Shown: positions 1 through 36,426 of the stretch, piece after piece
Layout: the number at the start of each line of letters is the position of its first letter
Position numbering within the stretch: position 1 is the first letter of the stretch
IMG/VR virus record: IMGVR_UViG_3300030329_003538
Span: 1-36,426 of that record
DNA: 36,426 nt
Source: a virus
Reading direction: 5' to 3' (one strand)
The notes under the pieces: generated by a model
The model's database searches: none
Seen by the model: the letters and a program-made list of their open reading frames with translations, nothing else
Told to the model about the DNA's origin: nothing
Position numbers and translations under genes: made by a program

Positions 1-545
1 TTCTCAAAAAAATCATCATGAACCATAGAGTTGTCTTTTACTATTGGGTAAACCGCCTCTCTCAAGAAATTTTGGTCCACTTGATACTTGTTGTGATATT
101 CTTTGGTGTCATAATCCTGAATCATACCTTTAATACCTTTCAGTAGTCCATTTCTACAACCCCACATCCCGCCAAGGATCTCTGTTTGGTGGTACGGATG
201 ATCACGCATGATATGAAAGTCTTTATCACTAGCAAGCCATTCGTCTACTGCTGCTTTTTCTCTTTCTCCAAGTCTAGAGTCTGTATCCCTTGAGATCATG
301 ATGTCTGCGTTTTCAGCAGCAAAGAATCTCCAGAACATACCGTTCCAATCTGCCCCGCCCATCTCAATAACCTCTGATTTGAGGTCAAGTAGTTTAGATT
401 TGATCTCATCCGTAACATCTTCCCCGGTATAAAATCTACACGTCCACCCTGGATAGATTTCTGCGGCTAGCTCGACATTTCTAATTGCACCGATTGTATA
501 TTTTGGGTCTTGTCCCCACAAGCTAAATGATATGATTTTAGTCAT
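1..545 (-). CDS. Glycosyltransferase-like protein (C-terminus outside window)
   Basis: An open frame starts with ATG at 545 and runs without a stop through the left edge, giving 181 codons of N-terminal sequence that begins MTKIISFSLWGQDPKYT. A SRDTDSR segment at about residues 89-95 resembles the DxD metal/nucleotide-sugar site of GT-A glycosyltransferases, and it is followed by RDHPYH and GGMWGCRNG segments, which would fit an acceptor region. Its start overlaps the end of the upstream gene by 8 nt, which implies translational coupling within the glycosyltransferase cluster. The family assignment rests on the DxD motif and the context. The C-terminus cannot be seen. Confidence 0.8.
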   Translation of the reverse strand, partial: MTKIISFSLWGQDPKYTIGAIRNVELAAEIYPGWTCRFYTGEDVTDEIKSKLLDLKSEVIEMGGADWNGMFWRFFAAENADIMISRDTDSRLGEREKAAVDEWLASDKDFHIMRDHPYHQTEILGGMWGCRNGLLKGIKGMIQDYDTKEYHNKYQVDQNFLREAVYPIVKDNSMVHDDFFE

Positions 546-1254
546 CTGTTATCCTATATTTGGGAAATCCTCTTCTTTCTCTTTCACTGAAAACAAGCTC
601 GTCTCTACCAGAAAACCTCAAGGTTTTTTCCGCTGCGAAGTCATAGTCGCCAGAGTTTTCGTTTCCTTCTTCTCCATAGTGTTCGTGTTTGATTATAACC
701 TTGTCTATGTATTCCACCCTGCCGATCTTATGAACTTGCTGTGTAAACTCATTATCACAGTACAGGCTTTTGTAGTCTGGATGATATATGTAGCCAAAGT
801 GTTCGTATAGTTTTCTACCAAGAATAGACAGGGTGATCAACCTAATATTAGTGTATCCATCATTAAAGTGGGTACACCCGTCAAGATTGGGAAAATGTTT
901 AGTCATAGCTGAAGCTATCTCATCATCCCACCCATAAACTTGTGGTATCATATCATCTGAAGCACAAACCACAATATCAAAATCAAAATTACAGTCGCTA
1001 ATATGAGAATTTATGGCACCAATCTTGTTGGTATTCTTGTCAAAATTAATTTGACCGTCTAGGTAATGATATCCATAAATTAATTCTGATACCTGACGCT
1101 TGATGTGAGAGGAATTCATTGTCTCATCATCTGCATCACAGTTGACATTAAAGAACAACGAATGGTTGCCGCTTGCCATATCCGTATATAGTTTAAGACA
1201 TTTCAGGAACTTGGTTGGCCTTGCTAGCGTTGGAAACTGTATCAAAATATTCAT
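538..1254 (-). CDS. GT2-like (GT-A fold) glycosyltransferase
   Basis: This 238-aa protein starts MNILIQFPTLARPTKF, a first beta strand like those of GT-A family 2 enzymes. Segment VVCASDDMIPQ (about residues 95-105) looks like the DxD-type metal-binding loop. The later HPDYKSLYCDNEFTQ stretch resembles the acceptor/ED region of phage glycosyltransferases. No signal peptide or membrane segment is evident, so it probably acts in the cytoplasm. The ATG overlaps the preceding stop by 4 nt. The sugar donor cannot be told from sequence. It could act on phage DNA, virion protein or host glycan. Confidence 0.75.
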   Translation of the reverse strand: MNILIQFPTLARPTKFLKCLKLYTDMASGNHSLFFNVNCDADDETMNSSHIKRQVSELIYGYHYLDGQINFDKNTNKIGAINSHISDCNFDFDIVVCASDDMIPQVYGWDDEIASAMTKHFPNLDGCTHFNDGYTNIRLITLSILGRKLYEHFGYIYHPDYKSLYCDNEFTQQVHKIGRVEYIDKVIIKHEHYGEEGNENSGDYDFAAEKTLRFSGRDELVFSERERRGFPKYRITDD

Positions 1255-2108
1255 GCTAGACTCTCCATCATTTGGTCTAAGGCTTGCTGGTTGATGGTTA
1301 CTTTTAATTTCGATAGCAACCTATTAGTTCTGTGTAAGCAGGTGTGTTTCTTCTTTATGTCTTGAGGAGATGCAAAGTTAGCTTTATACACACCATCTAA
1401 AATGCTGTTGAGTTTTTCTTGATCGTTTGACAATAGTGTTACGTTGTCATGACGTATCTTAGCGTCAAACAAAAGCTGAGAAACGAGGTCTTGAGGCTTT
1501 CCTATAAAGCATATCTGCTTGTATTTTAAGTAGAGGGGCATCATATCCACCGCCGTGGATGCAAAGTCAGAGAATTCCGTTTTTTCCCCTATTTCTATAT
1601 TGTGGTATGTCTTGTGCTCTCCATTAAAATCATGGTCTATCTCTCCCATGTATATTCTGGCCGCATCTATTTCGAAATCCAAGTCAACATGATTTGGAAT
1701 AAAGAGGTCGGCACCCGGCAGAATGCTGTGAGTTTTAAAATCTTTTAGCCGGGCTTCTAACACCCCCTGTGGAGTATTTGAAAAAACAAATGGTGTTTTC
1801 ACTCTTTTTGACTTTAAGTCCTGTAGTATCTGATTCAGTGTCGGTAATTCGTTTTCATTGAGACCGGTTACATTCAGCACGAAGTCTATTTGTTTTGTAG
1901 AACCAAGTAGGTACTTTATGATGTCATTGTTTAAATGCTTGTAGTGCGTAATGAACAAATCTGGTTGAACCCTATCAAACACATCATAGGTACTGATCTG
2001 ATTTCTATTCCATACAACGGCTTCAATGCCCACCCGCTTCATGGTTTGTTCGAAGTAAATCGGCTCCGTGCTTGTTCTAGAAGAATAATTGTCTATCAGA
2101 ACTCTCAT
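1251..2108 (-). CDS. Unknown protein in the glycosyltransferase cluster
   Basis: The ATG at 2108 overlaps the upstream stop as ATGA and gives 285 aa beginning MRVLIDNYSSRTSTEP. An in-frame non-ATG start lies 42 nt upstream, but the overlap junction favours 2108. The N-terminal half (RVLIDNYSS..., PDLFITHYKHLN) has the alternating hydrophobic strands of a Rossmann-like domain such as the N-half of GT-B enzymes. I see no clear GT4 C-terminal E-x7-E motif. Function is therefore unassigned; the neighbours suggest sugar transfer or modification. Confidence is high for a real gene and low for its role. Confidence 0.7.
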   Translation of the reverse strand: MRVLIDNYSSRTSTEPIYFEQTMKRVGIEAVVWNRNQISTYDVFDRVQPDLFITHYKHLNNDIIKYLLGSTKQIDFVLNVTGLNENELPTLNQILQDLKSKRVKTPFVFSNTPQGVLEARLKDFKTHSILPGADLFIPNHVDLDFEIDAARIYMGEIDHDFNGEHKTYHNIEIGEKTEFSDFASTAVDMMPLYLKYKQICFIGKPQDLVSQLLFDAKIRHDNVTLLSNDQEKLNSILDGVYKANFASPQDIKKKHTCLHRTNRLLSKLKVTINQQALDQMMESLA

Positions 2109-2845
2109 GTGTCTATCCTTTTTAATGATTTTATACTGTCCACTTTGCACAGCCTTGTTGTTCTAATGTCTACGTTCTCGACACATACATCTTGTGTAAG
2201 CTCATTTATAGCCTCAAACAAGAACCTGTTTTTGAAATCCATTGAGCTTACTATGTTATAAAATGTCTTTACGTTTTTTTTCCCGCTTAGAAACAAAAGG
2301 TCTAGCCATCTTCTCTCCTTCACGCCCAGAGACATATTTTGCACTCGGGATTCACTTTCTACGACTCCTATCTCAAAGTCTTCCATCTTTCTGTTGGCTT
2401 GACTTAGTATGCAGGTTTTTTGTGTATCTATTTCCTTCAGGTGTGATGCAGAAATCAACAAGCCTCCATTCATAATAATAATTTTCTCGTTCAGTGTATT
2501 GTTGAGTGCTATTCTTGCTGTTTCGCAACAGTTTGAGTTTTCATAAACCTGATTTTCAACGATTCTAATGTTTACATTATTTATTCTTTTTTGGATGAAT
2601 TCATATACGCTTTTTGAATCATATCCACAGCAAAGTATTATTTCGAAGTTAGTAAAGACGGCCCTTATTGCTTGTATCTGTATTTCTAAAAGGCTTTTCC
2701 CTTTCACTTCTACAAGGGAGAGAGCACCTTTTGATTTCATTCTGTATCCATAGTTCTCCGCAAGCAAGACTATAGTTATTAATTCACCACCCTGGGTCTT
2801 ATTAGTGGGGCTAGGGGTGGTTATGAATTGAGATTTTTTTCTCAT
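2105..2845 (-). CDS. Degenerate sugar nucleotidyltransferase-like protein
   Basis: About 246 aa from ATG 2845, seven nt after the upstream stop; longer in-frame starts exist up to 2923. Residues about 19-55 match the nucleotidyltransferase pattern LAAGxGxRM...K...L..v.GK.lLe.qI, seen here as VLLAENYGYRMKSKGALSL and VKGKSLLEIQI. The glycine-rich loop is altered (AENYGYRM), so NTP binding or catalysis may be changed. A GYDSKSVYEFI strand-turn and IIMNGG follow, as in GlmU/RfbA-type enzymes. It overlaps the next gene by 4 nt. It probably makes or binds an NDP-sugar for the neighbouring transferases; a non-catalytic homologue is possible. Confidence 0.6.
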   Translation of the reverse strand: MRKKSQFITTPSPTNKTQGGELITIVLLAENYGYRMKSKGALSLVEVKGKSLLEIQIQAIRAVFTNFEIILCCGYDSKSVYEFIQKRINNVNIRIVENQVYENSNCCETARIALNNTLNEKIIIMNGGLLISASHLKEIDTQKTCILSQANRKMEDFEIGVVESESRVQNMSLGVKERRWLDLLFLSGKKNVKTFYNIVSSMDFKNRFLFEAINELTQDVCVENVDIRTTRLCKVDSIKSLKRIDT

Positions 2846-2852
2846 ACTTGTT

Positions 2853-3671
2853 CTAAAGTTCCTTATGCATGTTATTGCTAAGGCATTGATCTTTAACATT
2901 CTCAAACATTTTTTGAAAATCATTATGTTCGAGATACTCAGAACTAGCTATTGATTTCATAATAAAGCTGATCGGGCCGAATAGTGATTTCTGTGAAAAG
3001 GTAATTATCTTTTCTAGCTTATAATTAAGTGCTGAGTTGATTTTTTCCAAGGTCGATTCCGTCAAGATGGCCCCACTATCACAGTATGCTAAGTAGTCTA
3101 GATGGGCACACTTCCCAAAGGCGTCGAGATCTCTTACGTGTTTCGGGCTTTCTTCGGAGTTTATAACCAGTTCAATTTTCCAACCCTTTTGTATAAATGA
3201 TTCTACAAGCTCAATGTAGTCTGCAATATTCTTTTTCCGGCCAGTAGCAGAAATAACTATTTTTACTTTGTTTTTGGGGTAGGATAGTCCCACCGAGTGT
3301 ACTGTTTGTTTGAGTTTTTCACACTCTTCTTCACTATCGTAAATAACAAATCCAAACGATGTAGATATCTCCTGCTTGGCTTTGCTTAGGTAGATATCTT
3401 CTCTGTCGAACAGACCTACATTTTTGGCTTCTTCGTAGTGTTTCCAAGACTCATCTCTAAAAAGATTGCAGAGTCCTCCCACTGTGTAGTATGACTGATT
3501 ATCTTCAGTCGTTGTAACTACCGATGTCCCACTTTTTTTGAAAGCAGAGATTCTATCTGACAGGCAGCCAATCTGCTCATCCCCATCGGAGTTTTTGACT
3601 GCAAATACACAGTGCTTACAATTTGTGGTTGGCTTACTTTCTGACACATCGAGCCTCGCAATGTATACCAT
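2853..3671 (-). CDS. Cys-cluster protein with GT2-like domain
   Basis: 272 aa from ATG 3671, chosen because AAGGA lies about 7 nt upstream; a longer frame reaches 3719. The N-terminal 70 residues carry C-x2-C (NCKHCVFA), then IGCLSDR and GGLCNLFR, four cysteines in a spacing that could bind Zn or an Fe-S cluster. From about residue 105 the sequence resembles a GT-A domain: FGFVIYDSEEECEKL, KVKIVISATGR, KIELVINSEE and YLAYCDSGAILTESTLEKI, the last resembling the metal-site strand. The start lies 38 nt inside the upstream gene. I read it as a two-domain glycosyltransferase-related protein. The Cys module is unassigned. Confidence 0.6.
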   Translation of the reverse strand: MVYIARLDVSESKPTTNCKHCVFAVKNSDGDEQIGCLSDRISAFKKSGTSVVTTTEDNQSYYTVGGLCNLFRDESWKHYEEAKNVGLFDREDIYLSKAKQEISTSFGFVIYDSEEECEKLKQTVHSVGLSYPKNKVKIVISATGRKKNIADYIELVESFIQKGWKIELVINSEESPKHVRDLDAFGKCAHLDYLAYCDSGAILTESTLEKINSALNYKLEKIITFSQKSLFGPISFIMKSIASSEYLEHNDFQKMFENVKDQCLSNNMHKEL

Positions 3672-4056
3672 TAATATTCCTTGTTTCAACCTCAAGACCC
3701 ATGCTAGATAACAAGTCACAGAGATTTTTCAGGTTCGTCATTGAGTTGTTAGCTCTAATGGTTTCTATTGCTTGGTTTTCTGGTATGCCCTGATTGAGAC
3801 AGACTCTTAGAAATACTCTAAATTCAGTACCTCCAACAATTAGTTTGCCTCCGACTCGTAGCTTTGAGACTAAGTGTGAAATTAACTGCTGTGTCATTTC
3901 CAAGGGAATAGAATCAAGGATATCGTTTGCAAATATTTCTTGTGCTTCGTTGTCCGAAACATCCTCTAATCCAAAAAACGTCAAGCTTGGATCAAGTTCT
4001 ACTTTTTTGTATCCCTCGATGGCAACTTCACCCTGTTTTACTGCGTGTATTTTCAT
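3634..4056 (-). CDS. SAM methyltransferase-like small protein
   Basis: 140 aa. EIFANDILDSIP followed by LISHLVSKLRVGGKLIVGG (about residues 40-76) resembles the motif of class I SAM-dependent methyltransferases around strand 4 to strand 5 (D.leHl...L..GG.l.i). The usual glycine-rich SAM-binding loop is not visible, and the protein is shorter than the usual 200-250 aa, so it is a reduced or truncated methyltransferase-like domain. The ATG overlaps the upstream GT4 stop as ATGA. Sugar O-methylation is possible given the cluster, but activity is doubtful without motif I. Confidence 0.55.
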   Translation of the reverse strand: MKIHAVKQGEVAIEGYKKVELDPSLTFFGLEDVSDNEAQEIFANDILDSIPLEMTQQLISHLVSKLRVGGKLIVGGTEFRVFLRVCLNQGIPENQAIETIRANNSMTNLKNLCDLLSSMGLEVETRNINGIHCEARCVRK

Positions 4057-5045
4057 TTTTTTAGTCCGTATGCTTTGTTAAAGATATTGTTCCAGTTGTT
4101 CACAAACGAGTTTTCACTAAACTTTTCTAGTATTGTTTGTCTGGCCTTTTCTCCTAACTTTTTGGCTTCGTCTGGGTTGTCAAGAAGGTGGGTTACTCTT
4201 TGTGTCAGTACGTTCTCGTCGTTTGAAATAAATCCATTAACACCATCTTCTATAACTTCTGGTATCATGCAGGTTGCTGTACTAACAACCGCACATCCGC
4301 AAGACATGGCCTCTAACAGAGCCATTGGCACTGGACTAAGAGTTGACGTATTAAGGAATACTGTTGACTCTTGGTATTCCCTCACTAGCTGCTCAACGGA
4401 GTCTGCTGCTTTAGATAGTCCAGGAGTATCCCCTACAACCCTTGTGGGTAAGCCTTTTGTTATACGCTGCCAACCAGAATAATTACAACAATAGTCTCTG
4501 TCTACAAAATTGTGAACAACACTGAGAACCTGACGTTTCTTTTCTGTATCCTCGTCGGGTTTAAACAGATCTGCGTCTACCGAATGGTAAACCACGTCGC
4601 GGTTTTCTTGTGGTAGCCCCCATTCGTCGGCAGAGTGTCTAGAGATATAAACATTGATATCTCCAACTAGCTGCTTCATTTGTGATAACTGATCGTATGA
4701 CCATTCTTTGACCGGCAAGGTATGCTCTAATGCTACAATCGGGAGCTTGAGCACTTGGTTAATTTTATGGGCTGCTTGTATTTGGCCAAATTTACTCTGA
4801 GCTAAAATAAAATCAAACCCAAGCCCAGTGTAGATACAGTCGTCTGGTAGATTGTAATACCGATCAGGCACTGGCGCGTGTTCAGTAAGCCACCTTTTCA
4901 TCCCTTGCGAGTTAAAGGCGTAAAAATTGTGCTGTGTTTTCGAGAGTTGAGTCTGATATCTTTCATGTGTATTAAAAGTAAGTATATTGTACTTTTCTTT
5001 TTTGCCCACACTGTTGCTAATAATTGATGCCACTTGATTGCTCAT
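4053..5045 (-). CDS. Glycosyltransferase family 4
   Basis: 330 aa from ATG 5045, which overlaps the upstream stop as ATGA and has GGAG 8 nt before it; an in-frame GTG at 5054 is less well placed. The C-terminal GT-B donor-binding signature is clear: VPMALLEAMSCGCAVVSTAT with IPEVIEDGVNGF (about residues 240-275), a variant of E-x7-E in which the first Glu is replaced (SPVP). An ISRHSADEW segment and VYHSVDADLF are typical inter-domain features of GT4 enzymes. It is cytoplasmic, with unknown donor and acceptor. It sits between a second GT4 and a methyltransferase-like gene. Confidence 0.85.
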   Translation of the reverse strand: MSNQVASIISNSVGKKEKYNILTFNTHERYQTQLSKTQHNFYAFNSQGMKRWLTEHAPVPDRYYNLPDDCIYTGLGFDFILAQSKFGQIQAAHKINQVLKLPIVALEHTLPVKEWSYDQLSQMKQLVGDINVYISRHSADEWGLPQENRDVVYHSVDADLFKPDEDTEKKRQVLSVVHNFVDRDYCCNYSGWQRITKGLPTRVVGDTPGLSKAADSVEQLVREYQESTVFLNTSTLSPVPMALLEAMSCGCAVVSTATCMIPEVIEDGVNGFISNDENVLTQRVTHLLDNPDEAKKLGEKARQTILEKFSENSFVNNWNNIFNKAYGLKK

Positions 5046-6160
5046 ACAATCCACTCCTTCATAATATTGCCAACCTTTTCGTGTGAAAACAGTTTGGCAC
5101 GTTCAAGCCCAGCTATTTTCTTCTCCCGTTTTTTGTCTTTATTTTTGTAGTATAGTCTCATCGCTTTCCTAATTTGCATGTCACAGGGGTTGAACCAGTA
5201 CTCTCTACCAGTAAACATGTCTGGGAAAGGCGCGTCTGAACATTGGCAGGTTGCGTAGCTCCCGCTAACCAATTTGCCGGTCAACTCCTCTTCGTCATCT
5301 ATAAAGTCTGAAGCCCCTCCAGTGTTAGAACAAATGGGCGTACTTCCGAATGCCATCGCTTCAAACGAATCAACAGGCCAAGATTCTCCCCGCGAAGGAG
5401 ACACGAAACAATCGCAGTATTGATGCAGAGCGTAAGTCTGTTCTTTACTAACATCGTGAGAGATTATTATGTCTTTGTGGTATTCCGAAACATCTGAATA
5501 CATTCTGAGTGACGACTTGATTTGTGAAATTTTCTGATCAAGGGCTTGTTGTACTTGATCTGGACTAAACCCAGTTTTACTCACATTTAATATTAAAGAC
5601 ACTGGTTCTGAAATATCAAATTCTGCGTGGAAACATCTAATTATTGCGTCAATGTTTTTTCTTTCGCTGAGTTCGCCAGTATAATAAAACTTGAATCTAT
5701 CTTTCACTTGTGGTATATTTAGATCTTTGTATTTTTTAGTGTAATGCTCAATATTAAAACCCTGCGGAACAACCCTCACTGGCACTTCCATCTCTTCGTG
5801 AAGCATCCAGCCCGCCGACTCGTTCTGAACCCACACCTCATCCATTTCTTGCAGGTTAACAAACCAAGGTAAATGGTTCATGTTAACAGAGTCGCATGGG
5901 AAATATGCTATATTCTTTTTAAACTTTGTGCTACCAGTCAGGTGATTTGGTAAAACATGTTGAATACAAACGTCACAACCTTCTGACGACTTGTTTTCGA
6001 GGTGTCTAATTTCTCTAGGTGTCTCTCCGTTGCCCGTTAAAACTACAGGTCTAGCAACTACATCTATACCAACCTTATCCAGAGCTATCATATTGCTAAT
6101 TGCAGCATCAGCCCAATCTGAGTTGCTTTCTTTGTAGTAGCTAATATATAAAACTTTCAT
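5042..6160 (-). CDS. Glycosyltransferase family 4
   Basis: 372 aa starting MKVLYISYYKESNSDW, with AGGA about 8 nt before the ATG. GT-B architecture: an N-terminal Rossmann half, FKFYYTGELSERKNID at the start of the C-terminal half, and the donor-binding signature SPSRGESWPVDSFEAMAFGS (E-x7-E) at about residues 255-275. A cysteine pair in YATCQCSDAPFPDMF is unusual. A 57-nt gap separates it from the upstream gene, one of the larger spacings in this cluster; the gap holds a 5-7 bp hairpin without a U-run. The next GT4 gene overlaps by 4 nt. Confidence 0.88.
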   Translation of the reverse strand: MKVLYISYYKESNSDWADAAISNMIALDKVGIDVVARPVVLTGNGETPREIRHLENKSSEGCDVCIQHVLPNHLTGSTKFKKNIAYFPCDSVNMNHLPWFVNLQEMDEVWVQNESAGWMLHEEMEVPVRVVPQGFNIEHYTKKYKDLNIPQVKDRFKFYYTGELSERKNIDAIIRCFHAEFDISEPVSLILNVSKTGFSPDQVQQALDQKISQIKSSLRMYSDVSEYHKDIIISHDVSKEQTYALHQYCDCFVSPSRGESWPVDSFEAMAFGSTPICSNTGGASDFIDDEEELTGKLVSGSYATCQCSDAPFPDMFTGREYWFNPCDMQIRKAMRLYYKNKDKKREKKIAGLERAKLFSHEKVGNIMKEWIV

Positions 6161-6217
6161 AATTGATTCCTATTCAAGTCGTCTTTAGCTTTATAGCCCA
6201 GTCTGGAGCTGGGTTTT

Positions 6218-6946
6218 CTATAGTATTTTTTCCATTCCTGCCGGATTAAAGTCTCCGTGGAATCCAAAAGATCCGTATGTGGGTAGCACTCGCCTGTCGT
6301 AATTGCCCAATTCTTTTATCGGGTGCTCTACGGAAAATTTATACGCTAACTCTGAAGGGGCGAACTTAACGCCCCTGTTTACCATGTTGTAGTAATTGAA
6401 TACGCAAATGTTTAGGTCTTCATTCTTGTGGAAGATTTCTAGATTAAAACAAGAGTCTATAAATCGCTTGCTCCTTATGGAAAACCCGCCGTTTCCTACT
6501 ACATTGGGAAACCACTTAACTTTATCCTGACACATATCACTTGTTCTTAAAATGTGTTCTGGCCAAGGTGCTCCTATATAGTCGTATTCAAGGAAAGCGT
6601 CTGTCCATTTGCTTTGATCTATTATTGTAGAATCTGACTGAACATTTAAACAAAACTCAGTTTTGACACCCTCCTGTAGTTTCTTTAAGAATACATTTGA
6701 AAACTTTTCTCTTTCCGTGTCGTTCTTGAGGTCTGAGGAGATCGATTCACCGATAGATACGACTGTGATGTCGTTTTCTTGTATGAACTTGTCGTATCGT
6801 TTTGCTGATTCAGTATCTGTTATTATAATCTTACCACCAAACTCAACCCTATCAATACAATTCTGCATAGAGTTCACTGAATTTCTAGAGTGCTCATTGT
6901 CACCCCAAAACAGTGAGAGCAACGTGACATCATTTAGTTTAAGCAT
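6218..6946 (-). CDS. DUF5672-type glycosyltransferase
   Basis: 242 aa. The diagnostic string is YIGAPWP followed by NVVGNGGFSIRSKRFID, then NEDLNICVFNYY and FGFHG near the C-terminus. This is the pattern of DUF5672 proteins, putative GT-A transferases found in phages and in bacterial capsule or flagellar glycosylation loci. The VQSDSTI segment may stand in for the metal-binding loop. The start overlaps the upstream intein-bearing glycosyltransferase by 8 nt, so the two are probably co-translated. Substrate unknown. Confidence 0.82.
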   Translation of the reverse strand: MLKLNDVTLLSLFWGDNEHSRNSVNSMQNCIDRVEFGGKIIITDTESAKRYDKFIQENDITVVSIGESISSDLKNDTEREKFSNVFLKKLQEGVKTEFCLNVQSDSTIIDQSKWTDAFLEYDYIGAPWPEHILRTSDMCQDKVKWFPNVVGNGGFSIRSKRFIDSCFNLEIFHKNEDLNICVFNYYNMVNRGVKFAPSELAYKFSVEHPIKELGNYDRRVLPTYGSFGFHGDFNPAGMEKIL

Positions 6947-9692
6947 TTTTCAACTGCTTCATTCTATTGATTCTGGTTTCTTCCCACTTGTTTCTACGAT
7001 CACATAATCCTCTTAGATTATTGTATGCATCTTGTAAACTAAAAGGTTGATGCATATTAGGATTATCAAACGCCGCTGAAGACTCATTGAAATACATACC
7101 TCCAGTCATTGACGTGGTGGTTTTATATGTCAGATCTTTAGTGAGTCTCATTTCAAAGAACGTCCCTAGTTTTTCTGGTTCACAGAGCACCTTGGCGATT
7201 AACCACCTTGCTAAATCTCCATATGGTACATCTTTTGGAAGGTCTTGTGGAAGTTCTTCTGGTTGGTGTATGCGAGGTGGAGCACCCCATGTTTTCTCTA
7301 TTGGTAGGGACTCAAAGCTATCAAAATAGTCTTCCCATTGCTTGCCGCTTAGATGCCACTGGAAATGTTTCTCAAAGTTTTCTCTAGTCCGTTCACCCTC
7401 TTTTGCTCTATCCTCATCCGTTTTGTCTTCAAAGAAGGAGCGGAAAAATCCTGCGGCAGCATCGTTGTCTGGGACTGCACGTAAACAACCTGTCTCTAGC
7501 TCCTTATACAAGGCTGCTGGTTTAAGAGGATACCCTTCCAGTTTTCTAATCTCACTCTCCATAGCAGAGTAGTCAGTGCCGCACACTGGTATTCCACAAG
7601 CCGCAGCCTCTACATACGGAAGCCCAAAACCTTCACAGTTGGCATACTGAGTATAAAGGTCGAACAGGTTTACGATAGAAGAGAGGTCTTCGTATGACGC
7701 CCCGTTCTTTACGTTAGATAGGGTCGCACACCAGTTTCCGGTAAACGGAGATTGTGCTACAGCACCCTTAAACAGCGAAGGAAATGGCTTGTTAGTTTCG
7801 TTACAAATGTATGTAAAGAGAACATGTGACGAAAGCTCATTTTCTTGTAGGAGTTCGGGGATGTTCCACCCCAAGTCTGGGTAGCTAGTGTGGCAGTAGA
7901 GATAGTAATCTTTACTCTTGGCTTGGTCTAGGAACTTTTTAAAGGCTATAAAGAGGTCTGGGTACAACTTGCGGCGCTGGTTACGCATAACCGTGCCTAT
8001 AATTTTGTATTTTGGATCTATTCCAAACTTTTTCTTGTGGGCAATTTTGTCTTCTACTGGATGGTAGGCGGGGTGGGCTGACGGTGGAGCACTTCCTAAG
8101 TAGTTAATCTTTCCTCCTGATTGATCCGTCAGAACACCACCCGCCCAATCCGAGTATGTAAAACAGGCATCTGCACCGGCATATGTTGCAACCCACTGTC
8201 TAGCCTGTGGTCTTGCGTCTACAGTGGGCATGACGCAGTTATGTACTGCACAATGGGTAATAAAAGAGTGATCCTCTTCCACCTCTATGTCATATACTTT
8301 CACTTCGTCTTCGTAAGACTCTATGTGTGTCACAGGCATTAAGAAATAGCCATCCTTGATCATTACTCTAGTAAAATCTTTTTTGGAGCTTTCTGTATTA
8401 GACGAAAGTTTACTAATAAGCTCCTTAGAGAAATCTGAACACTTATGACCACTCAGCCTGATCGAATATCCTTCTTGTTTTCTTGATCCATTTAGTCTAA
8501 AACAGTATCCCAGAGACCTTCCTATGTCAGCCACCTGTCTAGCTAGAGTTTTTGACTTGCTAAACATCTCTATAGACGGCGTGTTGTGGTTAGTTCTAGT
8601 CACACAGCCATCGCCAGAAAAATATCCATCAAGTAGTATTTTAGCTTGTTTTTTATTCAGGTTTTTGTAACATAATGGGAGAATTTTCAATCCATCCTGA
8701 TCATAAAATTTACTAAATCTTTCTACTAAATGCCTTCCGTAAAATCTTAATGTTGTTTTGTTTCCATCTACCTTTTTGTCTCCATTTTCACTCTTAAAAT
8801 ATTCTTCTACTCTCTTTATGGTATCTGATTCGTCACTATGGAAATAAAAAGATATTCTGTATTTTTCTCTGGCGGATCCATCTGCTATAAAATGACCATT
8901 AATCCATAAATCTTCATCATTGCAGTCAATTCCGTGTCCCAATTCCATTATTGGCAACATTAAATAATCACCAATTGTTAAGTCGGAAGATGGTATAAAA
9001 TCTTTTAATGCAGTGTCGATAGAATCTATTTTTCTATGATACCTTCTGGTTTCGTTGTTCCAAGTTCTTTTTTGTTTTTTTGTAACTAAAACTTCATGAT
9101 CTGATGTACAAACCAGAGGTTCAGCCATTCCTTCTGCCTTGATTTTTACCATTAAACCTTTGTGAACGTGAGAGCTTGCTTTGTTTACTTTTCTCCTCCT
9201 GTTTTGGTGTGTTGCCACCTTTTCACCATTTAGATGTCTGTCCATGTAGCTTTCTATAGGTTGCGCATATCCAAAATCGGTTACTACTGGAGTTCCCGCT
9301 GGAAAACACCACTTAAAGTAGGGCCGGAAAGGAGACCTCTCTGCAAAATCTAACATCCAAAAGTCGCGTATGTCACATACGACATCTGGTAGAAAATCTA
9401 AACACACATGTTCAAATATCCACTCTCCAAACTGATTTGTACCTTTTGAGTCATATGCCTGTAGTTCTTCCTGTGAGGCTTTTGGTTCACAGTCTCTATT
9501 AGGCATAACCCCGTAATACTTCCACGGTATATTTGCTGCTCGCGGGTCGTTACGTTGCCCATAGGATGCCATTTCTGCAATTTCATACTTGCCAGTAGAG
9601 TGCAAGTAATTGAGAATTTCTCGTGTATATGTGGCATATCCGGTATTTAAAAATGTAGCTTCGCTACAGAACAGTATGCGCTTTTTCTGCAT
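6939..9692 (-). CDS. GT4-like glycosyltransferase interrupted by an intein
   Basis: 917-aa precursor from ATG 9692, which follows the ssb stop by 1 nt and has AAGGA 5-6 nt upstream. The host protein (exteins) is about 560 aa: residues 1-128 (MQKKRILFCSEATFLNTGY, GT-B N-half) and about 486-917. The C-half carries GTVMRNQRRKLYPDLF and the donor signature CEGFGLPYVEAAACGIPV. A 357-aa in-frame intein begins at Cys129 after YFKW and ends HCAVHN before CVMPTVDARPQ. A C-terminal tail of over 150 residues follows the GT domain. Splicing would join FKW to CVMPTVD. Inteins usually sit in DNA-metabolism genes, so this host is unusual. Confidence 0.9.
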   Translation of the reverse strand: MQKKRILFCSEATFLNTGYATYTREILNYLHSTGKYEIAEMASYGQRNDPRAANIPWKYYGVMPNRDCEPKASQEELQAYDSKGTNQFGEWIFEHVCLDFLPDVVCDIRDFWMLDFAERSPFRPYFKWCFPAGTPVVTDFGYAQPIESYMDRHLNGEKVATHQNRRRKVNKASSHVHKGLMVKIKAEGMAEPLVCTSDHEVLVTKKQKRTWNNETRRYHRKIDSIDTALKDFIPSSDLTIGDYLMLPIMELGHGIDCNDEDLWINGHFIADGSAREKYRISFYFHSDESDTIKRVEEYFKSENGDKKVDGNKTTLRFYGRHLVERFSKFYDQDGLKILPLCYKNLNKKQAKILLDGYFSGDGCVTRTNHNTPSIEMFSKSKTLARQVADIGRSLGYCFRLNGSRKQEGYSIRLSGHKCSDFSKELISKLSSNTESSKKDFTRVMIKDGYFLMPVTHIESYEDEVKVYDIEVEEDHSFITHCAVHNCVMPTVDARPQARQWVATYAGADACFTYSDWAGGVLTDQSGGKINYLGSAPPSAHPAYHPVEDKIAHKKKFGIDPKYKIIGTVMRNQRRKLYPDLFIAFKKFLDQAKSKDYYLYCHTSYPDLGWNIPELLQENELSSHVLFTYICNETNKPFPSLFKGAVAQSPFTGNWCATLSNVKNGASYEDLSSIVNLFDLYTQYANCEGFGLPYVEAAACGIPVCGTDYSAMESEIRKLEGYPLKPAALYKELETGCLRAVPDNDAAAGFFRSFFEDKTDEDRAKEGERTRENFEKHFQWHLSGKQWEDYFDSFESLPIEKTWGAPPRIHQPEELPQDLPKDVPYGDLARWLIAKVLCEPEKLGTFFEMRLTKDLTYKTTTSMTGGMYFNESSAAFDNPNMHQPFSLQDAYNNLRGLCDRRNKWEETRINRMKQLKNA
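8238..9308 (-). mobile_element. Cys-type intein with LAGLIDADG endonuclease, in glycosyltransferase
   Basis: 357 aa in frame inside the glycosyltransferase. Block A: CFPAGTPVVTDFGYAQPIES with nucleophile Cys1. Block B: LVCTSDHEVLV with the T-x2-H pair. Block F: VKVYDIEVEEDHSFI. Block G: HCAVHN, with Cys as the +1 residue. The complete canonical residue set suggests active class 1 splicing. The central part has two LAGLIDADG-like helices, INGHFIADGS and LLDGYFSGDGCV, both keeping the acidic catalytic residue, so a homing endonuclease is probably intact. The boundaries follow from the junction residues and were checked at codon level at both ends. Confidence 0.93.
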
Positions 9693-9693
9693 G

Positions 9694-10005
9694 TTAGTCC
9701 TTTTCGGGTTGGCAAATATCAAATTCATTAACTCGAAAGACGATAGATCCATCTTCTTCCGTTGCATTTCGAGCAGAACAATACACAGTCATTTTTGTGC
9801 CTCTGTCCACTAGCTTTTCTATGGTTTCAGCGCCGGTATGCCATGCCTCTAGGTTAATATAGGTTGGTATCCTGGTTTTTTCACCAGTCGCCTTAGACCT
9901 CCTATAAGTATAGGATACAAGGGTAAATTCCACAACACTGACTCCCCCTTCGACAGATAATTCAGGGTCATCAACTACAAAACCCGTAAAAGTACAGACA
10001 TTCAT
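9694..10005 (-). CDS. ssb: Single-stranded DNA-binding protein (SSB)
   Basis: 103 aa from ATG 10005, which has AGGA just upstream; a longer frame to 10056 lacks this. The OB-fold pattern of bacterial SSB is clear: MNVCTFTGFVVDDPELS, VVEFTLVSYTYRR, YINLEAWHTGAETIEKLV, GTKMTVYCSAR, VFRVNEFDI. It is short: the acidic C-terminal tail of cellular SSB is reduced to CQPEKD, which lacks the terminal DDIPF-like hook. It would coat ssDNA at the phage fork. It is preceded by a 144-nt leader with a promoter and a palindrome, one of two such leaders here, so its expression may be reset at this point. Confidence 0.85.
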   Translation of the reverse strand: MNVCTFTGFVVDDPELSVEGGVSVVEFTLVSYTYRRSKATGEKTRIPTYINLEAWHTGAETIEKLVDRGTKMTVYCSARNATEEDGSIVFRVNEFDICQPEKD

Positions 10006-10058
10006 TCCTGCCCCCTCAATAGTGTGCAATTTGAAAAGCGATTGGAGTATGATCATGA

Positions 10059-10089
10059 ACTACGGACTAACCGTAATACCGTCTTGAAC
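10059..10089 (-). repeat. 31-bp palindromic leader element, copy 2 (ssb)
   Basis: On the plus strand this reads ACTACGG-ACTAA-CCGTAAT followed by ACCGTCTTGAAC. It matches about 26 of 31 positions of the element at 15328-15358. The arms form a 6-7 bp stem with one imperfect pair and a 5-nt loop. It lies in the transcribed leader of ssb, between the promoter at 10121-10149 and the start codon at 10005. It is a candidate operator or RNA regulatory hairpin. There is no U-run after it, so a simple terminator is unlikely. Confidence 0.65.
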
Positions 10090-10120
10090 CCCAACTCGCT
10101 GTAATATTTAACAACACCCT

Positions 10121-10149
10121 ATTATAGTCTGAGAACTCAATTTTTCCAA
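10121..10149 (-). promoter_or_regulatory. Sigma70-like promoter for ssb and downstream genes
   Basis: Reading on the minus strand, TTGGAA (10149-10144), a 17-nt spacer, then TATAAT (10126-10121). The -10 is a perfect consensus hexamer and the -35 matches 4 of 6 positions of TTGACA. It begins right after the polymerase fragment ending at 10150, in one of the few real intergenic gaps. Transcription would start near 10113-10115 and produce a leader of about 110 nt holding the palindromic element. Confidence 0.6.
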
Positions 10150-11313
10150 TTAAATTTCGTAAATTTTTTCAATAATGAGAGAATTATCCCCTCTCTTTAC
10201 ATCCCCGCAGAAAAGCAGGTTATTTCCTTCATATAGCATATACTCGTATTTCTTTCGAGCCTCTGGAAATACGACGACACTATCAAGTATACATGTTTCA
10301 TCTTCAATTGTTAAAAAGGACATTAGTTGCCCTGGGTTTTTGCCGTTCTTTGTCTTGACGCTGTTTATGCGAACAATGTTGCCTGCAACACATAGGTTTT
10401 TACCATGCTTCCCATCGACGATTTCCTTGCACGTCGTGGTAGCCGCCGAAGTGTCTGCCGCATCAATTCTAGCAAGAGATACTGGACAACCCAGAAACTT
10501 GATTTCTTGATCGATAATCCACGATGGATCGTCGTCTAGACTAAACGGTGGATCGTCAATCATGTCTAGCTCGTTTTGTATAACCTGACTACGAGCCTTG
10601 GTGCTTGTTCCACCGCCCTCTTTTTTTGTTGGCTGTAAAGCCGTGAGGCAGTCTTTAAGGTTCTGCCACCCTACATTAGAGGTGTGATGGTTAATCGCCC
10701 ATTCCTGTTCCTTTTTTGTTAGAATGCGGAATATTTCGTACTCATACAGTGCTTTATTTCTAGATACTCCAGTTGATTTTGTGCTAAAGAAACCAATAGA
10801 CGCCAAAGCTTTAAATGAGGTAGCATTGATTTTTGGAGACAAAAACATTAGCACGTCTAGCCATGTAAAGTCTTTAGACTTCTTGCCGGTCTCCGATTCT
10901 ACCTCCTCAAGAATGGAGATAACTTTATCTCCAGATACTCCAGTCAACGACTTGACATCTTTAATACCAAAGTAAATATCTTTACCAAGTATGTCAAACT
11001 TTGTGCTAAATCTGGTAAGGTTTGGTATCTTTACTTCGATATCAAACAGTTTAGCTTCAGATACCAGTTCGTATACTTCTTGGTGCGGGTCTTGTTTGTC
11101 AGCAGCATGGTACAGGTAAGACAGGAAAAACTCTTTAGTATGATTAGCTTTATACCACGCTGCCATGTAAGCATCTTTAGCGTATGCTACACTGTGAGAA
11201 TTAGATACGACCATATTGTTTCCGTAAAATATATGGTCCTCTGAATCTACCTCTATGTCCATACAGGTTTTCAGTCCAGCTTTTTCAATGCTGATAATTT
11301 TTGCTTTACGCAT
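10150..11313 (-). CDS. dnaE: DNA polymerase III alpha, C-terminal fragment with split-intein C-half
   Basis: 387 aa. Residues 1-38 (MRKAKIISIEKAG ... NNMVVSN) are the C-terminal half of a split intein. Polymerase sequence begins with SHSVAYAKDAYMAAWYKANH, the motif after FNK in E. coli DnaE (FNKSHSAAYALVSYQTLW). The finger/helix-hairpin-helix region follows, then IKFLGCPVSLARIDAAD, and an OB domain (NLCVAGNIVRINSVKTKNGK to LLFCGDVKRG) at the C-terminus. ATG 11313 has GGAG 7 nt upstream and lies 43 nt inside the homing endonuclease gene. Trans-splicing with the 12200-13015 product would restore FNK-SHS. The fragment is probably useless without splicing. Confidence 0.92.
   Translation of the reverse strand: MRKAKIISIEKAGLKTCMDIEVDSEDHIFYGNNMVVSNSHSVAYAKDAYMAAWYKANHTKEFFLSYLYHAADKQDPHQEVYELVSEAKLFDIEVKIPNLTRFSTKFDILGKDIYFGIKDVKSLTGVSGDKVISILEEVESETGKKSKDFTWLDVLMFLSPKINATSFKALASIGFFSTKSTGVSRNKALYEYEIFRILTKKEQEWAINHHTSNVGWQNLKDCLTALQPTKKEGGGTSTKARSQVIQNELDMIDDPPFSLDDDPSWIIDQEIKFLGCPVSLARIDAADTSAATTTCKEIVDGKHGKNLCVAGNIVRINSVKTKNGKNPGQLMSFLTIEDETCILDSVVVFPEARKKYEYMLYEGNNLLFCGDVKRGDNSLIIEKIYEI
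11200..11313 (-). mobile_element. Split intein, C-terminal half (IntC, 38 aa)
   Basis: Starts MRKAKIISIEKAG. Block F is KTCMDIEVDSEDHIFYG with Asp at the usual position. Block G is NNMVVSN, ending in the cyclising Asn, with Ser as the +1 extein nucleophile. The penultimate residue is Ser rather than the common His. Length and start at its own ATG resemble known phage split-intein C-halves of 35-40 aa. Codon check: AAT at 11202-11200, then TCT CAC for Ser-His. Confidence 0.9.
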
Positions 11314-12164
11314 TCTTCATCTCCAAGTATATCTGATTCCCAAAATCTTATCAAATTTATATTATTATTGATGCAATATTCGTTCTTCCTTTTATCTCTA
11401 TAGTAATTTACCTTTTGTGTTTTTGTTTTTGGTCCGTTGTGGTATATCTTCGGATTAGAATGAAAATAATCTCCATCTACTTCTATGTAGATATCTAAAT
11501 CTTTTAAGTAGAAATCAAAACTCCAATATAATCTATGTTTTTCTTTTTCGTAACTTATACCTAAATCTTGTAAAAAGGATTCAAATCTTAAGGACGGCAA
11601 TGTGTCCGTGTGTTTAAATTTTCCGTTTTTAATCATTTCAAGAGTGTTTGCTCTAAATTTTTTCTTATTTTCTTCTGAGTGCTTACACCCCGTATGACCA
11701 TGTACTTTTCTTTTTTTTGCAGCTTCACTCTGTTTTTTCTTGGTTTCTGTAGAAACCGTTCTGTTTGACATTTTTTGGGATACGCTCATTATAGATGGAG
11801 ATGTCTCTTTTGTCAATGATAAATTCCAAGGTTTTTTGCCAAACATTGGGTTCCCCGAACCCTTTCTTGTTTTCTTGGCCTTTTCGGCCCAGTCTAGTAA
11901 ACCTTTATTTCTACCACATGCCATTTTCCTATACGCTATATTTGATGATTTTGTTACAATGTCAAGCGTCTTGCCGCAAATACCACAAGGGCATTTGATT
12001 TTATTATCAAAATAGTCATTTAAGGTAACGTCATGTTCATCTTCTAGGTGTTCTTTAAAGTAGTTGGATTTATATGCCCCCATTCTTCTTCGATCTTTTG
12101 TTATTTCATTAATATCTTTACCACATAGCTTGCACGCTTTCCATTCTTCTTTTGGTATAATCAT
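11271..12164 (-). CDS. Vsr-like homing endonuclease between split-intein halves
   Basis: 297 aa. N-terminal zinc-finger-like motifs: CKLC ... HLEDEH (about residues 15-45) and CPCGICGKTL. Then NUMOD3-like DNA-binding repeats: GSGNPMFGKKPWN and HSEENKKKFR. The C-terminal nuclease domain (about 190-290) reads WSFDFYLKDLDIYIEVDGDY, FHSNP and INNNINLIRFWESDI, the Vsr/PD-(D/E)XK-like core with Asp, Glu and His. It has its own strong SD, AGGAGG, 7 nt before ATG 12164, and overlaps the IntC gene by 43 nt. This placement, split-intein halves flanking a Vsr-related nuclease, is the published fractured-gene arrangement. It probably cleaves intein-less dnaE alleles; the target is untested. Confidence 0.88.
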   Translation of the reverse strand: MIIPKEEWKACKLCGKDINEITKDRRRMGAYKSNYFKEHLEDEHDVTLNDYFDNKIKCPCGICGKTLDIVTKSSNIAYRKMACGRNKGLLDWAEKAKKTRKGSGNPMFGKKPWNLSLTKETSPSIMSVSQKMSNRTVSTETKKKQSEAAKKRKVHGHTGCKHSEENKKKFRANTLEMIKNGKFKHTDTLPSLRFESFLQDLGISYEKEKHRLYWSFDFYLKDLDIYIEVDGDYFHSNPKIYHNGPKTKTQKVNYYRDKRKNEYCINNNINLIRFWESDILGDEECVKQKLSALKKLD

Positions 12165-12199
12165 TAGTAAGCCTCCTGTTAAATTTAATATAGCTCATA

Positions 12200-13015
12200 C
12201 TAATTATTATACACAAAAATCTCAACATTGCCTTCGATTATTTCTTTCAGTGGGCGCATTTTTTTGTCAGCACATAAAAATTTATGATCCAGTGTGCATC
12301 TAATTGTGTCGCCGTCAGACGTTTGTACTTCATATATTTCCTTTTCTCCGCTATCTATTACATCTACTACATCAACGTAATGATCTTCTTCATCGTTTTT
12401 GGGTGCTAATACTTTATCTCCAGCCTTTATCTCGTGAAGAAGTTTAGGTCCGTTTGGAGTGTAGACAACTGTTTCTGGATCTAGACATTTATTAAATGCA
12501 TAGCGGGAAGATTTCTCAATCCAACTGAAGATAGCTTCAGCGGTTTCTTTGGTAACGATTCCTTTACTAGTCGCACCCTTTAGGAAAGCTTTCTTTACTT
12601 TCGCCATGAGATCGGCTTTTTTCTTACCAATAGCTTTACGTAGCTCGTCAGCTTCCTTTAGGTCGAATCCTGCTAACTTTTGGGCTATACGCATAGACTG
12701 CTCTTGATATACAAGGACGCCGTGAGTTGGTTTTAGGATTTCTTCTAAAGACTCGTGTAGGTATGTAATCTCATCACGTCCATGTTTTCTATCAACATAG
12801 TGCTGAGTCATCGACTTACCATCGGTAATGGCCTTGAGTGTTCCTGGTCTGATAATCGCTATTAAGGCCGATAGTTCTTCAAGGTTCGATGGGGCGACCT
12901 TCTTAGACCATGACTTACCTAAATTACTTTCAAGTTGGAATACACCTTTAGTGTAACCATTTTTAAACAAGTCCCAAGTCTTGCTGTCTTCCAAGTCAAT
13001 CTTAGACATACACAT
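12200..13015 (-). CDS. dnaE: DNA polymerase III alpha, middle fragment with split-intein N-half
   Basis: About 271 aa from ATG 13015 (ATG 13009 is an alternative; the frame continues to a TTG at 13039). Polymerase residues 1-176 match the DnaE fingers: NGYTKGVFQLES, ALIAIIRPG, YVDRKHGRDEITYLHESLE, GVLVYQEQSMRIAQ, LRKAIGKKKADLMAKVKKAF, ending SRYAFNK. The last 95 residues are IntN. It lacks the palm aspartates, which are in the separate 13672-15285 product. It overlaps the exonuclease gene by 14 nt. No strong SD is seen, so translation is probably coupled to the exonuclease gene. Confidence 0.9.
   Translation of the reverse strand: MCMSKIDLEDSKTWDLFKNGYTKGVFQLESNLGKSWSKKVAPSNLEELSALIAIIRPGTLKAITDGKSMTQHYVDRKHGRDEITYLHESLEEILKPTHGVLVYQEQSMRIAQKLAGFDLKEADELRKAIGKKKADLMAKVKKAFLKGATSKGIVTKETAEAIFSWIEKSSRYAFNKCLDPETVVYTPNGPKLLHEIKAGDKVLAPKNDEEDHYVDVVDVIDSGEKEIYEVQTSDGDTIRCTLDHKFLCADKKMRPLKEIIEGNVEIFVYNN
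12203..12487 (-). mobile_element. Split intein, N-terminal half (IntN, 95 aa)
   Basis: Begins with Cys1 straight after FNK: CLDPETVVYTPNGPKLLHEI (block A), then GDKVLAP, and block B TIRCTLDHKFLC with T-x2-H. It ends IFVYNN at a TAG stop. There is no endonuclease domain. Together with the 38-aa IntC it makes a 133-aa mini-intein. The codon for Cys1 is TGT at 12487-12485. Confidence 0.92.
12206..12211 (-). promoter_or_regulatory. Possible -10 box ahead of the homing endonuclease gene
   Basis: A perfect TATAAT on the minus strand within the last codons of IntN, 42 nt before the endonuclease ATG. No convincing -35 is seen at 16-18 nt. Own control signals accompanying an inserted endonuclease gene are known for fractured loci, but in an AT-rich stretch this could be chance. 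Confidence 0.25.
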
Positions 13016-13679
13016 CACCGTTTGCAAAGGCTTTGTCAACTTTTAAATTACGGTATACAGCACGATGCGTTTTCATGAACTTGATCATGATATTCGCGGT
13101 GTCTTTAACGTCCTGAAGGGCATCGTGGGCGTTTTCAGTAGACATCCCCATTCTTTCACGCATAGAGTCCATGCTTATAGACTTCACATTAGGATCGCCC
13201 TCTGTCCACATAAATACATTATCCATAACGTCGATCTTGTAGACTGAGCTAAACAGCTTTTGACGTTTACGCTTGTCATCCCACGGTCCAAACTCTTGGC
13301 ACAACCTGTCTATGATAATCATGTCATAGCCAATGATGTTGAAGCCCGCAGGGATAGGAGCAAAGAAAGGTGTACCTTTCCAGTTATACTTGTCTACAAA
13401 CTGAGTAAACTTTTTCCATACGGTTTTCAAGTGTGGAGCTTTTGCGATACCCTCTCTGGTTTTACCTGTAACTTTTAGGGCACCTTCTTCGATTGGGCCT
13501 AAACCCTTCTTAACGGCCTTTTCATCGTCTACCTCTGCACGGATCTCGCTATTGAAAGACCCCTTCAGCTTAAAGTTCCTACCATCCAACGCTATAGCAG
13601 CCAACTGTGTAGGCTGACATGTGTTGGGGTCTCTACCGCCTGTTTCAAAGTCAAATACAATTATATCTCGGTTAGCCAT
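13002..13679 (-). CDS. DnaQ-like DEDDh 3'-5' exonuclease
   Basis: 225 aa starting MANRDIIVFDFETGGRDPN. Exo I is FDFETGG (Asp and Glu), Exo II is NIIGYDMIIIDRL (Asp) and Exo III is NAHDALQDVKDTANI (His and Asp), a full DEDDh set. It is therefore a likely active proofreading exonuclease for the fragmented Pol III, comparable to the epsilon subunit. Its ATG overlaps the stop of the N-terminal polymerase gene by 8 nt, and its end overlaps the middle polymerase gene, so it is wedged between two pieces of the enzyme it should serve. AGGA lies about 8 nt before the ATG. Confidence 0.88.
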   Translation of the reverse strand: MANRDIIVFDFETGGRDPNTCQPTQLAAIALDGRNFKLKGSFNSEIRAEVDDEKAVKKGLGPIEEGALKVTGKTREGIAKAPHLKTVWKKFTQFVDKYNWKGTPFFAPIPAGFNIIGYDMIIIDRLCQEFGPWDDKRKRQKLFSSVYKIDVMDNVFMWTEGDPNVKSISMDSMRERMGMSTENAHDALQDVKDTANIMIKFMKTHRAVYRNLKVDKAFANGDVYV

Positions 13680-15285
13680 TTATCAATTCCTCAACTTTCA
13701 TTATCTTGTCTAAAAGTGTTAGTCCAAGCACGTCAAACTTAACATGTCCTAGTGCTTCTAAATCTGCCATTTCAAGTCCCGCAATCTTTTCTCCACCGCT
13801 GCGTTGATTTACCATCGGGCAAACCTTTGGTAGAGGTTCTGCCGATATAACAACTCCAGCAGCATGCTTGCCTTGAGTTTTAAATGTCCCCTCTATCTCA
13901 ATTGCCTGTTTAAAGAATTCAGCGTAATCACCGTCAAGATCTCCGTTGTCATTAATGAAACAAAAATCACGAAGGTCGTCGGCGTTGTTGATCAATGCCC
14001 ATCTGATGATAGATCTATCTTCTTCGTCCATCTCTTGTAACTGGTCAGAAATTGCAGCTTCGTCAGGAATGGACTTGGTGATCTCGTTCATTTCGCTAAA
14101 GCTACACACGTCACTAATACGCAGCACTTCTTTTAAGGCGCTCCTACCTTGCAGCCTGCCAAATGTAAGCATCTGACTCACGTTATCTTTACCGTAAGTA
14201 TTTTTAAGATACTCAATGATATCATCACGTTTGTTAGCTGGAACATCCATGTCAATGTCTGGAAGTGAATCAGTGCGGGCTGCATTATAAAACCTTTCAA
14301 ATAATAAATCAAACTCAATTGGGTCAATCTGAGTAATTTCAATGAGGTAAGAAATCAGGCACCCAGCAGCAGACCCTCGACCCGGACCAGCTAGCCACCC
14401 CTGATTTGTTACATATCTAATAATATCCTGTACGATCAAAAAATATCCAAACAGTTTAGCTTGCTTGATTACATCAAACTCCATAGTAAATCTGTCAAGA
14501 TATGTTTTCTTGTCCTCTTCTCTTTTTACCTTCCCGGTTTTATGTAGGAATTTTACCCACCCTTCGCGGCAAAGTTGTTTTAAATGTCCTTCTTCGGACT
14601 CACCCTCTGGGGTTGGGAACTTCGGAAGCATTGGCGGGTTAAGAATCTCATAATCTTCGCACAGCTTGTAGATTTCCTCTAAACATGACTCACCGTATTT
14701 ATCGTCGGGCATTTCTGCAAGAGACTTTAGATGAAATGTATCTTTTATGAAAAACTCTTCGTTTTTCTCTAGCTTGCCAGATCTCACAAGCGTATTAACC
14801 TTCGGTAGAGTCGTTTTCATGGCTGAACACAGCAGTATTCTATGAAGATGGGCGTGTTCACGCTCAATGTAATGAGAAGGTGACGTAAGTGGGTTTTGCT
14901 TGAATGTCAACCGCCTGTCACATGGAGAATCGCTATATTCGCCATCAGTAATGCAAATCAGGTTCCCTCTTTGACAAATCTCTTTCGTAATGTTAAGGTA
15001 CTCGTTACCCTCTGGACTTAAGGAAGACACAATCTCAATCAAATCAAACCACCCCTGCTTGTTTTTTGCAAACAGGATGTAATGGTCGAATGAGCAGCCA
15101 ATAATTGGTTTTATTCCACTATCCTTACAGGCTTTGTAGAACGACACCGCGCCTGATATCGACTTGTAGTCAGAGATTCCGCAGGCAACGTATCCATTCT
15201 CAACACATTTTTGGGATAGCTGTTTAGGCTTAGAGAAGCCCTTCAGCAACGAGTAGTGCGTGTAGTTACAAAGTGGGTATTTCAT
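13672..15285 (-). CDS. dnaE: DNA polymerase III alpha, N-terminal fragment (PHP and palm)
   Basis: 537 aa from ATG 15285, preceded by GAGAAAG; ATG 15306 is a possible earlier start without an SD. Residues 1-80 are PHP-like (YTHYSLLKG, GISDYKSISG, GIKPIIG), but the usual H-x-H-S metal motif is lost. The palm has GPGRGSAAGCLISYLI, PDIDMDVP (two catalytic Asp), QMLTFGRLQGRSALKEV, GKHAAGVVI and VKFDVLGL (third Asp). It ends LDKIMKVEELING, exactly before the variable linker that precedes GVFQLES in normal DnaE. Nothing conserved is missing between this piece and the next, so non-covalent reassembly with the spliced C-part is plausible. A palindromic element lies just upstream. Confidence 0.93.
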   Translation of the reverse strand: MKYPLCNYTHYSLLKGFSKPKQLSQKCVENGYVACGISDYKSISGAVSFYKACKDSGIKPIIGCSFDHYILFAKNKQGWFDLIEIVSSLSPEGNEYLNITKEICQRGNLICITDGEYSDSPCDRRLTFKQNPLTSPSHYIEREHAHLHRILLCSAMKTTLPKVNTLVRSGKLEKNEEFFIKDTFHLKSLAEMPDDKYGESCLEEIYKLCEDYEILNPPMLPKFPTPEGESEEGHLKQLCREGWVKFLHKTGKVKREEDKKTYLDRFTMEFDVIKQAKLFGYFLIVQDIIRYVTNQGWLAGPGRGSAAGCLISYLIEITQIDPIEFDLLFERFYNAARTDSLPDIDMDVPANKRDDIIEYLKNTYGKDNVSQMLTFGRLQGRSALKEVLRISDVCSFSEMNEITKSIPDEAAISDQLQEMDEEDRSIIRWALINNADDLRDFCFINDNGDLDGDYAEFFKQAIEIEGTFKTQGKHAAGVVISAEPLPKVCPMVNQRSGGEKIAGLEMADLEALGHVKFDVLGLTLLDKIMKVEELING

Positions 15286-15311
15286 ATTCTTTCTCAACAA
15301 AAACATAACAA

Positions 15312-15362
15312 CGTAGTATGAAACTAAACTACGGATTAACCGTAGTACCAGTTTGAACTACG
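15312..15362 (-). repeat. Palindromic leader element, copy 1, with four half-sites (dnaE N-part)
   Basis: The core 15328-15358 on the plus strand is ACTACGG-ATTAA-CCGTAGT followed by ACCAGTTTGAAC, a perfect 7-bp stem with a 5-nt loop. Around it are four hexamers in alternating orientation: CGTAGT 15312, ACTACG 15328, CGTAGT 15341, ACTACG 15357, spaced 16, 13 and 16 nt. It fills most of the 86-nt gap upstream of the polymerase gene. It may be an operator for a dimeric regulator or a switching pair of RNA hairpins. The core recurs at 10059-10089 before ssb. Confidence 0.68.
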
Positions 15363-15392
15363 AGGTTATGAGATCAATTCTTTCACAATTGT

Positions 15393-15731
15393 TTACTGCA
15401 ACATACGCTCTGATACAGTTTGATATTCTTCTAGTGTCAATCCAAGCCAATCCATCTTAGATACGGAGTGCCAATCAGAGAGGGCTTCATCGGCCTGCAT
15501 CTGCGTCCACTCTTTAGATAGTTTAATAAAAACTTCTACTTCCATTCTGTTTACAAAATCTGGATCTAGTATTCTTTTTAACATAAAGATGCTAGAGCGT
15601 ACCGAATAGTTACAGGTAGTTAATGCAACGCCCTCAAAAAGATCCTCAATGAGGCAAGCTGCATCTTCAATTTTTAAATACTTCGACATTATCTGTACAA
15701 TTTTATCCGCTTCGCCGGTGGTCGTAGGCAT
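15393..15731 (-). CDS. Hypothetical protein
   Basis: 112 aa, mostly alpha-helical in appearance, with no domain I recognise. ATG 15731 has AGGAG 6 nt upstream. It is the last gene before the polymerase leader, 12 nt downstream of the DUF1501 gene. There is no signal peptide, cysteine motif or membrane segment. Confidence 0.65.
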   Translation of the reverse strand: MPTTTGEADKIVQIMSKYLKIEDAACLIEDLFEGVALTTCNYSVRSSIFMLKRILDPDFVNRMEVEVFIKLSKEWTQMQADEALSDWHSVSKMDWLGLTLEEYQTVSERMLQ

Positions 15732-15743
15732 TCAATACTCCTT

Positions 15744-16973
15744 TTATAGTAATTCCTTAATTACACTGCCGCCGTTTGCCATCTTAATGGGTCTGCCGCT
15801 CTTAGACGTATGCTTTTTCTCTGTGTCGATTCCCAATGCCGACAAAGTTGTAGCCATCAAATCCGAAGCGGTGTACGACTTCCCATCAACTGTCTTTCCG
15901 TCAGGTGAGGTTTTTCCAATAGCCTGCCCCCCTTTGAATAGACCTCCGGAAACAAATGAGGACCACGTAGCAGCCCAATGGTCACGACCAGCATTTTGGT
16001 TGATACGAGGTGTGCGACCAAATTCCCCCATACATATTATAGCAGTATTTTGCCAAATGTCCAATCTTTTTAGGTCAAAAATCAGAGAATTTAGAACTTT
16101 ATCTAACTGTGGCAGTTTTGTTTGGAGGGTTTCATGCGTCATATTGTGCAAGTCCCAACCTCCGAAGCCAACTTCTACGAATGGGACTCCCTGTTGAATC
16201 AAACGCCGAGCCATAAGTGCTCCACGACCTAGACTTGTATTGCCGTATGCTTCAAGAACCTGTGCGGGTTCCTGTTCAATTTTAAGAGCATTCATCTGCG
16301 GACTTGTGTTCAGCTTAAAGGTTTTTTCAAGTAGCTTCTTGTGATCGCTTGGCATCTCCCCACGATTGCTTTTTATAAAATTATCCTCTATTACCGAAAG
16401 CATTCTAAGTCTGTTGACGTTTAGGTTGTCGCCCCCAAGATTTGGTACAGTTCCATTGCTACGAACAGAAAAGGGATTCCAAGCCGTCCCTAGAAACCCA
16501 CCACCGTGACTATTTGTGTCGATGGAGAAGAAAGCTGGAATTTCCAAACCTTTGTTTAGGGGTCCAAGCTCACTGGCAACAACCGATCCTATTGACGGGT
16601 GTACCATTCGAGGGTTGGGAGCAAAGCCCGTGTGCATCTTGTACCGGCCTCGCCCATGATCTGCCTCACGGGTGCTCATACTCCTAATAAGCGAGAAATC
16701 ACCCCCTCTCTGAGCGAGAAGTGGTAGGTGTTCTGAGATTTGGAAGTCACCAGTTGTGCTAATTGGCTTGAAAGGACCGCCCTCTTTGGTTCCCGGCTTC
16801 AAGTCCCACATGTCAATAGTAGGAGGACCGCCACCCAGCCAGATCAATATCGCTGCCTTTCGGTCTTTATGAAGTTTGGAATGATTATGTATAATCTGTT
16901 GACCAAATGTTAGCGAAGTACTGGCTAGGGTGGCTAGTCCTGTTGAATGTTGTATGAATTGTCTTCTGTTCAT
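15744..16973 (-). CDS. TAT-exported DUF1501 (alkaline phosphatase-like fold) protein, copy A
   Basis: 409 aa. The N-terminus NRRQFIQHSTGLATLASTS has twin arginines plus a hydrophobic stretch, a TAT-type signal. DUF1501 landmarks: IWLGGGPPTIDMWDLKPG, FGGWDLHNMTHE, CMGEFGRTPRINQNAGRDHW and GRPI near the end. DUF1501 proteins belong to the sulfatase/alkaline-phosphatase-like superfamily, occur mainly in Planctomycetota and relatives, and have no settled reaction. The length is usual for the family and no truncation is seen. It starts in an ATGA overlap with glf. It is unexpected in a phage; it may modify the host envelope or be an acquired host gene. Confidence 0.9.
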   Translation of the reverse strand: MNRRQFIQHSTGLATLASTSLTFGQQIIHNHSKLHKDRKAAILIWLGGGPPTIDMWDLKPGTKEGGPFKPISTTGDFQISEHLPLLAQRGGDFSLIRSMSTREADHGRGRYKMHTGFAPNPRMVHPSIGSVVASELGPLNKGLEIPAFFSIDTNSHGGGFLGTAWNPFSVRSNGTVPNLGGDNLNVNRLRMLSVIEDNFIKSNRGEMPSDHKKLLEKTFKLNTSPQMNALKIEQEPAQVLEAYGNTSLGRGALMARRLIQQGVPFVEVGFGGWDLHNMTHETLQTKLPQLDKVLNSLIFDLKRLDIWQNTAIICMGEFGRTPRINQNAGRDHWAATWSSFVSGGLFKGGQAIGKTSPDGKTVDGKSYTASDLMATTLSALGIDTEKKHTSKSGRPIKMANGGSVIKELL

Positions 16974-18055
16974 TTTAGCTCTTTCTTTGCTGTGCTCATT
17001 GAGGATGCAATAACTTGGTGCATATCATAATATTTATATTCAGCTAACCTGCCGCCAAATATGTACTTATCTTTTATCAGGCTCTTGTATCTATAAAACT
17101 TGTCTTGATTCTTTTTGTCATTTATCGGGTAAAATTTTTCTTTGCCCCTCGTCCACGTCTGGGGGTATTCTTTAGTAAAAACAGTATCCTTTTGCCCCGT
17201 GTTGTTAAAGTGTTTGTGTTCAACTATTCTGGTGTACGGCGTGTCTACATCTGTATAGTTTACCGCCGCCACACCTTGAAAATCTAGATCTTTCCGATCA
17301 TTGTGTTCGAACCTAAGACTTCTCCACTCTAATTCTCCATATTCGTATTCAAAAAACTCATCTATCGCTCCGGTGTAAACCACTCTTTTAGCCATTTTAT
17401 CATATGATTCACGGTTTGTCAAGTAGTTTTTTCCCAACTCGACAGGAATTCCTTCTAGCATATTTTGAAATATCTGAGTGTACCCGCCTGTGGGAATGCC
17501 TTGATACCTGTCGTTGAAATAGTTATCGTCATAAGCTAGCCTAATCGGTAGCCTTTTTATGATTGATGCTGGTAAATTTTTAGGATCTGTATTCCACTGC
17601 TTATACGTATAGCCGTAAACAAACTTTTCATACAATTCTTTGCCGACCTGTGATAATATCCACTCCTCTAGGTTGTTGGGAGATTCATTGTGAATTTTTA
17701 CGCTATCTAGATACGCTTTTGCCTCGCTGGGTGTAGATACGCCGCATATTTGATACAGGGTCATCAAATTTATTGGAAACGAATAAATCTCATTCTTGTA
17801 GTTAACCTTTGGTCTGTAGGTGAAGTTATTGAAGTCTGTAAACTGACCGATGTAGTCCCATATGGGTTGGCTGTTTGTGTGAAATATGTGAGGGCCGTAG
17901 ACATGGACATCTATTCCCAGCTTCTTTTTCGTAAAACAATTGCCACCTACATGATCTCTTTTATCAATGACTAGACATTTTTTGCCCCTGTCCGTAGCCT
18001 GTCTAGCAAATGTAGCACCAAACAGACCACATCCTACAACCAAGTAGTCATACAT
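16970..18055 (-). CDS. glf: UDP-galactopyranose mutase
   Basis: 361 aa. The FAD-binding Rossmann motif is VVGCGLFGATFARQATDRGK (residues 6-25), followed by VIDKRDHVGGNCF and VHVYGPHIFHT, the hallmark of Glf. Further family segments are YKNEIYSFPINLMTLYQI, GYTYKQWNTDP and RYQGIPTGGYTQIF. The C-terminus YKYYDMHQVIASSM is also typical. It interconverts UDP-galactopyranose and UDP-galactofuranose in the cytoplasm. It probably supplies Galf to nearby transferases. Length matches cellular homologues (360-390 aa). Confidence 0.95.
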   Translation of the reverse strand: MYDYLVVGCGLFGATFARQATDRGKKCLVIDKRDHVGGNCFTKKKLGIDVHVYGPHIFHTNSQPIWDYIGQFTDFNNFTYRPKVNYKNEIYSFPINLMTLYQICGVSTPSEAKAYLDSVKIHNESPNNLEEWILSQVGKELYEKFVYGYTYKQWNTDPKNLPASIIKRLPIRLAYDDNYFNDRYQGIPTGGYTQIFQNMLEGIPVELGKNYLTNRESYDKMAKRVVYTGAIDEFFEYEYGELEWRSLRFEHNDRKDLDFQGVAAVNYTDVDTPYTRIVEHKHFNNTGQKDTVFTKEYPQTWTRGKEKFYPINDKKNQDKFYRYKSLIKDKYIFGGRLAEYKYYDMHQVIASSMSTAKKELK

Positions 18056-18066
18056 GGTACTTCCAT

Positions 18067-18831
18067 TTAAATATTTTTATATTCTTTAAAGAATTTATCG
18101 TTCAACATCTTCTCCGTTATGTATTCTATATCTTCTTCGTAATCTAAACTAATAGATTCACTCTCTACTTTTTTTGTAACTATTTTATAGCCATTTTCAA
18201 TAAGTCTTAGGAACTCATGATCTTCAATTTTGTCCATTGGTGTTTGTTGCATTTTACAGTATGCTTCAAGAGTGCTTCTTTTCCAAGAAGTTATATGATG
18301 GGCTTTTAATCTATAATCAACAGGATTTTTTTTAGAACAGGGTATATCCCCGCGAGAGATATACATAATTTCATTATAACAATTTGTAACAACTTTAAAA
18401 TCTCCTATTGAATTTTCTTTTTTAAATTCAGTGACTAGCATCGAAGCATCCGCACTCTCGGAGGATTTTAACGCATCTAAGCTTACTCTAATGTGTTCAG
18501 GATTTAACAAAAGTTCATCACCCATAATTTGTACAAATACATCTCCGTTAATATTACGAATAGCCTCAACTGTTCTTTCTGTGCCATTTTTATTTTTGGC
18601 GGATGTCATTACAGCTTTGCCTCCATTGTCTTTAACTAAGGAAGCTATCTTTTCGCTATCTGTAGCAACATAAACATCTGAAATATCTAAACTTTGTTGG
18701 ACTCTTTTTAGGACATGAATTACTGAGGGCATTCCGCATATAGGTATCAACGCCTTTTGATGAATTCTACTAGAATTTAACCTTGCTGGAATAATCCCTA
18801 CAACTTTGGCTTTTGAGGTGGCTTTAGTCAT
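18067..18831 (-). CDS. CMP-sugar (Kdo-type) cytidylyltransferase
   Basis: 254 aa. KdsB-like signature: GIIPARLNSSRIHQKALIPI at residues 12-31, then VYVATDSEKIASLV, GTERTVEAIRNI, FVQIMGDELLLNPEHI (QGDEP replaced by MGDEL), YISRGDIPC, and a C-terminal LRLIENGYKIV. The closest known activity is CMP-3-deoxy-manno-octulosonate synthesis; the RLP/GKP motif is altered (SSRIHQK), so another nonulosonate or octulosonate is possible. It overlaps the sialyltransferase-like gene upstream by 8 nt, so donor synthesis and transfer are encoded together. Confidence 0.82.
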   Translation of the reverse strand: MTKATSKAKVVGIIPARLNSSRIHQKALIPICGMPSVIHVLKRVQQSLDISDVYVATDSEKIASLVKDNGGKAVMTSAKNKNGTERTVEAIRNINGDVFVQIMGDELLLNPEHIRVSLDALKSSESADASMLVTEFKKENSIGDFKVVTNCYNEIMYISRGDIPCSKKNPVDYRLKAHHITSWKRSTLEAYCKMQQTPMDKIEDHEFLRLIENGYKIVTKKVESESISLDYEEDIEYITEKMLNDKFFKEYKNI

Positions 18832-19480
18832 ATATTCTTCTTACCTTTTTGTTGTCAACTAATAAATTAATAATTTTGATCTCAGAGCATAGATCGTGTG
18901 CTCCGTGAGGATCAGTAAAATCTGTTCTTTTATAAACTAGCTCACCATCTATAAGTTCTGGTTTCCATGATGGGTAATTGGTTGTTTCATCCTGTGAAGC
19001 AAAACCAGCTATACTCACACTATGGTGCGTCCTAAGATAATACAATATAACGCATAGGCCAGTTGTCAGAAAACGAAATCCTGTGCCATCTTCTGTTGCT
19101 GCGAGAATTAAAGAATAAGTATCAAATAAATGCTGCATACTAAAGTAGTCTGTCTGCTTGTCAGACATTTCTATAAAGTCGATTATCTCTCGGTCTGTAA
19201 TGACACCTAAATTAGAAGCAGGAGAACATCTATCAACAATCAAAACTTTATTAATATTTTGCTGGTTAGTGTAATTTGATAAGGGTTTATGCCAACCAAT
19301 TTGTTCACCTATTATTGCATAGGTGCTGCTTTTTCTCCCTAGGTCGTGGGCCATGTTTGGATCTGGTAAATGTTTTACTCTTACGACTTCATCATGTGAG
19401 TCTATAATTTCTCCACATCCTTTGCCTCTAATAGACGCAGACATTCCGACTATACATACTTTAGGTTTTTTTACTTTCAT
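18824..19480 (-). CDS. GT29 sialyltransferase-like glycosyltransferase
   Basis: 218 aa. Sialylmotif-like blocks: VCIVGMSASIRGKGCGEIID followed by HDEVVRVKHL (L motif), TGFRFLTTGLCVILYYL (S motif) and DPHGAHDLCSEIKIINLL (His motif). This is the layout of GT29-like enzymes found in phages and bacteria. No membrane anchor is seen, unlike animal Golgi forms. GT29 enzymes use CMP-activated sugars, and the next gene encodes a CMP-sugar synthetase, so the pair forms a plausible pathway. ATG 19480 lacks a strong SD. Confidence 0.8.
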   Translation of the reverse strand: MKVKKPKVCIVGMSASIRGKGCGEIIDSHDEVVRVKHLPDPNMAHDLGRKSSTYAIIGEQIGWHKPLSNYTNQQNINKVLIVDRCSPASNLGVITDREIIDFIEMSDKQTDYFSMQHLFDTYSLILAATEDGTGFRFLTTGLCVILYYLRTHHSVSIAGFASQDETTNYPSWKPELIDGELVYKRTDFTDPHGAHDLCSEIKIINLLVDNKKVRRIYD

Positions 19481-19508
19481 ATTTATGCCGCTATGCCTTT
19501 ATTTTTAT

Positions 19509-20558
19509 TCACACCCATTCTTCAGCCCTTTTTTGCATTTGACTTTCTTGATACCACTTTGCATCTAGATGTCCACACGGTAGAAAAACCAAATCCTCTT
19601 GTGACATCTGCCACATTATGGATGCAAATTCACACCAGTAGGCTGGCACTCTCTTGCTGTAGTATTCACTTCTAGGCTTAATCCTGTTTTCATTCTTTTT
19701 ACAGAAAAAGTCTACTTTGGGGATAATGTCCTTTTCGTTAAAGAACCCGTGTAACTCTTCGTATAGATTTCTTTTAGACACAATCTGTTGCCAGATCGCG
19801 GCTATTCCAAAGTCTGGCTCTATACCAACTAAGTCTAGGAATTCAAAAGCTAGATCGTGATCAAAATCTGAAAATATAAAATCAAATACTTTTTTTTCGC
19901 CTTGCTTGTCAAAATCTACCCAAGAACAACTACAGATAGAAGCGGCACATAAGATTACATTACTTTCTTGATCTAATACGTGAGGTAAAACGTCCCAATT
20001 GATAAAATCATATATGTCATAATGATTGTGACACTTAGTATTCCAAGATCCGCTTAAGGTTCCTACAATTTTAGATTCTTTTTTAAATAGCTTATCTATA
20101 TCCGCTAGGTAGACTCTGGATTCGGCCCATTTATTGTCTGAGTATTTTGGATCTATGTCTAGCTCGTTGAGGTTGCGTATTTTTAATCCTGGAATATCTA
20201 CATCTTCGTTGTTAAACTGCTGCTTGGAGTGTGTCAGCAGCAGAACTTCAACATCCCCATCTTCTAGACACGTTGTTGGTTCTTGTTCGGCAAGTGCGAT
20301 TGATCTATCAATGCACTTTTTGTCCACGTCGTGCTTTCTACATTTAGGTCTTTGTAGATTTGCTAGACATGAAAACCCGTTGACCATCCTCCGCCTAGAG
20401 TTTTGGGTGTCTACAAAATGTTTTACTCTCTCTCCCCGTGTAGCATCTTGACACCACTGCCAGTTCGGAGGTTTGGTGCCCATTTCTTTTTCGAAAACGT
20501 GACAAAATCCAGCACTTGGACACTGGCACTTTGAGAAATCTATCTCGCTGATTTCCAA
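19509..20558 (-). CDS. Cys-rich N-terminal protein of unknown function
   Basis: 349 aa. TTG 20558 is chosen as start because AGGAG lies 7 nt upstream and no ATG occurs early in the frame. The first 80 residues hold a cysteine series (KCQCPSAGFCHVF, WQWCQD, GFSCLANLQRPKCRKH, KKCID) that could bind metal. The remainder has VEVLLLTHSKQQF, then a repeated acidic helical part, and the C-terminus YWCEFASIMWQMSQEDLVFL, which might be an acceptor or nucleotide-sugar region. I cannot assign a family. The position inside a glycan island suggests glycan modification. Confidence 0.65.
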   Translation of the reverse strand: MEISEIDFSKCQCPSAGFCHVFEKEMGTKPPNWQWCQDATRGERVKHFVDTQNSRRRMVNGFSCLANLQRPKCRKHDVDKKCIDRSIALAEQEPTTCLEDGDVEVLLLTHSKQQFNNEDVDIPGLKIRNLNELDIDPKYSDNKWAESRVYLADIDKLFKKESKIVGTLSGSWNTKCHNHYDIYDFINWDVLPHVLDQESNVILCAASICSCSWVDFDKQGEKKVFDFIFSDFDHDLAFEFLDLVGIEPDFGIAAIWQQIVSKRNLYEELHGFFNEKDIIPKVDFFCKKNENRIKPRSEYYSKRVPAYWCEFASIMWQMSQEDLVFLPCGHLDAKWYQESQMQKRAEEWV

Positions 20559-20585
20559 TTATTTTCTCCTGATCCTCGCCAGTCC

Positions 20586-21188
20586 TTACCAAGCTTTACA
20601 AGACCAGTATCTAGCTTTCCATCTTGGTCCAGGGTTATCACAGTTATGACATACCTTGAATGATTTTCGGCGTTCTGGTTCAAAGTTTACCTTAACAACA
20701 TTACCCTTGGCGTTTTTGACGTACACGCTCATTTTTTTAGGGCCGTTAGGTGTTCTAAATGGCTTATTTAGTTTTACGGCTTTGCCTTGATATTCAGAAG
20801 CTCTAACGGGTATTAGAACCCTTCCGTTTTTTTTATAGATACCTCTCCTATTGTAGGTGAATATCTCACCGGTTTTTGGGTCTTGGTATTTGAATTCTTT
20901 TGATATAGCAAATTTCCACTCTTCCTCATCTTCTGAAAAGTCAACATAATCTTCTTTTTTTGGCACTACAAAGTTTGATTCATCGACCTCTTCTTCAAAT
21001 CCAAACGCTTCGTATGTAAACTGAAAGTCTGCTGATTCTACATAGTCAATACCTTCACAGGCTTTACTAATGCATATTGCTGTGCGTTGCTTTCGGTCTG
21101 GATACTCTTCTTTCATTTTGGTGTCGCTCATACAGCGACCCATGAATTTGTTTTTTTCTTCTTTCCCCTTTTTGGATGGGATGGGCAT
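20586..21188 (-). CDS. Phage-type two-module protein of unknown function
   Basis: 200 aa with AGGAG 6 nt before ATG 21188. The N-terminal module (MPIPSKKGKEEKNKFMGRCM, then EYPDRKQRTAICISKACEG) resembles the short segment found at the ends of several phage structural or protease-associated proteins. The C-terminal module (KKMSVYVKNAKGNVVKVNFE, then CHNCDNPGPRWKARYWSCKAW) resembles a conserved phage C-terminal domain with CxxC, familiar from T4-like cyanophages. An acidic linker (about residues 50-95) joins them. The role is unknown; a virion-associated role is my inference. Confidence 0.7.
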   Translation of the reverse strand: MPIPSKKGKEEKNKFMGRCMSDTKMKEEYPDRKQRTAICISKACEGIDYVESADFQFTYEAFGFEEEVDESNFVVPKKEDYVDFSEDEEEWKFAISKEFKYQDPKTGEIFTYNRRGIYKKNGRVLIPVRASEYQGKAVKLNKPFRTPNGPKKMSVYVKNAKGNVVKVNFEPERRKSFKVCHNCDNPGPRWKARYWSCKAW

Positions 21189-21209
21189 TATCTACTCCTA
21201 AAAAATTCT

Positions 21210-21458
21210 CTAACCCTGGGTTTGTCTGTATCTAGTCTTTAACACGAAATCTTTCACCTCTTCTGGTGGAGGTAGTAACAGGGGAGCCGGGGCAACAAGA
21301 GGTGGGTTTATTTGTCTTTGTGGAGCTTGGATTGGCACAGGAACCGGAACCTTTATTTTTTTAATAAAGATTGGTACGTGTCTATAGCCTTCCCATCCTA
21401 TATACAAGGACAAACACAAAGATAAGCACACAAAAAAACCTAAGATAAAGTTCTTCAT
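21210..21458 (-). CDS. Small membrane-anchored proline-rich protein
   Basis: 82 aa. Residues 3-20 (NFILGFFVCLSLCLSLYI) form an N-terminal membrane helix or uncleaved signal. After it comes a basic stretch and a proline-rich periplasmic-type segment (KVPVPVPIQAPQRQ, LLLPPPEEV). An AGGGG-type SD lies a few nt before ATG 21458. The layout resembles small phage envelope proteins; a spanin or superinfection-exclusion role is possible but unsupported by any motif. Confidence 0.6.
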   Translation of the reverse strand: MKNFILGFFVCLSLCLSLYIGWEGYRHVPIFIKKIKVPVPVPIQAPQRQINPPLVAPAPLLLPPPEEVKDFVLKTRYRQTQG

Positions 21459-21499
21459 ATTCCACCCCTTCTTGCGATTAAATTATATATAACATCCTA

Positions 21500-21515
21500 T
21501 AATACTATAGTATTA
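21500..21515. repeat. Perfect 16-bp palindrome at end of DUF1501 gene
   Basis: TAATACTATAGTATTA reads the same on both strands. It covers the stop codon region of the upstream DUF1501 gene (stop at 21505) and the start of the 46-nt gap before the membrane-protein gene. It may be an operator or the core of a weak promoter region; an AT-rich TATATATAAT follows at about 21481-21490 on the minus strand. Confidence 0.5.
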
Positions 21516-22743
21516 CCTGCCCGTCTCCATCTAGTAAGTATCGAGGTCTTCCGGCTTGGTCCATTCTCTGAATCTTAGCATCTATGCTAAAGTGGTCAAA
21601 CAAAGTTGCCGCTAGATCTATTGGACCAATCTTTTGATCGGTAGGGTAATACCCCTTATCGGCCTTGCCAATAACTCTACCGTGCTCATAATCGCCACCA
21701 GATAGAAGCATAGGTGTGATGGACGGCCAATGGTCGCGGCCAGAGTTAGCATTTAATCTAGTTCTACCAAATTCTCCTGTGACGACAAGCAGGACATCTT
21801 TACTCATGCCCATATTATAGATGTCATCAACAAATGCGGAAAGGGCTTTATCTATTGGTGGAACCCTCCCCTCAAGAGCCTTCTTTATGTTTCCATGCAT
21901 GTCCCAGCCACCATAATGGACCGTAACAAACTTGCTGCCAAACTGAGCTAACCGTCTAGCTAGAAGCATCTGGTCTCCGACTCCGCCCTTGCCATATCTT
22001 TCTCTTACCTTTTCGTCTTCTTGGTCTAGATCAAACGCATCTTTAGCGTTACCCAAGACGACATTGTAGGCTTGATCACCTATTTTTTCGAAAGAGTTAG
22101 CCTGATTAGAGAAAAACTTTCTCTTGCTATCAAAAAGACCTAATAGCTGTTTCCTATCCTTAAGTCTATCAATAGCGACCTTGGGGATCAGGTTTTCTTT
22201 GTTACTTGGGTCAAAGGGTTTATTAGCTCCACCAAGAAATGCTGGCTGCTCACCTTCGATTTTACCCTGTTTGACATAAGCTGGCATTCCATTTTTTGGA
22301 TGATTAGACCCAAAAACAGACGATATAATTGCTCCATGTCCAGGAAATTCTGAGTCAGCAGTCGTTTCCCTCTTAGGGTTGCGGTGACCCGTCATCATCC
22401 AGTGGGTGGCCTGTCTATGAGAAGAATCCCCATGTGAAAAAGAGTTTACGGCTGTTAAATTATCCCCTCTTTTGATCAAATTTTTAAACAATCCACCAAA
22501 TGCAAGCCCGTTGCTGTGAGTCACAACGTCACTAACAGATGAGTGTGTATCTGGAACGGGGTCAGTTGGAGCATGGAAAGTTTCAAACTGTGTAGGACCA
22601 CCACCCAGCCAAACCCAGACTACAGACTTATCATTTGAAGATATTGTATCCTCAGCAAAGATAGCGTCAGATAAAGACAAATAGCCTAAACCAAGTCCAC
22701 CAACTCTAATGAAATCTCTTCTGTTTGTTCGTATATCAAGCAT
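21505..22743 (-). CDS. TAT-exported DUF1501 (alkaline phosphatase-like fold) protein, copy B
   Basis: 412 aa; GGAG lies 8 nt before the ATG. The N-terminus TNRRDFIRVGGLGLGYLSLS is a twin-arginine signal. DUF1501 landmarks: VWVWLGGGPTQFETFHAP, MTGHRNPKRETT, VHYGGWDMHGN, VTGEFGRTRLNANSGRDHWP and GRPRYLLDGDGQVIL. It shares the family landmarks with the 15744-16973 product but differs strongly in most of its length, so this is a paralogue rather than a recent duplicate. The two bound the glycan island. Substrate unknown; a secreted metal-dependent hydrolase is inferred from the fold. Confidence 0.9.
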   Translation of the reverse strand: MLDIRTNRRDFIRVGGLGLGYLSLSDAIFAEDTISSNDKSVVWVWLGGGPTQFETFHAPTDPVPDTHSSVSDVVTHSNGLAFGGLFKNLIKRGDNLTAVNSFSHGDSSHRQATHWMMTGHRNPKRETTADSEFPGHGAIISSVFGSNHPKNGMPAYVKQGKIEGEQPAFLGGANKPFDPSNKENLIPKVAIDRLKDRKQLLGLFDSKRKFFSNQANSFEKIGDQAYNVVLGNAKDAFDLDQEDEKVRERYGKGGVGDQMLLARRLAQFGSKFVTVHYGGWDMHGNIKKALEGRVPPIDKALSAFVDDIYNMGMSKDVLLVVTGEFGRTRLNANSGRDHWPSITPMLLSGGDYEHGRVIGKADKGYYPTDQKIGPIDLAATLFDHFSIDAKIQRMDQAGRPRYLLDGDGQVIL

Positions 22744-22755
22744 TTTGTTTTCTCC

Positions 22756-23778
22756 TTAGCCGGGTGCTTCGTAATAGCCAATATTGAATCCGTCTCGCGT
22801 ACAATCGCTTACTGTTTTTTGCATACCATGTTTTTTAAGGTGCTCCTCTATATAAATACACATTTTTTGATCTGTACCCGGCCAGTTGTTTTTGTAAAAG
22901 TGACATAATTTCGTACATCGAAAGTCGCTTCTATTCTTGTTTATGGGTTTGGGTAGTTGATTTTTTTGTATCTCCTGAAACCTATCCTTCAACATTTTAA
23001 GAAATTTCTCTTGGTCCTTCTTGTCGAAGCACATACTAAACGGGCCTCCATCTTTCACGAAGAAAATGGTCATAATTGCCTGTTTATAGTCGGGATACAG
23101 CTTAGATATAGCATAATTATATAGTAACAGTTGGGGGTCTTTGCATAGTTTTTCGTAGTCCTTTTCTTCTCCTGTTGCCCAATCCACCCTACGGCCAGTT
23201 TTCCAGTCAACAACCTCTATTGTATCATCTGAAACCTGAGTTACAAGGTCAATTGTGCCTTTTATTGCTAATTGTCCATTTACCTTTTTGCCGTCTGGCA
23301 TTTCATATTCAAATTTTGCCCAATCTTCTTCAATTGGAATGTCAAAGTGTGGTTCTGGATCTACCACGTTTCTATTCCTTGGGTCGAAAGACCCTTCATT
23401 GTAATTCAGGGCTTTCCAGGATAGCTCGTGAACTGCCCTCCTGTCTGCGTTAGTCCACTTGTGAGGAGAATCCTTTAGGTAAGACTGGTAAGATAACTCT
23501 TCTAACTCCTCTACAAATTCATCAGTGTAAAGACGGTCCTTGTGTACTCTGACTTTGCCCGCAGCATCATCTATTATCTCCAAATACTTTTTGCGAGGGT
23601 TGTCCTGTTGGAATTTTTTGAGGGCGGCTAGAATTTCCATCACCTTGTGAACCATAGTTCCTAACTCTGCCTTTTTACCAGATGTAGACCTGTGTCCCAG
23701 TACATAGGTCATAAAGTATTGCATCTGGCAAAAAGCGTAGTTGTTGTAGCTTGAAGATCTTACATAGGTAATCAACAT
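22756..23778 (-). CDS. RecB/Cas4-like PD-(D/E)XK nuclease
   Basis: 340 aa. Residues about 41-50, GTMVHKVMEI, give the family His. IEVVDWKTGRRVDW supplies the Asp and Lys of the catalytic core, and PQLLLYNYAI is the Q-x3-Y motif. One early Cys (FCQMQYF, residue 17) plus FRCTKLCHFY and KMCIYI near the C-terminus could ligate a 4Fe-4S cluster, as in Cas4 and AddB. It probably processes DNA ends in replication or recombination. It starts in a TAATG overlap with the dNMP kinase gene. No cas1 or CRISPR array is nearby. Confidence 0.85.
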   Translation of the reverse strand: MLITYVRSSSYNNYAFCQMQYFMTYVLGHRSTSGKKAELGTMVHKVMEILAALKKFQQDNPRKKYLEIIDDAAGKVRVHKDRLYTDEFVEELEELSYQSYLKDSPHKWTNADRRAVHELSWKALNYNEGSFDPRNRNVVDPEPHFDIPIEEDWAKFEYEMPDGKKVNGQLAIKGTIDLVTQVSDDTIEVVDWKTGRRVDWATGEEKDYEKLCKDPQLLLYNYAISKLYPDYKQAIMTIFFVKDGGPFSMCFDKKDQEKFLKMLKDRFQEIQKNQLPKPINKNRSDFRCTKLCHFYKNNWPGTDQKMCIYIEEHLKKHGMQKTVSDCTRDGFNIGYYEAPG

Positions 23779-24572
23779 TATTTGGCCCCCCTGTATATTT
23801 TAGTCAATTTATTAAACAGTCCATCCATTCCAATGTCTGCATTTTCTATGATATGTGTAAACTTGGACTGATCAAAACTATCTGGATCAAGGCAGGTTTC
23901 ACTAGCATGACTATCTTCTTCATGAACCCGTGTTAAACGAATAACTTCGCCTCCGTTTGAGAGTATAGCCTCTACTTCGTTTGGAAATCTAACATCTGGT
24001 ATGACTGCAAGCTCGCTACCTTCAGCAAGTATTTTCTTAATAGTATTATCAACCCAGATATTTGGGTACATCTTACGCATAATTTCTGTACCAAAGAATT
24101 GCATAAATTCACGAGCAGTCATTGGCCCATTTTTCCAATTGAATGATCTTATTGCATCTGGAGCCGCCTTGACCTTGAGTGCTTGCGAATCAAATAGTTT
24201 TGGCATATTTTCCCACCTAAACTGCGTCAGTGAGTTTTTATCTGCTCCAGATCCATATACTTGTTCTGGATGTAAGCCAAACAGATGGACAGACAAACTT
24301 TTTAACGTGTCTGCAAAGCTGTACATTTTTACATGGGGCCACATCACTTCTTCTGCATATTCGATAAAGGGTTCATCTTTCCTCTCGACATCGAATACTC
24401 CCCATCCTTTTGTCTGGGACTTGTCAAATGTTTCAATAGCCAGTTTGCCCCCAGAGTCAACATTAAAGTCAGTAACCAGCCCCTGTTCCTTTAAGACAAG
24501 GCCATGAAACCAGTTTGCAGACGTACTCTTCCCTGATTGCTTTTTTCCTGAAATTCCAATGATTCTTGTCAT
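23778..24572 (-). CDS. Deoxynucleoside monophosphate kinase
   Basis: 264 aa. The P-loop is GISGKKQSGKST (residues 6-17). VKMYSFADTLKSLS, REFMQFFGTEIMRKMYPNIW, VIPDVRFPNEVEAI and GEVIRLTR match the phage dNMP kinase family (T4 gp1-like). It would phosphorylate dNMPs to dNDPs, complementing NrdAB and MazG in the dNTP supply. Length is typical (200-265 aa). It is coupled to primase by a TAATG overlap. Confidence 0.88.
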   Translation of the reverse strand: MTRIIGISGKKQSGKSTSANWFHGLVLKEQGLVTDFNVDSGGKLAIETFDKSQTKGWGVFDVERKDEPFIEYAEEVMWPHVKMYSFADTLKSLSVHLFGLHPEQVYGSGADKNSLTQFRWENMPKLFDSQALKVKAAPDAIRSFNWKNGPMTAREFMQFFGTEIMRKMYPNIWVDNTIKKILAEGSELAVIPDVRFPNEVEAILSNGGEVIRLTRVHEEDSHASETCLDPDSFDQSKFTHIIENADIGMDGLFNKLTKIYRGAK

Positions 24573-25603
24573 TAGTACATTCCTCTCAAATCTTTAAGAA
24601 TAGTTTCTTGTATCTTCTGTTTAGTCATATCCCCAATGTCTTTTCTAACAAGCCTGGGAAATTTTAAGGTAAACAGCCTATTAAACATCCGCTGTATCTT
24701 TACTTTAGACTCTCGGCCAGCTTGGTCGTTATCTGTTAAGATTACTAATTTCGTAACGCCGCTAGTTATTATTTTGTTTTTTTGTATCTCTGATAGTTCT
24801 TTTCCGAATATGCTAACTGCATTTTTTACTCCAGCCTCGTGCATCCTCCAAACGTCACCCTGCCCTTCCAACACAAACAAACAAGAAACCCTTTGGGCAT
24901 GTTCTATCGCCCTGTAATAGTTGTATAGGTACTCTGTCTTTTTGAAAGTTTTTGTAAAAATAAATTTGGGTTGTATGTACGACTTAGTGGATCTACCAAT
25001 ATATCCAGCAAGGCTATCTTCATCGGAATAGATTGGGATGACAGCCCTACTGTACATCGGAGAGCTTTTATCTTCGCAGTCTTCTACCTCAAAATACTTT
25101 AGTGTGTCACGATGAAAACCTCTTGATTCAAAATACGGCGAGTTACCAATTGTCGGCACTTGTTCATAAGTGCCTACATTTTGTAACTGGTTTTTTCTCT
25201 GAAACAGTCTAACCATTCTAGAAAAATCATCTTCCGTCGCCTTTTTTGCTTTATCGTCTACATCGATTTTATATTCATTGCCAATGGAATAGAGGTCTAA
25301 GATATACTTTAGGGCATCTTTGAATTCCCTCTCCTGCCCATCTCTATTGGATAAAATTGCCTGCACAAATCCATATATGTCCCAGTTTTTATCATGACAC
25401 CCCCTAGTCCAGCACTTCCATTGACACCTTTTTTTAGAAAAAGATACGGCCTTGGGGTTGTCGCTGCCCCCATGAATGGGGCACTTACAAAACACAATAT
25501 CTCCCATTGATTCATATTCTACACCAAAGCTATCTAACAGTCTTTCAACATCTTCATAGACAATAGCTTTGACCTTATTTAAATCATGCCTCTTCTTCTT
25601 CAT
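24572..25603 (-). CDS. DnaG-type DNA primase
   Basis: 343 aa from ATG 25603, preceded by GGAG at 10 nt; the frame continues to 25663. The zinc-binding CHC2 domain has CPIH (41-44), then RCQWKCWTRGC with C64 and C69. An RNA polymerase core follows. The TOPRIM region is LFVLEGQGDVWRMHEAG plus LVILTDNDQAGRES, with Glu and DxD-type acids. It would lay primers at the fork. It is shorter than cellular DnaG (about 580 aa) and lacks the full C-terminal helicase-interaction domain. Its start overlaps the helicase gene by 20 nt. Confidence 0.9.
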   Translation of the reverse strand: MKKKRHDLNKVKAIVYEDVERLLDSFGVEYESMGDIVFCKCPIHGGSDNPKAVSFSKKRCQWKCWTRGCHDKNWDIYGFVQAILSNRDGQEREFKDALKYILDLYSIGNEYKIDVDDKAKKATEDDFSRMVRLFQRKNQLQNVGTYEQVPTIGNSPYFESRGFHRDTLKYFEVEDCEDKSSPMYSRAVIPIYSDEDSLAGYIGRSTKSYIQPKFIFTKTFKKTEYLYNYYRAIEHAQRVSCLFVLEGQGDVWRMHEAGVKNAVSIFGKELSEIQKNKIITSGVTKLVILTDNDQAGRESKVKIQRMFNRLFTLKFPRLVRKDIGDMTKQKIQETILKDLRGMY

Positions 25604-27032
25604 TGAATGGTAACTCCGAGCCTTCAATTGCTCCTTGCGTTTCTCTGTGTACAATAAGCTCATCTCTTGTTCTCAGTTCTTCGAGTTTGCTATATTCACC
25701 AAACATTTGCATGTTTACATAGTTCCCATCTTCCATTCCTGGCCCGTGTCGTGACACGATAGGAACTAACTTTCTGTTTCCAGAACCCGGACCATCTTCT
25801 GCTAATTCTTCTGTAGACTTTAACTTAAAAATACTAAACGATGTACATAACCAAATGAGCCTATCTGACCCAGATACCGCATCGGTAGATTCTTTAGTTA
25901 TACCGTCGCGGTTCAACTGCACAAACGAAAGGCATGGGAAATCATACTTGACTGCCAGATTATGTAAAGACGTAATCTGAAAGCCTAGAGCTTGATATTC
26001 TTGTAGGTTACTAGTGATGGACGAAGAAGACATTAGCTTTAGGTAGTCATACACCACCAAGCACTCGTTAGTTCTACCGTTTTCATCTGTTCCAACATCC
26101 TGTATAATCCATCGCTTGATTGTGTTTAGAATGTTTTCAAAGGGAGAGCCAGCAACGCTAACATATGTGTATGGTATATCTTCAATTTGGCGAATTGCCT
26201 CCTTTGCTTTTATGTACTTCTCTTCATCTTCAGCAAACCGGCCAGTAGAAACTTCATTTATAGGAATCCCTGAGATGTTTGCTACGATCCTATTTAAATG
26301 ATCTTCTTTAGACATCTCTGTGTCCAGCATTAACACGGGGATACCTCTGGACGCGACGTTCAAAGCTACATTATCTGCAAACACGGACTTGCCAACCTTG
26401 GGTCTTGCGCTAACAAGGTCTACGCACTTACGTCTTAGCCCTCCTCCTATTGCAGCATCGTACCTAGCAAACCCCGTAGGTATGCCTATTTGGTCGCACT
26501 TATTTTCGATTAGAAACTCTAAGTATTCTTCTGCTCCCTCTCCAATTTTTTCGGGTTTCTTTTGCGTGTCGTCTTCACGCAAGAACTCCATGATTGGGTT
26601 TTCAATTAACCCAATTATTTCGTCTACACCCTCATCTCCATTAATATCGTCTATGTCACGAGCAATCTTTACGGAAAGTGACTTAATTTTACGAGCAAAC
26701 TCAAATTTTTTGATTTGCCCGGCAAAGAATAGTACATTCTCCTTCTTGATTGGGAAATCAATTAAAGACTTTATGTACTCTAGTTCTTGCTCTGTGTTTA
26801 CAGATTCTGAAAACCCAAGCTGATTAGCCGCAGACAGTATAGACGGAATATCTACAGATGCTTCATTTTGTAGAATTTTTTCTATGCACTTATAGAGAAT
26901 TTGGTTATTCTGGTGTCCAAACGTTGTGTAATCAATCAAATCGGATATGTCTACGTATGCTTCTAAACCATACGTAAACAACCCTGCAAGCACGGCTCTT
27001 TCCGCGCCCACATCAACCAATTTTGTAGACAT
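25584..27032 (-). CDS. DnaB-type replicative helicase
   Basis: 482 aa, the usual length for DnaB. The N-terminal domain starts GAERAVLAGLF. The RecA-like motor has Walker A ARPKVGKS (209-216; usual ARPGxGKT), LMLDTEMSKEDHLNRI, Walker B CLVVYDYLKLM (Asp329), and SFVQLNRDG with an arginine-finger region, then GSDRLIWLC. It unwinds DNA as a hexamer at the fork and is expected to pair with the primase in the overlapping gene. No intein is present. Confidence 0.92.
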   Translation of the reverse strand: MSTKLVDVGAERAVLAGLFTYGLEAYVDISDLIDYTTFGHQNNQILYKCIEKILQNEASVDIPSILSAANQLGFSESVNTEQELEYIKSLIDFPIKKENVLFFAGQIKKFEFARKIKSLSVKIARDIDDINGDEGVDEIIGLIENPIMEFLREDDTQKKPEKIGEGAEEYLEFLIENKCDQIGIPTGFARYDAAIGGGLRRKCVDLVSARPKVGKSVFADNVALNVASRGIPVLMLDTEMSKEDHLNRIVANISGIPINEVSTGRFAEDEEKYIKAKEAIRQIEDIPYTYVSVAGSPFENILNTIKRWIIQDVGTDENGRTNECLVVYDYLKLMSSSSITSNLQEYQALGFQITSLHNLAVKYDFPCLSFVQLNRDGITKESTDAVSGSDRLIWLCTSFSIFKLKSTEELAEDGPGSGNRKLVPIVSRHGPGMEDGNYVNMQMFGEYSKLEELRTRDELIVHRETQGAIEGSELPFNEEEEA

Positions 27033-27035
27033 TTT

Positions 27036-27446
27036 TTACCTTCCGCCGCAACGATTACATCTATGAAAAGATCCGTATATGTATTTTGGGTCAACTTTGA
27101 ATTCCTTACCACATACATGACACTCAACAGTCTCCATTTTGTGTGCCTTGCGCGTTCTCGGAGTTCTTTCAAACATTGGGGTAGAAATTTCTTTGTCTTC
27201 CCCTTCGTCTTTCCATTTGTTTTTTCTGCCTTTCACTGGTTCTCTCGCTTTCTGTGTTAAGTCTCTGTTAACCGTAAAATCTTCGTTGACATTACTTGTT
27301 GTTTGTCGCGGTTCATTTGTTTCTCCTTCATCTTCTTGGGGTTCATTTGGTTTTCCTGTTATCTGATAAATCAGATTTTGTTTTTGTTCGGGAGTCATGC
27401 TGCCTAGTATACCAGCAATTATGGCGTCGTTATTAGATTCACTCAT
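27036..27446 (-). CDS. Small protein with C-terminal zinc finger
   Basis: 136 aa from ATG 27446, which overlaps the upstream stop as ATGA and has AGGA 8 nt before it. The N-terminal segment MSESNNDAIIAGILGSMTPE is helical. A charged, low-complexity middle of about 60 residues follows. The C-terminus has CHVCGKEF ... HRCNRCGG, two C-x2-C pairs that form a zinc ribbon. It sits directly upstream of the helicase, so a helicase-loading or DNA-binding accessory role is possible. I do not recognise a family. Confidence 0.65.
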   Translation of the reverse strand: MSESNNDAIIAGILGSMTPEQKQNLIYQITGKPNEPQEDEGETNEPRQTTSNVNEDFTVNRDLTQKAREPVKGRKNKWKDEGEDKEISTPMFERTPRTRKAHKMETVECHVCGKEFKVDPKYIYGSFHRCNRCGGR

Positions 27447-27913
27447 GATCTCTTTCCTTTCTCCATCAAGCAATCTGCTTTTTTTCTTACCGTATATTCT
27501 TTGTTTTTAAGAGAGGCGACCCTGGCTTCGGCCACATCCTTCCATTCTCGTATTTTTTTTACCACTACGTTTTCTCGGGCTATAGTGGCTTCTTTTACTT
27601 CATGCTTCGTATACTTAACCCAGTCTGTTGGAAAATTTTCGGATTCCTGTACTATTATAGTCAGGAGAGACCCATTACACCAGTTTATTACTGTCTCCTG
27701 TAGACTTTTTTCGTGATTTATGTGATCAGCATACTGGTACAGCATATAAGCATAATTAAAGCACTCGCCTGCTGTTAGGTTGTCCATATCTTTCAGAGAG
27801 ACCTGCTCTGGTATCCTGAACTCATCGTTGAACTCTGTCGGACCTAAATTTTTGGCTTCAATATATCTATTTATGCCGTCTAAAAAATCTTGAAGCCTAT
27901 CTTGCGCAGTCAA
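27443..27913 (-). CDS. Hypothetical protein beside recA (possible recombination accessory)
   Basis: 156 aa. The start is TTG 27913, with GGAG 8 nt upstream; the first in-frame ATG is 42 codons later. The N-terminal half is acidic, and the C-terminal half (EVKEATIARENVVVKKIREW to VRKKADCLMEKG) is a basic helical stretch. Its size, charge pattern and position between a nuclease plus recA and the helicase are similar to the recombination mediator UvsY, but I see no sequence identity that would support that name. Confidence 0.6.
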   Translation of the reverse strand: MTAQDRLQDFLDGINRYIEAKNLGPTEFNDEFRIPEQVSLKDMDNLTAGECFNYAYMLYQYADHINHEKSLQETVINWCNGSLLTIIVQESENFPTDWVKYTKHEVKEATIARENVVVKKIREWKDVAEARVASLKNKEYTVRKKADCLMEKGKRS

Positions 27914-28322
27914 TTTGATCTCTCCAATCTTCGTCTGAGTCTAGGTAGCTGAACTCTACGAGGGTTATTTCATTTAGCTCGCACCATTCTTTTTTAACAG
28001 CATCTCTTCTTTTATGCTTATAGAATCCAGCCTCGGTTTTATGAAAAAAGGGGCAAAATTCATAATGCTGTCTGCCGTGAACCTCAACACCTATCATAAC
28101 ACTCGGTATCAAAAAGTCAAGAAACAAAGCGGATTTTTTGCTGGGATTTCTAGACCCTGGTAATTTTACCTCTTCTAGTACGCTGTATCCTTTAAAGGAT
28201 TTGCGTAATATATCGCGTGCTCGCAAATGATAACTTGACCTTTTTCTTGTGTCGTCATTCCTAACGATGTACTTTTTAAGGTCTATCCGATATTCTCTGC
28301 CGTTTATACCTAAAACTTTCAT
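27897..28322 (-). CDS. Vsr/PD-(D/E)XK-like nuclease
   Basis: 141 aa. The nuclease core is FLDFLIPSVMIGVEVHGRQH, with Asp, Glu and His-Gly-x-Gln-His, then a basic helix KRRDAVKKEWCELNEI and LVEFSYLD. The pattern is like Vsr and DUF559-type endonucleases. It overlaps recA by 4 nt (ATGA) and the next gene by 17 nt, as a normal operon member would. It may be a recombination nuclease, or a stand-alone relative of the homing endonucleases next to RecA genes in some phages. Confidence 0.7.
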   Translation of the reverse strand: MKVLGINGREYRIDLKKYIVRNDDTRKRSSYHLRARDILRKSFKGYSVLEEVKLPGSRNPSKKSALFLDFLIPSVMIGVEVHGRQHYEFCPFFHKTEAGFYKHKRRDAVKKEWCELNEITLVEFSYLDSDEDWRDQIDCAR

Positions 28323-30442
28323 CTGATTTCTTTTATCTGATTGTGAATGAATTTTGTTATCGGCTCATTCTCGGTTAAGAAATCGGTCAATTTTTGAATA
28401 CCTTGGAATTTAAAGAATTTCTGTACGGCTTCTGGGTCTTCATGGTCCACACTGTTGGCTTTTAAGACATTTTTGATAACCGGGTCTTTGCAGTTGTCAA
28501 TTGCGGTTGTAATTTCATACCAAGCTCCAGATCTTTTGACCATGCTAAATTCATTAGCTAATTGTGCTATTTCTTGAGCTTCGTCAATACCAATACCATA
28601 CCTAATCCACCCTTCGGCTGTAGAATTTGGTGTGCCACCAGAGGCAGATGTCAATATTTTCCAATTTGCAACCTGCCCAATATGAGGTCCAGATTCATCA
28701 TTAGATTGTAACCACTTACCCCTATGGGTAATTTTCATTTTAGTGCCAGCTTGATACTGCACCATGTTTCCAGAGTCTTCCATCTTGGCTGGAGACCAAC
28801 GGCTACCGCCAGTGTTTGCGATATTATGCAGTATGAATATTAGTATTGCCTTAGTTCTTGAAACGTCGCCAGAAATTCTTTTCAGGAACATCGACATTAA
28901 TCTCGGCAGGTTATTTCTAACGCCGGTCCTGATTTCACCTTCTAGCTCCTCCTGGGGGACCATATTAGATACCGAATCAACAATAGCCACAAGGTCTGGA
29001 GTATTTTTAACATACATCTCTAGGGTGTTAAGATACATTTCTGCGGACACTAACGGCATCTCGTCGGTAGCTTGTACAATCTTTATCTTCTTGGTATCTA
29101 AACCCTTGATTCCTGTAAAGTTCTCCTTGGTCATACGCCCTTCAGTATTGAAATAGATGATGTTCTTACCGAGAGCTTGACATTTAGATGCGAAATAAAG
29201 AGCAGTGGTCGTGTTATGAGTCACTGTAAAATTGTCTGTGACATACAGGTGGTCTGCATGATCTACGGAGATACATTGACACTCTTCTTGTCTGACAATT
29301 TCTATTTTTTTAATAGTCCTACATAGATTTGGTTTGCTTCTACACTGATTAAATTGTTTACGCGATAGTTTAAACAGCTTGTTTATATCGTTGCCAGATA
29401 TATGTAATCTAAAAGATTTAAACTCCTTTCCGTTACATTTTGTGATTCTTTCTCGTGTTTTAGCTGTATAACCAAGAGACTGTAGAATTTCTGTAACGTG
29501 AACACTCAGAGCATATGATACGGTAGAATACTCAGCGTTTTTACCTGAATCATTATAACCGTCTGTGTCCATTAACCCTCTAATAAGTTCAAATCTATCC
29601 TCTACTGATGAATAAATGTATTCTTTTGGTATGAATTTTGTATGAGAATTAGAACCCATCAAGCCTAAAGCTCTTAGTTTATTTGTCAAGTCGTTAGTTT
29701 CACCTTCTAGTTTAACTATTGCATAATCGTATCTAGATTTATGATTGATGCTTAGATTATTGTGCTTGGCAAAACATTTGAAAGATTCTAAAATTTCTCC
29801 ATCTGAGGTTGTTATAATTGGCGTACCTTGAGACATTCCGCCGTCTCCAAGTAAGCAACCTAATATATATGGATCTATTGGTAGATTCTGCTTATTAAAC
29901 AATATAGGTTCACATAATGGAATCTTCCATTTTGGTCTATCGCTATAAAACAGGCCGTCTTTAATAATTTCAGATAGCGGGAGAACTGTCCAATCTTTAT
30001 GTCTACCGTGGTAATTTTTTGACACTTTCCATAGATGGTCAATGCCACACTCTGCGTAAGACTCATCGCTAAATGTAATTCGATATACGTCTTTTACGCC
30101 TTGAGGGAATACACCATCAACTTCCGCCGATCCTCCATTTGGAGTGCATACAATATCGCCTATCTTTATATCACCCATCTTTACGGGGCCAGACGGTGTG
30201 TATACTGTTGATGATATAGGTTGTTCTTTACCAGTTTTTGGATCTCCACCTATGATTACACAGTTTCCCTCTCTGATTCCGCCACCGAGGGCGATGTCTA
30301 GAGCAGGAGAAACGCTAATCTTTTGGAAGGATTCTAGCTTGTCAAGTACTTCCTCTCCACTCTCTACGATAGGTCCGTACTTTGAGATTATTTGATTGCT
30401 AGTATCGTCATCTGAAAATTTATTCACTTTCTTTTTCGCCAC
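28319..30442 (-). CDS. recA: RecA-family recombinase interrupted by a class 3 intein
   Basis: 707-aa precursor from GTG 30442, with GGAG 8 nt upstream. The exteins total 369 aa. The N-extein (1-72) ends GGDPKTGK and the C-extein starts TTTALYFASK, so the Walker A GDPKTGKTT is split at GK|T. Next come an Asp/Glu switch region (FNTEGRM), Walker B LVAIVDSVSNM, LPRLMSMFLKRI, ILIFILHNI with TGG, and a C-terminal domain. The family is RecA/UvsX-like; no further distinction is made. It would drive strand exchange and repair. The 338-aa intein makes activity depend on splicing. Confidence 0.92.
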   Translation of the reverse strand: MAKKKVNKFSDDDTSNQIISKYGPIVESGEEVLDKLESFQKISVSPALDIALGGGIREGNCVIIGGDPKTGKEQPISSTVYTPSGPVKMGDIKIGDIVCTPNGGSAEVDGVFPQGVKDVYRITFSDESYAECGIDHLWKVSKNYHGRHKDWTVLPLSEIIKDGLFYSDRPKWKIPLCEPILFNKQNLPIDPYILGCLLGDGGMSQGTPIITTSDGEILESFKCFAKHNNLSINHKSRYDYAIVKLEGETNDLTNKLRALGLMGSNSHTKFIPKEYIYSSVEDRFELIRGLMDTDGYNDSGKNAEYSTVSYALSVHVTEILQSLGYTAKTRERITKCNGKEFKSFRLHISGNDINKLFKLSRKQFNQCRSKPNLCRTIKKIEIVRQEECQCISVDHADHLYVTDNFTVTHNTTTALYFASKCQALGKNIIYFNTEGRMTKENFTGIKGLDTKKIKIVQATDEMPLVSAEMYLNTLEMYVKNTPDLVAIVDSVSNMVPQEELEGEIRTGVRNNLPRLMSMFLKRISGDVSRTKAILIFILHNIANTGGSRWSPAKMEDSGNMVQYQAGTKMKITHRGKWLQSNDESGPHIGQVANWKILTSASGGTPNSTAEGWIRYGIGIDEAQEIAQLANEFSMVKRSGAWYEITTAIDNCKDPVIKNVLKANSVDHEDPEAVQKFFKFQGIQKLTDFLTENEPITKFIHNQIKEIR
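29213..30226 (-). mobile_element. Class 3-type intein with LAGLIDADG endonuclease, in recA Walker A
   Basis: 338 aa, residues 73-410 of the precursor. The first residue is Glu, not Cys/Ser/Ala: EQPISSTVYTPSGPVKMGDI. The Trp-Cys-Thr signature of class 3 inteins is present: Trp in GIDHLWKV (block B, two after His), Cys in CQCISVDHADH (block F, in place of Asp), and Thr in TVTHN (block G). The +1 residue is Thr. Two LAGLIDADG motifs, ILGCLLGDGG and LIRGLMDTDGY, show a full endonuclease. Splicing would start at the block F Cys. Boundaries were checked at codon level: GAA at 30226 and AAC at 29215. Confidence 0.92.
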
Positions 30443-30881
30443 GCTCTATACTCCTTAGCTTATCAAGTTTAGATTTGTTACCAAAGGATTTTTTTCTCGT
30501 TGTTGCCTCTTCTTTTATGTCTAGCTCTTGCTTTTCTTTTCCTTGTGAGTTTTGATGCTCAATGTTATACTTCTTTATGATAGGCAAAGCCCTTGGGCTA
30601 TTTAAAGAAAATATCCTAGAAAACTCTGGGGAGTCAACAGCCTTGACTAAAACTTCTTCTGGATACTCTTTCAATAGCCTTGTTGCGGCTAGTAACTGCC
30701 TTTTGAAGGTCCAGTTCCACGGCTTCTTATTCCAGAACTTGTAAGGTAGCGAGCCTTTATTCTTGTTCTCTGCATTTCTCAAACACATTATTTCAGCAAT
30801 ATACGCCGCACAGGTACAGTGATCTCCAGTAGTCTTGTGTTTATACCTACTCTTGTCTGACCTTTTCCGTTTTTTCAACAT
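30420..30881 (-). CDS. Hypothetical protein
   Basis: 153 aa from ATG 30881; a TTG one codon earlier is also possible, with GAGG further upstream. Basic N-terminus, then HCTCAAYIAEIMCLRN with a C-x-C, and a conserved-looking WNKKPWNWTFKRQLLAATRL helical region. The C-terminus is highly charged. It overlaps recA by 23 nt and the upstream gene by 35 nt. I recognise no family. Context suggests a replication or recombination accessory. Confidence 0.65.
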   Translation of the reverse strand: MLKKRKRSDKSRYKHKTTGDHCTCAAYIAEIMCLRNAENKNKGSLPYKFWNKKPWNWTFKRQLLAATRLLKEYPEEVLVKAVDSPEFSRIFSLNSPRALPIIKKYNIEHQNSQGKEKQELDIKEEATTRKKSFGNKSKLDKLRSIERGEKESE

Positions 30882-31269
30882 CAATTATAGCCTCTTCAAA
30901 ACAGTTGTCAATAATGTCATCGTAAGTTTTTTCTACTACCAGTTCGGGGATAATCCACATTTGTTTTTTGACCTTATCTCCATTTATCTTTCCATATGTC
31001 AAATAGTTCCTAGACTTGACACCCATAGAACCCATAATAGATGTTATCAAATATACGTTGTCACAATTTGTGACATCAAGTTTTTCTTCATGTGATCTGT
31101 ATTGAATAGAAAGGCTCCTCAGTTTTACCCCCTTGTCTTTACAGGCTTTTATGAGGTTCGTCCAGTCGCTCATTTTGTACATGAAGTGTTCTTCACCGTC
31201 TGCGGTCTCACATTTTATCCACACTACGTGCTTGTTGGTTCTGTAGTGTTCTTTCCATTTTGATGACAT
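30847..31269 (-). CDS. Hypothetical protein
   Basis: 140 aa. Mixed strand/helix composition, with VVWIKCETADGEEHFMY and DWTNLIKACKDKGVKLRSLS, and no recognisable catalytic motif. A GAGGG lies about 12 nt before ATG 31269. Acidic C-terminus (EEAIIDVEKTEKVRQE). Function unknown. Confidence 0.65.
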   Translation of the reverse strand: MSSKWKEHYRTNKHVVWIKCETADGEEHFMYKMSDWTNLIKACKDKGVKLRSLSIQYRSHEEKLDVTNCDNVYLITSIMGSMGVKSRNYLTYGKINGDKVKKQMWIIPELVVEKTYDDIIDNCFEEAIIDVEKTEKVRQE

Positions 31270-31272
31270 TTT

Positions 31273-31569
31273 CTAGCTACCCTCATTTATGACAAAAACG
31301 CATTTTGGTCTCGGCTTGAGTCCACGTCCCCTGATGTCGTCTGCCATCGTGGATGCATCTTGAGTCATAATGGCAACCCCTTCCCTGATAGCCATTAAGT
31401 TTTTAGCGTTAAATAGTTCTGGTTCATTTTTTTTACAGTGGGCTACGTGTTTTTTTACAGATCTTTTACTTCTGTCTAAAGCGGTGCATATTTCTTCAAG
31501 ATTCTCGCCGTTCCAGTTTTGCTCAATATAAAACTTTTCTGCCGTTCCGAGTGGTCCCTGTTTAGCCAT
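31273..31569 (-). CDS. Small helix-turn-helix-like protein
   Basis: 98 aa. Residues 7-45 (AEKFYIEQNW, LEEICTALDRSKRSVKKHVA) fit a helix-turn-helix of the sigma-region-4/Trp-repressor type, with a conserved-looking SKRSVKKH recognition helix. AGGAG lies 8 nt before the ATG. A regulator or DNA-binding accessory is likely. It overlaps the upstream gene by 8 nt. Confidence 0.6.
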   Translation of the reverse strand: MAKQGPLGTAEKFYIEQNWNGENLEEICTALDRSKRSVKKHVAHCKKNEPELFNAKNLMAIREGVAIMTQDASTMADDIRGRGLKPRPKCVFVINEGS

Positions 31570-31906
31570 CGAGAAAGCTCCTTTGTGCTCGTGTTAGGTA
31601 AATGTTATTTTTTGTTTTGAGATATATCATGTAGAAGTCAAAAGTTGTTTTAGAAACCTTACGCATTTTTGTGTTTATGAACTTTACACGATAGCTATTC
31701 ATTCCACTTGGGTCAAACAGTATACCTTCATGCGTCCTAATATAGTAGGTCGCAGAGCGATTATTTCCAATTATTTTTGTGAAAAAATCTTCTTTTTCGC
31801 TAGAAACCTTTTCGCCCTGTTTGTTAAAGTACAAAGTGGTGATTTCTGGTTCAATAATCTTCTGGTCATTTTCAGAAATGTACTGCATCTCTCTTTTCGT
31901 ATTCAC
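31562..31906 (-). CDS. Hypothetical protein with GTG start
   Basis: About 114 aa from GTG 31906, which shares one base with the upstream TAG stop (TAGTG) and has GGAGGG 6 nt before it; an in-frame ATG at 31927 lies inside the upstream gene. The sequence has FFTKIIGNNRSATYYIRTHE and KVSKTTFDFYMIYLKTKNN, with no family I recognise. Confidence 0.65.
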   Translation of the reverse strand: MNTKREMQYISENDQKIIEPEITTLYFNKQGEKVSSEKEDFFTKIIGNNRSATYYIRTHEGILFDPSGMNSYRVKFINTKMRKVSKTTFDFYMIYLKTKNNIYLTRAQRSFLDG

Positions 31907-32241
31907 TAGTCGCCCTCCATTATCCATTTATGTCTCTGCTCCGGTGTCATTTTGTTGATTTTACGAATATGTGACCTGTCTTGTTCTTGTGGTTGAGACT
32001 CCCTTTTCTTAGCCTCATTTTCGGATATTTTTGTTTTATTGGCTTGAGCGTTTTTATCAGCTAACTGCCCAATGGTTGATGGTTCTTTTGAAACGAAGAA
32101 ACCCAAACCCCCATATATGATTCTACTAAAAGTGTTTTTTTTACATCTTGGACATTTTTTGAGTTCTTTGTCCTTAATTGATTGGTATACGTCGCTTTGA
32201 TGGAACCCGCAGTGGTTACAGCCATAATCATAGTGTGGCAT
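31906..32241 (-). CDS. FmdB-like zinc-ribbon protein
   Basis: 111 aa. The N-terminus YDYGCNHCGFHQSDVYQSIK followed by KKCPRCKKNTFSRIIYGG is the two-CxxC zinc ribbon of FmdB-type proteins. A charged C-terminus follows, with TPEQRHKWIMEGD. GGAG lies 7 nt before the ATG. Probably a nucleic-acid or protein binding accessory; the role is unknown in phages. Confidence 0.75.
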   Translation of the reverse strand: MPHYDYGCNHCGFHQSDVYQSIKDKELKKCPRCKKNTFSRIIYGGLGFFVSKEPSTIGQLADKNAQANKTKISENEAKKRESQPQEQDRSHIRKINKMTPEQRHKWIMEGD

Positions 32242-32242
32242 A

Positions 32243-32908
32243 TTAGTTCTCCAGTGCCGTTAAAATCCTGCCAATTATTCCGTTACGCTGTATGTCTGAG
32301 TGATTTAATTTTGATATTCCCACTCCTTTTACACCGTCCAGCCTGTTTATACATTCCTCTAAACCGCTTTTCGTCCTGATGTCGGTTTGTTTGATGTCTC
32401 CATTCACTAAAACTTTTGAACCTTCACCCATTCTAGTTATAAACATTTTTATTTGTTCAAAGGTACAATTTTGTGCTTCATCTAGAATCATATAGGTTCC
32501 ATGATATGTTGCCCCTCTCATGACCTCTAGGGGTTGAAATGTTATTTTTCCCTCATTGCAATAGTGCCCATAGTACGCTTGACCTAAGAAATGCTTAAAA
32601 TTTTCTTGCATGGGTATCAAGTATGGGTTGATTTTTTCCATTAGCTCTCCAGGTAGAGAGCCTATGTCTTTACCCGCACACACGAGTGGTCTAGTCACTA
32701 CAATATTCTCTATCTCTCCACGGTGAAGGTGTTCCGATGCTATCCCAGCCGCCACAAAAGATTTACCAGACCCTGCCGGACCACAGCAGAATGTCACATC
32801 GTTTTCTACGATACTGACTATATAATCTTTTTGATTGTCTGTTTTAGCTTCCACGTTTTTAATATTGTGTCTAGGATCTCTCGTTGCTCGCCTTTTTCTA
32901 GCTGGCAT
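32243..32908 (-). CDS. phoH: PhoH-like ATPase
   Basis: 221 aa. Walker A CCGPAGSGKSFVAAG, the PhoH-specific VVTRPLVCAGKDIGSLPGEL, LIPMQENF, Walker B YMILDEAQNCTFEQIKMF, and VLVNGDIKQTDI are all present. It is a cytoplasmic P-loop ATPase related to superfamily I helicases and common in phages of aquatic bacteria. Its role is not settled. Length and motif order are normal. It lies 9 nt after the MazG-like gene. Confidence 0.93.
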   Translation of the reverse strand: MPARKRRATRDPRHNIKNVEAKTDNQKDYIVSIVENDVTFCCGPAGSGKSFVAAGIASEHLHRGEIENIVVTRPLVCAGKDIGSLPGELMEKINPYLIPMQENFKHFLGQAYYGHYCNEGKITFQPLEVMRGATYHGTYMILDEAQNCTFEQIKMFITRMGEGSKVLVNGDIKQTDIRTKSGLEECINRLDGVKGVGISKLNHSDIQRNGIIGRILTALEN

Positions 32909-32917
32909 TTTGCCCCT

Positions 32918-33298
32918 TTATTTTGAGTAGTCTGCTTCTTTTATAAAAATACCGTCTACCATTCTTCCTCTTCTGTCTTTAATGTCCATCCATGCTTGTT
33001 TTAGACAATGAGTAAGGGTTAGGTTGTTTCTTTCTACAATGTTAATCATAACTACTAACATATCTCCGATGTCATCACTTATATCTTTTCCCTTACAAAT
33101 GCTATCTGATAGCTCTCCTAGCTCTTGCAGTAGCTTTAAAGCTTGGTCTTTATCAGTGCTTCCGTCTATGAGATTTCTATCCCTATGCCACCGCGATACT
33201 TTTCTAATGTAATCATCTAGAGATTCCACTTTACTGTTTTGAAAATCTTCCATCATCTTCATCCTGGCTAGTTGATCTGGGTGAATATCAAAACTCAT
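32918..33298 (-). CDS. MazG-like nucleotide pyrophosphohydrolase
   Basis: 126 aa. LLQELGELSDSIC and SDDIGDMLVVMINIV give the helical metal-binding motif (E-x2-E and D-x3-D) of MazG/dUTPase-like all-alpha NTP pyrophosphohydrolases. It would hydrolyse NTPs or dNTPs to monophosphates, feeding the dNMP kinase and RNR steps. GGAGG lies 6-7 nt before the ATG, which overlaps the nrdB stop as ATGA. Confidence 0.85.
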   Translation of the reverse strand: MSFDIHPDQLARMKMMEDFQNSKVESLDDYIRKVSRWHRDRNLIDGSTDKDQALKLLQELGELSDSICKGKDISDDIGDMLVVMINIVERNNLTLTHCLKQAWMDIKDRRGRMVDGIFIKEADYSK

Positions 33299-34365
33299 AT
33301 TAATCCTCCAAAATCTAGGTCTTCCAAGTCATTTTTACTAGCTCCAATCTTGTAACTGGTGATTTCATGTTCTTGGGGGGCTACCTGTACTGATTCGCTA
33401 TTCAGCCACGGTTCGGTCCATCCTGCTATCGGATTTTTAAATCCGGTCTCGGAAGGTAGTCCAATTGCTTTTCTCCTAACGTTACATAACCAGTCGATAT
33501 AGTTGTGTAAAACGGTTTCGTTTAGCCCTATAATGCTCCCGTCCTTGAATAAGTATGATGCCCACTCCTTTTCTTCCTTAGCGGCAGATTCAAACATTTT
33601 ACAGGCTTTATTTTCGCAGTCTTTCGCTGTCTTCACAAAGCCCTCATCTTCGTTTGAGTTTAGTATCTTTAGAATCTCTTGTGTGTTGTAAAGATGCAAC
33701 GCCTCGTCTCGTTTAATGAGTTTGATAATATCAGCGTTTCCTATCATCTTTTTGTTCTCGGCAAATGCGAAGGAGCAAATAAAAGAAACGTAAAATCTGA
33801 CAGCTTCTAGTATGTTTATGCTAATGATAGTCATGTAGATCTGCTTTTTTATGTCTGACAACCTGTTCTTATCACAAGCCATTCCCATGAGATCGTTATA
33901 GTCTTGGATGGCACTATTTGCACGCTTTATTATTTGCTCATCTTCATAAATGCCACCAAACACATCTTTGCTGTCTGGGTAGACGTTTTGTATAATGTAA
34001 GAATATGATTGGCTATGTATCTTTTCAAAAAACTGCCAAGTCATGAGGCAGGCTTCTAGCTCAGTATTAGTAACAAATTCTAGTAACGTGGGTACACCCC
34101 TACAGATTACACTGTCTAGCATAGTCTGATACTTGAGATTTGACGTGAAAATAAACTTTTCGTTATCTGTCAGGGTTTGGAAGTCTGCCCTATCTTTCTT
34201 TAGTTCTATCTCTTCGGGCCTCCAGAAGTTCATCATCTGGCGGCTGTCAAGATCTTTGAAGATGGGATACTTCAGTACGTCATACCGTTGCACACCTAGA
34301 TCCTTACCAAGAAAAAGAGGTTGGGTCATAGGGTCAACATTTTTAGTATTGAATATAGTCTTCAT
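33295..34365 (-). CDS. nrdB: Ribonucleotide reductase class Ia, small (radical) subunit
   Basis: 356 aa from ATG 34365, which overlaps the nrdA stop as ATGA and has AGGAG 10 nt upstream; an in-frame GTG at 34374 is only 1 nt from that SD. E. coli NrdB metal ligands and radical Tyr are present by pattern: LDSVICR (Asp), FFEKIHSQSY (Glu, His and Tyr), NILEAVRFYVSF (Glu) and RDEALH (Glu, His). The C-terminal tail ITSYKIG keeps the Tyr that links electron transfer to NrdA. It assembles the di-iron tyrosyl radical cofactor. No intein. Confidence 0.95.
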   Translation of the reverse strand: MKTIFNTKNVDPMTQPLFLGKDLGVQRYDVLKYPIFKDLDSRQMMNFWRPEEIELKKDRADFQTLTDNEKFIFTSNLKYQTMLDSVICRGVPTLLEFVTNTELEACLMTWQFFEKIHSQSYSYIIQNVYPDSKDVFGGIYEDEQIIKRANSAIQDYNDLMGMACDKNRLSDIKKQIYMTIISINILEAVRFYVSFICSFAFAENKKMIGNADIIKLIKRDEALHLYNTQEILKILNSNEDEGFVKTAKDCENKACKMFESAAKEEKEWASYLFKDGSIIGLNETVLHNYIDWLCNVRRKAIGLPSETGFKNPIAGWTEPWLNSESVQVAPQEHEITSYKIGASKNDLEDLDFGGLI

Positions 34366-36426
34366 ATCGCACACGCTCCTGATTCACAATTCATTTGCTT
34401 TTCCGTGTCTCCGTCTCCATCGGGAGTATTAGCATAATAAAAGTTTTTCAAACCGTACTTGTATCCATACAGTTGGTCTTTAATTAACTCGCTCAGTGGT
34501 ATGTTTCCATCTTCGTATTGAGCATAGTTATAGTAAAGGTTGGTGCTGATACCCATATCAACAAATTTTTGGAGTACTGCTGATATATTCATTATACATT
34601 TGTTATCTTGTAGATCCCAAGCCTTAGTGTAATAGTTTTTCCTATGGGCGAAGTTTGGAACAATCTGCTTTAGCACTCCGTTCTTTGCCTTCTTGTAAGA
34701 AAGAAGGTTTCTTACTGGCTCGATGCCATTGGTAGAATTCTGGATTACACTAGATGACTCACAAGGCATAATGGCCGACAGAGTTGAATGTCTTAGTCCG
34801 AACTCCTTTACCCTGCCTCTTAATTCTTCCCAATCCATTGTATATTTCGGTTTTACAATTTCATCAACAGACTTTTTGTACCAGTCTATCGGAAGTAACC
34901 CTTGAGAGTACTTGGTTCCCTCAAAGCCTTCGCATTGCCCTTTCTTTTCTGCCATCTTACAAGACTCGTTTATCAAATGCCACTGTATTTTTTCCATAGT
35001 CTCGTGTACTAAAGGCAGAGCCTCTTTGTTGTCATAGAAGACCTTGTTCTTTGCCAAGAACCCAGCAAGGTTAGTTATACCGATACCAAGAGATCTTCTT
35101 TTATTCGTAAAGTTTTCTCCAGCCTTTACGGGATAGTCCTGATAATCTATAATAGATTCTAACAATCTAACCGCTGTGGAGCAGGCTGTTTCTATGTCTT
35201 TATCACTGTTGACCTCTAGAAGGTTGATAGCTGACAGCATACAGATACCAATTTCTCCTTCTGTGTCATCTATTGAAGTGATTGGTTTTGTGTAATGCGT
35301 TATCTCTACACAGAGGTTTGTCATTTTAACAGGAAGACTCCAACTGCCATGCTCATTAACCGTATCAATGTTCATTGAATATATTCTACCAGTCTCTAAT
35401 CTCTCTCTGGAGAATATTTCTGCTAGCTTTCTAGCGGGTATCTTCTTTTTGAACTTTAGCTTTCGTGAGTTTTCATACTTGCTGTAAAGTTCTTCAAAGG
35501 TTTCGTTATTTCCAAATGCTTCATACAGCCCCGGAGTCTCTGCTGGACTAAACAATGTTACATCTTCATTCTTGACAAGTCTCTCGTAAAAGGTCTTACA
35601 GAATTGCACTGTGTAGTCAAGTTTTCTAACTCTGTTATCGTCAGTTCCAGCGTTATTCTTTAATACAAGAATGTCTTCAATTTCATAATGCCACCAAGGA
35701 ATATTGACATTAGCTGACCCTCCACGTATTCCGTTTTGGGATGTTGATTTTACTGCTGACTCAAAATTTTTGAGGTACGGAATTAGACCTGTGTGTATTA
35801 CCTCTCCGCCTCTTATGGGTGAATTGATAGGTCTGATCCTACCGACATTAATTCCTATACCCGCCCTTCTGGCTGTATATCTACCTACTGCATGAATAGA
35901 AGAGAAAATACTGTCAAGGTCGTCGTCAACGTCAACTAAAACACAACTCGCAAACTGTTTGATGTTGGTTCTGACTCCCGCCATAATTGGAGTAGGTAGG
36001 TTTATTTTGAAAGTAGAGAAACAATCATAAGCAGTCTTAACGTCCTTAACATTATCAAACAGGCACATTGCGATCAAAATGTAAGCAAACTGCGGTGTTT
36101 CATATATTTGGCCAGATGATCTATTTTTAACCAAATACTTATCAATCATTTGCTGGAGACCTGCATAAGTGTACAGGTCATCACGTTCATGCCTCATGTA
36201 TGATTCTATTTTTTCTATATCGTCAGGTGACCATTTTTTTAAAATATTAGGATCATACACTCCGTTGTCAATTTTGATCTGTATATGATGTAGGAGCCTC
36301 GGCGGCGTATCGGGGACATGCCACACATCTTTTCTCAACGACATATTAAGCAGTCGTGCAGCTACCTGTTGGTAGTTGGGGTTCTCTGTCGAGATTAAAT
36401 CTGAAGCTGATTTGATCAATATCTGG
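34362..36426 (-). CDS. nrdA: Ribonucleotide reductase class Ia, large subunit (5' end outside window)
   Basis: The frame is open to the right edge; the most upstream possible start in view, TTG 36419, aligns to about residue 62 of E. coli NrdA, so roughly 60 residues, including most of the ATP-cone, lie outside. Active-site features are present: KQFASCVLVDV (Cys159 of the visible part), TNLCVEI (Asn, Cys, Glu), NFYYANTPDG (radical-transfer Tyr-Tyr) and the redox tail CESGACAI at the very C-terminus. It reduces NDPs with NrdB. No intein is seen in the visible part. Confidence 0.95.
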   Translation of the reverse strand, partial: QILIKSASDLISTENPNYQQVAARLLNMSLRKDVWHVPDTPPRLLHHIQIKIDNGVYDPNILKKWSPDDIEKIESYMRHERDDLYTYAGLQQMIDKYLVKNRSSGQIYETPQFAYILIAMCLFDNVKDVKTAYDCFSTFKINLPTPIMAGVRTNIKQFASCVLVDVDDDLDSIFSSIHAVGRYTARRAGIGINVGRIRPINSPIRGGEVIHTGLIPYLKNFESAVKSTSQNGIRGGSANVNIPWWHYEIEDILVLKNNAGTDDNRVRKLDYTVQFCKTFYERLVKNEDVTLFSPAETPGLYEAFGNNETFEELYSKYENSRKLKFKKKIPARKLAEIFSRERLETGRIYSMNIDTVNEHGSWSLPVKMTNLCVEITHYTKPITSIDDTEGEIGICMLSAINLLEVNSDKDIETACSTAVRLLESIIDYQDYPVKAGENFTNKRRSLGIGITNLAGFLAKNKVFYDNKEALPLVHETMEKIQWHLINESCKMAEKKGQCEGFEGTKYSQGLLPIDWYKKSVDEIVKPKYTMDWEELRGRVKEFGLRHSTLSAIMPCESSSVIQNSTNGIEPVRNLLSYKKAKNGVLKQIVPNFAHRKNYYTKAWDLQDNKCIMNISAVLQKFVDMGISTNLYYNYAQYEDGNIPLSELIKDQLYGYKYGLKNFYYANTPDGDGDTEKQMNCESGACAI

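What the first reader, a model, noticed from the sequence alone, without database searches (positions are those of the whole stretch)
13002..15285. Second break in Pol III alpha with a proofreading exonuclease gene in the gap
The N-terminal piece ends LDKIMKVEELING just after VKFDVLGL, and the middle piece starts just before NGYTKGVFQLES. No conserved residue is lost and no intein is visible at this break. The gap is filled by a complete DEDDh exonuclease gene that overlaps both neighbours. The polymerase is thus three polypeptides in five translationally coupled genes, and the palm/fingers join must be non-covalent unless an unseen mechanism links them.
Basis: partly seen in the sequence, partly recalled or inferred. 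Interest (0 to 1): 0.82.

Follow-up and report, generated by a model that had tools for sequence, protein, structure and literature searches.

The report
Phage polymerase split around its proofreader
In a large group of uncultured, mostly large viruses, the gene for the DNA-copying enzyme is naturally cut in two, with the gene for its error-correcting partner sitting in the cut, so the enzyme must be assembled from separate pieces instead of being made as one chain.

Summary
On the minus strand, a DnaE-type Pol III alpha gene stops at 13672, just after the last palm helix. A complete DEDDh exonuclease gene (13002-13679) follows, and the fingers half starts at ATG 13009. Both junctions are 8-nt start/stop overlaps. 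The break falls between E. coli alpha residues 574 and 586, a loop.

It is not a local accident. All 141 distinct viral loci where I could place the three genes have the order N-half | exonuclease | fingers-half; none is fused. In 32 of 32 records of 70-174 kb there is one palm and one fingers domain, so no second full-length DnaE was seen. The split sequences form one clade (support 100) against nine unsplit DnaEs. No intein, intron or constant frameshift geometry was found at this break. The halves are therefore most likely held together non-covalently, as in the split gp43 of Aeromonas phage 25. That step is inferred.

The other break (intein plus Vsr-like endonuclease, 11200-12487) is separate and rare in the clade. 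I found no earlier description of a C-family polymerase split here without an intein, but the paper library is partial. Verdict: a new, clade-wide variant of a known kind.

The parts
13672..15285 (-). N-terminal half of Pol III alpha (PHP, palm, thumb), about 537 aa; ORF opens at 15306 but ATG 15285 fits the family N-terminus (MxWFPLxNYTHY)
   Evidence: Pfam PF07733 8e-69, PHP 7e-18; model pLDDT 91 aligns with E. coli alpha residues 1-574, Z 29.5; palm acidic residues D350, D352, D525 invariant in 53 sequences
13672..13679 (-). first junction: ATGGCTAA, start of the exonuclease overlapping the stop of the N-half
   Evidence: sequence; the most frequent overlap in relatives is also 8 nt, 31 of 141
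13002..13679 (-). DEDDh (DnaQ-like) 3'-5' exonuclease, 225 aa
   Evidence: RNase_T 8e-13; phrog_192 4e-24; D10, E12, D119, H185, D190 invariant in 52 relatives
13002..13009 (-). second junction: ATGTCTAA, start of the fingers half overlapping the stop of the exonuclease
   Evidence: sequence; start position conserved in relatives
12488..13009 (-). first part of the fingers half of Pol III alpha (174 aa extein, to YAFNK)
   Evidence: PF17657 1.7e-49; contiguous with the C part in 115 of the 129 relatives where this could be judged
12200..12487 (-). N-terminal intein fragment (95 aa plus stop) at the end of the middle piece
   Evidence: TIGR01445 intein N-terminal splicing region 6.7e-10, over its cut-off
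11271..12164 (-). free-standing homing endonuclease with a Vsr-like domain, between the two intein fragments
   Evidence: TIGR00632 vsr 3e-7 and PF03852 1.5e-4, both below their cut-offs; phrog homing/HNH endonuclease families to 1e-13
11200..11313 (-). C-terminal intein fragment (38 aa, ends ...VVSN before SHSVAY)
   Evidence: sequence and homologous fragments in L002, L035, L174
10150..11199 (-). C-terminal part of the fingers half of Pol III alpha (349 aa, to the OB domain)
   Evidence: phrog_405 3e-26, NF005616 2e-22

Best explanation
This is the replicative polymerase core of a clade of uncultured tailed viruses. It is a C-family (DnaE-type) polymerase made as two separately translated halves, PHP+palm+thumb and fingers+OB, with its proofreading exonuclease encoded in the cut. 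The cut falls in a surface loop between the last palm helix and the first fingers helix, so both halves can fold alone and dock through the large palm/fingers interface without a peptide bond. The three start/stop-coupled genes are probably made in similar amounts from one mRNA, and the exonuclease acts as the epsilon-like proofreading subunit. Shown: gene order, conservation, intact active sites, loop position, absence of a second DnaE, absence of splicing signals. Inferred: docking without a bond, coupled translation, and the exonuclease's partnership with this polymerase. In the window and a few relatives a second, unrelated break is presumably closed by a split intein.
For: Same order in 141/141 distinct loci, none fused. 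One palm and one fingers domain in each of 32 records of 70-174 kb. N-half model (pLDDT 91) matches E. coli alpha 1-574 at Z 29.5; fingers-half model from relative L004 (pLDDT 90.7) matches 586-1073 at Z 22. Polymerase and exonuclease active-site residues invariant. Purifying selection on all pieces. Unsplit homologues join the same halves by a short linker in one ORF. Split sequences are one clade with support 100. Precedent: split gp43 of Aeromonas phage 25 co-purifies and is active; split NrdA of phage Aeh1 is fully functional (PMC2988022). Neighbouring genes are a replication module: SSB, DnaB, primase, RecA, dNMP kinase, RNR.
Against: No biochemistry. Distance correlations do not single out N and fingers halves as closest partners once lengths are matched (0.83 vs 0.79 and 0.82). 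The exonuclease has sometimes been exchanged without the polymerase (97% vs 73-75% identity), so a tight fit between them is not proven. All records are metagenomic; none was shown to be a complete genome.
Confidence: 0.85

Rival explanations
1. The halves are rejoined covalently by an unseen step: programmed frameshifting, translational bypass, RNA splicing, or trans-splicing by an unrecognised intein.
For: Inteins, some split, occur at three other sites of this same gene in relatives (L174 and L150), so splicing is at home in it.
Against: The N-half ends about 7-14 residues after its last conserved helix and the fingers half starts just before its first one, leaving no room for intein fragments. 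Overlap sizes vary (-1 to -19) and 27 and 54 of the 141 loci carry more than 260 nt of other sequence before or after the exonuclease, so no constant frameshift geometry exists. No Rfam intron match, even with relaxed threshold. The exonuclease frame overlaps both neighbours.
Confidence: 0.04
2. The exonuclease is more than a neighbour: it is an obligate splint that clamps the two polymerase halves together, which is why it stays in the cut.
For: It never leaves the cut in 141 loci, is present in one copy in each of 20 virus records searched, and is the most conserved of the three genes (mean column identity 74% vs 64% and 67%).
Against: Exonuclease genes have been swapped between lineages independently of both halves. 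In E. coli, epsilon binds the PHP domain and does not bridge palm and fingers (general knowledge). Staying in place may only reflect shared translation.
Confidence: 0.25
3. The polymerase pieces are decaying and the virus uses the host replicase.
For: Gene breakage is the classic mark of decay, and homing endonucleases have invaded the locus repeatedly.
Against: dN/dS 0.03-0.11, invariant active sites, and the same break across sequences that differ by nearly half of their residues.
Confidence: 0.02
4. Sequencing or assembly artefact.
For: Single metagenomic contig.
Against: The same three reading frames occur in 141 distinct loci from many samples and in two contigs binned with bacterial genomes (L198, L199).
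Confidence: 0.005

Closest known systems
Split family-B polymerase gp43A/gp43B of T4-like Aeromonas phages 25 and 44RR (PMC2988022)
   Same: A phage replicative polymerase encoded as two adjacent pieces with no splicing; in phage 25 another gene lies in the gap; the pieces co-purify and are active.
   Different: Different, unrelated polymerase family; the gap holds a seg homing endonuclease or untranslated sequence, not the proofreading exonuclease; reported in a few phages, not a whole clade.
Split NrdA of phage Aeh1 (mobE insertion; PMC2988022)
   Same: Genes-in-pieces enzyme, functional without religation.
   Different: Ribonucleotide reductase; the inserted gene is the mobile endonuclease itself.
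Split DnaE of cyanobacteria (trans-splicing inteins)
   Same: DnaE encoded by two genes.
   Different: Rejoined by an intein, at a site in the fingers; the break discussed here has no intein and lies elsewhere.
PolC of Gram-positive bacteria
   Same: C-family polymerase physically tied to a DEDDh exonuclease.
   Different: One polypeptide with the exonuclease inserted in the PHP domain; here the exonuclease is a separate gene at the palm/fingers boundary.
Unsplit phage DnaEs, e.g. Pseudomonas phage Y1, Streptomyces phage Sujidade, Chryseobacterium phage MA9V-3
   Same: Homologous halves in the same order.
   Different: One ORF with a short linker at the break.
Tenacibaculum phage Larrie DnaE in two genes
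   Same: A phage DnaE in two adjacent ORFs.
   Different: Break lies inside the palm just before LPDIDSDF, with intein-like ends and no exonuclease.

Membership tests
C-family (DnaE-type) DNA polymerase | Catalytic acidic residues of the palm | tested here: met
   D350, D352 (PDIDMD) and D525 (VKFDVLG) invariant in 53 sequences
C-family (DnaE-type) DNA polymerase | PHP + palm + fingers + OB domains in DnaE order | tested here: met
   Pfam and structure matches to E. coli alpha, 1-574 and 586-1073
C-family (DnaE-type) DNA polymerase | Polymerase activity | not testable with these tools
   no biochemistry
DEDDh (DnaQ-like) exonuclease | D-x-E, D and H-x4-D catalytic residues | tested here: met
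   D10, E12, D119, H185, D190 invariant; RNase_T 8e-13
Epsilon proofreading subunit of Pol III | Binds the alpha subunit | not testable with these tools
   only gene neighbourhood and co-inheritance
Genes-in-pieces phage enzymes (gp43 of phage 25, NrdA of Aeh1) | Relatives have the gene as one ORF | tested here: met
   unsplit phage and bacterial DnaEs
Genes-in-pieces phage enzymes (gp43 of phage 25, NrdA of Aeh1) | Split caused by a homing endonuclease gene at the break | tested here: not met
   the gene in the gap is an exonuclease; endonuclease-like genes accompany it only in some relatives
Genes-in-pieces phage enzymes (gp43 of phage 25, NrdA of Aeh1) | Pieces assemble into an active enzyme | not testable with these tools
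   inferred from conservation
Split-intein fractured gene | Intein fragments at the break | tested here: not met
   no intein signature at the palm/fingers break; met only at the second break, 11200-12487

The most novel reading that the evidence does not exclude
A C-family replicase that works as an obligate heterotrimer in which the proofreading exonuclease bridges and holds the two polymerase halves, so that polymerisation itself depends on the proofreader and synthesis without proofreading is structurally impossible.
Probability: 0.2. Interest if true: 0.8.

Novelty: new variant of a known kind. Interest (0 to 1): 0.62.

Why it matters
Replicative polymerases are normally single chains or have inteins that restore one. 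A whole clade of viruses that keeps its only recognised DNA polymerase cut between palm and fingers shows that this interface can hold without a peptide bond, at least on evolutionary evidence. It gives a natural two-part C-family polymerase for biochemistry. The proofreader in the cut raises a testable question: does it couple polymerase assembly to proofreading? Annotation pipelines would also call these viruses' polymerases truncated.

Tried and rejected
Intron at the break: no Rfam match at E<=1 over 9600-16000. Second full DnaE: none in 32 large records. Constant frameshift site: rejected from variable overlaps and inserted genes. First gap table overstated some N-exo gaps (L008, L015, L172) because the match began before an upstream stop; recomputed. 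Bacteroides phage SJC03 exonuclease hit (30% identity) is not next to a polymerase. Aeromonas phage Gekk3-15 (DnaE annotated in fragments) and Serratia phage KKP 3709 (DnaE in several ORFs) looked like parallels; KKP 3709 is fragmented at other points, with no exonuclease in a cut, and Gekk3-15 was not pursued. T4-type major capsid search (PF07068) found nothing, but no control rang either, so it says nothing about the virus group. Length-matched distance correlations did not discriminate partners. No paper in the held open-access library describes this arrangement; absence there is weak evidence.

Full report
What is there. The window is a 36,426-bp virus record. On the minus strand, between two DUF1501 genes and sugar genes upstream and an SSB gene downstream, lies a DNA polymerase III alpha (DnaE) in pieces: N-half 15285-13672, exonuclease 13679-13002, middle piece 13009-12200, a Vsr-like homing endonuclease 12164-11271, and a C-terminal piece 11313-10150. 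The finding concerns the first break. The N-half stops seven residues after its last conserved helix segment (LLDKIMKV-EELING*), the exonuclease begins in the same 8 nt (ATGGCTAA), and its own stop overlaps the start of the middle piece (ATGTCTAA).

Where the break falls. A profile of the N-half matches E. coli alpha up to residue 565 and a profile of the fingers half starts at 589. Predicted structures narrow this: the N-half of the window (pLDDT 91.1, pTM 0.87) aligns with E. coli alpha 1-574 (2hnh, Z 29.5, rmsd 2.7, 503 residues), and the fingers half of relative L004 (pLDDT 90.7) aligns with 586-1073 (5fku, Z 22.0). The break is therefore an 11-residue loop between palm and fingers. Both halves are predicted as confident folds on their own. 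The unbroken relative L004 was used for the fingers half because the window's own is interrupted by the intein.

Conservation. Three scans of IMG/VR gave 192 loci. After removing identical exonucleases, 141 distinct loci carry all three genes in the order N-half, exonuclease, fingers half; none is fused. In 115 of the 129 loci where it can be judged the fingers half is one uninterrupted ORF, so the exonuclease break is the general state and the intein break the exception. In 53 of 141 loci the three genes directly abut or overlap; in others extra sequence over 260 nt sits before (27) or after (54) the exonuclease. Inserted genes include Endonuclease VII/HNH-type nucleases, FkbM methyltransferases and glycosyltransferases; a more divergent subgroup has a conserved gene of about 75 codons of unknown function between N-half and exonuclease. 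In 32 of 32 records of 70-174 kb there is exactly one palm domain and one fingers domain.

Function retained. The palm acidic residues and the DEDDh residues of the exonuclease are invariant. dN/dS against the near relative L084 is 0.06 (N), 0.03 (exonuclease), 0.11 (middle) and 0.07 (C); dS is near or above saturation, so these are rough, and for relative L004 dS could not be estimated for two of the four pieces. The PHP metal-binding start does not match E. coli's own (H10 aligns to Y, D12 to H), which gives no support for a PHP nuclease; proofreading is then expected from the separate exonuclease (inference).

Origin. In a tree of 33 split polymerases and nine unsplit phage and bacterial DnaEs the split sequences form one clade with support 100 and a long stem; sampling of unsplit relatives is thin. 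In a spread sample of 60 of 1,293 phage records with this region, one alignment spans the junction in all but a few. Unsplit homologues join the halves by about 12-23 residues. The exonuclease has been exchanged between lineages: L168 and L158 share 97% identity in it but 73-75% in the polymerase halves. A plausible history, not shown, is invasion of the linker by a mobile gene followed by replacement with the exonuclease.

How it works. No intein fits at this break, no intron was found, and the geometry is too variable for a constant frameshift. The halves must then meet as separate chains. The precedent is the split gp43 of Aeromonas phage 25, whose pieces co-purify and are active, and the split NrdA of phage Aeh1, which is fully functional (PMC2988022). 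Start/stop overlaps suggest coupled translation. Whether the exonuclease also holds the halves together is open.

The second break. 11200-12487 holds an N-terminal intein fragment, the homing endonuclease gene and a C-terminal intein fragment, inserted at FNK|SHS. It resembles published split-intein 'fractured genes' and, if the intein splices, joins the two fingers pieces. L174 shows how far this can go: split inteins with endonuclease genes at two sites plus the exonuclease break.

Novelty. I found no description of a C-family polymerase split at the palm/fingers boundary without an intein, in bacteria (PMC3919608, PMC12926913) or phages (PMC11348598); the library is open-access only. Natural split polymerases are known in family B, so this is a new variant of a known kind, notable for being fixed across a clade and for the proofreader in the cut.

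Noticed in passing
L174:748-7826: DnaE in eight genes: a split intein with endonuclease gene inside the palm (GPGRG|), the exonuclease break, a glycosyltransferase gene, and a second split intein with a Vsr-like endonuclease. The polymerase would need two protein trans-splicing events and one non-covalent join.
   Followed up: partly
L150:8688-11036: A continuous intein with an HNH-like endonuclease inserted after RPG in the fingers domain: a third intein site in the same polymerase family.
   Followed up: partly
L035:6376-6606 and 24 further loci: A conserved gene of about 75 codons of unknown function between the N-half and the exonuclease in a divergent subgroup.
   Followed up: no
window 6939-9767: A glycosyltransferase-like gene interrupted by a LAGLIDADG intein, an unusual host gene for an intein.
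   Followed up: no
window 28319-30442: A RecA-like recombinase with a LAGLIDADG domain inserted, probably an intein.
   Followed up: no
window 15744-16973 and 21505-22743: Two DUF1501 genes in a virus replication region.
   Followed up: no
L198 (contig VFHP01000007.1, 152,655 bp): The same split polymerase lies on a contig binned with a SAR202 bacterium whose own full-length DnaE is on another contig; a weak hint at a host. A second binned contig (L199, Flavobacteriales) points elsewhere.
   Followed up: partly
L195:5692-9272: Tenacibaculum phage Larrie DnaE is in two ORFs broken inside the palm, with what look like intein fragments at the ends and no endonuclease gene.
   Followed up: partly
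L168/L158 exonuclease genes: Exonuclease nearly identical (97%) between viruses whose polymerase halves are 73-75% identical: independent exchange of the proofreader.
   Followed up: partly

Follow-up and report, generated by a model that had tools for sequence, protein, structure and literature searches.

The closest described relatives of the genes reported here are the DUF1501 genes of planctomycetes, which number 12–79 per genome across six planctomycete genomes. In these hosts, DUF1501 groups A, C and D adjoin DUF1549/DUF1553 genes. The phage copies described below share with the planctomycete proteins their family, a Tat-type start, invariant residues and near-full-length similarity, but differ in having no DUF1549/DUF1553 partner in all but one of the records seen (L024), and in forming several paralogues, in a fixed order, inside a replication module. 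DUF1549 was absent from all 26 virus records checked. Like other phage auxiliary genes, they are host-derived, variable cargo of a bona fide phage genome; unlike them, they represent the repeated capture of paralogues from one family, mostly into a single slot, with a Tat-type start that would direct their products to export. No published account of phage DUF1501 proteins was found in the literature searched. The only phage paper among those found to mention DUF1501 names it for a weak match to a 61-amino-acid protein (PMC5418858). Phage-ZRK32, the sole cultured planctomycete phage found in that literature, is described as chronic and 21.9 kb long (PMC10945688). A protein of an uncultured Caudovirales phage in BFVD (A0A6J5M742) bears the same DUF1501 name (Foldseek E 1.1e-8), but differs in its 13% identity and its length of 489 residues.

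The window, i.e., the whole stretch of DNA analysed, is the 36,426-base virus record IMGVR_UViG_3300030329_003538, which carries two DUF1501 genes, P0001 and P0002 (Table 1). Profile searches of the window matched the replication families PolIII-alpha, PD-(D/E)XK exonuclease, dNMP kinase, primase, DnaB, RecA, PhoH and RNR, and no transporter was among the families matched. The predicted carriage of two DUF1501 genes by a phage is genuine, with phage replication genes on both sides. Neither the exonuclease nor the GT29-like protein had a match in GenBank phages.

Table 1. Genes of the DUF1501 slot and its borders (positions in the 36,426-base window).
Feature	Position	Strand	Evidence and remarks
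PolIII-alpha, PHP and NTPase domains	13672..15306	-	PF07733 8e-69, PF02811 6.5e-18; slot border opposite the exonuclease
P0001, DUF1501 subtype A, 409 aa	15744..16973	-	PF07394 288 bits; Tat-type start; alkaline-phosphatase superfamily fold (modelled)
UDP-galactopyranose mutase	16970..18055	-	PF03275 1.7e-73; TIGR00031 373 bits (cut-off 303.75)
CMP-sugar synthetase, KdsB-like	18067..18831	-	PF02348 5.2e-39; KdsB-type NCBIfam down to 7.6e-59, below their cut-offs
GT29 (sialyltransferase)-like protein	18824..19480	-	PF00777 2.4e-10
349-aa protein, member of inserted island	19509..20558	-	No Pfam, PHROGs or NCBIfam match
c1, 200 aa	20586..21188	-	Weak phrog_7595 match at C-terminus
82-aa small protein	21210..21458	-	N-terminal hydrophobic segment and proline-rich tail; just downstream of P0002
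P0002, DUF1501 subtype B, 412 aa	21505..22743	-	PF07394 207 bits; Tat-type start; alkaline-phosphatase superfamily fold (modelled)
PD-(D/E)XK exonuclease	22756..23778	-	PF12705 1e-22, phrog_69; border of cargo slot

P0001 and P0002 are, as predicted, two diverged DUF1501 proteins with twin-arginine starts. They share 27% identity, and their matches to PF07394, for which the curated cut-off is 27 bits, span nearly the whole model. The twin-arginine motif reads MNRRQFI in P0001 and MLDIRTNRRDFI in P0002. A Tat-type start was scored as an RRx-hydrophobic motif at the N-terminus with a hydrophobic stretch after it. Of the 148 full-length viral DUF1501 copies, 146 have such a start, both window proteins included, against 35 of the 1,094 other open frames in the same loci that encode at least 200 amino acids. 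Among GenBank phages, P0001 had no match and P0002 a single one (30% coverage, E 2e-3).

A search of viral contigs for further copies, proposed with the original prediction, returned dozens, so that the finding extends beyond a single contig. DUF1501 relatives turned up at 66 loci in two scans of viral sequences (25 and 43 loci listed, three contigs being in both lists). When the exonuclease served as an independent query, 41 of the 80 best loci also carried DUF1501. Of 26 virus records, 23 have one to four copies each. The copies mostly sit between the exonuclease and polymerase genes, and the subtypes follow the order B-C-D-A in 54 of the 55 loci with two or more of them. DUF1501 is not essential to the phage lineage, since it was missing from this slot in 22 of 34 exonuclease loci showing the polymerase. 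The DUF1501 genes are accompanied in some cassettes by genes for a trypsin-like protein with a Sec-type start (12/97 loci), a PAP2 phosphatase (13/97) and small one-helix proteins; c1 lies near DUF1501 in 44/97 loci. A small one-helix protein follows 29 of 133 DUF1501 copies, compared with 40 of 702 other genes, and its candidacy as a constant DUF1501 partner was dropped because this excess is only fourfold. The 82-amino-acid protein of the window resembles, in its start and layout as judged by eye, the c8 genes found after subtype B in relatives. Locus counts include near-identical contigs apart from five duplicates (L048, L083, L085, L086 and L087), which were excluded from the copy, order, companion, Tat and small-protein counts and from the tree; the 80-locus exonuclease count includes all of these except L048, and the subtype totals include all five.

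The phage DUF1501 genes have repeatedly been acquired from planctomycetes. In a tree of 112 proteins, viral sequences formed five starred clades, which fell beside or inside different planctomycete groups, and, in the comparison with cellular DUF1501 proteins suggested earlier, the window proteins were placed in two well-supported virus-only clades: P0001 in viral clade A (10 viral rows, starred support of 100) and P0002 in viral clade B (20 viral rows, starred support of 99). Constraining all viral rows to one clade was rejected by the AU test (p-AU 7.06e-5), whereas a tree uniting clade A with clade A' was not rejected (p-AU 0.09). Because a single viral origin is rejected, the tree points to at least four captures from planctomycetes; four are claimed instead of five because of the result for A and A'. 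Two loci resting on a single row each may represent further captures, namely L021, which nests with a host row at a starred support of 96, and L024, a long branch. Both the tree and the nearest-host comparison derive P0001 and P0002 from different planctomycete paralogue groups, and the tree and the AU test rule out their being a pair produced by one duplication in a phage.

Nearest host identities were 50–56% for subtype A, 44–46% for B, up to 70% for C and up to 62% for D, with Planctomycetota as the phylum searched for B, C and D. The 80 cellular loci nearest to P0001 were planctomycete, save two unnamed bacteria and one contig labelled as SAR202; the Pirellulaceae genera among the matches, and Kuenenia, are planctomycetes. 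These matches and the tree placement bear out the planctomycete-type source that had been proposed, and gene origin makes a planctomycete-type host the best inference, to which the DUF1559 and DUF1549/DUF1553 genes of the relative L024 also point indirectly. The SAR202-labelled MAG contig (L213) is a phage: its exonuclease is of the phage type, and its three DUF1501 genes reach up to 90% identity with copies from phages. Its three rows were treated as viral, as decided after inspection.

With 12–79 copies in a host genome, the chance inclusion of host DNA in a host or chimeric contig is conceivable, but we consider its probability negligible and reject it. The same genes recur, flanked on either side by phage genes, in dozens of contigs, and the window proteins belong to virus-only clades; a position of the pair within a single bacterial species cluster, with host genes alongside, was looked for and not found. 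Third-position G + C is 0.42 for P0001 and 0.37 for P0002, as in the phage; the median overall G + C of host loci is 0.56. The loci L021 and L022 were at first suspected of being host fragments, since L021 sits within a host clade. This was abandoned for L021 on its gene content and composition: in the host loci searched, counterparts exist for only two of its 16 open frames (DUF1501 and a UvdE-like frame), its G + C is 0.33, and ThyX, UvdE and DNA ligase lie nearby. L021 is a probable, though not proven, phage. L024 carries a DUF1559 gene, DUF1549/DUF1553 genes adjoining DUF1501, and rIIA and rIIB directly upstream.

The glycan island that the two DUF1501 genes were said to bracket is real, comprising UDP-galactopyranose mutase, KdsB-like and GT29-like genes, but the bracketing is one state of a wider cassette. 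Since a relative (L003) has the two DUF1501 genes close together without the island, the island appears to have been inserted later. The 349-amino-acid protein encoded in it had no Pfam, PHROGs or NCBIfam match. Third-position G + C is 0.24–0.27 in the CMP-sugar and GT29 genes and 0.36–0.43 in the other eight window genes measured.

The structure models of P0001 (pLDDT 87.5, pTM 0.86) and P0002 (pLDDT 85.5, pTM 0.87) confidently place both proteins in the alkaline-phosphatase superfamily fold, with best VIA-align Z scores against this superfamily of 19.2 and 20.0, respectively. Among the chains compared, 490 of 1,000 for P0001 and 499 of 999 for P0002 reached Z ≥ 8. A sequence search of the PDB found no relative. 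The overall fold is shared with the nucleotide pyrophosphatase/phosphodiesterases ENPP6 and Xac NPP, PafA/SPAP phosphatases and sulfatases (Z 17–20 over roughly 240–270 residues), and agrees with an ester hydrolase. The phage proteins have 8–15% identity to these superfamily members and may differ from them at putative active-site residues, which were compared by profile alignment and with motifs typical of alkaline phosphatases, phosphodiesterases and sulfatases. H106, D274, H276, E317, R320, D331 and H332 (P0001 numbering) are identical in all 67 aligned proteins (51 viral, 16 host), a count that leaves out L024, L181, L205 and the three L213 rows. At the end of the central strand, where the fold typically carries an Asp-His metal pair, profile alignments that are all weak (E 0.29–2) place Glu317-Phe318. 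The 67-row alignment has no invariant Ser/Thr/Cys near 98–106, the expected place of the nucleophile, where His106 is invariant. Because of this weakly aligned Glu-Phe replacement and the lack of a conserved Ser/Thr/Cys at the nucleophile site, the chemistry may be unusual or absent. Both proteins are under purifying selection (dN/dS 0.088 for P0001, 0.058–0.059 for P0002 and 0.039 for the polymerase, with six of eleven estimates saturated and set aside).

We tentatively read the window, with a little under an even chance of being right, as a fragment of a large planctomycete phage whose exported DUF1501 hydrolases remodel the host envelope. Several host DUF1501 genes would have entered the phage lineage and been retained there as a cargo cassette, in most cases flanked by the exonuclease and polymerase genes. 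Their products would be made during infection together with the replication proteins, fold in the cytoplasm and leave through the Tat system of the host. As metal-dependent hydrolases acting in the periplasm or the outer envelope, they could then cleave phosphate or sulfate esters on envelope glycans or lipids, and the remodelled cell surface would benefit the phage. A more specific version, which we consider unlikely, holds that the cassette consists of up to four separately captured paralogues in fixed order, each with a non-standard metal site and for a different surface ester, and that the infected cell resists competing phages or becomes easier to leave.

It is equally unlikely, in our view, that the exported hydrolases instead free phosphate or sulfate from organic esters for nucleotide synthesis in the infected cell. 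Such auxiliary metabolism would suit the phosphatase/phosphodiesterase-like fold, the PhoH, RNR and dNMP kinase genes of the window, and the PAP2 phosphatase of some cassettes, but the fixed order of four distinct paralogue positions speaks for several specific substrates over bulk scavenging, the window families include no transporter, and the trypsin-like companion fits poorly. Rather doubtful is a non-catalytic role, in which phage DUF1501 would replace or titrate host DUF1501 in DUF1549/DUF1553 complexes. The host gene neighbourhoods, the absence of DUF1549 from the virus records checked and the altered, weakly aligned metal pair would be consistent with such an adaptor; against it, the phage copies keep every family-invariant residue, as expected under selection for activity, and L024 retains the partner genes. 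We give still less credence, and only a slim chance, to the hydrolases acting with the trypsin-like protease and small membrane proteins to open the planctomycete envelope at lysis. The Sec-type start of the trypsin-like protein, the one-helix proteins and their excess after DUF1501 copies, and the rIIA and rIIB genes of L024 would all suit an aid to egress, but the cassette sits among replication genes and in no late module, and the 22 relatives empty at this site do without it.

Should the envelope-remodelling cassette with its non-standard metal site prove true, that site would bring a new chemistry to the alkaline-phosphatase superfamily. The unexplained DUF1501 family is highly expanded in planctomycetes, and the phage narrows it to one to four selected copies with few partners, making its function testable. 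The phage DUF1501 genes also provide a practical marker for large planctomycete phages: large uncultured phages that carry them point to planctomycete hosts and offer a route to the function of the family.

The window, which is 36,426 bases long and forms one virus record in IMG/VR, is phage DNA. The original prediction of a DUF1501 (PF07394) pair among phage replication genes is borne out: P0001 (subtype A) and P0002 (subtype B) are both full-length DUF1501 proteins within a run of genes all in one direction, and the remaining window genes encode replication and nucleotide metabolism functions and glycosyltransferases. Third-position G+C in the CMP-sugar synthetase and GT29-like genes (18067-19480) is 0.24-0.27, far below that of their neighbours, as if both had been recently acquired. 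Intein or homing-endonuclease signals (LAGLIDADG_3 over its cut-off, Intein_splicing under its cut-off) occur in a glycosyltransferase, a polymerase finger-domain piece and RecA (6939-9767, 12200-13039 and 28319-30442). The PolIII-alpha gene is split (12200-15306), with an RNase T-like exonuclease frame between its PHP/NTPase and finger parts and an intein-like stretch at the end of the finger piece; a split intein is possible.

Gene run around the two DUF1501 genes, in run order
Feature	Position	Strand	Remark
Exonuclease			12-base gap before P0002
P0002, DUF1501	21505-22743	-	
Small one-helix protein	21210-21458		
c1 (200-aa companion protein)	at 20586		
Protein of unknown function	at 19509		
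GT29-like			
KdsB-like CMP-sugar synthetase			
UDP-galactopyranose mutase			4-base overlap with P0001
P0001, DUF1501	15744-16973	-	
112-aa protein			
Polymerase			

Further DUF1501 copies on viral contigs, a search proposed with the original prediction, were readily found: P0001 matched 25 viral loci and P0002 matched 43, giving 66 distinct loci. An independent scan used the neighbouring exonuclease as the query, since searching on DUF1501 itself was to be avoided. Among the best 80 of 214 exonuclease relatives, DUF1501 was present at 41 loci: 12 of the 34 with the polymerase also in view (none in the other 22), 8 of the 10 in which 3 kb or more was visible without reaching the polymerase, and 21 of the 36 with shorter flanking sequence. 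Where DUF1501 is absent, the interval can be as short as 8 bases (L116, L121). Whole virus records carried one to four copies in 23 of 26 cases, and DUF1501 was not found in the other three (61-116 kb). Some records have the DUF1501 genes at a distance from the exonuclease: on the contigs of loci L064 and L065 the exonuclease is at L139 and L131 with no DUF1501 adjoining it, and two copies sit at other places in the L105 record. The gene group therefore moves. On the exonuclease tree, DUF1501 presence requires four changes across 109 rows, a set that partly comprises loci recruited via DUF1501 itself and includes 15 rows that could not be judged.

Tree position and best match together define five subtypes; with duplicate loci counted, there are 77 copies of B, 37 of C, 30 of A, 19 of A' and 15 of D. 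The order B, C, D, then A or A' was kept at 54 of the 55 loci having at least two subtypes, L044 being the sole exception, although these loci are related and so do not represent 54 independent events. A Tat-type start was seen in 146 of 148 copies. The dN/dS ratios were 0.088 for P0001, 0.058-0.059 for P0002 and 0.039 for the polymerase, all rough because dS was high (1.1 to 2.3) throughout.

When 84,980 species, each represented by one genome, were scanned with an alignment headed by P0001, the best 80 loci listed were 49-56% identical. Their titles were Planctomycetota or subgroups, bar three: two were titled only "bacterium" and the third was the SAR202 contig L213, itself phage. This contig (VFHP01000007.1; 152,655 bases; labelled SAR202 cluster bacterium) carries a phage-type exonuclease with DUF1501 B, C and A' after it, and seems to be a phage contig of the same lineage binned into a SAR202 MAG; a second contig of that MAG also contains DUF1501 copies. 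Across 294 Planctomycetota genomes, subtype A has a clear orthologue group (50-56%), subtype B has its nearest relatives in three genomes (44-46%), and the nearest host groups of C and D reach 70% and 62%. In a quick tree of 112 proteins (LG+G4, SH-aLRT support only), viral clades were recovered for B (20 rows, 99), C (11 rows, 98), D (3 rows, 99), A (10 rows, 100) and A' (9 rows, 100), with the DUF1501 proteins of L021 and L024 outside all five. A single clade of all viral rows was rejected (p-AU 7.06e-5) and the joining of A with A' was not (p-AU 0.09), so the sequences indicate at least four captures of DUF1501.

Six planctomycete genomes contain 12-79 DUF1501 copies each. The host A, C and D genes inspected are adjoined by PSCyt2/PSD1 (DUF1549/DUF1553) genes, albeit not at every D locus, and host A genes also have an ECF sigma factor alongside. 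PSCyt2 was found in none of 26 virus records. A further record, L024 (2-5793 and 14285-15418), has DUF1549/DUF1553 immediately before DUF1501, in a row with rIIA and rIIB and downstream of them. Nearby is a DUF1559 protein whose start is of pilin type; among 27 virus records, DUF1559 occurs in this one only. By gene content, L024 represents planctomycete hallmark genes carried by a phage.

AlphaFold models of P0001 (pLDDT 87.5, pTM 0.86) and P0002 (pLDDT 85.5, pTM 0.87) best matched, by VIA-align, ENPP6 (Z 19.2, 3.2 Å, 243 residues) and Xac NPP (Z 20.0, 3.3 Å, 244 residues), with PafA, SPAP and sulfatases slightly lower; the predicted fold speaks for an ester hydrolase. The 67 aligned DUF1501 proteins (51 viral, 16 host) all share H106, W273, D274, H276, E317, F318, R320, T321, N325, R330, D331 and H332, and every one has an acidic residue at position 54. 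Sulfatases have Asp-His opposite E317-F318, in a profile alignment too weak for proof (E 0.29 to about 2). The residues at the candidate site speak for unusual chemistry or none.

Companions at 97 loci include c1 (44), PAP2 (13) and trypsin-like proteins (12). By eye and hydropathy, the trypsin-like proteins and companion families c10 and c16 have Sec-type starts, and a single N-terminal helix is present in each of c8, c11 and c15; the hydropathy measure predicted no helix in the PAP2 proteins listed. In some phages the DUF1501 genes are accompanied by a PAP2 phosphatase and a secreted protein of the trypsin-like kind (L031:9012-9995; L063:15313-15981). The cassette leans toward the envelope, and for this reason envelope remodelling is favoured over nutrient release, by a modest margin.

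DUF1501 is a family known from bacteria. It is called uncharacterised in a passage of PMC4452313, and a passage of PMC5122149 ascribes a twin-arginine motif to DUF1501 adjoining chitin synthase genes. Our literature searches found no published account of a conserved phage DUF1501 cassette or its repeated capture; one database phage protein (A0A6J5M742) is already named DUF1501. The phage DUF1501 cassette is host-derived phage cargo.

Follow-up and report, generated by a model that had tools for sequence, protein, structure and literature searches.

The stretch of DNA analysed here (the window) comprises all 36,426 bases of an IMG/VR record that is complete and of class 'linear'. We found no close DNA relative of it among sequenced phages, and neither Rfam elements nor tRNAs were found within it. 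The minus strand carries a recombinase gene, which starts with GTG, has AAGGAG upstream and encodes 707 amino acids. The encoded protein matched the Pfam RecA model PF00154 (E 1.6e-15, 57.8 bits, cut-off 27) and the UvsX-like family phrog_97 (E 1e-20). It also matched the bacterial RecA equivalog TIGR02012 at 9e-23, yet under the cut-off of that model. Because of this shortfall, the protein is, as judged by its sequence, RecA-like rather than bacterial RecA proper.

Residues 73-410 of the reading frame form an insert of 338 codons, the frame of which is open throughout. The insert begins with EQPISS right after GDPKTGK and ends with VTHN right before TTTALYF. The first-pass annotation had placed an intein at 29213-30226, splitting the Walker A motif of a RecA-family protein. 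Its coordinates proved right to the base, and the motif is indeed interrupted as GDPKTGK/TTT; the complete GDPKTGKTTT appears only once the insert is removed. Without the insert, the translation is an unbroken RecA, to which intein-free homologues from viruses can be aligned with up to 87% identity. One of these homologues (L039) shows the expected spliced sequence, GGDPKTGK followed directly by TTTALYFAAKCQA. Since the site is uninterrupted in these homologues, the boundary of the intein is fixed. A tblastn search with the intein matched 778 phage records. Together with a Pfam LAGLIDADG_3 match above its cut-off (33.1 bits) and the contiguous RecA obtained after removal, this shows that the insert is not a chance match.

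Conservation is given over an intein collection drawn from viral contigs, named phages, and bacterial and archaeal genomes. The collection comprised 211 distinct inteins, which clustering at 80% identity reduced to 175 clusters including that of the window, i.e. 174 non-redundant relatives. The sample is centred on the window intein and was found with profiles of its own family, so that the fractions apply to this family of P-loop inteins instead of class 3 as a whole, and are a description of the family and no independent test of it. The features of the locus are listed in Table 1.

Table 1. Features of the intein-bearing recombinase gene, in window coordinates.
Feature	Position	Strand	Basis
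RecA/UvsX-like recombinase gene with in-frame intein, 707 aa	28319..30442	minus	ORF, Pfam RecA, phrog_97
N-extein, residues 1-72, ends GDPKTGK (first part of Walker A)	30227..30442	minus	matches intein-free homologues
Class 3 intein, 338 aa, E1 to N338	29213..30226	minus	ORF, tblastn, PDB and multiple alignments
Glu1 codon, intein residue 1	30224..30226	minus	varies among relatives
Block B DHLW: His64 (B:10), Trp66 (B:12, W of WCT)	30029..30040	minus	His 175/175, Trp 172/175 clusters
LAGLIDADG motif 1 LGCLLGDGG, Asp128 on PI-SceI Asp218	29837..29863	minus	Asp 159/175 clusters
LAGLIDADG motif 2 IRGLMDTDG, Asp222 on PI-SceI Asp326	29558..29584	minus	Asp 172/175 clusters
Block F CQCISV, C of WCT = Cys318 (F:4), codon 29273-29275	29264..29281	minus	Cys 175/175 clusters
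Block G VTHN: Thr336 (G:5, T of WCT), His337, Asn338	29213..29224	minus	Thr 174/175; His, Asn 175/175 clusters
C-extein starting TTTALYF; Thr+1 codon 29210-29212	28319..29212	minus	+1 is T/S in 175/175 clusters

Elsewhere in the window, the gene for DNA polymerase III alpha (10150-13039, minus) looks broken up by a split intein. Its N-intein, which starts CLDPETVV and forms the end of ORF 12200-13039 (about 12203-12487), scores above the cut-off of the NCBIfam intein_Nterm model. The C-intein forms the beginning of ORF 10150-11313 (about 11200-11313), and its last residues, VVSN, are followed by SHSVAYA. Between the two halves there is an ORF (11271-12164) for a Vsr/HNH-like homing endonuclease. 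With Cys1, Asp at F:4 and Ser+1, this split intein looks like a class 1 intein. The same polymerase is split again at 13002-15306 (minus), where a PHP and NTPase part (13672-15306), an RNase T-like exonuclease ORF (13002-13679) and the finger part (12200-13039) can be distinguished and no obvious intein is present. A third intein lies at roughly 8235-9308 within a glycosyltransferase gene (6939-9767, minus). It has Cys1, LAGLIDADG and Cys+1, scores above the cut-off of NCBIfam intein_Cterm and is apparently of class 1. The viral contig additionally encodes two DUF1501 proteins and a UDP-galactopyranose mutase (GLF), at 15744-16973, 21505-22743 and 16970-18055 (minus).

Class assignment, fold and endonuclease domain

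Class 3 inteins are recognised by a first residue other than Cys, Ser or Thr, by the WCT triplet (Trp at B:12, Cys at F:4, Thr at G:5), and by Ser, Thr or Cys at +1, a terminal Asn and a block B His. The RecA insert starts with Glu, has Trp66, Cys318 and Thr336 as its triplet, as placed by the 6riz alignment and a multiple alignment, and combines these with Thr+1, Asn338 and His64. In a class 1 intein, the first nucleophile would be a Cys, Ser or Thr at the first position, where Glu1 is found. The features of class 2 (KlbA type) are likewise lacking, the host being RecA, residue 1 Glu, residue 337 His and residue +1 Thr.

In a phmmer search against the PDB, the best match was 6riz with 38.5 bits, compared to 30.4 bits for wild-type gp41-1 (6qaz). 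According to its entry title, 6riz is gp41-1 with C1A, F65W and D107C, a graft which yielded an engineered class 3 gp41-1 (PMC7664689). Trp66 aligned over the grafted Trp and Cys318 over the grafted F:4 Cys. The natural class 3 intein 6bs8 reached E 0.0039 in the single-sequence search and 5.8e-12 in the profile search; wild-type class 1 gp41-1 stood above it by profile (1.9e-14). Among unmodified PDB inteins, class 1 gp41-1 also ranked over class 3 MchDnaB1 in the single-sequence search. Because wild-type class 1 gp41-1 outscores 6bs8, similarity to phage-type inteins alone cannot fix the class, which on these sequence comparisons is decided by residues and not by overall similarity. The near relatives all have Cys at F:4; class 3 structures are among the best splicing-domain matches, with class 1 gp41-1 equally high. 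The Pfam Hint and Intein_splicing models gave no match to the intein at E 0.01, and the NCBIfam N- and C-terminal intein models gave none at E 0.1.

AlphaFold2, run on the intein with 10 residues of each extein and 70 sequences, gave a model with a pLDDT of 91.6 and a pTM of 0.90. PI-SceI was the top Foldseek match of this model (1.6e-18), and VIA-align gave Z 28.4 over 327 residues with PI-SceI (1ef0_A) and Z 18.1, rmsd 1.7, over 123/125 residues with the class 3 DnaB intein 6bs8_C. Class 1 mini-inteins reached Z 17-18, level with the class 3 structures, and we rejected a class call by fold alone because of this tie. Overall, assignment of the RecA insert to class 3 is supported by every testable sequence criterion. 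The class had been proposed in the first-pass annotation from DHLW, CQCISV and VTHN, and it is supported by the alignments to engineered (6riz) and natural class 3 structures, the AlphaFold2 model and the 174 relatives. An alignment placing the block F Cys elsewhere than F:4 had been named as evidence against it; instead, Cys318 falls on the engineered Cys107 of gp41-1_WCT and is found in 175/175 clusters.

The two LAGLIDADG motifs noted earlier are retained with their catalytic Asp pair, Asp128 and Asp222, which lie on Asp218 and Asp326 of PI-SceI, as is characteristic of a homing endonuclease. Asn takes the place of the first LAGLIDADG Asp in 12/175 clusters. The first motif of the L015 and L021 inteins reads ANG, not GDG, and their endonuclease may be inactive because of this replacement.

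Residue 1 among relatives

We found that His64, Asp220, Cys318, His337 and Asn338 are kept in 175/175 clusters. Trp66 is present in 172/175 and Thr336 in 174/175, Lys precedes the intein at -1 in 168/175, and the +1 residue is Thr or Ser in all. The first residue, in contrast, is variable. The commoner ones are Ala (112 of the 175 clusters), Glu (22), Gly (9), Leu (7), Ser (6) and Pro (4), and the rarer ones are Asp, Phe and Val (3 each) and Met, Cys and Gln (2 each). On an intein tree that was built without residue 1 and without a class 1 outgroup, residue 1 changed at least 27 times, with at least 9 changes between Glu and non-Glu.

The first-pass annotation had regarded Glu1 in such an intein as uncommon, a view that these counts contradict. 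Only Ala is a more frequent first residue than Glu. Glu is also present in Vibrio phage 5 TSL-2019, among six named-phage inteins read directly, and in at least 8 inteins at the RecA site. Because of its share of the clusters, its repeated changes on the tree and the named Vibrio phage example, Glu1 is ordinary in this class 3 P-loop intein family and arose repeatedly, and we rejected the idea of a rarity. The annotation had named Ala, next to Cys and Ser, among the residues lacking at position 1; Ala is in fact the commonest class 3 residue there.

At least 17 further viral sequences from IMG/VR phages, all distinct, have such an intein at the same Walker A site of RecA, with 42-74% identity to the window intein. 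These inteins start with Glu (L046, L059, L062, L067, L156, L157, L161), Asp (L003, L005, L148), Ala (L063, L064), Leu (L066, L152, L155), Met (L160), Ser (L065) or Cys (L069). His64, Trp66 and Cys318 are kept in all of them, and Thr336 was lost only in L065, where it is replaced by Ala. Since inteins at one and the same site vary at residue 1 and keep their splicing residues, residue 1 can be read as non-catalytic, and this series is the strongest evidence for such a reading in the analysis. It is very unlikely that Glu1 is active in splicing, as a general base, acyl acceptor or extein-specific tuner, and thereby marks a mechanistic subtype. In favour of such a role, Glu or Asp is enriched at the RecA site (11/18 inteins). 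The acidic residues nevertheless cluster on the intein tree, so that their enrichment fits shared ancestry. Moreover, same-site orthologues start with Ala, Leu, Met, Ser or Cys and keep the other splicing residues, and Glu1 is also seen where the host protein is unrelated, for instance a helicase or a terminase-like protein.

Some relatives differ further around position 1. The L069 intein (1498-2502), in a RecA-like host, has Cys1 after the P-loop Lys and a complete WCT triplet, and the L138 intein likewise follows a P-loop Lys with Cys1 and a complete triplet. With Cys1 next to an intact WCT, both have two candidate nucleophiles. The L065 intein (1486-2520) combines Ser1 with the G:5 change from Thr to Ala (WCA). 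That position 1 drifted between Glu, Asp, Ala, Leu, Met, Ser and Cys at one site, with some inteins holding two usable nucleophiles on a reversible path between class 1 and class 3, is an idea that we offer tentatively and consider rather unlikely. The value of the finding is comparative. With their fixed catalytic residues and varying residue 1, the RecA-site inteins make it possible to test cleanly if the first residue has any influence on class 3 splicing, and how class 1 and class 3 inteins are converted into each other.

Mobility and neighbourhood

On the RecA extein tree, the presence of the intein requires at least 7 gains or losses, 5 of which are forced by supported branches. The window intein shares 60% identity with the intein of L062 and 58% with that of L063, compared to just 38% for the exteins. 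This excess of intein over extein similarity indicates that the intein moved horizontally between divergent recA genes. The existence of intein-free alleles with up to 87% identity, the patchy distribution, and inteins that are closer than their exteins point to homing by the LAGLIDADG endonuclease as the natural reading. The closest intein-free alleles (L030, L032, L034, L035, L038) have GEPKTGK as their P-loop, compared to GDPKTGK in the window and several intein-bearing RecAs.

A decayed, non-splicing intein, which would leave RecA dead in the source phage, is highly improbable. Broken copies or assembly errors do exist, as the frameshifted relative L006 illustrates. The frame in the window is nonetheless open, all splicing and endonuclease motifs are intact, and the RecA extein is well conserved. 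The dN/dS ratio is also low in both the splicing and the endonuclease domain, at about 0.05-0.15 against L046, L003 and L005, a rough estimate with dS near saturation. The L006 intein itself (850-2068) occupies the RecA site, is near that of L005 and has its frameshift in the endonuclease region, either by decay or by an assembly error.

Downstream of recA lies a homing-endonuclease-like ORF of 141 amino acids (27897-28322, minus, phrog_9084). It is kept after recA in intein-free viral homologues with 52-90% identity. A part in the mobility of the intein was rejected, as the ORF is also present beside intein-free recA, and it seems to be a stable neighbour of the gene.

Proposed splicing pathway and comparison with known systems

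Overall, it is very probable that the insert, situated between the Walker A Lys and Thr of a phage RecA/UvsX-like recombinase, is a class 3 intein that is mobile and carries a LAGLIDADG homing endonuclease. From the observed anatomy, conservation, fold, distribution and empty sites, we infer its chemistry, splicing in vivo and DNA cleavage. Cys318, helped by His64 and Thr336, would act as first nucleophile and attack the Lys(-1)-Glu1 bond, giving a branched thioester. The N-extein would next be transferred from Cys318 to Thr+1, the Thr of the Walker A motif, which would double as second splicing nucleophile. Asn338 would cyclise with the assistance of His337, and a final acyl shift would leave a scarless GDPKTGKTTT, Glu1 having no chemical role. 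The endonuclease domain would cut intein-free P-loop coding DNA, and the intein would be copied in. A pathway of F:4 Cys attack, transfer to +1, Asn cyclisation and acyl shift has been established for the class 3 inteins MP-Be DnaB and Dra Snf2, among others (PMC4031507), and structures have provided the basis of class 3 splicing (PMC7664689, PMC6195587). A class 2-like route, in which Thr+1 attacks the N-terminal junction directly and the block F Cys goes unused, would suit a position 1 without nucleophile but is scarcely credible, given that the F:4 Cys is invariant (175/175 clusters) and that class 2 consists of KlbA orthologues, in which residue 1 is Ala, G:6 is Ser and +1 is Cys (PMC4031507), whereas His at G:6 and Thr+1 are found here.

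With class 3 splicing at this site, RecA would be without a working Walker A until splicing is done. Because the motif is incomplete before splicing, and by analogy to the P-loop inteins of RadA and DnaB, the gene might be a candidate for splicing-controlled recombination.

The definition of class 3 dates from 2010-2011, and 1701 inteins of this class were listed in 2020, 82.5% of them with LAGLIDADG (PMC7891396). The single intein described here extends this well-described class to one more host protein; we found no paper that describes a phage RecA or UvsX with a class 3 intein in a search that was thin on subscription journals. The M. smegmatis DnaBi1 intein (6bs8; PMC6195587) shares the WCT triplet, a P-loop site before a hydroxyl +1 residue and a non-nucleophilic first residue, and its splicing domain superposes with that of the window intein (rmsd 1.7, 123 residues). 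In contrast, DnaBi1 is a mini-intein without endonuclease, in a DnaB host, with Ser+1 and Ala1. The class 3 inteins of phage terminases and helicases (PMC5050341, PMC7891396) also have the WCT triplet and in most cases LAGLIDADG, but differ in the host protein and in residue 1, which is mostly Ala in the sampled relatives. For the TerL1-a inteins, P-loop insertion between Lys and Thr has been called classic (PMC5050341). The best identity of the window intein to inteins of named phages was 40%. The RecA-site inteins of IMG/VR phages share its insertion point and host family and differ in residue 1 (E/D/A/L/M/S/C). The RadA mini-intein of Pyrococcus horikoshii is a class 1 intein with Cys1. It likewise lies within the P-loop of a RecA-family recombinase, but its host is an archaeal RadA and it is without endonuclease (PMC5790916).
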